The position numbers and the translations under genes are program-made. Shown in pieces: positions 1-41,791 of a DNA stretch of 41,791 nucleotides. Source of the DNA: a virus; IMG/VR virus record IMGVR_UViG_3300008450_000101, positions 1 through 41,791 of that record, one strand, 5' to 3'. The first letter of the stretch is position 1, and every line of letters begins with the position of its first letter. Below the pieces are notes generated by a model, which was not told the origin of the DNA, searched no databases, and saw only the letters and a list, made by a program, of their open reading frames with translations.

Positions 1-88
1 CGGCCTCAATTTCGTCGAGGTTTAAAATATCTCCACCATAAAAATCACGGTGATTAAGCATTTCCTTTTTTATGTTTTCTATTGACAT
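1..88 (-). CDS. 5' fragment of the small gene at 41,553-41,765 (duplicate caused by linearisation)
   Basis: This is the start of the reading frame that is complete at the right end of the window, beginning MSIENIKKEM with ATG at 86-88 on the minus strand. It is cut at base 1 only because the circle was opened inside the gene. It should not be counted as a separate gene. Confidence 0.85.
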   Translation of the reverse strand, partial: MSIENIKKEMLNHRDFYGGDILNLDEIEA

Positions 89-114
89 ATTTATTTCCAC
101 CGGTTTAAGATTAA
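1..114. repeat. Left copy of 114-bp terminal direct repeat
   Basis: Bases 1-114 are identical to 41,678-41,791. The copies lie at the two ends, inside the same small minus-strand gene, as expected when a circular or circularly permuted molecule is assembled as one linear contig. Closing the circle gives 41,677 bp. A true terminal repeat of packaged DNA is possible, but nothing such as a pac or cos site is visible here. Confidence 0.9.
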
Positions 115-116
115 AA

Positions 117-149
117 CTCCCCCGGCTAAACCTATTAATACCGGGGGAG
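117..149 (-). terminator. Intrinsic terminator after the replication genes
   Basis: A perfect 9-bp inverted repeat, CTCCCCCGG at 117-125 and CCGGGGGAG at 141-149, has a 15-nt loop. Read on the minus strand the GC-rich stem is followed by TTTTAATCTT. It lies just past the stop of the gene at 173-679 and just ahead of the gene starting at 88 (41,765). It should end or attenuate the leftward early transcript before the accessory genes. Only about 28 nt separate it from the next start codon. Confidence 0.7.
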
Positions 150-172
150 GGGTGAGCCGTTTTAGATCGTGC

Positions 173-679
173 TCAGGATTTGGATTTGAATTCAGCGTAA
201 ACTTCCTGAATTGATTTTCCGAACTTTTCGCATAAATCGGCATAATGATCTTGAGATCCATTAACTAATATTCCGGAATCATTACAGGCAATGTATGAGT
301 ATCTACCTCTCTTTTTATCCCACAGCTTTCCGTAGTTAGTTATCAGATAGAACGCGAACTCAACCGCATCGCTTTCAGGCTGTAGGTAGCGAAGGAAGAA
401 ATCAAATAGATTATCAGATGTGGGGTCATCGTCTCCGTAATAAATCTCTTCAAAGAAGATGTGAAATTTTGATCTCAACTCCTCAACATCAACCTTCGGC
501 TGTTGTGCCTGCCAGTACTCGCGGGCGGCTTCGGATTTGGCGCCGTAAATGAAAGCGATGCGTTTATATTCATTAAATGGCGCTGCGTTTTTGTTACTAA
601 AAACTGAAAAGCTGTTGTACATATTTTCAGCCGCTGCTCTCAGCTTTTCGTCCTGTGTTTGTTCTTCGTTGTTACTCAT
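173..679 (-). CDS. Hypothetical early protein, 168 aa
   Basis: An acidic soluble protein with no family I recognise. The N-terminal third is Glu/Asn-rich (EEQTQDEKL) and the middle has an acidic stretch (YGDDDPTSDN) followed by aromatic-rich helices. There is no signal peptide or membrane segment. It is the last gene before the terminator at 117-149 and lies downstream of dnaB on the same strand, with a 57-bp gap. A phage accessory protein is the best description; function unknown. Confidence 0.75.
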   Translation of the reverse strand: MSNNEEQTQDEKLRAAAENMYNSFSVFSNKNAAPFNEYKRIAFIYGAKSEAAREYWQAQQPKVDVEELRSKFHIFFEEIYYGDDDPTSDNLFDFFLRYLQPESDAVEFAFYLITNYGKLWDKKRGRYSYIACNDSGILVNGSQDHYADLCEKFGKSIQEVYAEFKSKS

Positions 680-736
680 AGGTTATTGTGTTGTTTGGTT
701 AAGTTCTGTTATCTTGTCTTGTAGTTCCTCGCCGAG

Positions 737-2146
737 TTACTGGCTTAAAAAATCGTGATTGTTTTGGATGATTGGCTTTTCGACTTGGACAAGTTCTGCC
801 GGCTCGTATTCCCAATCGGTTACCGTGGTAGTTTCTCCTATCCACCTGGCCCGCACATCCCCCGTCATGCCGCCGCGGAATTTCGCGATGATGAACAGTA
901 ATAGACCTGCAGAACTTATCTCCTCGTTTCCGAAAAAATAGGTCGCCATTTCGTAATACTCCGGACGTAGAAGGAAAATCACCATATCCGCATCCTGCTC
1001 AATAGCACCCGACTCGCGCAAATCTGAAAGCATAGGCTTTTTATCCGGCCTACTTTCCACTTGTCGGCTCAGTTGGGAAAGGGCGATGATTGGTATATCC
1101 AGTTCCTTAGCCAGCATTTTTAGGCCCCGGCTGATCCGGCTGATTTCCTGCTCCCGGTTTCCTTCTCCGGTTCCGCTCATGAGCTGCAGGTAATCGATTA
1201 TGATAAGCCCCGTGTTATTTTCGCGCTTACGGCGCTTTGCTTTCGATCTGAGCGTGTTTATCGTTAGCTCTGCCGTGTCGTCAATGAAAAGGGGTAGGCC
1301 CTCTGTAAGCCGATTTTTACGCAGGTAATCCAGTTCATCGGTATTTAACGTCGAATTTCCAAGCTTTTGAGAGTTGATCCCTGAGTTATTCGACATGGCC
1401 CGAACGGTTAACTGCTTGGCACTCATCTCCAAAGAGTATAAGTCAACATGAATACCCATTTTTGCGGGGTAGGTGGCAAGCTCCAATGCTACTGCAGTCT
1501 TGCCCATTGCCGGACGGGCCGCCAAAACAATTAGGCTTCCAGGCTTCCAGGCGTTGACCTGCTTTCTGAGCTTACCAATCGGCACCGGAACCCCGATCAC
1601 CTTATCGTTCGTAAGAGCGTCGTAACAGTCCTGCAGTACTTCGCCCTCAATTTCATCGATCCTTTTAACCTTGCTCGTTTGTATCCCCTCTAAAACAGAG
1701 TTTAGTTCCGATTGGTTCCACTCTAACAGGTCGAAGCAGTCCATGCCCTCGTTTGCCTTAGCGATCGCTGTGTGGGATATTTCTATCACTTTCCGGAGCA
1801 TGTACTTTTGAATGACGATCAGCGAGTGAAACTCGATGTTAGCCTCCGTTGAGCTACTGTCGGATATTGAGACAAGACCGTATGCTCCACCAGCATCATC
1901 AAATCGTTTCATTTCCCTCAAGGCCTCGCTTACTGTCTGAAAATCAATCGGCTTACTTTCTGAAACGAGCTTTAGGCATGCGGAGTAAATGAGCTGGCAC
2001 TTTAGATCGTAGAAATGTTGAGGCTTTAGCCTGGCTGAAACCAAGTCAATAATGCCTGCTTGTATAAGAATGGCCTTAACTACCATCCCTTCGAGTTCAA
2101 CCGCCTGAGGCATGATGAACTCATCGTTGTTTTTAGTCCTCTTCAT
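737..2146 (-). CDS. dnaB: Replicative DNA helicase, DnaB family
   Basis: At 469 aa this has the normal length of DnaB, the hexameric 5'-3' helicase that unwinds the replication fork. The N-terminal helical domain (about residues 10-130) is followed by a linker and a RecA-like motor. Visible motifs are Walker A (ARPAMGKTA, near 215), Walker B (LIIIDYLQLM, near 320), and the later SQLSRQVE and SDLRESGAIEQDADM motifs typical of the family. The start overlaps the stop of the upstream replisome-organiser gene by 4 bp, so the two are translationally coupled. It indicates that the phage brings its own helicase instead of relying only on the host's. Confidence 0.95.
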   Translation of the reverse strand: MKRTKNNDEFIMPQAVELEGMVVKAILIQAGIIDLVSARLKPQHFYDLKCQLIYSACLKLVSESKPIDFQTVSEALREMKRFDDAGGAYGLVSISDSSSTEANIEFHSLIVIQKYMLRKVIEISHTAIAKANEGMDCFDLLEWNQSELNSVLEGIQTSKVKRIDEIEGEVLQDCYDALTNDKVIGVPVPIGKLRKQVNAWKPGSLIVLAARPAMGKTAVALELATYPAKMGIHVDLYSLEMSAKQLTVRAMSNNSGINSQKLGNSTLNTDELDYLRKNRLTEGLPLFIDDTAELTINTLRSKAKRRKRENNTGLIIIDYLQLMSGTGEGNREQEISRISRGLKMLAKELDIPIIALSQLSRQVESRPDKKPMLSDLRESGAIEQDADMVIFLLRPEYYEMATYFFGNEEISSAGLLLFIIAKFRGGMTGDVRARWIGETTTVTDWEYEPAELVQVEKPIIQNNHDFLSQ

Positions 2147-2832
2147 TCTAAAGCTCTGCTAGATTTGCCTACGGCGGTTGACTGTTTCGGGTTTTTACCT
2201 ATCCACTTTTTGAAATGATAAGCGAACTTTGAGAACGAAGGGTATTCCATTTCTGCATTAGGCCGGAAGTCTTCGATCCTGCTTTTAACCTGATCAACGG
2301 TTAACTTAAGATCTTGAGCTATCCGTACAAGTTCAGATGAGTTCGGGAGATCCTTAAAGTACATTTCGTTGGAAATCTTCAATCCAGGAAAAAGTGTGTG
2401 TTCAATTTTTAGCGGTTCCGTTTCACATTCGTTTCGTTTCGTTTCTGTTTCGTTTCGTTTCGTTTCAGGCGGCGGCTCGCTGCAATTTGCCGCAATTTGC
2501 TGCGGACTGTCATTTTCAGGATGAGGAAAGGCGTTTCTCATGTTCCGCAAGCGTTGGCCAAAGTTGCAAACCCGTAAATATTTTCTTTCTCCGACTTCGT
2601 AGAAAAGGATCAAACCGGCCGCCTGCATCTCGTGCAGCCAACGGGTGATGTCCGCTTCCCTTATGTCTTCTTTTAGGGGCAGGCAAGCCGAGCGTATTAG
2701 CTTGGGGTTTGCGTGGAAACTACCAAAATCATCAGCCTTCATGAATATCCGGTACAATAGCACCTCGGCATTTGGTGACAGGCGGTTTACTTTTTCTGAA
2801 TCTGTTACATCTCTCAATATTCTATTAGCCAT
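2143..2832 (-). CDS. Replisome organiser / replication initiation protein, winged-helix type
   Basis: 229 aa. The N-terminal 100 residues (RILRDVTDSEKVNRLS, then LLYRIFMKADDFG) look like the winged-helix domain of phage O/DnaD-like initiators. A low-complexity Glu-Thr-Lys-Arg-Asn linker follows (near 120-140), then a basic C-terminal region. Placement directly before dnaB with a 4-bp overlap fits a protein that binds the origin and loads the helicase. The linker is encoded by a DNA repeat at 2,430-2,466, and the phage origin may lie in or near it, as in lambda O; this is inference from gene order. Confidence 0.7.
   Translation of the reverse strand: MANRILRDVTDSEKVNRLSPNAEVLLYRIFMKADDFGSFHANPKLIRSACLPLKEDIREADITRWLHEMQAAGLILFYEVGERKYLRVCNFGQRLRNMRNAFPHPENDSPQQIAANCSEPPPETKRNETETKRNECETEPLKIEHTLFPGLKISNEMYFKDLPNSSELVRIAQDLKLTVDQVKSRIEDFRPNAEMEYPSFSKFAYHFKKWIGKNPKQSTAVGKSSRALE
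2430..2466. repeat. CGTTT-type tandem repeat inside the replication initiator gene
   Basis: Tandem copies of CGTTT, interrupted once by CTGTTT, encode the Glu-Thr-Lys-Arg-Asn linker of the initiator. In lambdoid phages the origin iterons sit inside gene O between two protein domains. The position here is comparable, so it is a candidate origin, but the repeat may simply be a replication-slippage product in a linker. Confidence 0.55.
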
Positions 2833-3193
2833 GGACGAAGTCCTTTCTCCTCTTTTGGAGGCTAACGATTTGCCTTAAAATACTCTGTTCGCGTTCCCAG
2901 GTTATCGGCCCCTTTAAAAACGACTGCAGGTTTAAGATGTGTTCCTGTATCAAAGACAGGGGATCATTTTTTTCTAGACCATGCTCTTTTTGGTGGCAGG
3001 ATTCACAAAGAGTGATTAAATTATGATCAGCATACTCCCACGGCTTCTTTCCCTTTTCGTATATTAAATGGTGAACCTGCAGGTTTTCTGTTTTGATTTG
3101 GCATGACGTGCATGACCAGTTATCCCTTTGCAGGACTTCGAGGCGCTTCTTTTGCCATTGCGGTTTCTTGAGGAGTTCGTTATAGTAGCTCAT
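2825..3193 (-). CDS. HNH endonuclease family protein
   Basis: 122 aa with a complete HNH fold: zinc-knuckle CTSC near residues 28-31, the LQVHHLIY histidine pair, then NLITLCESCHQKEH with Asn, a second CxxC and the terminal His. These are metal-dependent nucleases. In phage recombination modules they sit beside NinG and ERF, as here. The stop overlaps the start of the initiator gene and the start abuts the NinG-like gene, so it belongs to one operon. A role in recombination or junction processing is inferred. Confidence 0.85.
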   Translation of the reverse strand: MSYYNELLKKPQWQKKRLEVLQRDNWSCTSCQIKTENLQVHHLIYEKGKKPWEYADHNLITLCESCHQKEHGLEKNDPLSLIQEHILNLQSFLKGPITWEREQSILRQIVSLQKRRKDFVHG

Positions 3194-3849
3194 TAGTACA
3201 GTCCAATTATTTTGTTAAACATTTCTCGATACTCTACAGCGGTATCAAACTTGAATGTGTGGTGCGTTCGGATCAGCATGCGAACGACTTTCAGCTTTTC
3301 CACTACTTCGGCGTTGCTGATCTTCATCTCTGGATATTGGATAGGTAGGTTTAAGACGCGCCACTTATATTCGGGGCCGTACCTGGTTTCCAATCCTCTT
3401 AAATACCCTTCTTTGTGTGTGTCAGAGAACTGGTTGCAATTCGATGCAGCGCTGTGCAGGTTGTGTAAGTTGTACCTTAAAGAGCTGTTCGCGCCCCGGG
3501 AAAAGAAATGTGCCGCGTCAACTTGTTTTCCGAACTCCCTGCCGCAGTCGATGCAGGTCGTGTAAAACTTCGCATCGATGATCCGGGCGAGCTTGTTAAT
3601 CTCATCTTGTAAGGTCTTCCGGTACTCCTTTGAGTGGGTATCTACCTTCCATACCTGCCTTACCTTGCTCCACTCCTTAGCTTCTGTTTTCTTTTCCTTA
3701 TCCTCTTTCCTTTCAGCCTTTTCCCTATTGAAACCTAAGGCACACATTACGTTATCACATGTCCTTTGATTGAAACGGTAGGGGGAAGGGGTGAACATCC
3801 GGCCGCATTTCGACCATGCGCAGGGTTTAGGCTTTAGTATCTTTGTCAT
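3193..3849 (-). CDS. ninG: NinG-like recombination protein (Rap)
   Basis: 218 aa, close to the family length. The N-terminus has a zinc-knuckle (CAWSKCGRMF); the central diagnostic segment is CIDCGREFGKQVDAAHFFSRG followed at once by NSSLRYNLHN and ASNCNQFS. Lambda NinG/Rap is a structure-specific nuclease acting on D-loops and Holliday-like branched DNA. It lies next to an HNH gene and downstream of an ERF annealing protein, together forming the homologous recombination module. Confidence 0.85.
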   Translation of the reverse strand: MTKILKPKPCAWSKCGRMFTPSPYRFNQRTCDNVMCALGFNREKAERKEDKEKKTEAKEWSKVRQVWKVDTHSKEYRKTLQDEINKLARIIDAKFYTTCIDCGREFGKQVDAAHFFSRGANSSLRYNLHNLHSAASNCNQFSDTHKEGYLRGLETRYGPEYKWRVLNLPIQYPEMKISNAEVVEKLKVVRMLIRTHHTFKFDTAVEYREMFNKIIGLY

Positions 3850-4163
3850 TTCTTGTTTACAGATATAGTTGAACGTATGCTGTCGATTTGTACACTTACA
3901 GCTCTAAGGATGTTGGTTATCAGGTCGTGTTCCTGAACGGCAGAATCAGCTTCTCGTTCTTTCGCAGCATTAGAACCAGGAGCAGAGTTGTAAACGGTCA
4001 GCCATTCTTCGCGGGCCATTCTTTTGTGATCAATAAGATCAAGGTAACAGCATGAGTAGGTGCGCAGGATTTCGGATTGCTCAATAACGAAAGAGAGCTT
4101 GAGTGTTCGGTACTTTTCGTTTGCGTCGTTGATGTCAGCCAGTATTTTGTCTAGTTCTCTCAT
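3846..4163 (-). CDS. Hypothetical helical protein in the recombination cluster, 105 aa
   Basis: Not a family I recognise. The sequence is almost entirely amphipathic helix with charged heptad character and no Cys cluster or membrane segment. Its ends overlap the neighbours (ATGA-type junctions at 3,846-3,849 and 4,160-4,163), so it is co-translated with NinG and the gene before it. That suggests an accessory role in recombination, unproven. Confidence 0.75.
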   Translation of the reverse strand: MRELDKILADINDANEKYRTLKLSFVIEQSEILRTYSCCYLDLIDHKRMAREEWLTVYNSAPGSNAAKEREADSAVQEHDLITNILRAVSVQIDSIRSTISVNKK

Positions 4164-4390
4164 GGTATGTTGTTTCGCTTTTTGTACTCGTATTCCTGCA
4201 TCTCTGTGTATGTTTTCCGGGCCGCTTTTCGGAGAGCCTTATAAACTGGGTCGTCTTTAAAAAAGTCGTCTTTTATCTTAACCTCTTTCAGCTCGTGGGT
4301 TATTCCATCAAATACCCCGCTGTCTTTTAGGATCAGGTAGTCGCTTTCATTCATTTCGATCCTTACGAAGGAATTACTGTCCGGCTGCAT
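4160..4390 (-). CDS. Small hypothetical protein, 76 aa
   Basis: A short charged protein with the pattern VRIEMNESDYLILK near the start and a Lys/Arg-rich C-terminus. It overlaps the ERF gene by 17 bp and the next gene by 4 bp, so it is part of the tightly packed recombination operon. No function can be assigned from sequence. Confidence 0.7.
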   Translation of the reverse strand: MQPDSNSFVRIEMNESDYLILKDSGVFDGITHELKEVKIKDDFFKDDPVYKALRKAARKTYTEMQEYEYKKRNNIP

Positions 4391-4970
4391 TAGGCACGAG
4401 TTTCTTTAGTTCCTCTTTCAATTCTTTCGACAGCTTGTACTTTTCCTCGATCTTCGGTATTAAAACCTGCCCGGCTTTCACCATTTTGGTTGCCGTTTCC
4501 CACGCTTCGGTTAAAGTCACCTTATCCTTTTCAAACTTATTAAGCCAAGGTTTATCATTGGCAGTACTTTTAACCTCAGGCGGCGGATTGCTTGCAGCGT
4601 TGCCGTCGTCATCCTCATCAATTTCAAGAGCCAATAGGCCTACGAGCGTGTATCTACGGAAGTAAGTAATAGCCGAACCAATTTGCTGAGCGTTTAAATT
4701 AGTAGGCAAGTCAATGCAGCTTCTTTCGCTCTCTCCGGTTTCGGTATCTGTCAAGATGGTGTAAACCTTCCCTTCAAACATGGGCTGATTAACGACGATC
4801 TGGAGTGCATTAAGGATAGGCTTAACGGCTGATAGGATATTTGGCAGGGTGGCATAAGTGCTTGCTTTCCCATTGGGTTTTTTAAAGAACTCGTTTTTGC
4901 CATCCTTTTTAATAGTCTCAACCGAGTTCTGAAACTCAAGAAGTTTTTTGGCTAGGGTTTTCTTTTCCAT
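4374..4970 (-). CDS. erf: ERF family single-strand DNA annealing recombinase
   Basis: 198 aa. The ERF core covers about residues 1-130: STYATLPNILSAVKPIL, a variable strand segment, then QQIGSAITYFRRYTLVGLL and the acidic EIDEDDDGNA that ends the conserved domain. These proteins form rings that anneal complementary single strands and drive phage recombination and genome circularisation. The C-terminal third is a charged helical tail. NinG, HNH and dnaB follow on the same strand. No exonuclease partner is recognisable nearby. Confidence 0.92.
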   Translation of the reverse strand: MEKKTLAKKLLEFQNSVETIKKDGKNEFFKKPNGKASTYATLPNILSAVKPILNALQIVVNQPMFEGKVYTILTDTETGESERSCIDLPTNLNAQQIGSAITYFRRYTLVGLLALEIDEDDDGNAASNPPPEVKSTANDKPWLNKFEKDKVTLTEAWETATKMVKAGQVLIPKIEEKYKLSKELKEELKKLVPNAAGQ

Positions 4971-5042
4971 TTTGTTTTTGGTTTATTTGATTTAACTTTA
5001 CTCCCGGTATCTGGATATTTCCATTTTGTTCCGGGTACTCTT

Positions 5043-5065
5043 AAAGGCCGGTGAAGGGCCTTTTT
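5043..5065 (+). other. Hairpin with T tract upstream of the ERF gene
   Basis: AAAGGCC (5,043-5,049) pairs with GGCCTTT (5,057-5,063) across a 7-nt loop, followed on the plus strand by a T run. All nearby genes are on the minus strand, where no T tract follows the stem. It may block antisense transcription or serve as a leader or processing hairpin for the ERF message. Confidence 0.4.
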
Positions 5066-5069
5066 GTTT

Positions 5070-5321
5070 TTACTCACCTTTTTTCGAGAATTGAAAACAA
5101 AGCCTGTTTGTGATATGGTTGTAGCCAAGCACATCCTCATCGTTTCCTGTCATTTTATTATACATGTTACACGGCATTATTGTCGATAGCGCATGAAAGA
5201 AAGCTGTAGCATTTTCTCCTTCTGCCAATTCTTGCGTCATGCTCTCATCATCTTCTAGCATTGTGGCAATGGCGTCCTGTAATTTGACCGCATACTCCAT
5301 GTGTTTTTCTAATTTTTGCAT
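5070..5321 (-). CDS. Hypothetical protein, 83 aa
   Basis: A small acidic protein rich in Met and Glu, beginning MQKLEKHMEYAVKLQDAIA, an amphipathic helix. No family recognised and no membrane segment. It sits upstream of the ERF gene with about 100 bp between them, which contains a hairpin at 5,043-5,065. Confidence 0.65.
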   Translation of the reverse strand: MQKLEKHMEYAVKLQDAIATMLEDDESMTQELAEGENATAFFHALSTIMPCNMYNKMTGNDEDVLGYNHITNRLCFQFSKKGE

Positions 5322-5365
5322 TTCCTTACCCCGTTATCGCATGACGGGAACGCTTTAGACTGTTG

Positions 5366-5749
5366 TTACATTACTTCTTTTGTGAATTCTTGAATCTGTT
5401 TTCCGATTCGCTTATGCTCCTCAACCATATAGGTTTTATTCTTGTCGCTGAGTAGCCGGTACTCTTCGCCGTTTATAAGGTCAGTCAATGCCTTGTAATA
5501 CTTGCTGTGTTGCCACGGGTCAAATACTCCTGAGTGATTCGTTACGCTAAACGCTTCGTGTTTCTTCCATCTAAACAGCGCGTCCCGGATCATGTCGAGT
5601 TTAAAAACACTTATTTTCAAAGCACCTGAAAATATATTTGGCAGAGCATTTCGATTTGACCATCCCATTTTATCAGCGATATGCCGGTAAGCTTCTTTTG
5701 GAATGTCCATGTACAGGTCTCGGATTTCTTGTTTCGATGCTATGCTCAT
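5366..5749 (-). CDS. Hypothetical protein with possible HTH, 127 aa
   Basis: Not assigned to a family. Residues about 15-50 (PKEAYRHIADKMGWSNRN, then ALPNIFSGALKISVF) have the spacing of a helix-turn-helix, and the C-terminus is a charged coil. It could bind DNA as an early regulator; confidence in that is low. Its start overlaps the next upstream gene by 4 bp. Confidence 0.65.
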   Translation of the reverse strand: MSIASKQEIRDLYMDIPKEAYRHIADKMGWSNRNALPNIFSGALKISVFKLDMIRDALFRWKKHEAFSVTNHSGVFDPWQHSKYYKALTDLINGEEYRLLSDKNKTYMVEEHKRIGKQIQEFTKEVM

Positions 5750-6024
5750 ACGCTGTCTTTTAAAAGTTCTTGCTGTTGCTGTAGAAGGCTGTCCTGAGCC
5801 TTATCTCGTTCATACTTATCGTTCCATTGTTTCAATTCCTTAATCTCTGATCGGAAAGAAAAAACGCAGATTAAAAGCGCCATTGAAAGCACAGCTATGC
5901 AGCCCCAGACTATAGCCAAAACCCTCTCTGTGAAATCGTACTGCTCTCTTATGTCCTCTCTTGTGAAGTTCTCCACTGATAGAGGGCGCATGCGGAATAG
6001 GTCGGTTAGTTTCATTTTATCCAA
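5746..6024 (-). CDS. Small single-pass membrane protein with coiled coil, 92 aa
   Basis: One transmembrane helix (about residues 36-56, VLAIVWGCIAVLSMALLICV) is followed by a coiled-coil C-terminus rich in Lys, Asp and Gln, ending in a run of glutamines. The topology resembles inner-membrane spanin-type or superinfection proteins, but its early-operon position argues against a pure lysis role. It overlaps both neighbouring genes. Function unknown. Confidence 0.7.
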   Translation of the reverse strand: MDKMKLTDLFRMRPLSVENFTREDIREQYDFTERVLAIVWGCIAVLSMALLICVFSFRSEIKELKQWNDKYERDKAQDSLLQQQQELLKDSV

Positions 6025-6496
6025 TAATTATTTCTTTTGTTTTACAGCCAATTAAATTATGTATAGGGCAAACTAGCGTCTTTCCGTTATCCATCATCTC
6101 TACGCCAAGATGCGGACACTTTTTACCCTTGCAAGACTTTCCAAGCATAGTTATTCGCCAATCCCAATATGCTTTAGCGTGTTGTGGAGGGTTAAGACCC
6201 GTGTTTATCCGCTTACATTTTCTGCGCTTATAAACTATTTCTTTTGAGTAAATGCGTGAGTTACATTTTTCTCCGAAAAAAACAATCTGGTTTGTTTGTC
6301 CGAGTTCATCGACATGATAATGTGGATTTAAATCAGAAATAAATCGGCCATCTACGTGATAGTGCGTAAAAGCTACTCCAAATTGTTTGTCGTTGTGAGC
6401 TGGCTCTATAACCTCAACCTCACCGCATGGATTCCCATCGTCGTTTATAAGAATGGCGACTGGAACTTTGTAATATTTTCCGACTTCGTAATTCAT
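6017..6496 (-). CDS. Cys/His-rich protein with Rieske-like motif
   Basis: 159 aa. Residues about 122-146 read CKGKKCPHLGVEM and, after a short loop, LVCPIHNLIG, giving C-x-H followed after 13 residues by C-x2-H. This is the ligand pattern of Rieske [2Fe-2S] clusters, with the intervening loop a little shorter than the usual 15-17. The N-terminal part (YHVDGRF and YHVDELG repeats) is unassigned. Either a small iron-sulfur protein or a zinc-binding protein is possible. It overlaps the membrane-protein gene by 8 bp. Confidence 0.6.
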   Translation of the reverse strand: MNYEVGKYYKVPVAILINDDGNPCGEVEVIEPAHNDKQFGVAFTHYHVDGRFISDLNPHYHVDELGQTNQIVFFGEKCNSRIYSKEIVYKRRKCKRINTGLNPPQHAKAYWDWRITMLGKSCKGKKCPHLGVEMMDNGKTLVCPIHNLIGCKTKEIIIG

Positions 6497-6669
6497 AATT
6501 TCTTTTTTCTTTTAGTAGCTCCACCCTTATAGCTTCGCTGTGAATATTTAAGTGATTGTATTTCCTTATCTTTTTGCGCCAGCAGCAAATCCCTTTTGTC
6601 TATTTCAACCTGCAATAGGTTGTACTTCAATTGCTGTATGGCTTCGGTAGTGAAGAGGGACTGCTGCAT
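6493..6669 (-). CDS. Small coiled-coil protein, 58 aa
   Basis: ATG at 6,667-6,669 opens a 58-aa frame (MQQSLFTTEAIQQLKYNLLQ...) that ends with ATGA overlapping the start of the Rieske-like gene. It is a continuous amphipathic helix with Leu heptads and a Lys/Arg-rich tail. The overlap and the fit between two genes support its being real. Function unknown. Confidence 0.65.
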   Translation of the reverse strand: MQQSLFTTEAIQQLKYNLLQVEIDKRDLLLAQKDKEIQSLKYSQRSYKGGATKRKKKL

Positions 6670-6672
6670 GGC

Positions 6673-7632
6673 TTAGGGTTTTGGAGTGATGATGAGGTTG
6701 TTTGCGTCTAGCCATTCAACAAAAAAGCCAGAAGTTTTAGGCGAAACGCACCATTCCTGATAATAGGAATGATTAGTTTTCCCATTTTCGAATACCATAT
6801 ACTTTTTAAAGAAATCCCAAATGTCTTTTTCAGACATATCATTCTCCAACCAAAAATCTTCAAAGAATCGCCTTACCTGTTCCTCACTTTGTTTGTTGTG
6901 AGTTCCGTTATATCTGCTTAATTCAGTGGTGGTAGGCTGCTCTTTGGCTGGCTCTACGATCTCGGCCCACCGGCCGTCTTGGAATAGAGTCTGATCGTTC
7001 GAGTAGATGTATTTCTCTTCGCCATCCCAATGAATGTGATCGAAATCTAATTTAGTTGAGTAATCTACAGTCATGTGATTTTCCTGTAAACACCTGAATT
7101 TCTTCCCTGCATACCTTCTCTCAGCCTCTTTGATAAGGGCGGCTTCCCATTCGGCGGGAGTGGCTTCTCCCTGCAACATACAAGATATTCTAAAACCCCA
7201 CGACTCACTATAGGTTCCGTACTCATCGAAACCATATCCATGCGCCCAGTCCTTATCATCCTCACCGAAATGATCTATAAAAAGAAAACCACCACCTTTT
7301 CTGTGATAAACCTTCCCCGCTTCAAACTTCGGCTTGCTCTGTTCGTCGAGATAGTCCTGTGCTGCCTCGTCACTTGAAAATCTTACAACTCCTTTTTCGC
7401 ATAAGATCCAGCTATTGTCTGTTTCCGCACTGAAAACTTCGTTGATACCAGATACTATCCAATAGTATTTATCACCGAAATAGATATCGACGCCATCATT
7501 CGTGGTTAAAAGAAACTTCGCGAAGTACTTAGGCGAACACTTCGCTAGTTCGTTGTCTGTGATTTCTCCTACTTCGTAAACGGTTTGTAACTCGTCTTTA
7601 AGGAGGCATTTAAATGTGTTCTCTTTTTTCAT
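6673..7632 (-). CDS. Hypothetical early protein, 319 aa
   Basis: The largest accessory protein of the left early block. It reads as a beta-rich, tryptophan-rich N-terminal half (WIVSGINEVF, YHRKGGGFLFIDHFGEDDKDW) suggestive of small repeated barrel units, then a C-terminal helical part with EEQVRRFFEDFW. No catalytic motif is recognisable and there is no membrane segment. It lies between two small genes on the same strand. Comparable modular proteins occur in Bacteroidota phages without known function. Confidence 0.75.
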   Translation of the reverse strand: MKKENTFKCLLKDELQTVYEVGEITDNELAKCSPKYFAKFLLTTNDGVDIYFGDKYYWIVSGINEVFSAETDNSWILCEKGVVRFSSDEAAQDYLDEQSKPKFEAGKVYHRKGGGFLFIDHFGEDDKDWAHGYGFDEYGTYSESWGFRISCMLQGEATPAEWEAALIKEAERRYAGKKFRCLQENHMTVDYSTKLDFDHIHWDGEEKYIYSNDQTLFQDGRWAEIVEPAKEQPTTTELSRYNGTHNKQSEEQVRRFFEDFWLENDMSEKDIWDFFKKYMVFENGKTNHSYYQEWCVSPKTSGFFVEWLDANNLIITPKP

Positions 7633-7643
7633 GGTTTAGGTTT

Positions 7644-7814
7644 TTAGTCAATTAATAATTCTCCGGTTCCCTCACATCTACTGCAAGGGGCAGGAATGCT
7701 CATGTTGCCGTCCTCATCTTCTAGGTACTCAGTACCAGTACCGCAGCAGTCCTCGCATTCCGTGTACTGCTCTTCTTTGAAGTCAGGAGTGATTTGTCTT
7801 TCAGGGGTTATCAT
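7644..7814 (-). CDS. Small zinc-knuckle protein, 56 aa, DnaJ-like CxxCxGxG motifs
   Basis: ATG at 7,812-7,814 opens a 56-aa acidic protein with CEDCCGTG near residue 20 and CSRCEGTG near 45. This is the CxxCxGxG knuckle of the DnaJ zinc finger, paired across a short loop to hold one zinc. It fills the gap between two genes exactly. A second knuckle protein of this kind is at 38,750-38,983. Confidence 0.75.
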   Translation of the reverse strand: MITPERQITPDFKEEQYTECEDCCGTGTEYLEDEDGNMSIPAPCSRCEGTGELLID

Positions 7815-7817
7815 AGT

Positions 7818-8162
7818 TTAGTTCATTGAGATTAATACAGATTCTTTCTCAACCACACGGGACATGGTAAGAGAAGGGAAAGGGGATTCGGTTAGAGGGG
7901 CGAAAGAAGAAGCATTCCACGCATCTATATAAGGATGTGAAGGAACTATCATGTTGCAATCATTGCATTGTATGAATTTGCAATTTGGTTTTACAATGTA
8001 AGGAGGAGCAACATCTATAATGATCTCCCATAAACAGCATTTACAGCTGCTTTTTAAAACTTGACGAACAATGTGAACTGATCCTTTTTCCATGTTCTTG
8101 CCGGTAGTATAAACCACTTTCTGCCCTACATAAAAGGGCGGGAGATTATTTAAATTTTCCAT
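7818..8162 (-). CDS. Cys-rich phage protein with putative zinc site
   Basis: 114 aa from ATG at 8,160-8,162 (MENLNNLPPFYVGQKVVY...). An upstream in-frame TTG exists at 8,195 but ATG is preferred. PPFYVGQKVVY is the opening of a small family common in Bacteroidota phages, with a barrel start followed by cysteines. Here CKCC near 50 and CNDC near 77 could bind zinc. Function unknown. Confidence 0.7.
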   Translation of the reverse strand: MENLNNLPPFYVGQKVVYTTGKNMEKGSVHIVRQVLKSSCKCCLWEIIIDVAPPYIVKPNCKFIQCNDCNMIVPSHPYIDAWNASSFAPLTESPFPSLTMSRVVEKESVLISMN

Positions 8163-8254
8163 GTTGTTGATTTTAAATTTGCTCCCTGCTTCCAATCAAA
8201 AGGCACGGTCAAGCCGAGCAGGGAAAAAGTCTTTTGTTCATTTAAAATCTTCCA

Positions 8255-8398
8255 CTAACAGTTAAATGATAAGCTTGTAGTCATGTGATTGCCTAGCCGT
8301 ACAACCTGCCTCGTCTGTTTGTCGAGGTTATCAAAACACTTCCAAACTCCCGGTTCTTTCACGTACCTCCCATCGGTACAACCTTCATTCGTAATCAT
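8255..8398 (-). CDS. Small hypothetical protein, 47 aa
   Basis: ATG at 8,396-8,398 opens MITNEGCTDGRYVKEPGVWK..., ending LSFNC before TAG. Composition looks protein-like, with mixed charged and aromatic residues, and the frame ends about 90 bp before the next gene start. No homologue recognised; evidence is the open frame and its place in the operon. Confidence 0.5.
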   Translation of the reverse strand: MITNEGCTDGRYVKEPGVWKCFDNLDKQTRQVVRLGNHMTTSLSFNC

Positions 8399-8636
8399 GT
8401 TTTAGTGCTATTCCAGTACGTCAATGAACATGTTTATCCACCCCCGGTAATTAGCCAGGTAAAACCATTGTTATATGATGATGGGATTGTCTTCTACCAC
8501 CTCATCCCCGCCTGTATTTCAGGGCGAGGTGAGAGGATTAACAGCCTCAAATTGCTACGAGGTACTCGGGCCTAACTCCGGGCCTTAACGTTCTAGGCAT
8601 AACGTTCGTCACCCAGAGGCTGTGTAATAAGGTTGG
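8399..8636. other. Gene-poor stretch with several stem-loops
   Basis: No convincing gene. An 8-bp inverted repeat, ACAGCCTC at 8,541-8,548 and GAGGCTGT at 8,616-8,623, encloses CGAG-GTA-CTCG and two AACGTT palindromes. Next to it CACCTC...GAGGTG encloses GCCTG...CAGG. Short open pieces exist on the minus strand but lack starts or carry in-frame stops (for example two pieces split by TAA near 8,473). Either a structured RNA or the remains of small genes would fit. Confidence 0.4.
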
Positions 8637-8798
8637 CTAACTGGTTCGGCACAATTCGATGTGTGCCGGTAATCTCCCGGTCTTATACGACTTATTGCGT
8701 TTGCGTACAGTGTTCGTAGTTATAATAGACACACAAACATCTTTGTGATTAATATACACCCTGCATCGCCTGCACTTAGTCCACGAATCGTTAGCCAA
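8637..8798 (-). CDS. Putative small CxxC protein, 53 aa, TTG start
   Basis: A minus-strand frame is open from 8,843 to the TAG at 8,637. The best start is TTG at 8,796-8,798 (LANDSWTKCRRCRVYINHKD...). It contains the pair C-x2-C (KCRRC) plus later cysteines, a pattern often seen in short zinc-ribbon phage proteins. No ATG is available, so it may instead be a 5'-truncated gene. An inverted repeat (CGGCACA / TGTGCCG, 8,646-8,667) lies in its 3' part. Confidence 0.45.
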   Translation of the reverse strand: MANDSWTKCRRCRVYINHKDVCVSIITTNTVRKRNKSYKTGRLPAHIELCRTS

Positions 8799-8975
8799 TA
8801 TTTTAAAGAACTGTTTTGTTTTGGCAGCGCAGAGAGATTCGAACTACTATCATTTAAGTTTGGGGCCTAAATGCCTCTCCAATGGCGCCTACCCGTTTAC
8901 CGGTCTATCCCCGGAAGCCAACCAAGCCCTTTGAACTCCCCCGAATTAGGGCCGGGATTTAAACCGCGGTTGCGG
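8799..8975. other. Intergenic stretch, no confident feature
   Basis: GC-rich inverted repeats (AACCGCGGTT near 8,965; TCCCG/CGGGGGA near 8,938-8,961) follow the stop of the gene at 8,976-9,278 and could form a weak terminator or attenuator. A TTCGAAT segment near 8,840 recalls a tRNA T-loop, but the stems do not pair. I see no supported gene. Confidence 0.4.
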
Positions 8976-9278
8976 TTATTCTGTTGCTTTAGCGATAGCT
9001 ATTTTGACCTTTTCAAAGCATAACGCATAGTCCGGCATTTCCGCATACACTTCCAATAGGGCCTCAAGCATATCAGGAGCCGCCACTATGAGTTTTGCGT
9101 TGGCACGTGCCTCTTCAGCATTTTTTACTGGAAAGTTATCACTAAACCATACGTCAATGTGTCCTATAGCGGCTCCAGCAAGGCAAGAAATTTCATGTTT
9201 CCCGCAATTACCATTATCTTTTTTAGGCTTTCCGATTTGGACTATGTGCCAAGGCCCGGGCGTGTGTTTAGTTTCCAT
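8976..9278 (-). CDS. Conserved phage protein, HTPGPW family, 100 aa
   Basis: The start METKHTPGPWHIV and the central ARANAKLIVAAPDMLEALLE are hallmarks of a small protein family found in many phages of Proteobacteria and Bacteroidota. The conserved Pro-Gly-Pro-Trp and Ala-Asn-Ala-x-Leu-Ile motifs are complete. No biochemical role is established that I know of. It lies in the early operon downstream of the cro and xis-like genes. Confidence 0.8.
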   Translation of the reverse strand: METKHTPGPWHIVQIGKPKKDNGNCGKHEISCLAGAAIGHIDVWFSDNFPVKNAEEARANAKLIVAAPDMLEALLEVYAEMPDYALCFEKVKIAIAKATE

Positions 9279-9288
9279 TTTGTTTGTA

Positions 9289-9528
9289 TTATAGGTTTAT
9301 AAGGGGGTTATGAGAAATCTGCCACTGAATCGATCCATCAGCTCTGTACTTTGTCGATGTACCTACTCGAACAAATAGCCTACCGTCGTCACTGATTCTT
9401 AAATCGATTGGATTCATTCCATCATCTCTGTCAATGTATTTCAAAGTGCTTTCGTATGACAACTGGCCGTTAGGATGAAAGGTCTCGTCGATAATGATGT
9501 TTTCAGGGAATTCAATTTGCGATTGCAT
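9289..9528 (-). CDS. Hypothetical protein with MORN-like segment, 79 aa
   Basis: Residues about 15-30 read FHPNGQLSYESTLKYI and a later segment KYRADGSIQWQ, both resembling the G-x-L-x-Y strand turns of MORN-type beta hairpins. It is small, soluble and acidic. It lies between the xis-like gene and the HTPGPW gene on the same strand. Function unknown. Confidence 0.65.
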   Translation of the reverse strand: MQSQIEFPENIIIDETFHPNGQLSYESTLKYIDRDDGMNPIDLRISDDGRLFVRVGTSTKYRADGSIQWQISHNPLINL

Positions 9529-9548
9529 ATTTTTGGTTTATAAGGGGG

Positions 9549-9758
9549 TTAACTAATTAATATCTGCTCTTTGTCGATTGAATCCGCGAGCGCTAAAAGC
9601 TCTTTGATCTTGTAAACGAATCCTTTGCCCTGCCTTTTGTACCTGTTGATCAATCCGTCCTTATGGGCTTTGTTCAGGAAGTTTTCTTTGACACGGATAA
9701 ATGCCGCTCCTTCTTTCTGGTTTAGGTATATCGGCTCTGGAAGTAGTTTAGTTGCCAT
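9549..9758 (-). CDS. Excisionase-like DNA-binding protein
   Basis: 69 aa, the normal size of a winged-helix excisionase (MerR/Xis type). YLNQKEGAAFIRVKENFLNK forms the first helices and recognition helix, and RQGKGFVYKIKELLAL the wing and last helix. Such proteins bend attachment-site DNA and steer integrase to excision, or act as early repressors. It is the second gene after the cro-like gene, overlapping it by 11 bp, which fits induction together with excision. Confidence 0.7.
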   Translation of the reverse strand: MATKLLPEPIYLNQKEGAAFIRVKENFLNKAHKDGLINRYKRQGKGFVYKIKELLALADSIDKEQILIS

Positions 9759-9966
9759 CGTCTGATGATAATTCGGTTATTAGCTTTTTTCTCTTTTCAA
9801 TAAATTTTTTGATTTTTGAAATTTTTTCTACCCTAGTCCCGATTTTACCCAACATGATATTGGATGCGTTGGATACTGATTTTATACCGACGAATTCCGC
9901 TAACTCCTTCAGCGTACCGTGTGGCATCATTTTGTACTCGTCGATTATATGTTTTGGAAGTATCAT
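9748..9966 (-). CDS. Cro-like repressor (early regulator)
   Basis: 72 aa with an HTH: GTLKELAEFVGIKSVSNASN is helix-turn-helix with the classic Ala-Glu-x2-Gly-Ile turn, followed by IMLGKIGTRVEKI and a basic tail. It is the first gene of the leftward early operon and is divergent from cI at 10,058, the standard position of Cro. Its promoter -7 box is at 9,995-10,002 (minus). It is expected to shut off cI and the early promoter. Confidence 0.75.
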   Translation of the reverse strand: MILPKHIIDEYKMMPHGTLKELAEFVGIKSVSNASNIMLGKIGTRVEKISKIKKFIEKRKKLITELSSDDGN

Positions 9967-9972
9967 ATTTGT

Positions 9973-9980
9973 TATATTTG
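9973..9980 (+). promoter_or_regulatory. Putative cI promoter -7 box
   Basis: TATATTTG matches the Bacteroidota -7 consensus TAnnTTTG. A TTTG lies upstream at 9,953-9,956, only 16 nt away, shorter than the usual 19-21. A start near 9,985 would give a leader of about 70 nt before cI. It overlaps a 9-bp tandem repeat (ATATTTGTT, 9,965-9,982) that also covers the cro start region, so a repressor bound there could control both genes. Confidence 0.45.
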
Positions 9981-9994
9981 TTCTTAACTTATGT

Positions 9995-10002
9995 CAAAGA
10001 TA
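9995..10002 (-). promoter_or_regulatory. Putative early leftward promoter (cro operon) -7 box
   Basis: On the minus strand this reads TATCTTTG, a TAnnTTTG match, about 28 nt upstream of the cro-like start. No perfect TTTG is found 19 nt upstream; a CACTTTA segment is near. Together with the plus-strand box at 9,973-9,980 the two promoters face each other, so transcription from one should interfere with the other. Confidence 0.5.
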
Positions 10003-10010
10003 TATCAAGA

Positions 10011-10047
10011 TTCTTTACTAAAGTGTTAAAATATAAAACTTCTTTAC
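10011..10047. promoter_or_regulatory. Candidate operator repeats between cro and cI
   Basis: TTCTTTAC occurs at 10,011-10,018 and again at 10,040-10,047 in the same orientation, 29 bp apart, about three turns of the helix. Both lie between the early promoter and the cI start, where CI or Cro operators are expected. The assignment is positional only. Confidence 0.35.
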
Positions 10048-10057
10048 ATAATACTGA

Positions 10058-10690
10058 ATGTCAATGAATTATTTTTCAAGAAACTTGAAATTCCTGCGTG
10101 AAAAGCATGAAAAAACACAAGCCGAGGTGGCTATTGATTTGCATTTTAATAGCACATCTCGCCTTACAAACTATGAAGTTGGCACTTCTACGCCAAACCT
10201 TGATACAATAGTCAAGATTTCTGACTATTTCAGCGTTAGCATTGATGAGCTAGTTTGCGTAGATTTAAGCATAAAAAAACAAAATAAGACAGAGGGCATA
10301 CCTGTTTACAACATTGATTTCGCGGCAGGAGATGTTACTACGTTTGCCGATAACCGTGAGGCGATAATTGGCAGGGTTGATTTAGACGGATATAACCGAT
10401 GCGTGGCGTTCGTTAGAGTTAAGGGGGATTCGATGTTTAACCGGCTGACTCAAGGCGACTTTATAGGCTTGGAGCCACATCACAACCTGGATGAAATCGA
10501 ATTCGGCCAGATCTATGCGATCACAACAAAGTCAAATAACCGGTTTGTGAAGCAAGTTAGAAAGCATAATGATCCCTCGAAAATATTTCTGCACTCGATC
10601 AATAAAGACTACGACGATATAGAGCTAAAGATTGAAAACATACTCGCTATATTTAAAGTTAGGGGGCCTATCAGAGATCCATTCTATTAG
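10058..10690 (+). CDS. CI-like repressor, HTH plus S24 autoprotease
   Basis: 210 aa. Residues 5-65 are an HTH_3 domain (LKFLREKHEKTQAEVAIDL, then TSRLTNYEVGTSTP). Residues about 85-205 are a LexA/UmuD-like S24 peptidase: self-cleavage site Ala-Gly in FAAGDV, catalytic Ser in VKGDSMF and Lys in NRFVKQV. It should maintain lysogeny and be inactivated by RecA-assisted cleavage after DNA damage. It starts a rightward unit that continues to the integrase after a terminator. ATG at 10,064 (third codon) is an alternative start. Confidence 0.93.
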   Translation: MSMNYFSRNLKFLREKHEKTQAEVAIDLHFNSTSRLTNYEVGTSTPNLDTIVKISDYFSVSIDELVCVDLSIKKQNKTEGIPVYNIDFAAGDVTTFADNREAIIGRVDLDGYNRCVAFVRVKGDSMFNRLTQGDFIGLEPHHNLDEIEFGQIYAITTKSNNRFVKQVRKHNDPSKIFLHSINKDYDDIELKIENILAIFKVRGPIRDPFY

Positions 10691-10696
10691 AAAAAC

Positions 10697-10705
10697 TCTT
10701 AACTT
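10697..10705. repeat. TCTTAACTT repeat (one of three copies)
   Basis: The 9-mer TCTTAACTT occurs at 9,982-9,990 (cro/cI region), 10,697-10,705 (just after cI) and 10,907-10,915 (just before integrase), always on the plus strand and always between genes. Such spacing suggests binding sites for a phage regulator or for the integrase arm domain. Confidence 0.4.
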
Positions 10706-10728
10706 TAAAAATTAAAAAAATCCAGAAT

Positions 10729-10788
10729 CACCCGCCTATCTAAGCATACAATGGATACGTCTGTGTTCCGGGTGGGAGCACGGAGGCG
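10729..10788 (+). other. Structured intergenic RNA or DNA segment between cI and integrase
   Basis: GTGTTCC (10,763-10,769) pairs with GGAGCAC (10,775-10,781) around a 5-nt loop, and a competing pairing joins CACCCG (10,729-10,734) to CGGGTG (10,769-10,774). GCCT near 10,734 can also pair with AGGC near 10,786. The segment is GC-richer than its surroundings and has no reading frame. It could be a 3'-UTR structure, a small RNA or part of the attachment site. Confidence 0.4.
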
Positions 10789-10827
10789 AAAAACAAGAGT
10801 AGCCTTAAAATCTCTGGAAACACTGAT

Positions 10828-10853
10828 AACCCTGGCAAATCGCTGGGGTTTTT
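10828..10853 (+). terminator. Intrinsic terminator downstream of cI
   Basis: AACCC (10,828-10,832) plus TGGC pairs with GCTG and GGGTT around a 5-nt loop, a 9-bp stem with two G-T pairs, followed by TTT. It would end the cI transcript before the integrase. Confidence 0.65.
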
Positions 10854-10874
10854 AGTTTAAAGTAAAATGAATTA

Positions 10875-10894
10875 TGCCGACTTTTGCCGACTTT
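10875..10894. repeat. Tandem 10-bp repeat upstream of integrase
   Basis: TGCCGACTTT is repeated directly at 10,875-10,884 and 10,885-10,894, about 28 bp before the integrase start. Direct repeats of this size next to a tyrosine integrase are typical of arm-type binding sites in attP, so the phage attachment site may lie in 10,691-10,921. Confidence 0.45.
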
Positions 10895-10921
10895 TACGAT
10901 TAAATCTCTTAACTTAGTCTT

Positions 10922-12097
10922 ATGAAAGCGAAAGTACTTTTGTGGACTCACACGAAATTAAAGGACGGCACTCATCCTATCAAAATAAAGATCACCCAAA
11001 CCATAAACGGCGTAACCAAAGAGCGTTACAAGCCTATCGGTGCGCATGCGCTACTTTCGCAATGGGATGGACTAAGCCGCCGGGTTAAGCCCAACCACCC
11101 AAACAATCAGGCAATCAATCTCAAGATTGCTTCAATGATGCTGGACATCCAAAACCAAATGATACAGGATGAAGACGTGAATTTCTCGAAGATCGGCGGC
11201 GGCAACATCGTTGAATACTTTGAGAAAACGCTCGAAGAAATTAAGGTCAAGCACTCGGCCTTATACTACCTGGGCATGAATGCGGTTAAGAATAAGTTAA
11301 AGGCCTTCAATCCTGATTTAACGTTCGCTAAGTTCAAGCTATCGGACATCCGGGCATTTGAGCATTATTTAATTGGCTTAGGCAATGGTAAGACCACCAT
11401 CCACCACAACATCAAGCGCCTGAAATACATCTGTAGCCTTGCGGTTAAGGATGGGATCATGGAGTATGCAAAGAACCCGTTCCTAAGCTACACACTTGAA
11501 GGTTACAAAACGAAAAAGACCCGGCTTTCATACGAGAAGATCCTCGACATCGAAAAGCTCGACCTTAAAGAAAATACCCCCATTTGGCACGTGCGGAACT
11601 ACTGGCTGTTCTCTTTCTATTGCGCCGGGATAAGGTTCGGTGACATGTCAAGGCTCGTTAAATCGAACGTAGTGAAGTCAGGTAAAGAAACCAGACTGGT
11701 TTATACAATGAACAAGACCACTAAGCACAGGCGCATCTTCTTAACTGAAAAAGCAATCGAGATCCTTAAGCTTTACGCTAGTCATCCTGGGCCTATGCTT
11801 TTCCCGATCCTAAAGACCATACCAGCAGACAAGTTTAAGCAGCAGGCAACCATCAGCCGGGCCAATGCATCTGTCAACAAATACCTAAAGACATTGGAGA
11901 AGATGGTTATATCGGATATAAAGCTATCTTTCCATAGTTCCAGACATTCACTTGCCGACTACGCGAAGAAGATGGGCCTCGACATGCACACGATCAAGGA
12001 ATTATTAGGCCACGACAAGATCACGACCACCGAAATATACATGAGCGCCTTCTATGAAGAGGAAACCGATGCCGCCATGAAAAAGCTTTTCAAGTAA
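10922..12097 (+). CDS. int: Tyrosine recombinase integrase
   Basis: 391 aa, usual length for Bacteroidota phage and ICE integrases. Residues 1-75 are the arm-binding domain (KVLLWTHTKLKDGTHPIKIK), about 90-190 the SAM-like core-binding domain, and 200-391 the catalytic domain. Catalytic residues visible: Arg in YCAGIRFGDMSRL, Lys in KTTKHRRIFL, His-x2-Arg in SFHSSRHSLADYAKK, then LLGHDK and the nucleophile Tyr in TTTEIYMSAF. It integrates the phage at attB; attP is probably in the intergenic segment just upstream or downstream. Confidence 0.95.
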   Translation: MKAKVLLWTHTKLKDGTHPIKIKITQTINGVTKERYKPIGAHALLSQWDGLSRRVKPNHPNNQAINLKIASMMLDIQNQMIQDEDVNFSKIGGGNIVEYFEKTLEEIKVKHSALYYLGMNAVKNKLKAFNPDLTFAKFKLSDIRAFEHYLIGLGNGKTTIHHNIKRLKYICSLAVKDGIMEYAKNPFLSYTLEGYKTKKTRLSYEKILDIEKLDLKENTPIWHVRNYWLFSFYCAGIRFGDMSRLVKSNVVKSGKETRLVYTMNKTTKHRRIFLTEKAIEILKLYASHPGPMLFPILKTIPADKFKQQATISRANASVNKYLKTLEKMVISDIKLSFHSSRHSLADYAKKMGLDMHTIKELLGHDKITTTEIYMSAFYEEETDAAMKKLFK

Positions 12098-12171
12098 AAA
12101 CAGGTATTTTTACTGGTAAGTGTTATCTGAGAACGGAGTATTTTTGATTGTGCCTAAAAAACAACTCTTAT

Positions 12172-12202
12172 TTTGAACATGTAATAAATTTTACTACCTT
12201 TG
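12172..12202 (+). promoter_or_regulatory. Bacteroidota-type promoter of the first late genes
   Basis: TTTG at 12,172-12,175, 19 nt, then TACCTTTG at 12,195-12,202. This is a full match to the -33 TTTG and -7 TAnnTTTG consensus of the housekeeping sigma factor of Bacteroidota. The start point near 12,206 gives a leader of about 27 nt to the ATG at 12,233. A second box, TATTTTTG, lies at 12,139-12,146. Being a consensus host-type promoter, it may be active in the lysogen. Confidence 0.75.
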
Positions 12203-12232
12203 ATTCTATAACAGAAGCAAATAGAGTTAATA

Positions 12233-12490
12233 ATGGCATTTTCAAAGGGTAAGGCAAAGACAGGTGGAAGAAAGCCAGGCGTTGCCAATAAGCTAACCAC
12301 GACCGTAAAGGAAAAGGTTCTGGACGTGTTTAATGAGTTGCAGCATGACAAAGAAGCTAACCTGCTTACGTGGGCTAAGAGTGAGCCTACGGAGTTCTAC
12401 AAGATAGCGAGCAAACTAATACCTACCGAAGTAAGTGCCAAGGTAGAAGGAAAAATAATCACAGTAATACCCCCGGGGAAAAAGCCATGA
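12233..12490 (+). CDS. Candidate small terminase subunit / DNA-binding protein, 85 aa
   Basis: A basic protein opening MAFSKGKAKTGGRKPGVANK, a Gly/Lys/Arg-rich start seen in small phage packaging proteins. A helical segment (LTTTVKEKVLDVFNELQ) follows. The position, first in the rightward region and upstream of the large terminase, is where TerS normally sits. The protein is short for a TerS, and the gene is separated from terL by two lipoproteins and tRNA-like DNA, so the call is tentative. Its stop overlaps the next start (ATGA). Confidence 0.45.
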   Translation: MAFSKGKAKTGGRKPGVANKLTTTVKEKVLDVFNELQHDKEANLLTWAKSEPTEFYKIASKLIPTEVSAKVEGKIITVIPPGKKP

Positions 12491-12681
12491 AAAAATTAAT
12501 TGTATGCGTTGCAATCGCTTTAACTTCTTGCGGGCCTAGTCGGGAAGAGTTATTAAAGAGAAATGAAGTAAGCGACTACCACTTAGCAATCGCCGAAGTA
12601 AGCGGACATTCATACATCTATAACGTGTATGGTGGCGTAATTCACGCAGAATCCTGTAAATGCAAATCCCTAAAGCCATGA
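12487..12681 (+). CDS. Small lipoprotein, 64 aa
   Basis: MKKLIVCVAIALTSCGPSRE is a lipoprotein signal with lipobox Leu-Thr-Ser-Cys, giving a mature peptide of about 49 aa. The start overlaps the previous stop, so it is co-translated. The tail carries a Cys-x-Cys near the C-terminus. Envelope lipoproteins made from a prophage often block superinfection or phage DNA entry; this is inference from type and position. Confidence 0.7.
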   Translation: MKKLIVCVAIALTSCGPSREELLKRNEVSDYHLAIAEVSGHSYIYNVYGGVIHAESCKCKSLKP

Positions 12682-12980
12682 AAAAACATCTACTCATTCT
12701 ATCAGCAATCGCGCTGTTCAGTTGTCACAAGGCAAAGACTGATAAAGCGACCCTAAGCCTACAAGTGACCGGCGACGAGATCACTAAGGTAATCAAGGGA
12801 AACGTGTATTATGGCGACCAGACAATTCCGGTTAATGCCACGTTCCAGGATCAATACAGCATGGAGGTTATTGTGGATGATCAGCACGTAATGCCAACTA
12901 ACGACTTGCGGGCGACTTACGTGAACAGGAACGTTAATTCTGGATCTGAACATGTAATAATCAAGATAACAGTAAAGTAA
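12678..12980 (+). CDS. Small lipoprotein, 100 aa
   Basis: From ATG at 12,678, which overlaps the previous stop by 4 bp. MKKHLLILSAIALFSCHKAK has a clear signal and lipobox Leu-Phe-Ser-Cys. The mature part (about 85 aa) is beta-rich with alternating hydrophobics (ATLSLQVTGDEITKVIKGNV). It forms a pair with the preceding lipoprotein. A surface-exclusion function is plausible but unproven. Confidence 0.7.
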   Translation: MKKHLLILSAIALFSCHKAKTDKATLSLQVTGDEITKVIKGNVYYGDQTIPVNATFQDQYSMEVIVDDQHVMPTNDLRATYVNRNVNSGSEHVIIKITVK

Positions 12981-12981
12981 T

Positions 12982-13049
12982 CATGCGTTGGGGAAATGGC
13001 ATCTCGGCACCTTGGCGGGTGAGTTGGCGGTTCGAGTCCGCTGCGCATG
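12982..13049 (+). tRNA. tRNA-like cloverleaf, atypical or degenerate
   Basis: All four tRNA stems can be drawn: acceptor CATGCGT/GCGCATG (7 bp); D arm GGGA/TCTC with loop AATGGCA, which has the conserved A14 and GG; anticodon arm CACC/GGTG; T arm GGCGG/CCGCT with loop TTCGAGT. The anticodon loop is only 6 nt (TTGGCG), the variable region is 3-4 nt and CCA is not encoded, so a normal charged tRNA is doubtful. A 60-codon frame across it is Arg/Ser-rich and probably not coding. Confidence 0.45.
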
Positions 13050-13055
13050 TCGAAT

Positions 13056-13159
13056 CCCGTTCGAGTCGGGCCGCTGACCGGGTTTATGGTAAATTCCCTC
13101 AGAAGTGGGTGGACAGGTCAAATAAAAGGAGAAGCGCGGTTAGAGTCCGGGCGAGGATA
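13056..13159 (+). other. Further tRNA-like fragments
   Basis: CCCG-TTCGAGT-CGGG (13,056-13,070) is another T arm. A third one, mutated, is GCGG-TTAGAGT-CCGG near 13,136-13,150. Just after, TA, GTTT and AGTGTGGTA followed by AAAT (13,158-13,176) has the form of a U8-A9 and D arm. No complete second cloverleaf can be drawn. The stretch looks like a decayed tRNA cluster or tRNA-derived attachment DNA. Confidence 0.35.
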
Positions 13160-13214
13160 GTTTAGTGTGGTAAAATACCTTTTATTTTAATTCATCGAAG
13201 AAAAACACATAAAA

Positions 13215-13508
13215 ATGACCGAAAACAAGGGGGTAATACAAGATTCGTCGAAAAACATTCTAACTGACGCGGAAGTTAAATCAGTGAGGGCAACGTTAAA
13301 CGGATCTTCGTTGAGGCTTGAGGGCTTGTTAAATCCGGATGCTGAAAGGATTAAACTGGCAATCGAAAGCATGGGTACACAGGCATGGGTTGTTATGCCA
13401 GATATATCAGAAATGACCTTTTACAAGTTGCGCCGAATCCCGCGTAAGCTAAAGAAGCGCATGAAGCGTGCCGGATCATGGGGGAATGTGATAGTAATGA
13501 ATAGCTAA
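13215..13508 (+). CDS. Hypothetical basic protein, 97 aa
   Basis: Acidic N-terminal half and a strongly basic C-terminus (KLRRIPRKLKKRMKRAGSWG). No family recognised. It lies between the tRNA-like stretch and the terminase gene on the late strand. The basic tail suggests nucleic acid contact; this could be a packaging accessory, but it is not demonstrable from sequence. Confidence 0.65.
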   Translation: MTENKGVIQDSSKNILTDAEVKSVRATLNGSSLRLEGLLNPDAERIKLAIESMGTQAWVVMPDISEMTFYKLRRIPRKLKKRMKRAGSWGNVIVMNS

Positions 13509-13522
13509 CCAAATCCAAAGAA

Positions 13523-13651
13523 ATGAAAGCAGAAAACACACCACAGCCAAGCGAAAGCCAAAACCCGTCAGTAACGGAAAAAGCCCCATTTTCGTGGCAA
13601 GCCATTACCATAATATTGACGCCAACTATCGTTTATCCAAACATTTTTTAA
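13523..13651 (+). CDS. Small membrane peptide, 42 aa, coupled to terL
   Basis: ATG at 13,523 opens a 42-aa frame with a polar Pro/Ser/Gln-rich start and a hydrophobic C-terminal helix (WQAITIILTPTIVYPNIF). Its TAA shares one base with the terminase ATG (TAATG), a typical coupled junction. Function unknown. The junction is the main evidence that it is translated. Confidence 0.55.
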   Translation: MKAENTPQPSESQNPSVTEKAPFSWQAITIILTPTIVYPNIF

Positions 13652-15129
13652 TGTTCACAGTAGAATGGTGCGAGTGGCCCGACATCGTAAATGAGGCCTT
13701 TATCCCGTATATCGACAACCGGGACAGGTACATCATCCATTATGGCGGGCGGGGTTCCTCAAAGTCCAATTTCGTTGCTAAAAAACTAATCTATCGCTGC
13801 CTCACGGAAGACTATTTCCGGTACCTGATTATAAGAAAAACATCGGCATCCATTAAGGATAGTATATTTCAGACAATTAAGGACATTATAACAGAGCTTG
13901 GCCTGGAAGATATGTTTCGGTTCAAAGAGCACCCTACATGTGAGATCCACTGCATAAATGGCAACTCTCTACTTGCCAGGGGTTGCGACGACACACAAAA
14001 GATCAAATCGGTTAAAGATCCAACCGGTGCATGGTGGGAAGAGGACATACCGACCGAGTCAGATTTCATTACGGTTACCACATCCATAAGAACCACAAAG
14101 GCTGACTATCTGCAAGAGGTGTTCACTATAAATCCCGAGGTCGAGGGGAATTATGAAGATAATTGGTTTTGGAAAAGGTTTCACCAAGCTCATAAGCATG
14201 AAAAAACATTCAGTGACGTAACCGTTATGAAGGATGTCCCTGTATTTAATCACGAAACATCCTTGTACGAGACTAAGGACGTGGCATTAACATATTCAGT
14301 GCACCACAGCACATACGCTGATAACAAATGGATTCCCGGCGAATTTATCGGGTTCCTTATGAACCTCAAGACCACCAACCCCTACTATTGGGAGGTTTAC
14401 TGCAACGGCAATTGGGGCAACAGGCAATTGGGCGGCAGGTTCTACAAATGCTTTGACCTTGGCAAGAACACGTTTAACTTCGGTTATCGACCTCACCTAC
14501 CTCTACACATCAGTTTTGACTTTAACGTCAATCCCTTCGTGTCTTTATCAATATGGCAGATCGAGGGCAAGCAAGCCTATCTGATCGACGAGATAGCGCC
14601 GGAGTACCCAAGGAACAGAACGGCCGATGCATGCCGGGAGTTTGTCCGCAAATACAACGCTCATACTGCGGGGTTATTCGTGTATGGCGATCCTTCCGGT
14701 AAATCTGAGGGAAGCAGCACAGAGGCCGGGCATGACGAATATAAGGTAATACGCCAAGAGCTAATGAAGTTCAGGCCATCACTCCGGGTGTTCAATGTTC
14801 AGCCGCCTGTTAAAACAAGGGGTGACTTTATTAACGAGATTTTCCAAAATAATTTTGACGGTTTGGGTATATTCTTACACGAACAAAGTGTATATTTGAA
14901 GAACGATTTACTTTTTGGATTGGAGGATTCAGACGGAACGAAGCTGAAAAAGAAGGTGAAAGCGGAAGATGGAAGGCAGTACGAGCAGTATCACCACTTT
15001 AGTGATAACATGGACTACTTTATTTGTTACGCGTTCAAAGACTCATTCGAGAGGTATCAGAGGGGTGGCCCGGTGAAGGAATACCGAAGGATGGGAACTA
15101 ATTTAATAAACGAAAAGCACAGGATATGA
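13651..15129 (+). CDS. terL: Terminase large subunit
   Basis: 492 aa from ATG 13,651 (MFTVEWCEWPDIV); an in-frame upstream start at 13,594 is less likely. ATPase: Walker A YGGRGSSKS near residue 34, Walker B AWWEEDIPTESDF near 125. RNase H-like nuclease: Asp in HISFDFNVNPFVSL, Asp in LFVYGDPSGKSEG and acidic residues near HHFSDNMDYFICYAF. It translocates and cuts DNA at the portal. The sequence type is that of the terminase_3/PBSX-like group. The next gene overlaps by 4 bp. Confidence 0.95.
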   Translation: MFTVEWCEWPDIVNEAFIPYIDNRDRYIIHYGGRGSSKSNFVAKKLIYRCLTEDYFRYLIIRKTSASIKDSIFQTIKDIITELGLEDMFRFKEHPTCEIHCINGNSLLARGCDDTQKIKSVKDPTGAWWEEDIPTESDFITVTTSIRTTKADYLQEVFTINPEVEGNYEDNWFWKRFHQAHKHEKTFSDVTVMKDVPVFNHETSLYETKDVALTYSVHHSTYADNKWIPGEFIGFLMNLKTTNPYYWEVYCNGNWGNRQLGGRFYKCFDLGKNTFNFGYRPHLPLHISFDFNVNPFVSLSIWQIEGKQAYLIDEIAPEYPRNRTADACREFVRKYNAHTAGLFVYGDPSGKSEGSSTEAGHDEYKVIRQELMKFRPSLRVFNVQPPVKTRGDFINEIFQNNFDGLGIFLHEQSVYLKNDLLFGLEDSDGTKLKKKVKAEDGRQYEQYHHFSDNMDYFICYAFKDSFERYQRGGPVKEYRRMGTNLINEKHRI

Positions 15130-15557
15130 AAGCATCAGAATTAAGAATAGGCAACATTGTCGCCAGAATTAACAGGTCTGGAATTGTACATCTTCCGGTG
15201 TACTCGAACCCATTTAAAATTTTTTCATTGAATCCTTTCGATGGAAAAATATACCGGTACGATAAAAACCCTGCTTTACTGCCGGACTCGGATATGCAGG
15301 AATTCGACATAAACGACATTTGCGGCATCCCCCTCACCGAAGAGTGGCTGGTGAGGTTTGGGTTAAAGCCAGAACGCCTTATTGAATTCGATGCTAATAT
15401 AGGAAAGTGGTACACAATGGATGGTTCCAGGTTTTTATTCCAATACGACGGCAACGGAAGAATTCACAACGGAGTGCTTGGCATTGAAATTAAACACGTC
15501 CACCAGCTCCAAAACCTATACTTCGCGCTCACGGGCGATGAATTAACCATTAAATAA
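15126..15557 (+). CDS. Conserved Bacteroidota phage protein, 143 aa
   Basis: The opening MKASELRIGNIV and the closing VHQLQNLYFALTGDEL, with IPLTEEWLVRFGLKPE in the middle, define a small protein family widespread in phages and prophages of Bacteroidota. The role is not known to me. Its start overlaps the terL stop (ATGA). Other members occur in accessory rather than structural positions. Confidence 0.8.
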   Translation: MKASELRIGNIVARINRSGIVHLPVYSNPFKIFSLNPFDGKIYRYDKNPALLPDSDMQEFDINDICGIPLTEEWLVRFGLKPERLIEFDANIGKWYTMDGSRFLFQYDGNGRIHNGVLGIEIKHVHQLQNLYFALTGDELTIK

Positions 15558-15566
15558 CAGCATATT

Positions 15567-15761
15567 ATGAAAACTATAAACGTATTAGAGATTCAGGAAA
15601 TTAAAGAGAAGTATGAGTTTAAGGACTTGGAAATACATTTCCCGGAATTAGCCAACGAGCTATATGAATGGTGCAAAACTAACGGTTTAATTATGGCAAA
15701 CATAACCACGCTAAAGACAACAAACAGAACAGTTGTATTTTTATCTTACTTTGAAATGTAA
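15567..15761 (+). CDS. Hypothetical protein, 64 aa
   Basis: A short soluble alpha/beta protein (INVLEIQEIKEKYEFKDLE...) with no recognised family. It lies between terL and the next late promoter and shares a base with the following start. Confidence 0.6.
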   Translation: MKTINVLEIQEIKEKYEFKDLEIHFPELANELYEWCKTNGLIMANITTLKTTNRTVVFLSYFEM

Positions 15762-15979
15762 TGAAAATAACCGAACTACTCGAAACCATCGACGGCGACA
15801 AGTGCATCACATTCTACCACTACGACCCGAGATCAAACACAAAGCACTACTCAAGCACCTTTGTGATAACGCCGAGATTTAACAAGCTGCGAATCAAAAA
15901 GAACTTTGAGAAGGAGTTAAAGAAGGCCCTTGCTAATTTGGTCGTGCCCGTCCCCTTAAGGCCCATCATGCTAAATTAG
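15761..15979 (+). CDS. Hypothetical protein, 72 aa
   Basis: A small protein with beta-rich N-terminus (CITFYHYDPRSNTKHYSS) and a basic C-terminal helix. Its stop at 15,977-15,979 overlaps the upstream element of the late promoter at 15,978, marking the end of the first late unit. Confidence 0.6.
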   Translation: MKITELLETIDGDKCITFYHYDPRSNTKHYSSTFVITPRFNKLRIKKNFEKELKKALANLVVPVPLRPIMLN

Positions 15980-16021
15980 TGGGTCAAAAAAAATACCCAT
16001 CCTCAATGGTTCATAATTTTG
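15978..16021 (+). promoter_or_regulatory. Phage-specific late promoter, copy 1 (head operon)
   Basis: AGTGGGTCA (15,978-15,986), 25 bp, CATAATTTTG (16,012-16,021), then 4 bp to ATG at 16,026. TAATTTTG is a -7 box (TAnnTTTG). There is no TTTG at -33; the AGTGGGTCA element, at -48 to -40 from the start codon, takes the place of an activator site. The same arrangement with identical spacings occurs at 22,386-22,429. Confidence 0.75.
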
Positions 16022-16025
16022 CTTT

Positions 16026-16895
16026 ATGCCGCGATTACTGCGAGATAAAGACTATTTACGAGCCATACAACAAGATAACCTAGACCAGGTTACGGAAGGC
16101 AACAGGCAAATAATGCTTGATGTCGAGCAGGCCGCGCAAACCCAAATGATCAGCTACCTGATCCAGCGCTACCAAACGGCCAAAGTTTTCACTAACACAT
16201 CAGTTTACAGCCCTTCGGCTATCTATGGCGCTAAAGACCTCGTAGAATATACAGAACCTGCTTTTAATGCAGCCACGGTATATTTAACTGGTGACCGGAT
16301 ATCCTATGATGGTAAGATTTACCAATCAACATCTGGATCCGCTGCGGGCGCTTTTAATATCGCCAACTGGACTTATCTTGTTGACGACCTTTCCCTGTTT
16401 TTTGTAAACCTTCCTTTCCCTGAATTCAACCCGGCAACGAGTTATTCAATCGGGGACGTCGTATGGTACAACGGAAGTGTTTATACTGCGGCAGTCGCAA
16501 CAAAGAACATTTACCCGGATTCGTCAACGCAATATTGGGGAACGGGAACCCCCTACACGATCACAAACATTCTGCCGACAGTTGGCGCTACCTGGACACA
16601 GGGCGACAACCGAAACCAGGAAATAGTGATGAATCTTATTGATATCACACTGTTTCACCTACACACCAGGATCAATCCCCGCAATATTCCAGACCTAAGG
16701 AAACAGCGCTATAACGGCGACGATCCAATGGACAGGGGCGGTTCTATTGGCTGGTTAAAACACGTTGCATCAGGTGACGTTAATGCCGATCTACCAAAGA
16801 TTGTCCCGTCTCAGGGCCTTTCTATTTCATGGGGATCAGCCAACGGATCTGGATCTGGCGGAACTTATACAATAAGCAATAATACACTCTGGTAA
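16026..16895 (+). CDS. Mu gp36-like (DUF1320) head-tail adaptor with inserted carbohydrate-binding-like repeats
   Basis: 289 aa, about twice the family length. The N-terminal 55 residues and the C-terminal segment near 200-265 (EIVMNLIDITLFHLHTR...RYNGDDPMDRGGSIGWLKHVASG) together form the DUF1320 neck protein that joins capsid and tail in Mu-like phages. Between them are two repeats with the pattern Y-x3-G-D-x-V/I-x-Y-x-G-x-x-Y (near 85-120 and 140-180) like CBM5/12 chitin-binding modules. They may be displayed at the neck and bind glycans. It heads the operon and precedes the portal, a shuffled order relative to Mu. Confidence 0.75.
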   Translation: MPRLLRDKDYLRAIQQDNLDQVTEGNRQIMLDVEQAAQTQMISYLIQRYQTAKVFTNTSVYSPSAIYGAKDLVEYTEPAFNAATVYLTGDRISYDGKIYQSTSGSAAGAFNIANWTYLVDDLSLFFVNLPFPEFNPATSYSIGDVVWYNGSVYTAAVATKNIYPDSSTQYWGTGTPYTITNILPTVGATWTQGDNRNQEIVMNLIDITLFHLHTRINPRNIPDLRKQRYNGDDPMDRGGSIGWLKHVASGDVNADLPKIVPSQGLSISWGSANGSGSGGTYTISNNTLW

Positions 16896-18118
16896 TGGCA
16901 AAAAAGGATATTAAAAAGATTGATAACCTCGATGTCATTCAGCCTAGGAGCGTTGATACTCGAAGATACATTAAACGAGAAGTTCAGCTATACAGGGTAG
17001 CAACTGATCTCAAAAAATACAAGTTAGCTGTACTGGCCGCAGAGAATATCCAATATCCCCAGCGTCACCAACTATACCAGATATACAACAACTGCATGTT
17101 GGATGCACATTTAAGTGCTGCTATTCAACAACGTAAGAACCTCACTTTATCAAAGGAATTTCAAGTATTAAACCCAGATGGGGAGATTAACGAGGAAAAG
17201 ACCAAGTTGATTAACAAAAAATGGTTTAGGGATTACCTGGATCTTGCCCTTGACTCCCTATTCTGGTCTCATTCCCTTATCCAATTCGACAGCATTATAA
17301 ACGATGAGTTCAAATGTGTTGAGCTGGTGCCGAGAATCTACGTTAAGCCAGAGTTTCACATCGTAACGCAAAACTACTCAGACTTAGAAGGCCTCGATTA
17401 CCTTGAAATGCCTTACCGTAATTGGTGCATAGGAGTGGGAAAAAGCCGTGACTTAGGTTTACTTCTTAAAGCTTCTCCGCTCGTTATATGGAAGAAAAAC
17501 GCAATGGGTGCCTGGGCTGAGTTCATTGAGAAATTCGGGGTACCGGCAAGGATCGGCAAAACTAACGTCAGGGATGCGGAAACCCGTGCCAACATGGAGG
17601 ACATGTTGAAGAATATGGGAACAGCTCTATGGGCAGTTCTCGATACTGACGACGAAATTGTGCCGGGCTTTGAGACTAAAACACAGGACGCCTACAACGT
17701 TTTCGATATGATGATCCAGCGCTGCAACAGCGAGATTTCTAAGCTTATCCTTGGTCAGACAATGACCTTGGACGACGGATCAAGTAAATCACAAGCAGAA
17801 GTTCATGAGCGCGTTGTGGAGATGGTTGATTATGCCGATGAGCAATTTATCAAAGGCGTAAATAACTACCAGCTTTGCCCAATGCTTACGGCGCTTGGCT
17901 TATTCGACGGTTCAGAAGAAATCGTCACTAAATCAGACGACGAGTGGGATCTCGAAGCCAAAGGCAAATTCGATGTTGAGTTATTGAAGACAGGGAAATA
18001 TAAATTCACACCTGAATACCTCCTTGAGAAGTACAATACAGAGGTGGTAGAAGTTGAAGAGCAAGAAGTGGATAATACTTCACGGGTTAAAAAACAGATA
18101 GACAATTTATACAAATAA
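16895..18118 (+). CDS. Portal protein, DUF935 (Mu gp29-like)
   Basis: 407 aa. Family signatures: LYQIYNNCMLDAHLSAAIQQRK near the start, FIEKFGVPARIGK in the middle and ISKLILGQTMTLDDGSSKSQAEVHERV toward the end, as in the DUF935 portals of Mu-like phages. A dodecameric portal sits at one capsid vertex, threads DNA and nucleates head assembly. It overlaps neighbours by single bases. The C-terminus is acidic (EVVEVEEQEVD). Confidence 0.9.
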   Translation: MAKKDIKKIDNLDVIQPRSVDTRRYIKREVQLYRVATDLKKYKLAVLAAENIQYPQRHQLYQIYNNCMLDAHLSAAIQQRKNLTLSKEFQVLNPDGEINEEKTKLINKKWFRDYLDLALDSLFWSHSLIQFDSIINDEFKCVELVPRIYVKPEFHIVTQNYSDLEGLDYLEMPYRNWCIGVGKSRDLGLLLKASPLVIWKKNAMGAWAEFIEKFGVPARIGKTNVRDAETRANMEDMLKNMGTALWAVLDTDDEIVPGFETKTQDAYNVFDMMIQRCNSEISKLILGQTMTLDDGSSKSQAEVHERVVEMVDYADEQFIKGVNNYQLCPMLTALGLFDGSEEIVTKSDDEWDLEAKGKFDVELLKTGKYKFTPEYLLEKYNTEVVEVEEQEVDNTSRVKKQIDNLYK

Positions 18119-18912
18119 TGTGCGGGATTTGCGACGTTCAGAACATCGATACCATAAACCTATTCTCAGATGATGAGATTTTAAGGTTTTTGGACGACGT
18201 ATTTAACGGCCTAATATCGACTAGTTCTTTGAGTACAGAGCAATACCTGATAATAGCCCGTAAGCTGTTTGAGGGTGTTGCCTCTGGTTATGGGAAAGAC
18301 ATCGCTACAGTATCGTTTGGAACACCTGATTACGCTATGCTGAGGTCAATGAGGGAGAACGTTTACAGGTTCTCAGGGGCCAAACAGTACCAATCAATAA
18401 GGCAGATGAACAGCCTGTTGATCCAGGACGGGAAGCTGATCACAAAATCAAACTTCATGAAGCAAGCACGGGAGTTATTCAAAGAGTACAATGTGAATCA
18501 TCTTTCTACAGAGTATAACACCGCGATTCAACAGGCCCGCTCCGCTTCTTTATGGCAGGATATTCAGCAGAATAAGGAATATTTGCCGATGCTTACCTAT
18601 CACACGGTAGGCGATGGAAGGGTAAGGCCTGAACATGCGAGTCTTGACGAAATAACCAGGCCTGTTGATGATAAATTTTGGTACACGTGTTTTCCTCCTA
18701 ATGGATGGAATTGCAGATGTACTACTATCCAAACAGACGACGCGGTAAAGAGTGATTTAAGAGGCATAAAAATTCATCAGGATGTTCCGGAGCCGTTCAG
18801 GATGAATGCAGGACGAGACATGATAGTTTACAGCAAAGCGCACCCATATTTTAATGTAGCACCGAAAGATAAACAGGCATTAGCTAATAATTTCAATTTA
18901 CCACTACCATAA
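18118..18912 (+). CDS. Mu F-like minor head protein (gp30 family)
   Basis: 264 aa. The diagnostic C-terminal block is present: TVGDGRVRPEHASLDEITRP, then FPPNGWNCRCTTI, the DGRVRPEH...PPxGWNCRC motif of the phage Mu F-like / SPP1 gp7 family. The N-terminus is Cys-rich (MCGICD). These minor head proteins bind the portal and assist DNA injection or head morphogenesis. It follows the portal, as in Mu. Confidence 0.9.
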   Translation: MCGICDVQNIDTINLFSDDEILRFLDDVFNGLISTSSLSTEQYLIIARKLFEGVASGYGKDIATVSFGTPDYAMLRSMRENVYRFSGAKQYQSIRQMNSLLIQDGKLITKSNFMKQARELFKEYNVNHLSTEYNTAIQQARSASLWQDIQQNKEYLPMLTYHTVGDGRVRPEHASLDEITRPVDDKFWYTCFPPNGWNCRCTTIQTDDAVKSDLRGIKIHQDVPEPFRMNAGRDMIVYSKAHPYFNVAPKDKQALANNFNLPLP

Positions 18913-19343
18913 TGGCATTCAACAACGCAGCACAGGTTATGCAGATGCAGGCAAGGATTGAACGGCAAATAGCCGCCTCACTATCCGCTGTTGCTACTTT
19001 GGCCCGAAACCATTACGTGGAGTCATTCAGGAACCAAGGTTTTACAGACGAATGGTTAAATAAATGGACGCCAAGGAAAGCAAGAGATCGAGGCCGGCAG
19101 TCAAGAGGGTCGCGAGCTATCTTGGTAAGGTCTGGATCACTAAGGAATTCGATTAAAGCCCGGGTTGTTGGCTATACCATTATCATATCGAGTGACTTGC
19201 CATACGCAAACATACATAATGATGGCGGACAAGGCGCAAGGCGCATGCCGAAAAGGCAATTCGTAGGCTACTCGGCTGTGCTGAACAGTAAAATAAAAGG
19301 AATGATTGACAGGCGAATTACAAGAACTTTCAACGGAAGATGA
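18912..19343 (+). CDS. Virion morphogenesis protein, Mu gpG-like
   Basis: 143 aa, basic. The segment RAILVRSGSLRNSIKARVVGY followed by SSDLPYANIHNDGGQGARR...RQFVGYS is the typical core of the phage virion morphogenesis (tail_S / gpG) family, required for tail completion or head-tail joining. It comes after the F-like gene, the same order as in Mu. The end overlaps the next gene by 4 bp. Confidence 0.85.
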   Translation: MAFNNAAQVMQMQARIERQIAASLSAVATLARNHYVESFRNQGFTDEWLNKWTPRKARDRGRQSRGSRAILVRSGSLRNSIKARVVGYTIIISSDLPYANIHNDGGQGARRMPKRQFVGYSAVLNSKIKGMIDRRITRTFNGR

Positions 19344-19843
19344 GCCATATAATACTATACAACGGCCTCCGGGCAGACATCGAGGCAATAACAGGTCTTG
19401 ACGGTAAGCCCGTGTTCAAGTATGTGAGGCTTTACAACAGTCAGTACGAACACCAGGAGAGGCTAAAAAACGATCAAAGCGCTTTCCTTTTCCCGGCATG
19501 CCTGATCGAACTAAAACCTTCCAATTTCAGGGACTTACTTAACGGAGTTCAGCAGTATGATTTGACCGTAACCCTGCACATAGGCTTTGAGAGCTACAAA
19601 GACGAAGACACGGATATACTAACGATCAAGCAGAATGTGTTTAAGGCTGTTCACCGGAAACAGTATGCGGATTTCAGCATGCTATTACGCCGGGATGAGC
19701 GCCAGAACTTCGATCACCCGAATACTCAGATTTACGAACAGGATTACTTCACTACAGGAAAAGACTTTGACGCAGATATAAGGCCAAAAACACAAACCGG
19801 ACTCATTTCACCGGCTGTCACAGTCAACTTAATTACCCCATAA
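19340..19843 (+). CDS. Tail terminator / neck protein candidate, 167 aa
   Basis: The segment YDLTVTLHIGFESYKDEDTD and ILTIKQNVFKAVH has the strand-helix layout of tail terminator proteins, which cap the tube and join it to the neck, and FPACLIELKPSNF an early strand. Position after the G-like gene fits Mu gp37-type proteins. No catalytic features. The assignment is by fold pattern and order only. Confidence 0.6.
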   Translation: MSHIILYNGLRADIEAITGLDGKPVFKYVRLYNSQYEHQERLKNDQSAFLFPACLIELKPSNFRDLLNGVQQYDLTVTLHIGFESYKDEDTDILTIKQNVFKAVHRKQYADFSMLLRRDERQNFDHPNTQIYEQDYFTTGKDFDADIRPKTQTGLISPAVTVNLITP

Positions 19844-20721
19844 TGGCAAGAAAATTAGTAGATATTATCAATCAAATGGATGTTGACCAGGCCAGTAAGC
19901 CCGAGTTGACTGCATTAAATAGTCCTAGCCAGGTGGCTATTTACACCCTGTGGAAATACATCACAGCATTGCAGATATATTTTGTTGAGGTTCTCATGGA
20001 TCGTAAGAAGGTTGAGATTCAGGACGTCGTAGATTCCGGTATCGTTGGCTCTGATTACTGGCTACAGCGCAAGTCTTTGGAATTTCAGTATTCTGCAACC
20101 GTACCGCAGGTTACGCATCTCATTGGATTTGTGCCCGGATATCTCATTGTTGATCCCTCGCTAAGAATTATTACGCGCTGTTCAGTAAAAACGACAGCAT
20201 CCAGATTATCGACGGTGAAGGTTGCAAAGAATGAGCCGCCAGTAGCGCTAAGCGCCCCCGAACTCTCAGCCTTTCAGAGCTATCTGAACAACACAGGCGA
20301 CGGCACATCAAGCGGCGCAGGCGTTGGAATTGGCTTTGCTGGAACAAAATGGATCGCTAGCAGCTACGATTCTGATAAATTCTACTTAAAAGCGAATATC
20401 GTTTATAACGGCCAGTACGCTGCGGTTATTCAATCGACGGTTATTTCCGCTATAGAATCTTACTTCGCCGCGCTTCCCTTTGATGGATCAGTGAAAATAG
20501 TTTCGCTTATCGATGCTATACAGTCTGTTCCTGGAGTTTCAGACGTAATCATTGAAGATGCAGCAATACGTCCAGATACAGCGCTTTTCGCAAATAAAAT
20601 ATACCTGGTTCAGGGCTTTACCGAACTGCTTAGCACATATCCAACATTTGCCGGTTATGTTGCGCAGGAAACAACATCTGGAAGCACTTTCACCGATACA
20701 TTAACCTTCACTGCGTCATGA
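19843..20721 (+). CDS. Baseplate J-like protein
   Basis: 292 aa. The C-terminal half (FYLKANIVYNGQYAAVIQST, then AIESYFAALPFDGSVKIVSLIDAIQSVPGVSDVIIED) matches the pattern of baseplate wedge J proteins: strand, helix, short basic-to-acidic loop and the PGVSDV turn. The N-terminus has a helical PSQVAIYTLWKYITALQIYF. J forms the baseplate wedge with gp25/W. Its place among head and neck genes, far from the gp25-like gene at 31.4 kb, is unusual. Confidence 0.7.
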   Translation: MARKLVDIINQMDVDQASKPELTALNSPSQVAIYTLWKYITALQIYFVEVLMDRKKVEIQDVVDSGIVGSDYWLQRKSLEFQYSATVPQVTHLIGFVPGYLIVDPSLRIITRCSVKTTASRLSTVKVAKNEPPVALSAPELSAFQSYLNNTGDGTSSGAGVGIGFAGTKWIASSYDSDKFYLKANIVYNGQYAAVIQSTVISAIESYFAALPFDGSVKIVSLIDAIQSVPGVSDVIIEDAAIRPDTALFANKIYLVQGFTELLSTYPTFAGYVAQETTSGSTFTDTLTFTAS

Positions 20722-21389
20722 GTATTTTCAATTACAACGCTTATGTGGTAGGGGAGCAGATTACGCCGCCAGACCTAAGGAAACCAAAGTTCATGGCTTG
20801 GCTAGACGTCTTATTAAAGCCTTTGCAATGGGCTGCTGACAATCTGTTTGTAGATTTCTCAAACGGATCAAATTACCCTGAATACGATGGACTAACAGGG
20901 TATTCATTTGGGGACACAGTTATATGGTCAGACAAGAGGGTGTATAAATATATCTCTACAACGATCACAGCTGGAACAGATCCGAGTAACGACGCCTACT
21001 GGACGCTGGTAAACGAAACATTTATCGGCGTAAACGAACAGGTTAAATACAATTCTCAAATCATTGTATTCGAGTACCACTTAAATAAATACTTTTTGGT
21101 TTCGCCTATAAACCCTCAGATATACTTGTCTGATAATGCGAATTCCGGATCGAACTTTATGATGGGATTTACAGGGCCTTACAGCGATAATATGCCTGTA
21201 AATAGTGCTTATCAAATAAATTACATGTCCACTATCCCAGCCTACACATTAACTGATTTTACCATAAACGTACCGCTCACCTTATTTAACTCGCTGGGAA
21301 ACACAAGTGCAAATTCCGAAAAAGCAATAAGAAACTACGCCGATAAATTTGTCTTATCCGGCATGTGTTACGATGTATCAACCTACTAG
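20718..21389 (+). CDS. Baseplate or fibre protein with carbohydrate-binding-like module
   Basis: 223 aa. Residues about 54-95 (YDGLTGYSFGDTVIW...VYKYISTTITAGTDPSNDAYWTLV) follow the CBM5/12 pattern with closing Trp. The rest lacks a recognised family. It overlaps the J-like gene by 4 bp and is followed by another fibre-like gene, so it may be a baseplate appendage (gp I/P2-like position after J). Ligand unknown. Confidence 0.55.
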   Translation: MSIFNYNAYVVGEQITPPDLRKPKFMAWLDVLLKPLQWAADNLFVDFSNGSNYPEYDGLTGYSFGDTVIWSDKRVYKYISTTITAGTDPSNDAYWTLVNETFIGVNEQVKYNSQIIVFEYHLNKYFLVSPINPQIYLSDNANSGSNFMMGFTGPYSDNMPVNSAYQINYMSTIPAYTLTDFTINVPLTLFNSLGNTSANSEKAIRNYADKFVLSGMCYDVSTY

Positions 21390-21395
21390 AAAAAT

Positions 21396-22115
21396 ATGAA
21401 CAGAATATACACAGGCTTCGCCGCAGACCCGTCACCACAACAGCCTTGGACAACACAATCCCTCGACTTCTTACAGGATTCGATAAAAGACCAGGTTAAC
21501 ATGATTTGCCGATCAGCAATAAGGCAATCTGGTTTAACATACTCAACATCCATACCCTACCAATTCGCGAACAATGGATCTTCGGGGCGGTATATATTTT
21601 TCAACGGGGAGCTTTACTTCATGCAGGCGCCTGCGGGAGGTAACAATATTGGCGTTTTGATTACTCAATCGGGAACCGGTGACCCTCTTTTATTTTCTGA
21701 CAACGTAGCCAGGAATGTGCATAATGTCCGAGTTATCGATCCACAAACCGGAACCCTTGGCGCTGGACTTTTCGATCTTGCCGACATTGTGGATATTAAC
21801 CTGGTGATATGGACATCTATTTCTTTATTAAACGGATATTCTACCTACACGGCAAATCCGGAATTTAAGGTAGAGCGTGAAGTGGTAACACTAAGAGGTA
21901 ACGCTACTGTCACACCAGGAACTTCCAGTAAAATAGCTGACATGCCTTCTCAGGCTGTCCCAAGCGACACAAGGTATATTCCTTGCACGACTTGGGATGG
22001 AACAAATTACATCGCCAATCTCTTGATAGTAAACGCTACGGGAGAGGTGAATATTCAGATCACGTCAGGAACAACCGTTATCGTTTACTTTGACGGATTA
22101 AGTTATTCCGTTTAA
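21396..22115 (+). CDS. Fibre-like virion protein, 239 aa
   Basis: Opens MNRIYTGFAADPSPQQPWTT then SLDFLQDSIKDQVNMICRSA, a layout common in Bacteroidota phage fibre proteins where an N-terminal helix attaches to the baseplate. The C-terminal half is beta-rich (NATVTPGTSSKIADMP...). It is the last gene before the reverse gene at 22,098-22,379, which it overlaps by 18 bp at the 3' end. Confidence 0.6.
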   Translation: MNRIYTGFAADPSPQQPWTTQSLDFLQDSIKDQVNMICRSAIRQSGLTYSTSIPYQFANNGSSGRYIFFNGELYFMQAPAGGNNIGVLITQSGTGDPLLFSDNVARNVHNVRVIDPQTGTLGAGLFDLADIVDINLVIWTSISLLNGYSTYTANPEFKVEREVVTLRGNATVTPGTSSKIADMPSQAVPSDTRYIPCTTWDGTNYIANLLIVNATGEVNIQITSGTTVIVYFDGLSYSV

Positions 22116-22379
22116 TTTTTCAGATAGAATTCGATGGATATCGTCGAACTCTTTTCCTTTTAAATTCCCAACCTTTGCGGTGATGTCGTAGTATATCTTT
22201 AAAATATTCTTGAGGACGTGAGACTCTGATTTATCACGCAGTATGCAGTCTTCTATGAAGTGATTTTTAGAAGTCCCGCCGACATATCCCTTCACCGTTT
22301 TACCATCTATCCTGGTTAGCGCCTGTATTCGAGGCATGTTTTTTTTCTCCGACAATTTTAGAATTCTTTTTTCTGGCAT
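22098..22379 (-). CDS. Lone reverse-strand small basic protein, 93 aa
   Basis: The only minus-strand gene inside the late region. It is basic, beta-strand start (MPRIQALTRIDGKTVKGYVGG) then helices. A second Met at 22,337 (MPRIQALTR) is a good alternative start. A TATATTTA box sits upstream, divergent from the late promoter at 22,386. Such reverse genes are typical of morons expressed from the prophage or of regulators; function unknown. Confidence 0.6.
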   Translation of the reverse strand: MPEKRILKLSEKKNMPRIQALTRIDGKTVKGYVGGTSKNHFIEDCILRDKSESHVLKNILKIYYDITAKVGNLKGKEFDDIHRILSEKLNGIT

Positions 22380-22385
22380 AAGAAA

Positions 22386-22429
22386 AGTGGGTCATTTTCC
22401 CGTTACGGTAAATATACGACATAATTTTG
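22386..22429 (+). promoter_or_regulatory. Phage-specific late promoter, copy 2 (protease-capsid-tail operon)
   Basis: AGTGGGTCA (22,386-22,394), 25 bp, CATAATTTTG (22,420-22,429), then TTAC and GTG at 22,434. Sequence elements and all distances match the copy at 15,978, while the 25-bp spacer differs, so the elements are conserved rather than a recent duplication. In-frame TAA just upstream excludes a start before the GTG. Confidence 0.75.
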
Positions 22430-22433
22430 TTAC

Positions 22434-23543
22434 GTGGATAATTCTTACACGTTCAAATATATCAGAAATGTTTCCGAGCAAGAGGGGACGATCCTTATTT
22501 ATAAGCAGATCGGAAACTCAATCGATCAATCAGGAAATATCGTTTATGGTGTAAACGGCTCTGATTTCGCGAATGAAATGGAGTACTTACAGCGCGTGTG
22601 CAGTAAGATCACAGTGCGCATAAACTCACCTGGCGGATCTGTCTTAGACGGGTACGCAATTGCGTCTTCAATATTACACAGTCAAAAGCCAGTTCATACC
22701 ATTGTTGATGGTGTTGCCGCAAGTACAGCAGGCTGGTGTGCGGCATGTGGATCTGAGCGCTCTATGGTTGATTACGGCTCTTTCATGATGCATAATTCAT
22801 CAGGAGCGGGAGATAAGGACATGCAGAACCTGATCGACACTTCAATCAACACTATCCTTTCAAATCGAAGCGGAAAGACACCGGAAGACATCACCAACAT
22901 GATGAAGAAAGAAACTTGGCTCAATGCTTCACAAGCTAAAGAGAACGGGTTGATTGACAATATTATCTCATCCGGAAAGAAATTCAAAACGCCCAAAAAC
23001 GCAACTGCCGAACAGTTGGCGTCAATATTCAACAAATCAATTAATAACCCAAACATGGAAAAAGTAGCAAAACTGCTTAATCTGGCTTCTGATGCTTCTG
23101 AAAAGGAAATTACCAGCGCCATTGACGCAAAGGACAGCAAAATCAAAGCACTCGAAACAGAATTAGAGGCGCTGAAAGCTGAGAACATCGCAAAAGAAAA
23201 CGCAGCTAAAGAAGCTGCTAAAACCAAAGCGGAAGCACTCGCAAATAAACTGGAAACAGAAAAGAAAATCACAGCCGATCAAAAAGCTGATGTGATCCAA
23301 ATGGCGATCGTGAACTACTCTTTTGTAGAATCCACATACTCCAAAATCGGCACGCCTTCAAACCAGGTTTCCACTAAGGTTTTCGACATCAAAAACGTAA
23401 AGACCGGAAGCAAAACAGAAGATCGTTCTGAATGGACAATCCGCGACTGGGAGAAAAAAGACCCTAAGGGCCTGGGAGAGATGCAAAACTCTACTCCGGA
23501 AGTGTACCAGGAATTATACGACAACTTTTATAAAAACAAATAA
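22434..23543 (+). CDS. Prohead protease (ClpP/S49-like) fused to scaffold
   Basis: 369 aa, GTG start. Residues 20-185 are a ClpP-type protease: INSPGGSVLDGYAIAS, catalytic Ser in VDGVAASTAGW, His in GSFMMHNSSG, and a later Asp. Residues about 208-310 are a Glu/Lys/Ala-rich coiled coil typical of scaffolding proteins, then a basic tail. Mu has the same fused plan (gene I with nested Z). It should cut scaffold and capsid during maturation. An internal ATG at 23,055 may make the scaffold alone. Confidence 0.9.
   Translation: MDNSYTFKYIRNVSEQEGTILIYKQIGNSIDQSGNIVYGVNGSDFANEMEYLQRVCSKITVRINSPGGSVLDGYAIASSILHSQKPVHTIVDGVAASTAGWCAACGSERSMVDYGSFMMHNSSGAGDKDMQNLIDTSINTILSNRSGKTPEDITNMMKKETWLNASQAKENGLIDNIISSGKKFKTPKNATAEQLASIFNKSINNPNMEKVAKLLNLASDASEKEITSAIDAKDSKIKALETELEALKAENIAKENAAKEAAKTKAEALANKLETEKKITADQKADVIQMAIVNYSFVESTYSKIGTPSNQVSTKVFDIKNVKTGSKTEDRSEWTIRDWEKKDPKGLGEMQNSTPEVYQELYDNFYKNK
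23055..23543 (+). CDS. Possible nested scaffold protein from internal start
   Basis: ATG at 23,055 (MEKVAKLLNLASDASEKE) lies exactly at the border between the protease domain and the coiled coil, in frame. A product of 162 aa would be a free scaffold, as for Mu Z and lambda Nu3. No strong ribosome binding site is visible, but the phage rarely has them. Inference from position. Confidence 0.4.
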   Translation: MEKVAKLLNLASDASEKEITSAIDAKDSKIKALETELEALKAENIAKENAAKEAAKTKAEALANKLETEKKITADQKADVIQMAIVNYSFVESTYSKIGTPSNQVSTKVFDIKNVKTGSKTEDRSEWTIRDWEKKDPKGLGEMQNSTPEVYQELYDNFYKNK

Positions 23544-23545
23544 CG

Positions 23546-23884
23546 ATGGGATTAATTAAAGGGCCTTTTGGCGCAACCGACGTAATTGCTCTGACGGCCA
23601 CAGGCACACAGGCAATTACAATCACTAACGAGCAAAACATCATTGACGGCGTGACCGTTCAGGCCACCGGTAACAGAACACTGAACCTTACAATCAGCTC
23701 TGAAATTAAAGCCGGTGCCATGCTTTACATTAAAGTAAAGGCAACTGGCACAGAGACTACTATCATGGGTACAGGTATGACAGGCCCAACCATCACCGGA
23801 GTGGCCGGGAAAACTCATACGGTTGCGTATTGGTACGATGGAATCACATTCAAACCATCCGGAACAGCCGTTCAAATCGACTAA
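23546..23884 (+). CDS. Head decoration protein candidate, 112 aa
   Basis: A beta-rich, Thr/Gly-rich protein (MGLIKGPFGATDVIALTATGTQAITITNEQ) placed between the protease-scaffold and the major capsid gene. That is the classical position and size of capsid cement proteins such as lambda gpD. No conserved residues decide the matter. It would stabilise the expanded head. Confidence 0.6.
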   Translation: MGLIKGPFGATDVIALTATGTQAITITNEQNIIDGVTVQATGNRTLNLTISSEIKAGAMLYIKVKATGTETTIMGTGMTGPTITGVAGKTHTVAYWYDGITFKPSGTAVQID

Positions 23885-23908
23885 AAACAATCAAATAAAA
23901 GCTATATC

Positions 23909-24829
23909 ATGGCATTACAACGCGAAGTCTGGGCAACAGACATACAAGAAAACCTATACGCAAACAACGCCTTCATGGTTAAGGCAACCGACCATTCAGC
24001 GTGGGTGAATTACAAAACAGTTCACGTGCCACAGGCTGGCGCAAACATGGCGGTAGTTAAAAACAGAAGCGTCCTTCCTGCGCAAATCACTGAGCGGACA
24101 GATACCGAATTGACCTACAACCTGAACGAGTACACGGCTGATCCAATCCTCATCCGAAACATCGACGAGTTGCAGTTATCGTATTCGAAGCGTATGTCTG
24201 TATTGAGTCAATATAACGACGTGTTGGGTGATACGATAGCAAACAACACGCTTTACGCTTGGGCGCCAAGTGGAGCGTCCCGTTTGATCCGTACAACCGG
24301 AACGGCAACTGCGGGAGTATTAGCACCTGGGGCAACAGGCAACAGGAATGCTTTAACATTAGCTGACATTGCAGCAGCCAAAGCAAAATTGGACGCTGAG
24401 AATGTGCCGGCCGATGGTCGTGTTATGATCATCCCTGCGGATATTTATAACACGAATTTACTGGCTATTCCAAACATCATCCAGTACTTCCAAAACGGGA
24501 CTGCGGTATTACCTAATGGTAACGTGCCTAAGTTGTTTGGTTTCGAAATCATCGTACGCTCAAGTGTGCTGGTTTACGACAACTCTGCAACCCCGGTTAT
24601 CAAAACAATCGGCGACAACGGTGTACCAACCACAACAGCAACATCTGACAACTTAGCCATCTTGTTTTACCATCCAAAATTTGTGGCGAAAGCAATGGGT
24701 GGAATTGAGGTGTTTTATGACGAAGACAAGCCGGAGTTCTTTGGATCACTGTTCTCTGCATTGGTAATGCATGGAGCTACCAAGATGCGCACGTCACAGA
24801 TTGGTGTTGGTGCAATCGTACAGGCTTAA
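23909..24829 (+). CDS. Major capsid protein, HK97-like fold
   Basis: 306 aa. Opening MALQREVWATDIQENLYANN and the middle VMIIPADIYNTNLLAIPNIIQ, then FGFEIIVRSSVLVY and LFYHPKFVAKAMGG, match the capsid family found in Bacteroidota myophages. It follows the protease and decoration genes, and an intrinsic terminator follows directly, as expected for the most abundant virion protein. No long N-terminal delta domain is seen, so scaffolding is supplied by the protease fusion. Confidence 0.88.
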   Translation: MALQREVWATDIQENLYANNAFMVKATDHSAWVNYKTVHVPQAGANMAVVKNRSVLPAQITERTDTELTYNLNEYTADPILIRNIDELQLSYSKRMSVLSQYNDVLGDTIANNTLYAWAPSGASRLIRTTGTATAGVLAPGATGNRNALTLADIAAAKAKLDAENVPADGRVMIIPADIYNTNLLAIPNIIQYFQNGTAVLPNGNVPKLFGFEIIVRSSVLVYDNSATPVIKTIGDNGVPTTTATSDNLAILFYHPKFVAKAMGGIEVFYDEDKPEFFGSLFSALVMHGATKMRTSQIGVGAIVQA

Positions 24830-24844
24830 TCAATATTAACTAAG

Positions 24845-24867
24845 AGCCGGTTAACCGCCGGCTTTTT
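24845..24867 (+). terminator. Intrinsic terminator after the major capsid gene
   Basis: AGCCGG (24,845-24,850) and CCGGCT (24,858-24,863), 7-nt loop, followed by TTTT. Partial read-through would feed the tail genes while keeping capsid mRNA abundant. Confidence 0.75.
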
Positions 24868-24881
24868 AATACCTATTTAAA

Positions 24882-25139
24882 ATGGAGTTAAGAAAAAAAG
24901 CGGAAGACGCCGCAAAAAACTATATCAATGACCCGGATATCGAAACGCTATGCGTGACATTCCCGGATCAGGCGGTTTACGTCAATAACGACATCCAGGT
25001 AATGCGCAAGCACTGCGCTGATCATAACCTCGAAATTATCGTGCTAAAAGGCGAAGAGTACGGGCCTAAATTGCCGAATGTAGATGAGAACCCAGTCGAA
25101 GTAAAAGAGAAAAAACCAAAAGGAACACCAAAAAAATAA
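24882..25139 (+). CDS. Small hypothetical protein, 85 aa, head-tail region
   Basis: A charged protein with a Lys/Glu-rich tail (EVKEKKPKGTPKK). The segment PDIETLCVTFPDQAVYVNND looks like a small strand-rich fold. It sits between the capsid gene and the sheath and shares its stop with the next start (TAATG). Possible head-completion or fill-in protein; unproven. Confidence 0.6.
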   Translation: MELRKKAEDAAKNYINDPDIETLCVTFPDQAVYVNNDIQVMRKHCADHNLEIIVLKGEEYGPKLPNVDENPVEVKEKKPKGTPKK

Positions 25140-26644
25140 TGGCAAACGACGTTATATTCATCAAAGCTCAAGGCGGCTTAGGCAGGCCATTGCCAGGAAC
25201 GGATTACATTTCCGGCTTGCTGTTTTATTCGGCATCCCTTCCCTCTGGCTTCACAACTACCGACAGGATTAAAACTGTTTTTAGTATTGAGGATGCCGAA
25301 GCCATCGGGATTACTGATGCGCACATTGGCGAAACCAAAGCAACCGGAACCATTACGGTAACCGGTGCCGGAACAGCAGGTGACACCATTGAGGTCAAGA
25401 TCACTACAGACACAGGAACAGTTTCATTAGGAACAGCCACAGTACCTGGATCTCCAACAACTACCACAGTTGCCTCTGCTATCGCAGCAGCTATCAACTC
25501 CGGAACATTGACGCATGGGTACACAGCTTCATCGGCATCAGCCGTTGTTACAGTTACGGTGCCAGCCGGAAACGGCTTAGCGGCAAACTCCTATGTTTTT
25601 GCCAATGTTATCACCGGGACAGCGACTACCACAAATTCAACGTTTTCAGGCGGCGTAGCTTCGGACATTGACATCTTATATTACCATGTTTCTGAGTATT
25701 TCAGAATTCAGCCTAAAGGCAAGCTGTATGTAGGCGTTTATGCGACTGCTGATGTCGGAACATTCGCAAGCATTACCCTTATGCAAAACTTTGCGCTTGG
25801 CGAGATTAAACAAATGGCAGTTTATCAAAAAACAACAGCCTTTGCGACCTCTCAGACAAACACCATTCAAGGCATTTGCACGGCATTAGAGGCTCTTCAT
25901 AAACCTTTGGTTGTTCTATATCAGGCAGATTTTTCAGGCGTGTCAGATTTAACGACATTGACGAATCTAAGGGTTTTAACTAACCCTCAGGTATCGGTAC
26001 TGATCGGCCAGGACGGTGCGAATATCGGTAAATCACTTTACAGGGCTACTAACAAATCCATCGGAATTGCTGGCGGAACTCTTGGGGCGGTTTCTTTGGC
26101 AGCAGTAAACGAGGACATTGCATGGGTTGGTAAGTTCCAAATGGCAAGCGCTGAACTTGATACACTTGCCTTTGCAAACGGACAGCTTTACACGGCGTTA
26201 TCGGATGGACTGATCAATAACCTCGATTTGTACGGATACGTATTCTTGAAAAAACATCTCGGAATTGCCGGATCTTATTTCGATGATAGCCACACGGCTG
26301 TTTCTCTGACATCAGACTACGCTTACATCGAGAACAACCGCACCATTTACAAGGCTATCCGTGACGTAAGAACGATCATGTTGCCAAACCTGGCGAGTCC
26401 CATTCTGGTAAATGCTGACGGTACACTGACGGAGGATGTAGTAGGTTATTACTCCTCGGAATGTGGTCGCGCTCTGGATGTCATGGTTAGAAACGGAGAA
26501 ATCAGTGCTTACAATGTGATCATTAATCCTGCTCAAAACGTCCTTTCTACTTCGATCCTGCAGATCACAATTCAAATTGTCCCGGTAGGAGTTGCAAGGA
26601 CGATCAAAATTAACATCGGTTACACCGTTTCAATATCTCAATAA
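25139..26644 (+). CDS. Contractile tail sheath protein (DUF2586-type)
   Basis: 501 aa. Both ends match the sheath fold: N-terminal VIFIKAQGGLGRPLPGTDYISGLLF and the C-terminal YAYIENNRTIYKAIRDVRTIMLPNLAS with the ISAYNVIINPAQN arm. Between about residues 62 and 175 is a Thr/Gly/Ala-rich beta domain (TGTITVTGAGTAGD...ITGTATTTNS) absent from the basic family; it probably faces outward. The sheath contracts to drive the tube through the envelope. Followed 2 bp later by the tube gene. Confidence 0.85.
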   Translation: MANDVIFIKAQGGLGRPLPGTDYISGLLFYSASLPSGFTTTDRIKTVFSIEDAEAIGITDAHIGETKATGTITVTGAGTAGDTIEVKITTDTGTVSLGTATVPGSPTTTTVASAIAAAINSGTLTHGYTASSASAVVTVTVPAGNGLAANSYVFANVITGTATTTNSTFSGGVASDIDILYYHVSEYFRIQPKGKLYVGVYATADVGTFASITLMQNFALGEIKQMAVYQKTTAFATSQTNTIQGICTALEALHKPLVVLYQADFSGVSDLTTLTNLRVLTNPQVSVLIGQDGANIGKSLYRATNKSIGIAGGTLGAVSLAAVNEDIAWVGKFQMASAELDTLAFANGQLYTALSDGLINNLDLYGYVFLKKHLGIAGSYFDDSHTAVSLTSDYAYIENNRTIYKAIRDVRTIMLPNLASPILVNADGTLTEDVVGYYSSECGRALDVMVRNGEISAYNVIINPAQNVLSTSILQITIQIVPVGVARTIKINIGYTVSISQ

Positions 26645-26645
26645 A

Positions 26646-27089
26646 ATGGCATACAACATACCGCCGTTAATCAACGGCAAATCATACGAGTGGGCAGATA
26701 TTAAAGTGAACATTTTGGGACAACCCATCACTGGCATTACCGCTATCATGTACGATGATAAACAGAACATGGTTAATGTCATGGGGGCAGGGCCTCGCCC
26801 GGTGTCTCGTGGATATGGGAATTTTGAGCCATCGGCTAAGATTACCCTACTCATGGAAGAAGTGGAAGCGCTAAGGACACTGGCAAGGACTATCAGCCCT
26901 TACGGCTCTATCCAGTCAATCCCGGAGTTTGACATTCAGGTGTTTTATTTAGATCCTGCCCTGACCATCAGGCAACACGTTTTAAGGAATGTTCGCTTTA
27001 TGAACAATCCGACAGATACTAAGTCCGGCGATACATCCATCCCGGTAGAGATCGAAATTCTGATCTCTCACGTAGAGTACAAACAATAA
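26646..27089 (+). CDS. Tail tube protein
   Basis: 147 aa from ATG 26,646 (MAYNIPPLINGKSYEWADIK). The compact beta fold with alternating hydrophobics, a GASI-like turn (VMGAGPRPVSRGYG) and a strand-rich C-terminus, plus the place directly after the sheath, mark it as the inner tube. The in-frame start at 26,592 would overlap the sheath gene and is less likely. It stacks as hexamers to form the channel. Confidence 0.82.
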   Translation: MAYNIPPLINGKSYEWADIKVNILGQPITGITAIMYDDKQNMVNVMGAGPRPVSRGYGNFEPSAKITLLMEEVEALRTLARTISPYGSIQSIPEFDIQVFYLDPALTIRQHVLRNVRFMNNPTDTKSGDTSIPVEIEILISHVEYKQ

Positions 27090-27114
27090 TTTATAAACCA
27101 ATCCCCTTTAGAAA

Positions 27115-27453
27115 ATGGAATTAAAAACAAAAGAACAGCTCGCATCAGATCGCGAAACTGCAAAACTACAGGATCCAACCTGTCGTGACTTTATCGTAAC
27201 ACTCGATACTGACGACGAAACAAAAACAGCAACTTTCTTTTTGCGCAAACCTGACAAGACTACCAGGTCAATGGTTGATAAGCTTGTAAACAAAGGCTTA
27301 TCTGAAAACGCGGTAAAGGCGTGTTTAAAAGCGCTATACCTTGGCGGTGACGATATTGCATGCCTAGACAAGTATGACGACGCAATGATCTCAGCCGAAG
27401 CGGGTGTCGTGGAGTTGCTTAAGGTTCAAGCCGCTATCATAAAAAAAAATTAG
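27115..27453 (+). CDS. Tail assembly chaperone, short form
   Basis: 112 aa. Placed between tube and tape measure, where phages encode a gpG/gpE-type chaperone. The sequence is helical with LRKPDKTTRSMVDKLVNKGLSE and ends at AAIIKKN just past a run of nine A. That run supports a -1 frameshift into a 58-codon extension. The short form should coat the tape measure before tube assembly. Confidence 0.8.
   Translation: MELKTKEQLASDRETAKLQDPTCRDFIVTLDTDDETKTATFFLRKPDKTTRSMVDKLVNKGLSENAVKACLKALYLGGDDIACLDKYDDAMISAEAGVVELLKVQAAIIKKN
27441..27447 (+). promoter_or_regulatory. Slippery heptamer A-AAA-AAA for -1 frameshift
   Basis: In the chaperone frame the codons are ATA, AAA, AAA, AAT, TAG. The heptamer 27,441-27,447 fits X-XXY-YYZ exactly. 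Two bases after the heptamer-containing A run, the -1 frame stays open to TAA at 27,621, while the zero frame ends at 27,453. Confidence 0.8.
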
Positions 27454-27623
27454 AAGAGTACACAAAGCTGATTGAGGCGGATGAGATGGCAAAGAATAAT
27501 GCGCTCATCCGCTTTTATCATAGGGAGAATCCGGAAGATCTATCTAACGAAGACTGGTGTTTGAGGGTGGCAGAACTTCAATTCGTCCTAAAATACACAG
27601 GTGTATTAGTACCAAAACAATAA
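27447..27623 (+). CDS. Tail assembly chaperone, -1 frameshift extension (T part)
   Basis: The -1 frame reads KLEEYTKLIEADEMAK and so on for 58 codons to VLVPKQ, without a usable start of its own. It ends 2 bp before the tape-measure ATG. Together with 111 codons of the zero frame it would give a 169-aa long form, the pattern of lambda gpGT and many contractile phages. NEDWCLRVAELQFVLKY is a helical pattern typical of T domains. Confidence 0.75.
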   Translation, partial: KLEEYTKLIEADEMAKNNALIRFYHRENPEDLSNEDWCLRVAELQFVLKYTGVLVPKQ

Positions 27624-27624
27624 C

Positions 27625-29049
27625 ATGGCAGCGCAGGGAAGCACGTTACAATATAGGCTAACGCTAAACAATAGCAATTTCAACAATAAGTTGAGGGAAT
27701 CTGCGGGAAATGTTGGCAAACTTGATTCGTTGTTTGGCAAGCTCGGCCAACGTCTTGCGGCCGCTTTTTCAGTCGGTAAAATTATTGAGTTTGGAAAAGC
27801 GGTGATTGAATCACTTAAAAATTACGAATACTTCACGGCCGCCATCCGCACCATGCTCAAGGGGGATGCGGATCAGGCCAGGGCATTGCAAGGACAGCTT
27901 GTTAACCTAGCCAAAACAACGCCGTTTGCACTAACAGAGGTTCAGGACGCGTCTAAGCAATTACTTGCTTATGGTTTTAAAGCCGGGGACTTAGTTCAGA
28001 CCATGCGAGACCTTGGAGACGTGAGTTCAGGTGTTGGCGCGCCATTAACAGACATCGCATATCTATATGGAACACTCAAGACGTCCGGCCGGGTTATGCA
28101 GGTGGATTTGCGGCAGTTTGCTGGCCGTGGTATTCCTATTTACGAAAGTCTTGCGAAAGTACTTAAAGTGAATCAAAAAGAGATAAACGCCATGGTTCAC
28201 GACGGGAAGATCGGATTTAAGGATGTTGAAAAAGCTTTCAAATCCATGACGCAGGAGGGAGGGCAGTTCTTCAATATGATGAACCAGCAATCGCAAACTG
28301 TTGGGGGCCGACTTTCAAATCTTGGTGATTCATGGGAGCAACTAAAAGTAAACATCGGGAAATCACAGACCGGCATCATCTCATCAACGGTTACCTGGGT
28401 AGGCCAAATGGTAGAATCTCTATCTAAAATATTTGAACAAGCCAACAGGATAGATGAAGCATTCGCAAAAGCCAAGCTATCATTTACGGGCTGGGAAAAG
28501 TTTTTAAACCTTGCTCAGCAATATGGAACAGCTATTAACGGAGACGGATGGGGAAGGGCAACCATGAGCGAAACTCAAAGGTTTGATCAATCTGTACAGG
28601 AAAATTTAGTGAACCCCGCAAGTCAAAGCTTAGGCGGAGCAAACAAGGCGAATATTGATGTGCACAAGGCTATTGCTGAAATTAATAAAAAGTATGCTTC
28701 CGGAGATCTTGATAAAAAGAATTACGAAAGGCAAAATGCTATTCTTAGAAACGCACAAGGAGTAATTGAAGGAAACATCAGGCTATTTAACTCGAAAGAA
28801 GGCCCCGGTGGAAAAAAAGGGGATGGAACAGAGCCAGGCGGCGCTACAGGATCTGCCAGCTCAATTGGTTCAGGTGTAGAAGTTACCGGTGCCAGGCCTC
28901 AGAACTTAACCATCAACGTTGATAAGCTCGTGGAAACATTGAACATAAATACAACCAACATTAAGGAGGGTATCGGAGAAATGACAGAGGGTGTTAAAAA
29001 AGCCCTGCTCGAATTACTCAACGATGCCAACCAAGCAGCATTTCAATAA
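27625..29049 (+). CDS. Tape measure protein
   Basis: 474 aa. N-terminal YRLTLNNSNFNNKLRESAGNVGKL and the conserved TPFALTEVQDASKQLLAYGF, QFAGRGIPIYESLAKVLK block are typical of the tape-measure N-terminal domain. Hydrophobic and amphipathic helices follow, then a Gly-rich linker (GPGGKKGDGTEPGGATG) and a coiled C-terminus. Its length sets tail length; 474 aa predicts a short tail of roughly 70 nm, which is inference from the usual 0.15 nm per residue. Confidence 0.9.
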   Translation: MAAQGSTLQYRLTLNNSNFNNKLRESAGNVGKLDSLFGKLGQRLAAAFSVGKIIEFGKAVIESLKNYEYFTAAIRTMLKGDADQARALQGQLVNLAKTTPFALTEVQDASKQLLAYGFKAGDLVQTMRDLGDVSSGVGAPLTDIAYLYGTLKTSGRVMQVDLRQFAGRGIPIYESLAKVLKVNQKEINAMVHDGKIGFKDVEKAFKSMTQEGGQFFNMMNQQSQTVGGRLSNLGDSWEQLKVNIGKSQTGIISSTVTWVGQMVESLSKIFEQANRIDEAFAKAKLSFTGWEKFLNLAQQYGTAINGDGWGRATMSETQRFDQSVQENLVNPASQSLGGANKANIDVHKAIAEINKKYASGDLDKKNYERQNAILRNAQGVIEGNIRLFNSKEGPGGKKGDGTEPGGATGSASSIGSGVEVTGARPQNLTINVDKLVETLNINTTNIKEGIGEMTEGVKKALLELLNDANQAAFQ

Positions 29050-29054
29050 AAGAT

Positions 29055-29252
29055 ATGAAACCATTGACAATAAACATAGAGTGCCTTGTGGAGAATTACA
29101 CATTAAAAGACACGGAAATTAAACCTGAATTAAGTGAGGCATTAACGGATATTATGATTCGCGCATTGTTTAGCTCAATGCAAAACGAAAGCCGAGAAAT
29201 AATTGTAAACATCGGTTCTATTATTAAAAATATCAGTATAGAAAATGGCTGA
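29055..29252 (+). CDS. Small baseplate-region protein, 65 aa
   Basis: A short protein (MKPLTINIECLVENYTLKDTEIK) with beta start and helical middle, between tape measure and a baseplate connector gene, overlapping the latter by 8 bp. No family recognised. Confidence 0.6.
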   Translation: MKPLTINIECLVENYTLKDTEIKPELSEALTDIMIRALFSSMQNESREIIVNIGSIIKNISIENG

Positions 29253-29898
29253 TTTCATCGTACCAAAACCGCAAACACCAGCGGCGCAAGCCCAGTTAAT
29301 TCTAAAAGGGGCTGGGCTTGCATTGGTTAAACCAAAGTTTTTCAACATCGATACAGCAAAGGCCCAAGACGAGACATTTGCCATTGAACAGGCGAAAATT
29401 GATTACTCTAAAACGCTATTCGGAACGCCTATTTTCGATGTTCTAAAGTTTGATTCCGCAAGCTACATTGACGATTCAGGAACAACCATAAACCTCGGTG
29501 GCTTGGATCTTGAAATTGCTTTGTTCGACATAAATATGCCCAGGAACATTGTAAGCACAAAGGTGAATGGAAGGAATGGAAAAGTGTTTGAATACATGTC
29601 GAATGACGATTACCAGGTTAACATCAAAGGGTGTTTGGTGAGTGATAACAATGGCGGGTCTCCTGAAAAGTTGATCCGAGACCTAAACCAGTACGCGATT
29701 GCCCCGATTTCATTGAAGGTTCAAAGCACTATTTTATCATACTTTGGAATTTTCACTATCGTCATCGTAACGCCAAAATTTACGCAGCGAGAAGGTATGC
29801 GTAATGTGTGGGACTACGAGTTGCAATGTGAAAGCGAAACCCCTTTCGAGATCAAATCTGCAAACAGCAACAATCGCAAAAGTGTACCATCTTTCTAA
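29245..29898 (+). CDS. Baseplate connector / DUF6046-like protein
   Basis: 217 aa. LILKGAGLALVKPKFFNIDTAK at the start and the later DYQVNIKGCLVSDNNGGSPEKLIRDLNQY resemble the DUF6046 group seen in Bacteroidota contractile phages, between tape measure and the hub. It probably binds the end of the tube or the spike. Name by similarity from memory; medium certainty. Confidence 0.65.
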   Translation: MADFIVPKPQTPAAQAQLILKGAGLALVKPKFFNIDTAKAQDETFAIEQAKIDYSKTLFGTPIFDVLKFDSASYIDDSGTTINLGGLDLEIALFDINMPRNIVSTKVNGRNGKVFEYMSNDDYQVNIKGCLVSDNNGGSPEKLIRDLNQYAIAPISLKVQSTILSYFGIFTIVIVTPKFTQREGMRNVWDYELQCESETPFEIKSANSNNRKSVPSF

Positions 29899-30932
29899 TG
29901 CTAAGGCCTAAGTTTAAAATAACATTCACCAAAAAGGACGGCACCGAGCTGGCCTTTAATTTCTGTACCGCCTTCGAGATACGGGAGGGGTACGAAGATT
30001 TGACGAACACCGCAAAAATCATTGTGCCTCAAAAACTATCCCTTGAAGGGGTCAGTTTATTTGCCGGGGCAAATCCCGTATTCCTCCGGGGCGACAAGGT
30101 GAAGATTGAGGGCGGCTACTTCCCCAATAGCAGGTTATTGTTCTCTGGGTACATTACCCGGGTAAACGCAAATATCCCGATCGAAATAGAATGTGAAGAT
30201 GCGGCATTCTTATTAAAGCAGACTAAGGTAAACTACCCGTCAAAAGTGGGGCTGATCGAGAGATCAAAAAAAGGGAAATTATTGAAGCATCCAAAAGTGA
30301 TACCGTTTAAGGTTTTTCTTGAGGAGCTGCTTGATTACATGCTGCCGGACATTCAGTTTAAGGTTATTGACAATATCAATCTAGGCAGCTTCCGGGCCAT
30401 TAACGCCACGCCGGCCCAGGTGCTTGATAAGCTGAAATCTGAGTATGGGTTATTCAGCTATTTTGTAGGAGATGTTTTAAATGTCGGGTTCGCAAATGAT
30501 GCGAGCCAGACCAACGAAGAGGAGTTCGTTATGGAACAGGTGGGAATAAACAGCAACGATCTTGAATATCGTATTGCGGATGAGATTAAAATAAAGGTAA
30601 AGGCCATCAGTATGATGCCTGATAACTCTAAAATTGAGGTTGAAAGCGGAGACCCAGACGGCGACCAGCGCACCCTTCATTACTACAACCTTAATAAAAC
30701 GGACTTGCAGGCAATAGCCGACAAGTGGGTAAAAGAGTATAAGTATTCCGGATTTGTCGGATCACTGGAAACATTCGGGGAACCTTATGTGACGCACGGC
30801 GACCGGGCCAAAATAACAAGCAAGAAATTGCCAGAACGTAATGGCACGTATCTTATAAAGGCAGTGAAAAGAACGCTTTCTGTAAGTGGTGGATATCGGC
30901 AATTTATTGATTTAGGAGTAAAAATAGCATGA
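29898..30932 (+). CDS. Baseplate hub protein (gpD / gp27-like)
   Basis: 344 aa. The sequence RLLFSGYITRVNANIPIEIECEDAAFLLKQT with a following DILPD-like segment and INATPAQVLDKL is the family pattern of phage late-control D / gp27-like hubs. The C-terminal YVTHGDRAKITSKKLPERNGTYLIKAVKRTLSVSGGYRQFI is also typical. It forms the central ring under the tube and holds the spike encoded next. Overlaps the spike gene by 4 bp. Confidence 0.82.
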   Translation: MLRPKFKITFTKKDGTELAFNFCTAFEIREGYEDLTNTAKIIVPQKLSLEGVSLFAGANPVFLRGDKVKIEGGYFPNSRLLFSGYITRVNANIPIEIECEDAAFLLKQTKVNYPSKVGLIERSKKGKLLKHPKVIPFKVFLEELLDYMLPDIQFKVIDNINLGSFRAINATPAQVLDKLKSEYGLFSYFVGDVLNVGFANDASQTNEEEFVMEQVGINSNDLEYRIADEIKIKVKAISMMPDNSKIEVESGDPDGDQRTLHYYNLNKTDLQAIADKWVKEYKYSGFVGSLETFGEPYVTHGDRAKITSKKLPERNGTYLIKAVKRTLSVSGGYRQFIDLGVKIA

Positions 30933-31444
30933 GTAAAAAGCAATTAGTTGACGCCCTGAGGGATGCGGTAGATCCAAACGTTAAGGCCTTTAGCCTGGCT
31001 TGTACTGTTGACAGTGTGGACTTGACGAATCTTACATGCTACTGCGTGCCTATTAACGGAGACGCGGACATGCAGGAGGTTAAGTTGATTGCAAACAACA
31101 ACAAGGGGTTTCTGATCGTGCCAGCGGTTGACAGCGTGGTAATCGTTTCGCTATTGTCAGGATCCAGCTATTATGTGTCGATGTTTAGCAAGGTGGATTC
31201 GATACAATTGAACGGTGATTCCTACGGCGGAATCCCCCGGGTCGATCCCTTAGTGACCAAAGTAAACGCCCTTGAGAACTTGTTGAACAATGTTTTAAAC
31301 GTTCTCAAAACAACCTCTATACCATTGGCTCCTTCCGGAACATATCCTTTTGCGCCGTTATACGCAGCGCTTAGCAATATTGCGCCGCTAACACAAAAAT
31401 CAGATTTAGAAAACACGACTGTAAAACATGGCAACGGAAGTTAA
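30929..31444 (+). CDS. Baseplate spike / puncturing-type protein (gpV-like)
   Basis: 171 aa. An OB-like start (VDSVDLTNLTCYCVPINGDADMQEVKL) then a strand-rich part VPAVDSVVIVSLLSGSSYYVSMFS, with a Pro/Gly-rich C-terminus. Position between hub and gp25 fits the short puncturing spike of Mu gp45/P2 V type. There is no HxH metal motif at the tip, so the tip chemistry is uncertain. The end overlaps the gp25-like gene. Confidence 0.6.
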   Translation: MSKKQLVDALRDAVDPNVKAFSLACTVDSVDLTNLTCYCVPINGDADMQEVKLIANNNKGFLIVPAVDSVVIVSLLSGSSYYVSMFSKVDSIQLNGDSYGGIPRVDPLVTKVNALENLLNNVLNVLKTTSIPLAPSGTYPFAPLYAALSNIAPLTQKSDLENTTVKHGNGS

Positions 31445-31742
31445 AGACATAGCGCTCGATGATGATTTCGATCTGCTTTTCGAAAACGGGGATTTAAAGA
31501 TTTCTGAAAGTGACCAGCAATCAATCATTCTCATTTTAAACACCTCAGTAGGGGCCTGGAAAGAATTTCCGACTTGTGGAGTTGGAACAAGGCAATACCT
31601 GGCTTCTTCCGGGCAGGCCCTGAAACTAAAACGTGAGATTGAAGTTCAGCTACAGGCAGATGGGTTCCAGGTCAACGGAATCAATGTCAAGCCAAACAAT
31701 GAAGATAAATTTGATTGCTACCTTGACGTAATAAGGCCATGA
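31428..31742 (+). CDS. Baseplate wedge, gp25/gpW-like
   Basis: 104 aa. The motifs KISESDQQSIILILNTSVGAW and KEFPTCGVG, then a C-terminal beta strand, match the GPW_gp25 family: DxxQxIxxiLxTxxGew/G. It is the wedge protein that connects sheath and baseplate. It normally sits next to J; here J is 11 kb upstream. Confidence 0.85.
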   Translation: MATEVKDIALDDDFDLLFENGDLKISESDQQSIILILNTSVGAWKEFPTCGVGTRQYLASSGQALKLKREIEVQLQADGFQVNGINVKPNNEDKFDCYLDVIRP

Positions 31743-32245
31743 ACTCGGTATTTGTAAAAACAGGCTTATCCATTTTCGATATCGCTTTGCTGGCTTCTGG
31801 TGATGCTTCTCGCGCATTTGATATAGTTGACCTAAACCCACAACTTGACAATATAAACTCGCCAGTTGGGGGATTGACTTTGTTTTATGAGTACTCAGCG
31901 CCTCCAAAACGAGAAACCGTTAAGGTAGTTCAGGACAAGCAAAGAGTTGTAATAATCAGGAGTGATCAGACGCTTTTCGACATTGCGTTGCAACTTTATG
32001 GATCGCCTGAATACGTATTCAATCTGATTGATTTAAATGGGTCAATTGCCAGTCTCACAGACGAGGCAATCGTAAATTTGAATGTCAATTACGTGAAGCA
32101 GTTTACAGCCATACCGGTATATTTTGACAACAATAACACGACAATAGCAACCAGATACCCAATCATTTCTGGAAGCTTCTTGAAACAAGAAAACCTTTTA
32201 TTCATCTTACAAGAAGATGGATATAAAATAAAACTGAATGCCTGA
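31739..32245 (+). CDS. Tail protein with duplicated LysM-like repeat
   Basis: 168 aa. Two similar units can be seen: SIFDIALLASGDASRAFDIVDLN near residue 12 and TLFDIALQLYGSPEYVFNLIDLNG near 78, each following the FDIAxxxxG...DLN LysM-like pattern found in phage tail X/gp53-type proteins. Such proteins lock the hub or bind peptidoglycan. It overlaps both neighbours. Confidence 0.7.
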   Translation: MNSVFVKTGLSIFDIALLASGDASRAFDIVDLNPQLDNINSPVGGLTLFYEYSAPPKRETVKVVQDKQRVVIIRSDQTLFDIALQLYGSPEYVFNLIDLNGSIASLTDEAIVNLNVNYVKQFTAIPVYFDNNNTTIATRYPIISGSFLKQENLLFILQEDGYKIKLNA

Positions 32246-32999
32246 TTTATCCATATCCCAACTTCCCGCCTCAGGAACCCTCACGGGATCTGAGATATAT
32301 GTGTTCGTTCAGGGCGGAGTTACCGTGCGGGGAACGTTAAATGATATTGCTGCATTCCTCGGATCCACATCATTCATTCCCTTATCCGGAACCGCATCTG
32401 GCAGTCCCCTCACCAATCTTATTGAATACCTGAATGCCTACGGAACAGCCGTATCTTCTTCGCAGGGCTTCTATGTTGGAACTGGAGGAAATGATCTCGA
32501 TATTCAGAATGCAAGTTACTACAACACCATACTTTTTGAAACTCCGGTATCAGGGGAATCGAATCAGATTTATCTGAACAATCAGCAAGGTACCTGGACA
32601 ACGAGAAAGGGATCGGCGAACGTTATTCTAACGACATTCGCTGATTCGGCCGGCAGCTATTTCAGGGTGAGGGCTTACGACGGCACAACCCTTGGTGAAA
32701 TCATTTTGACTCCTTTCGCCCTGACAGGAAACACGGTTTTCACGCCAACACAAAACGAAGACTTCATCCAAAAGGGTTATGCTGATTCGGCTTACGTAAA
32801 AACAAAAGTTTCCGGTTCAGCGGTTGTTGCCGGAGGGCAAATAACGCTACCCAACAATCCGTCATTTATTTATTCGATTCACGCTTTTGCGTTGCCACTT
32901 TTCTTAACAGAGGACTATACGCGCTCATCAGCAGTTCTATCATTTACAAACCCTGCCGTTTCTGACGGTGACACAATACACTATACTTATGAATACTAA
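32238..32999 (+). CDS. Tail fibre protein
   Basis: 253 aa. LSISQLPASGTLTGSEIYVFVQGG at the start is the short repeat-like motif found near the N-terminus of many Bacteroidota phage fibres, attaching to the baseplate. The middle is a beta-rich body and the C-terminus ends in a small knob. It overlaps the next gene by 11 bp. Confidence 0.7.
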   Translation: MPDLSISQLPASGTLTGSEIYVFVQGGVTVRGTLNDIAAFLGSTSFIPLSGTASGSPLTNLIEYLNAYGTAVSSSQGFYVGTGGNDLDIQNASYYNTILFETPVSGESNQIYLNNQQGTWTTRKGSANVILTTFADSAGSYFRVRAYDGTTLGEIILTPFALTGNTVFTPTQNEDFIQKGYADSAYVKTKVSGSAVVAGGQITLPNNPSFIYSIHAFALPLFLTEDYTRSSAVLSFTNPAVSDGDTIHYTYEY

Positions 33000-34035
33000 A
33001 AAAATACTTGCGATTTTCGCGATACTAACGGCGTCGTTTATTCAGGCGCAAACCTATGTAAAACTCAAATCCATCGAACCGGCGCCTGGCTCTGGTTACT
33101 CGATCGGCACCGGCACTAACGGGAGTCCAGTATATACAAAGTCGTTATCGATCACCACACTTACGGCTACTGGTGCAGTTCTTACAAGCACAGTAAGCGC
33201 CAACTTATTCAGTGCATCAACTGGAAGCATTGGATCACTAAGCTCAAGTACCATTACTTCTGGCGGTCTGACTGTAGGTACAACGAGTTTAAACGCTACG
33301 GCATTTGGATCGGCTCGATTTTCCCAAGGAACAGCGTTTGTAGATATCGGCGAAAGAACAACCAATGAAGGGACTATCTGGCTTAATTCAGCGACTCCGA
33401 CAAATGCGAACTATGCATTCACAAGTACCGGGTCAGCTCTGTCTCTTAACGGCTCAACAAGTGTTACATTCCGAATAAACGCTACGAATAACATCGCGCT
33501 TACCAGCAACGCTTTGACCTTCATGGACGGGGTTAACATGGTTTTAGGTACAACCACGGGGACGAAATTCGGCACAGCCACATCTCAGAAAATTGGATTC
33601 TTTAATGCGACTCCGGTAGTACAGCCTGGAGCCACAACGGATCTTATTACGGCACAGGTCAATCTAGGGCTTAGGGCATCAGGAACAGCGGTTCCGATCA
33701 CAACGTCCGGGGCAATATCTTTCAACAGCTCGACAAACACTACGCTTACAAACAACAACCTGGCTATAGCTACCGCCGGAAAAGGCCTTGTGATAAAAGG
33801 CGGGGCAAACTCAAGGATAGGCACAGCTACATTAGTGGCCGGTACAGTCACGATTTCAAACACTACCATAACAGCGAACACGAGAATATTTGTAACGGTT
33901 CAGAGCTTAGGCACTGTGACCACTATGAAGGCAGTAGGGGTAACCGCGAAAGTAAATGGCACATCCTTCACTATAACATCGGCCGACAACACAGATACAT
34001 CTGTAGTGGCTTGGCAGCTAATCGAAGAAAACTAA
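32989..34035 (+). CDS. Repeat-rich fibre-like protein with signal peptide
   Basis: 348 aa from ATG 32,989. MNTKKILAIFAILTASFIQA looks like a Sec signal (cleavage after QAQ). The rest is Ser/Thr/Gly-rich (GSLSSSTITSGGLTVG...), a low-complexity beta fold as in adhesins or fibres. A signal on a virion protein is odd. It may be exported to the host surface, for example as a decoy or adhesin, or the hydrophobic start may be an attachment segment. Confidence 0.6.
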   Translation: MNTKKILAIFAILTASFIQAQTYVKLKSIEPAPGSGYSIGTGTNGSPVYTKSLSITTLTATGAVLTSTVSANLFSASTGSIGSLSSSTITSGGLTVGTTSLNATAFGSARFSQGTAFVDIGERTTNEGTIWLNSATPTNANYAFTSTGSALSLNGSTSVTFRINATNNIALTSNALTFMDGVNMVLGTTTGTKFGTATSQKIGFFNATPVVQPGATTDLITAQVNLGLRASGTAVPITTSGAISFNSSTNTTLTNNNLAIATAGKGLVIKGGANSRIGTATLVAGTVTISNTTITANTRIFVTVQSLGTVTTMKAVGVTAKVNGTSFTITSADNTDTSVVAWQLIEEN

Positions 34036-34046
34036 AAACTAAATAT

Positions 34047-34226
34047 ATGCCTACAGCAAAACAAATTCTTTCGAATGCAAAAGCAGCAGTACTCGCAGTT
34101 CAACCTGATATCGACAAGGAGTTGTCGTTAGACGAGAGCCTAACAGTTACAAGGGCCGCCGCTGCATCACTCGACACAGTTAACCCGACGATTGAGGTTT
34201 ATCCTCCAAAGATCCCAGCAAAGTAA
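34047..34226 (+). CDS. Small Ala-rich protein, 59 aa
   Basis: From ATG 34,047: PTAKQILSNAKAAVLAVQPDID then a helical Ala/Thr segment and a Pro-rich end (EVYPPKIPAK). A small helical protein in the fibre-lysis region, sharing one base with the next start. An upstream in-frame start at 34,011 would overlap the fibre gene. Function unknown. Confidence 0.55.
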   Translation: MPTAKQILSNAKAAVLAVQPDIDKELSLDESLTVTRAAAASLDTVNPTIEVYPPKIPAK

Positions 34227-34618
34227 TGAAGCGATTGTTTTCATTATCTTTTTTCGTAGTGGGCATTTTGTCAATAGTACTCTATTTGAGTACTTATGCC
34301 GTAACGTGCTATTACCACGATCCACGAGATTCATCAGCCGAAAACATTACATGCTGGTGGCTTCTGTGCATCATCATGGATAGGCTCGGGTACTTCGCTT
34401 TGTCGTTGTCAATCTACCTTTTTACCTACAAAGTAAGAGAATATCGAGAGCTGTTATTTAACCTGGTATCCATTGCTGCATGCACTGTTTCAGGCAACGA
34501 CCTAATAGAGCGCTACGGAGGTATAACAAGCTTCCGGGTATTCTGGGATAGTCTTATGATGCTTATAGGCATATATTCAATCGTAAAAATTTACAAGCAA
34601 TCATGTCGCAACCTTTAG
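34226..34618 (+). CDS. Multi-pass membrane protein, 130 aa
   Basis: Hydrophobic segments near residues 4-24 (LFSLSFFVVGILSIVLYLST), 42-65, and 105-123 give about three to four membrane passes. Cys-containing loops lie between. Directly before a smaller holin-like gene and the endolysin candidate, so it may be a holin or lysis regulator. No named family recognised. Confidence 0.65.
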   Translation: MKRLFSLSFFVVGILSIVLYLSTYAVTCYYHDPRDSSAENITCWWLLCIIMDRLGYFALSLSIYLFTYKVREYRELLFNLVSIAACTVSGNDLIERYGGITSFRVFWDSLMMLIGIYSIVKIYKQSCRNL

Positions 34619-34794
34619 AACTCGGATACGTGGTAACAGTACTCCTCGGCATACTTGGATTCGTCGGCGCTCTTGCCGTGAACGCACTAATGAGCATAGC
34701 TAAGTCTGTAAACGAAATCAAAACACAGATAGGCATCATGGCGACAAAGCACGACGCTTTAGAAAAAAGAGTTGAGGATCTTGAAGACAAATGA
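34603..34794 (+). CDS. Holin-like small membrane protein, 63 aa
   Basis: One transmembrane helix (YVVTVLLGILGFVGALAVNAL) followed by a coiled coil (EIKTQIGIMATKHDALEKRV). Small size, single pass, directly before the endolysin candidate: a likely pinholin-type or lysis-timing protein. Overlaps the previous gene by 16 bp. Confidence 0.6.
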   Translation: MSQPLELGYVVTVLLGILGFVGALAVNALMSIAKSVNEIKTQIGIMATKHDALEKRVEDLEDK

Positions 34795-34829
34795 TCACCG
34801 CCAGAAGGCACAACTACCTATTCAAAACC

Positions 34830-35420
34830 ATGGAAAAACCAAAATTGATTTACGAAGACCAATTGCCCGAAATGACCGATGCAGAATATTCGCATTGGTA
34901 TAGCCTATCTCAAGTTGTAGATGGCGTAAGAATGGGGCCTGATTTGATGGAACTCGAAATAATTGCCGCCATCGCAAAAATAAAGGGTCTGTACGGAAAA
35001 CCTGCAGCTATTAAGTCGGAAGCCCTGTTCAGAAACGAAACGAGGCACTTTAAAAGCGGTAATTTCGCTAAGACCTATTCGCCTGGAATGGAAGCCGTAA
35101 AACGCCCTGATGGCTCCGTGTTGCCTTACCCTTATGGTTGGACATCACTAAGAACATTTTGGGACGAAAACCCGCAATACAAGCCTACCGATCTATACAT
35201 GCAGGTAGAAAACGACAGCAGACAGGCAAAGTCACGAGGCGAACGGGCCTTCATTGTGTTCCCGTCGATCGAAGCTTCGTTTATGACCGTGGCGAAACGT
35301 TTACAGATGAAAGGCTGGGACACCGGCGCATGGTTCGCGGATGCGATTCACCCAGAAAAGCAGGCCCAATACAGGGAATATTTAACGAAGATAAGAACAC
35401 CTTACGCAAACGCTTTATGA
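34830..35420 (+). CDS. Endolysin candidate, glucosaminidase-like
   Basis: 196 aa from ATG 34,830; ATG at 34,791, overlapping the previous stop (ATGA), would add 13 residues. The segment KSEALFRNETRHFKSGNFAKTYSPGMEAVK, later RAFIVFPSIEASFMTVAKRLQMKGWD, recalls the FlgJ/LytD-type glucosaminidase fold with its Glu-Thr near ALFRNETRHF. It would cut peptidoglycan at lysis. It lies between a holin-like gene and a methyltransferase; assignment rests on pattern and place. Confidence 0.55.
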   Translation: MEKPKLIYEDQLPEMTDAEYSHWYSLSQVVDGVRMGPDLMELEIIAAIAKIKGLYGKPAAIKSEALFRNETRHFKSGNFAKTYSPGMEAVKRPDGSVLPYPYGWTSLRTFWDENPQYKPTDLYMQVENDSRQAKSRGERAFIVFPSIEASFMTVAKRLQMKGWDTGAWFADAIHPEKQAQYREYLTKIRTPYANAL

Positions 35421-36070
35421 CGATCACAAACGAAGACAACATGACCTTAATGGCTCGCTACCCGGATAAGTACTTTGATCTGGCGATTGTTGACCCCGAG
35501 TATGGAATTGGAATCGCAAAGAGCGGAAGCCTAAGCACGATGTGTAAATTTTCAAAAGGATTTAAAAAGCAAGCGGTTTACAAAAAGGTAGCTTGGGATA
35601 ACGATCCGGCCGGTAAGGAATACTTTGACGAGTTGTTTAGAGTTAGTAAAAACCAAATCGTTTTCGGCGCAAATTTTTTCATTGATCATTTGAAAAGCTC
35701 AAAAAACTTTTTAGTTTGGAATAAAATAGGCAACGACAAAAGCGGGAGGTTTTCTCCCGTAGAACTTATTTGGACATCCTTCTCAAGGACGCCTAAGGTT
35801 TACGATGTTCCATGGATAGGCTTCGGATATTTGAACAACAAGCGAAAACAACGAAAAATACATCCTACCGAAAAGCCTATTGAACTCTACGATTTGATTC
35901 TAAAAGACTTCGCCAAACCAGGTGATAAGATACTTGACACGCATGCGGGTTCATGTTCTATAGCCATCGCCTGCATCGAGAATGGATTCGATTTAACGGC
36001 CTGCGAACTTGATCCAGATAATTACGCGGCAGCCATGAAAAGAATACAACAGCATCACAAATTCGCCTAA
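35417..36070 (+). CDS. DNA N4/N6 amino-methyltransferase, beta class
   Basis: 217 aa from ATG 35,417, overlapping the previous stop (ATGA). Motif IV is DPEYGIG near residue 25 (usual DPPY), a target region follows, and the SAM-binding motif is at the end, ILDTHAGSCSIAIACIENG, so the order is that of beta-class enzymes (N6_N4_Mtase). No restriction gene is near; it may protect phage DNA against host enzymes. Change of DPPY to DPEY and FxGxG to THAGS is notable. Confidence 0.85.
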   Translation: MTITNEDNMTLMARYPDKYFDLAIVDPEYGIGIAKSGSLSTMCKFSKGFKKQAVYKKVAWDNDPAGKEYFDELFRVSKNQIVFGANFFIDHLKSSKNFLVWNKIGNDKSGRFSPVELIWTSFSRTPKVYDVPWIGFGYLNNKRKQRKIHPTEKPIELYDLILKDFAKPGDKILDTHAGSCSIAIACIENGFDLTACELDPDNYAAAMKRIQQHHKFA

Positions 36071-36345
36071 TGTGCAGATTACTTAAAAACCTATCGGACA
36101 GCCTTAAGGCATCAGGAGGCGGCTACAGCGGTCGTAAGTTAACAGCGCTTGTACTGACCTGCTGTATCATTGCTATGCACTATTTCCTATGCCGGTATGC
36201 CTTTGTACTGGGTAACTTTGGCCTCTTCATCAGCGTTCTGGTTATCGACCTTGTAGGCATCGCTTTCTTTCTGCTGCTCATCGATGTAAAGCAAATCATT
36301 GAGCTGAAAAACGGCAAGAAAGATTTGGATAAGGACAAGGAATGA
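36070..36345 (+). CDS. Two-pass membrane protein, holin candidate, 91 aa
   Basis: Two transmembrane helices (ALVLTCCIIAMHYFLCRYAF near 27-47 and LFISVLVIDLVGIAFFLLLI near 53-73), short loop and charged C-terminus (KNGKKDLDKDKE). Topology, size and place at the end of the late operon, after endolysin and methyltransferase, fit a class II holin common in Bacteroidota phages. Confidence 0.65.
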   Translation: MCRLLKNLSDSLKASGGGYSGRKLTALVLTCCIIAMHYFLCRYAFVLGNFGLFISVLVIDLVGIAFFLLLIDVKQIIELKNGKKDLDKDKE

Positions 36346-36355
36346 TGTATATTTG
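36324..36355 (+). promoter_or_regulatory. Putative promoter at the end of the late operon
   Basis: TTTG (36,324-36,327), 20 nt, TATATTTG (36,348-36,355): a full Bacteroidota promoter, partly inside the end of the holin gene. There is no gene downstream on the plus strand, only about 75 bp to a strong terminator. Confidence 0.5.
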
Positions 36356-36359
36356 AACT

Positions 36360-36433
36360 CCTATCTACAACAGTCATAGTAAAAGCCTGCAAGCTTCATG
36401 GCAAGAAACCGGTTAGAGATAGCCGGTTTTTTT
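36360..36433 (+). ncRNA. Possible small RNA, about 74 nt
   Basis: A transcript from the promoter at 36,324-36,355 would begin near 36,360 and end at the intrinsic terminator (36,406-36,433). It has no reading frame of note, and contains GCC...GGC (36,385-36,402) able to form a small hairpin before the terminator stem. It could be a regulatory RNA, or the promoter match may be fortuitous and the terminator may simply end the late mRNA. Confidence 0.4.
36406..36433 (+). terminator. Strong intrinsic terminator at the end of the late region
   Basis: AAACCGGTTA (36,406-36,415) pairs with TAGCCGGTTT (36,420-36,429), one G-T pair, GAGA tetraloop, followed by TTTT. It separates the rightward late genes from the converging early genes. 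Confidence 0.85.
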
Positions 36434-36547
36434 ATTTCTTAGTTATGAAATCCAGAATATAAATAATAAACCTGTGCATCAGGCTTCCCGAAAAAGCGCT
36501 CCAAATTCCACTAGAAAGACTATCTATTGAACTTTTAATAGTTTTTT

Positions 36548-36967
36548 TCATTTTCGCAATTCAGGGTTTTGATGAATATTTCCAATCACAGTCAAACTAT
36601 CTTCATGCATGGCGAATCCAAATAAGTAGCCAGAAAGCTGGTCGTCCTTATCGAAGTTATTAAAGTAAACTCCGTACTCGTCAATCGAGATTGATCCAGT
36701 AAATTCACGCTCCCCTTCTCCTGCGCCGGATTGAATAAACAAGTGCATCGTAATGATGTCGCCGTTGTAAATTTTATTTCCGTCCTTATCTTTTTTGCCA
36801 ATGTACTGCCCTTGGGTTCCATCAATGATTTCGGTCTCATGGTAGTCATTATAGCGCTCAGGCGTTCCGTAGCTCATAATTACTTTCGGTTGCATTCTCG
36901 ATAAGAGATCACCGTAAACCCAAATGCCATTTTTGTTTAATCCTCGAAATTCAATTTCCTTTGTCAT
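36548..36967 (-). CDS. YopX-like protein 1
   Basis: 139 aa. Family pattern: KEIEFRGLNKNGIWVYGDLL at the start, GQYIGKKDKDGNKIYNGDIIT in the middle and LTVIGNIHQNPEL at the end. YopX proteins are widespread in phages; role not known. A second copy is at 39,528-39,968. It is the last gene of the leftward early region. Confidence 0.88.
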   Translation of the reverse strand: MTKEIEFRGLNKNGIWVYGDLLSRMQPKVIMSYGTPERYNDYHETEIIDGTQGQYIGKKDKDGNKIYNGDIITMHLFIQSGAGEGEREFTGSISIDEYGVYFNNFDKDDQLSGYLFGFAMHEDSLTVIGNIHQNPELRK

Positions 36968-36980
36968 GGTTTAATTTTTT

Positions 36981-37370
36981 TTAATCAATTATTTTAATCA
37001 CTCTCACCGGGAAGTAGAAAGGCTTATTATGAGCCAGCGTTAAGGCTGTTTTGTATTGTCCGTTTTTCTCAATTACCACCCCGAAGTTTATAGACTTGGC
37101 AAAGATGCTTTCCGTTAGCCATTTCCTCAGCTCATCGGGATCAAAGATCACGTCCCAAAAAACCCTCATATCGGTTTGACCTTCCGGTATAAGCTTGATT
37201 TCTAAACGATCACCCTTTATATGCAAGTGTACAACAATTTCACGCAGAATACCTACGAGATCCTGGTAATTTGCACTGCCTATACTTTCGGCGTAATGCG
37301 GGTACGTGACTCCTATGAACGGTGGTTTACCGGGTTTGTTGGCTAAAAATAGATTTTTCTCAAAAAGCAT
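36981..37370 (-). CDS. Hypothetical protein with its own promoter, 129 aa
   Basis: A beta-rich soluble protein (VVHLHIKGDRLEIKLIPEGQTD) with no family I recognise. The start codon is only 4 nt after a TAATTTTG box (37,375-37,382), and an ACATTTT/AAAATGT palindrome sits further upstream, so it seems to be a separate transcription unit with a leaderless message. Confidence 0.7.
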   Translation of the reverse strand: MLFEKNLFLANKPGKPPFIGVTYPHYAESIGSANYQDLVGILREIVVHLHIKGDRLEIKLIPEGQTDMRVFWDVIFDPDELRKWLTESIFAKSINFGVVIEKNGQYKTALTLAHNKPFYFPVRVIKIID

Positions 37371-37374
37371 GCTC

Positions 37375-37416
37375 CAAAATTACAGCGGATTGTAGTAACA
37401 TTTTGCTATAAAATGT
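37375..37416 (-). promoter_or_regulatory. Leaderless-type promoter with upstream palindrome
   Basis: Minus strand: palindrome AAAATGT/ACATTTT shape (37,398-37,404 and 37,410-37,416, 5-nt spacer), 15 nt, TAATTTTG (37,382-37,375), then GAGC and ATG at 37,370. The palindrome is centred 37 bp from the start codon. Confidence 0.6.
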
Positions 37417-37427
37417 AGCATTACGAA

Positions 37428-37634
37428 CTATTCTGATTTACCGGAAGGCTTTACCCACACAGAAGGTATCTCCTTGTAGCCCGCATTCTTAAGGAGCTTT
37501 GAAATCATATCTACAGATAGTTTCCCGGCTTTAAAAAAGCGCTTGTGTGATCGGGCTATTGATGGTTCTATCTTGGCCTGCTTATACCACCCACGTTGTT
37601 CAGCCAGATGCTTGAAGGCTTCGTGCGTGTTCAT
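37428..37634 (-). CDS. Small basic protein, 68 aa, possible HTH
   Basis: MNTHEAFKHLAEQRGWYKQA then SIARSHKRFFKAGKLSVDMI, and a basic tail: helix-turn-helix-like spacing with a central SIARS turn. It shares one base with the preceding stop (TAATG). A DNA-binding regulator is possible. Confidence 0.65.
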   Translation of the reverse strand: MNTHEAFKHLAEQRGWYKQAKIEPSIARSHKRFFKAGKLSVDMISKLLKNAGYKEIPSVWVKPSGKSE

Positions 37635-37792
37635 TAATACTGAGCCGAAATAATTTTACCAGTTATGAGGCTCTTGATTTCTTTTTTCCCTTTGATGGAA
37701 GCATATTCAGCGTGAGCCTGATCGAGCGTTTCCACTTCTTTTACGAGAACAGCCCTATCTTTTACGATTTTGTTTACTTGATAATTTTTCAT
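37634..37792 (-). CDS. Small basic protein, 52 aa
   Basis: ATG at 37,790-37,792 opens MKNYQVNKIVKDRAVLVKEV and ends in KIISAQY, with TAA sharing a base with the next ATG. The pattern is strand then amphipathic helix. The coupled junction supports translation. Function unknown. Confidence 0.6.
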   Translation of the reverse strand: MKNYQVNKIVKDRAVLVKEVETLDQAHAEYASIKGKKEIKSLITGKIISAQY

Positions 37793-37793
37793 G

Positions 37794-38072
37794 TTATAGA
37801 TATTTAGTGATTGAATAGTTTACTTCTTTTCCATTTGCCCTGATTCCGTTGCCGCAAATCTCGGCAAGTTTTGTTTCTTTTCTATTTGTCATTCCACGAG
37901 TAACGCTAATGAGTAATTCATAAACGGTTCCGGAGAAACCAACCTCTACCTCCATTTTCATAGCGCCCATTATGGAGGCTAATTTGTCAGTCAATCCCAA
38001 TTTTTCAACCTTTGCAATGATGTATGATTTTCTTGCTTTTAAGTTTTCGATTGTTAAGAATGTTGTTTTCAT
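37794..38072 (-). CDS. Hypothetical protein with its own promoter, 92 aa
   Basis: MKTTFLTIENLKARKSYIIAK... with a beta-rich middle (MEVEVGFSGTVYELLISVTRG). The start lies 4 nt after TACATTTG (38,077-38,084) and a 10-11-bp palindrome lies upstream, so it begins a small operon with the two genes after it. No family recognised. Confidence 0.7.
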   Translation of the reverse strand: MKTTFLTIENLKARKSYIIAKVEKLGLTDKLASIMGAMKMEVEVGFSGTVYELLISVTRGMTNRKETKLAEICGNGIRANGKEVNYSITKYL

Positions 38073-38076
38073 GGAT

Positions 38077-38122
38077 CAAATGTACGAATAAATTCAATAT
38101 CGTGATATTTTTATCACGATAT
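38077..38122 (-). promoter_or_regulatory. Leaderless-type promoter with strong palindrome
   Basis: TATCGTGATA (38,098-38,107) and TATCACGATA (38,112-38,121) form a perfect palindrome with TTTT between, extended by one more pair. Minus strand: 12 nt further is TACATTTG (38,084-38,077), then ATCC and ATG. The palindrome centre is about 37 bp upstream of the start codon. It looks like an operator, not a terminator, because no T tract follows on the minus strand. Confidence 0.65.
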
Positions 38123-38150
38123 AAATATAAACACCTGATTATCAATGCTA

Positions 38151-38348
38151 TTATTTGTACCTATCGGCTATTTCTGACCAGTATTCGTGTCCTTCTTTTG
38201 TAATGAACCACGGAAAGGCAGAAGTTATAGCTGCTTTCATATTCATCTCCCCGTGTTCTATTTGATCCCACCAATGCTGTTCGTACCTAAACGCCTTTTT
38301 TCTTTCCTTCTCAGGTAGCTCGTTGAGCCATGCGCGAATCGTTTTCAT
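38151..38348 (-). CDS. Small hypothetical protein, 65 aa
   Basis: A Trp-rich helical protein: MKTIRAWLNELPEKERKKAF then WWDQIEHGEMNMKAAITSAF, with WFITKEGHEYW. No family recognised. Its start overlaps the preceding gene end by 4 bp. Confidence 0.65.
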   Translation of the reverse strand: MKTIRAWLNELPEKERKKAFRYEQHWWDQIEHGEMNMKAAITSAFPWFITKEGHEYWSEIADRYK

Positions 38349-38671
38349 TTCTTCGGTGGGTTAGGGAGTGGCTGCCAGTGGGTGATGTGAACATCTAAAA
38401 ATTGAAGATCGATCGAAAACATTCTTATTTCGGGTTTGTCCGAATAATCAAACCAAACTAAATAAAAGCCGTTTTCATTTGGTAACCTTTCACTTACAGG
38501 AATCGACCTGTCCTCCTCCTGGCATGCTGTGTATCCTGCTATGAAGCCCTCTCTAAGTTGGGATGGATCAGATTCTACCGTTTCAGATCCGCCGATGTAA
38601 AATAGCTCTTTAGTTATTATGGGATATTTTTCAGCAGAAAGTTCTTCAATTTCTGATTGTGTCTTTTTCAT
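38345..38671 (-). CDS. DUF551-like protein, 108 aa
   Basis: The C-terminal 60 residues show the DUF551 pattern: SIPVSERLPNENGFYLVWF... and THWQPLPNPPK. The N-terminus has FIAGYTACQEE, also typical of phage relatives. Members are common in phages; function unknown. Confidence 0.75.
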   Translation of the reverse strand: MKKTQSEIEELSAEKYPIITKELFYIGGSETVESDPSQLREGFIAGYTACQEEDRSIPVSERLPNENGFYLVWFDYSDKPEIRMFSIDLQFLDVHITHWQPLPNPPKK

Positions 38672-38698
38672 TTCTCTTTTTTTAGCTGGTTATTTTCT

Positions 38699-38729
38699 TA
38701 TTTTACTTTTGTAGGTGTAAAGTAAAATA
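38699..38729. promoter_or_regulatory. Palindrome upstream of the DUF551-like gene
   Basis: TATTTTACTTT (38,699-38,709) is the complement of AAAGTAAAATA (38,719-38,729), 9-nt spacer. It is centred about 43 bp before the ATG at 38,671. No clear TAnnTTTG box follows. Candidate operator for an early gene. Confidence 0.5.
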
Positions 38730-38749
38730 GTGATTTTGTTTGGGCTGGG

Positions 38750-38983
38750 TTAATATTTTTCAATTACATCAATGCACTGTTTTACCTGCATTAAGTACTC
38801 TTTATCTTTTTCAAATTTAAATTCAAGATGTTTTAAAAAATTTAAAACACTTCCAACATCACCTATAACGAATCCTGAACCTCTGCATGTTCTGCATTTT
38901 AAAGACGGCTCAACGCCTATTCCTGGATGAAATTTAGGATTATGTTTAAACCCACGTCCTTCACACTTGACACATCTTGCCAT
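38750..38983 (-). CDS. Zinc-knuckle protein, 77 aa, CxxCxGxG motifs
   Basis: CVKCEGRG near residue 4 and CRTCRGSG near 30: two DnaJ-type knuckles, then a helical tail. Similar in kind to the smaller protein at 7,644-7,814. Probably one zinc between the two knuckles. Shares one base with the upstream gene's stop. Confidence 0.75.
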   Translation of the reverse strand: MARCVKCEGRGFKHNPKFHPGIGVEPSLKCRTCRGSGFVIGDVGSVLNFLKHLEFKFEKDKEYLMQVKQCIDVIEKY

Positions 38984-39528
38984 TATTTCCTAAATTGATT
39001 TCCAATAATTAAACCCCCAACAATCCCAGCTACTCCTGCCTGAATTATCCTTTTAAAACCCCTTCGCCTCACTTCTTTCTTATAGTACTTCACCGTGTCT
39101 TCAACTGATTTATAAGCCCGTACAAGCATAGTTGAATCATTCCTTATGATTGTTTCCTGATCTCGTATAGTGCTGTCCTGAGATGCTACAACGAACAACA
39201 AGAGCTGTTCTGTGCTGTCCCGAAGTGCCTTGTAATTCGATAGGTAAGACAAGCAGGTATCAGGCGCATAAACGATGATCGTGTCGTAATAGATTTGAGC
39301 TGATCTCTGAGCCTTTGGGATCTCTGCTTTTGCTTGTTCAGTCCTATGTTTTCGGTGGACGAGGCGGCGTTTGATTTCGAGGTTTTCGGTTTGCAGGGAG
39401 TCGGTTGGTTCTTTTTGGATTGGCCTATGACAGTGATTTAAGGCCAAGTCAGTGCAAGCCACAATGAGGCATAGAAGCCAAAGCAATGTTATTAGTGCGA
39501 AGTAGTCGCGTTTTGTTTCTTTCTCCAT
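38983..39528 (-). CDS. Membrane/lipoprotein-like coiled-coil protein, spanin-like
   Basis: 181 aa. Hydrophobic start (ALITLLWLLCLIVACTDLAL) is a membrane segment and contains Ile-Val-Ala-Cys, a possible lipobox. A long coiled coil follows (NLEIKRRLVHRKHRTEQAKA to VEDTVKYYKKEVRRRG) and a second hydrophobic part near the C-terminus (IIQAGVAGIVGGLIIGN). Shape recalls spanins that span the periplasm; its early-operon place makes it uncertain. Confidence 0.6.
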   Translation of the reverse strand: MEKETKRDYFALITLLWLLCLIVACTDLALNHCHRPIQKEPTDSLQTENLEIKRRLVHRKHRTEQAKAEIPKAQRSAQIYYDTIIVYAPDTCLSYLSNYKALRDSTEQLLLFVVASQDSTIRDQETIIRNDSTMLVRAYKSVEDTVKYYKKEVRRRGFKRIIQAGVAGIVGGLIIGNQFRK

Positions 39529-39968
39529 TATTTCAGCAGATCGGGGTTTTCGTGAATTTTTCCTACAACGGTATATTTTTCAGGGTTTAAAGGGGCCTTG
39601 TTTATGTAGCCATCTTTCCATTTGAGGCAGAACATGCCTTCGTGGAAAACAATCTGGCACCGCACTTCTTTAGAGTTTTCCATGTTATTAGGGTCCTTAT
39701 ACATGAACTCCACAACATCATCCTTATAAATCTCCTTTCCGTTCTTGTCTTTAAGTCCGATGTATTGCCCTACGGTTTCGGGATCAACTTCATGCGCTAT
39801 AACATAGAAGTTGTGTTCCACAATCAGCTCAGAATCGTCTTCGACTTGGTAACAAAAGTCAAGTATGTTTCCTTCCATTATGAAAGCCTTGCCCTTTTCG
39901 GAATAAGGGAATCCGAAAGCCCATTCGTCGCTATTCTTTATTTTACCGCGGAATTTAATTTCGTTCAT
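39528..39968 (-). CDS. YopX-like protein 2
   Basis: 146 aa. NEIKFRGKIKNSDEWAFGF at the start, GQYIGLKDKNGKEIYKDDVVEF in the middle, YTVVGKIHENPDLLK at the end. It is a diverged paralogue of the protein at 36,548-36,967. Shares a base with the next gene's start. Confidence 0.88.
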   Translation of the reverse strand: MNEIKFRGKIKNSDEWAFGFPYSEKGKAFIMEGNILDFCYQVEDDSELIVEHNFYVIAHEVDPETVGQYIGLKDKNGKEIYKDDVVEFMYKDPNNMENSKEVRCQIVFHEGMFCLKWKDGYINKAPLNPEKYTVVGKIHENPDLLK

Positions 39969-39978
39969 TTTTTTAGTT

Positions 39979-40089
39979 TTAATAATTACACATTGTCACT
40001 CCAAGCGCGGTAACTACCAGCGCTAGTATTATGATAGCCCAAAGGCATCCTCGGCCGTTAGCTTCTTCGGGGTTAAATTCGTTCTTCAT
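39979..40089 (-). CDS. Small membrane peptide, 36 aa
   Basis: From the ATG at 40,087-40,089: MKNEFNPEEANGRGCLWAII... with a single membrane helix (CLWAIIILALVVTALGVT). Earlier starts would overlap the next gene by 76 bp, so the short form is preferred. Function unknown. Confidence 0.55.
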   Translation of the reverse strand: MKNEFNPEEANGRGCLWAIIILALVVTALGVTMCNY

Positions 40090-40093
40090 TTCA

Positions 40094-40462
40094 TCAAAAT
40101 TCAACCGGCTTATAATTTCTATACGCTTTCTCAACAGCTCTAATATCTCGGAAGTGCTGTATAAGGCCATTCACAACAAGGGTGATGAATGCACCGGTTA
40201 TTATCCCTCTGGCATCGTATGATATATCAGACCATGAGAATATACCGCCACGTTGTTTATCTGAAACCTCTTTACCGAGTGATACAGCGGTCATAACCGA
40301 AGCCCCTAAAAGAATAGACTTAGGCTGGCTATATCCATATTGGAACGCTGTTATCCCGATTAAAGGCACTCCGTGACTATTTACTAAGAAGTGCGCTACC
40401 TTGTCTGGCTGAGCCACAACCTTAAAGGTTATTAGCATAAGCAAAATTGTTATTGTTTTCAT
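40094..40462 (-). CDS. YfiM/DUF2279-like exported protein
   Basis: 122 aa. Signal peptide MKTITILLMLITFKVVAQ, then PDKVAHFLVNS, a hydrophobic middle and LGKEVSDKQRGGIFSWSDISYDARG. The DKxxHF and GKExxD...SWxD motifs with two or three membrane-like helices are those of the YfiM/DU2279 group of envelope proteins. Function unknown; other phages carry it too. Confidence 0.65.
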   Translation of the reverse strand: MKTITILLMLITFKVVAQPDKVAHFLVNSHGVPLIGITAFQYGYSQPKSILLGASVMTAVSLGKEVSDKQRGGIFSWSDISYDARGIITGAFITLVVNGLIQHFRDIRAVEKAYRNYKPVEF

Positions 40463-40464
40463 GT

Positions 40465-40698
40465 TTAGTTGTTGGGTTCTAATGAATAGTCTAAGCCTCT
40501 TCTACACAGGCCATAAGTGTTTAGTACCGGGGTATTGTAGCAGCACCATATAACAGACCTGTGCTTGCTGCCATACCTGAAATGTGGTGCCGTTTTGTAA
40601 TTTATTTTTTTGTTGATTGGAAGATTTTCGTACCTGTAAATGACAGGCAGGGCGTATCTACTTTTTTCCTTTTTCTCAAATAGTTCGATTTGCATCAT
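40465..40698 (-). CDS. Small hypothetical protein, 77 aa
   Basis: A basic, Tyr- and Asn-rich protein (MMQIELFEKKEKSRYALPVI...) with Cys-Cys (WCCYN) and no known family. It overlaps the following coiled-coil gene by 23 bp. Met at position 2 is an equal start. Confidence 0.55.
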   Translation of the reverse strand: MMQIELFEKKEKSRYALPVIYRYENLPINKKINYKTAPHFRYGSKHRSVIWCCYNTPVLNTYGLCRRGLDYSLEPNN

Positions 40699-41029
40699 CT
40701 CCCCCTTTCCCCTCGTACTGCGTTATTGTTTCGATGAAGTCAATGGCGTCTTCCTTCGTTTTGAAAACATTACTCAGTAGCACTTCATAAGATCCGTCAC
40801 CAAAACATGATGGTTCGGTTTGCCAATGCTTGCCTTTCAAAGCCTCGACCAGCTTGGCAGACTTGGCGCGTTCTTCTTTCAGTGCATTAGCAATAGAGCA
40901 TGATTCTTGTATAATGCGAATCCTATCCATATGGAATCCAATAATTGTTTCCTTCGCCTCTTCCAGCTCCTTCCTGAGAGCGGCGTTTTCTAAAATAAGC
41001 TTTGATGTTGAATATGTGTTTGGTTCCAT
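40676..41029 (-). CDS. Coiled-coil hypothetical protein, 117 aa
   Basis: N-terminal coiled coil (LILENAALRKELEEAKETI) then a small beta/alpha domain (GSYEVLLSNVFKTKEDAIDFIE). Common pattern in phage early accessory proteins. Function unknown. Confidence 0.65.
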   Translation of the reverse strand: MEPNTYSTSKLILENAALRKELEEAKETIIGFHMDRIRIIQESCSIANALKEERAKSAKLVEALKGKHWQTEPSCFGDGSYEVLLSNVFKTKEDAIDFIETITQYEGKGGDDANRTI

Positions 41030-41031
41030 GG

Positions 41032-41550
41032 TTACAATTTTTCAAGTATGATTTTTAATTTACTTGTGCGATCTTCGGCGGCTTGCCATTTTTCTATATC
41101 CTCCCTATACTTATTCATTAACATAGTTCCGCTATAGGGAGAAGGAATAAATTCACCATCAAATGGTGGATCATAATATTTACCTATTTGTTTTTTAGGG
41201 TCTTGAATCGGATTCACCGTATAGATTCTGTTAGCTTCCAGCAAAGAGTCAAGGGATTCTAGGGCTGAATGAAAAGCGGATATTTCTTTTCGATAATCTT
41301 TATAGCCAATGTAAAATTCATTGCTCATTTTTTCAACTATACCCGCCGCCTGTTCCTCCGTTATTCCGGGATGAAGGCCGATGATTTCGTAATTTCCAAC
41401 AGGTAAAGGAATTTTCTCGCATCCGTAACTGTTTGGATATTCCAGCCAACTACGTCCTATATGATCCTCTGACATTTTTATGTTTTCTGACCCCTCCGGC
41501 ACATCTACCACCAGGTACTCGCCGCTTTCTGTTTTAAGTGTGTGTTGCAT
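41032..41550 (-). CDS. Hypothetical protein with DUF551-like/ead style, 172 aa
   Basis: Beta-rich start (YLVVDVPEGSENIKMSEDHIG), then IPLPVGNYEIIGLHPGITEEQA, and a helical C-terminus with ALESLDSLLEAN. The pattern LPxGxYEIIG occurs in phage proteins of unknown role. Ends 3 bp before the coiled-coil gene start. Confidence 0.65.
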   Translation of the reverse strand: MQHTLKTESGEYLVVDVPEGSENIKMSEDHIGRSWLEYPNSYGCEKIPLPVGNYEIIGLHPGITEEQAAGIVEKMSNEFYIGYKDYRKEISAFHSALESLDSLLEANRIYTVNPIQDPKKQIGKYYDPPFDGEFIPSPYSGTMLMNKYREDIEKWQAAEDRTSKLKIILEKL

Positions 41551-41552
41551 GG

Positions 41553-41765
41553 TTATAAGTAGTTTAGTCCTAACTTATTTACAAATTTGCAATGATGAAA
41601 TTCGGCATCTACAGCCATCATTTCCATGTGTTGCGAATGCCGGTCAAGGATGTTCTTTAGCTCCTTCTTTGTTTTCGCGGCCTCAATTTCGTCGAGGTTT
41701 AAAATATCTCCACCATAAAAATCACGGTGATTAAGCATTTCCTTTTTTATGTTTTCTATTGACAT
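41553..41765 (-). CDS. Small hypothetical protein spanning the linearisation point, 70 aa
   Basis: From ATG 41,763-41,765 (MSIENIKKEMLNHRDFYGGD); an in-frame GTG at 41,777 is a weaker alternative. Helical with a Met-rich C-terminal part (HSQHMEMMAVDAE). Its 5' part is repeated at bases 1-88 because the circle was opened inside it. A GGTGGA sequence about 8 nt upstream may act as ribosome binding site. Confidence 0.7.
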   Translation of the reverse strand: MSIENIKKEMLNHRDFYGGDILNLDEIEAAKTKKELKNILDRHSQHMEMMAVDAEFHHCKFVNKLGLNYL

Positions 41766-41791
41766 ATTTATTTCCACCGGTTTAAGATTAA
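41678..41791. repeat. Right copy of 114-bp terminal direct repeat
   Basis: Identical to bases 1-114, see the left copy. The repeat covers the start of the small gene at 41,553-41,765 and the DNA just upstream. No inverted structure at the junction suggests a natural end. Confidence 0.9.

Follow-up and report, generated by a model that had tools for sequence, protein, structure and literature searches.

The window (the whole stretch of DNA analyzed here) corresponds to a 41,791-base virus record in IMG/VR. Because its first ~114 bases (1-114) are repeated at its end (41,678-41,791), as in a circular assembly, the phage genome in it is probably complete. An integrase-like protein (recognized by eye), a CI-like S24 repressor, and Mu-like head genes are encoded, and the phage appears to be a temperate phage of Bacteroidota. 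ARAGORN placed a tRNA-like gene, the anticodon of which is unclear, at 12,982-13,051, fairly near the integrase gene; it could mark an attachment site. The structural genes and the features associated with their promoters are listed in Table 1. Two stretches of a carbohydrate-binding module 5/12 (PF02839) were observed in the Mu gp36-like head protein (16,026-16,895), a C-terminal K1-lyase domain (PF24146) in the distal tail block protein at 32,968-34,035, and a DNA methyltransferase (PF01555) at the end of the late block (35,138-36,070).

Table 1. Late promoters, candidate regulator, and late gene blocks in the window
Feature	Position	Strand	Remark
Late box 1, AGTGGGTCA	15,978-15,986	+	Core TGGGTCA at 15,980-15,986; predicted -48 to -40
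Late promoter 1, -7 element TAATTTTG	16,014-16,021	+	27 bp past the core; TAnnTTTG position from PMC9723704
Head operon	16,026-22,115	+	Mu gp36-like protein, DUF935-type portal, MuF-like minor head protein, G-like protein, others
Candidate regulator	22,098-22,379	-	93 aa, predicted ribbon-helix-helix (RHH); divergent from the protease operon
Late box 2, AGTGGGTCA	22,386-22,394	+	Core TGGGTCA at 22,388-22,394
Divergent -7 element TATATTTA of the regulator gene	22,409-22,416	-	Predicted start near 22,404
Late promoter 2, -7 element TAATTTTG	22,422-22,429	+	
Protease-capsid-sheath-tube-tape measure-baseplate operon	22,434-32,245	+	
Late box 3, TGGGTCA within AATGGGTCA	32,038-32,044	+	Inside the baseplate-like gene 31,739-32,245
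Late promoter 3, -7 element TAAATTTG	32,073-32,080	+	28 bp past box 3
Distal tail/methylase block	32,238-36,345		Protein with K1-lyase C-terminal domain, small proteins, DNA methyltransferase

The layout AGTGGGTCA-N25-CATAATTTTG-N4-start codon was found as two exact instances starting at 15,978 and 22,386, in which CATAATTTTG (16,012-16,021 and 22,420-22,429) is followed after 4 bp by ATG 16,026 and GTG 22,434, respectively. This pair had been described in a first-pass annotation of the window, and its elements, spacings, and coordinates were all exact. Both AGTGGGTCA and CATAATTTTG have two exact copies in the window, and the spacers of the two promoters are unrelated in sequence. None of 200 first-order Markov simulations of the window repeated the 9-25-10 layout; when any gap of 15-40 bp was allowed, a layout repeat was obtained in 3 of 100 simulated windows. 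An inverted repeat by box 1 (TGGGT...ACCCA) was dropped as an element, as box 2 lacks it.

The two sites are real; they had been called twin promoters, and a third TGGGTCA site had been missed. With both strands counted, the TGGGTCA core has three copies in the window, each with TAnnTTTG 27-28 bp further on, and none is expected for this combination and spacing in shuffled sequence. The third site, TGGGTCA-N28-TAAATTTG, spans 32,038-32,080 and faces the block at 32,238-36,345, which it would drive. All three sites precede late blocks (head; protease-capsid-tail; distal tail to methylase). The earlier proposal that phage-specific promoters open the head and protease-capsid-tail operons is supported.

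The TAnnTTTG -7 element, located at -12 to -5 (PMC9723704), is exact at all three late sites of the window, and the box position of -48 to -40 given in the first-pass annotation agrees with this placement. The start points of promoters 1 and 2 are predicted at the first base of ATG 16,026 and GTG 22,434. As the predicted start falls on the start codon, the mRNAs from these promoters would be leaderless, a class comprising 5.5% of the mapped mRNAs in F. psychrophilum (PMC9723704). None of the three late promoters was among the TTTG-N17-23-TAnnTTTG sites of the window; the site before the 12,233 gene reads TTTG-N19-TACCTTTG. A missing -33 TTTG had earlier been taken as a hint of a phage activator; it is indeed absent at the late promoters, but its absence is not diagnostic of an activator (PMC7366714). 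The -33 TTTG of the B. fragilis consensus is not a general flavobacterial feature (johnsoniae; PMC7366714), and its absence therefore carries little weight. Two right-arm genes on the minus strand (37,382 and 38,084) are also preceded by TAnnTTTG, 4 bp before the ATG, but lack a late box.

The exact 9-mer layout was not found in IMG/VR, and a looser AGTGGGTCA pattern, which permits many chance matches, was found in 94 contigs. Relatives were gathered via the portal (~45-62% identical). When species genomes were searched for the portal, the first scan gave none, and a profile scan detected L138 as the one close relative, plus a single distant match. The relatives keep the layout as a heptamer, mostly [TA]GNNNC[AT], 27-28 bp before TAnnTTTG, and this gap of 27-28 bp was found at every relative box assigned by the motif scan, which allowed 25-29 bp. 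The window 9-mer is not kept in the relatives and is private to the window phage. The conservation check suggested in the first-pass annotation thus had a divided outcome, as the 9-mer was lost, but position, spacing, and within-phage matching were conserved; had the loss of the 9-mer been taken as decisive, as suggested there, the idea would wrongly have been abandoned.

The longest word common to the head and protease promoters had a mean length of 9.3 within a phage versus 6.8 between phages (12 lineages), and in a permutation test of within-phage word sharing over these 12 lineages, the observed sum was not attained in any of 20,000 permutations. Single lineages differ in this respect: the longest common word of L162 and L166 is not the box, because their two boxes are not identical (TGTAACA and TGTTACA). 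Boxes that differ between phages and match within them are as expected if each phage has its own key and locks. The relatives' own boxes also recur in the baseplate gene (AGTAACA in G001, TGTAACA in G002, TGTGACA in G003, and TGGTACA in G004, with a near form of its own box in G005), ~80 bp farther upstream than in the window as read by eye. The heptamer is absent outside these promoter sites in G003 and the window. Protein coding could account for part of the conservation of the baseplate boxes; these boxes track the phage's own promoters, with GGTAC in G004 and GTGAC in G003.

Several relatives depart from this pattern. In G007 (L158), the box is fully replaced by ACATATTTAATTC (at one site AAATATTTAATTC) at four sites (head, protease, baseplate, and one more), and the -7 region lies 31-32 bp past ACATATTTAATTC, a constant spacing counted by eye. 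Phages of the L175-L185 type mostly gave no strict-scan match, and their -7 element is degenerate in several. Twin GTTACAAAATC boxes with TATAAT-like -10 elements were observed at the head and protease genes of L194/L195 (G006), in which no RHH homologue and no third site were found. In L138, L140, and L141, the gp36-like gene is preceded by a tandem pair of boxes (TAGTAACAATAGTAACAA), 9 bp apart, as for two adjacent RHH dimers.

The gene at 22,098-22,379 sits between the head and protease operons, at box 2. Nearly all relatives covering this interval have a homologue at the same place, with one RHH-family gene per phage; none was found beside the protease promoter in G006/L182. In all 18 pattern-fitting phages among the 27 scanned, a divergent -7 element lies between the box and the late -7 element on the opposite strand. 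In the regulator transcript, box 2 is predicted to occupy about +11 to +19, and with this geometry of the divergent -7 element, a protein bound at box 2 would lie just past its own start. The product of this gene is the likely reader of the boxes, although within-phage box matching does not prove that it is. The first-pass annotation had allowed for a phage activator without naming this gene; the box very probably binds a phage-encoded regulator, and the RHH candidate adjoins box 2. Genes near the terminase were also considered as the activator, and Pfam and PHROGs gave no DNA-binding family for them.

The predicted models contain the RHH-like order strand-helix-helix over ~45 residues. The window regulator was modeled with a strand at 27-34 and helices at 36-48 and 52-70 (mean pLDDT 66), and its L016 homologue with helices at 28-40 and 44-61 after an extended segment (pLDDT 78). 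In a Foldseek search with the L016 homologue, seven of ten PDB matches were RHH proteins (CdbA, MatP, PutA, CopG-DNA, and TacA1), all with E-values >3; the CopG alignment had an rmsd of 1.5 A and a target TM of 0.76, likewise at an E-value >3. No RHH protein was among the matches shown for the window model alone. These models indicate that the regulator may have an RHH fold. Pfam matched no RHH family in 19 family members, and a PDB sequence search of the regulator family gave no match. The absence of a curated-family match lowered our confidence in the fold, and remote members often escape such models. No close relatives of the window regulator were found in viral contigs, and a family-wide search found no block conserved enough to use. 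When a regulator profile was run against 395 Bacteroidota genomes, the only strong match was in the L138 genome, and one weak match lay inside a long frame.

RHH proteins read DNA through strand residues (PMC3325190). In this family, residue 4, at the center of the strand predicted to contact DNA, is Thr in every phage with a GTNAC box, and non-Thr residues occur with other boxes: Lys with TGGGTCA in the window, Ser with TGGTACA in L159, Val with TGGCACA in L204 (protease side only, box chosen by eye), and Gln with ATATTTAATTC in L158. The window numbering rests on an ungapped placement of K-T-V-K-G-Y-V, the first two residues of which are I-Q in the profile alignment. The four non-Thr phages need four changes on the protease tree, the deep branches of which are weak, and a tree-aware paired test of residue versus box had one pair only on well-supported branches and was without power. 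The association, noticed in four phages after the data were in hand, can be regarded as a lead.

Taken together, the three late promoters probably carry a phage-specific TGNNNCA operator (here TGGGTCA) near -43 that is read by an RHH activator, which blocks itself at box 2. The features computed are the three sites, their fixed spacing, the within-phage matching, the conserved divergent gene, the RHH-like model, and the residue-box association. The operator would be centered near -43, with a constant 27-28 bp between it and the sigma-A-type -7 element downstream. The RHH protein bound there would contact the RNA polymerase of the host and jointly activate all three blocks (head, protease-capsid-tail, and distal tail/methylase). 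Binding at box 2 would also block the divergent transcript of its own gene, so that a single box would serve both to shut off the regulator and to activate the structural genes. Between phages, the RHH protein and its boxes would change together. Binding, activation, autorepression, timing, and leaderless initiation are the parts that we infer.

The box centered near -43 and the fixed gap suggest an activator touching RNA polymerase, and it is because of geometry alone that activation was preferred over repression. That the RHH protein instead silences the three structural operons in the lysogen as a repressor and limits its own synthesis, like P22 Arc/Mnt, is unlikely. Few activating RHH proteins are known, AmrZ and H. 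pylori NikR having been the only characterized dual ones as of 2012 (PMC3325190), and box 2, just downstream of the divergent start, is a good place for blocking; however, the late boxes lie upstream of the core (-48 to -40) and their gap is 27-28 across lineages, whereas a repressor would need no fixed spacing there.

We also give little credence to another factor, phage- or host-encoded, reading the boxes beside an RHH gene that is a conserved neighbor. The matched twin boxes of G006 (L182), for which no RHH homologue was found, favor such a reader, whereas nearly all phages that cover the site have the RHH gene at box 2, and the predicted contact strand leaves Thr in exactly those phages whose boxes leave GTNAC. 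With a host factor, moreover, it is not easy to account for boxes that change together at three sites of one phage. A chance repeat, or promoter segments copied without a regulator, is very improbable. In its favor, the first-pass annotation described two copies only, and about three in 100 simulated windows repeat the pair with any gap, but the third copy has the same layout, the spacers are unrelated, matched boxes occur in many relatives, and the permutation result disfavors it. For the RHH activator, we lean slightly toward a broader claim, that members of an undescribed RHH family act at three matched promoters to activate late genes in Bacteroidota phages and repress their own gene via the same box, protein and operators having changed specificity together several times.

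The timing of structural-gene expression in Bacteroidota phages is little studied, and no late-gene activator of these phages was found in our searches of open-licence papers. If the RHH activator is real, one small protein and a 7-bp box would explain how uncultured phages of a widespread group coordinate their late expression, and the box would make late promoters and their regulator findable by sequence. The protein-box pairs would also be a natural operator-recognition series, which could be used to test how RHH recognition changes.

Among known systems, the Winoviridae (FPSV-S27 and lotta8-2) have DUF935 portal relatives and a small minus-strand gene at the same place before the protease, but this gene is helix-turn-helix-like by eye and no shared twin box was seen. 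In two Winoviridae (L133, 11,494-11,688; L134, 18,399-18,581), the small gene diverges from the protease, and AAAGACA repeats lie in between, possibly an analogous switch. The phage P22 proteins Arc and Mnt are small, of the RHH type, and encoded close to a divergent regulatory region; they are repressors and lie outside the morphogenetic region. In phage phi29, the binding of p4/p6 simultaneously activates and represses in the early-to-late switch (PMC3100819), as proposed here for box 2. The geometry differs from that of the window, and p4 is not known to be an RHH protein. RHH proteins that both activate and repress are represented by AmrZ of Pseudomonas, which represses its own gene and activates algD, and by NikR of H. 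pylori (PMC3325190). No sequence match to these was found, and AmrZ controls many genes in a cell rather than serving as the late switch of a phage. The late activator C and the middle activator Mor of phage Mu are not known to be RHH proteins, and the window differs from Mu in its TAnnTTTG promoter type and in having the regulator gene divergent from the protease operon. The likeness to Mu lies in the head genes, which are Mu-like in the window, and in the proposed use of a small protein at multiple late promoters that are dispersed and have non-consensus -10 and -35 elements, as Mu C activates the lys, I, P, and mom promoters (PMC4461284).
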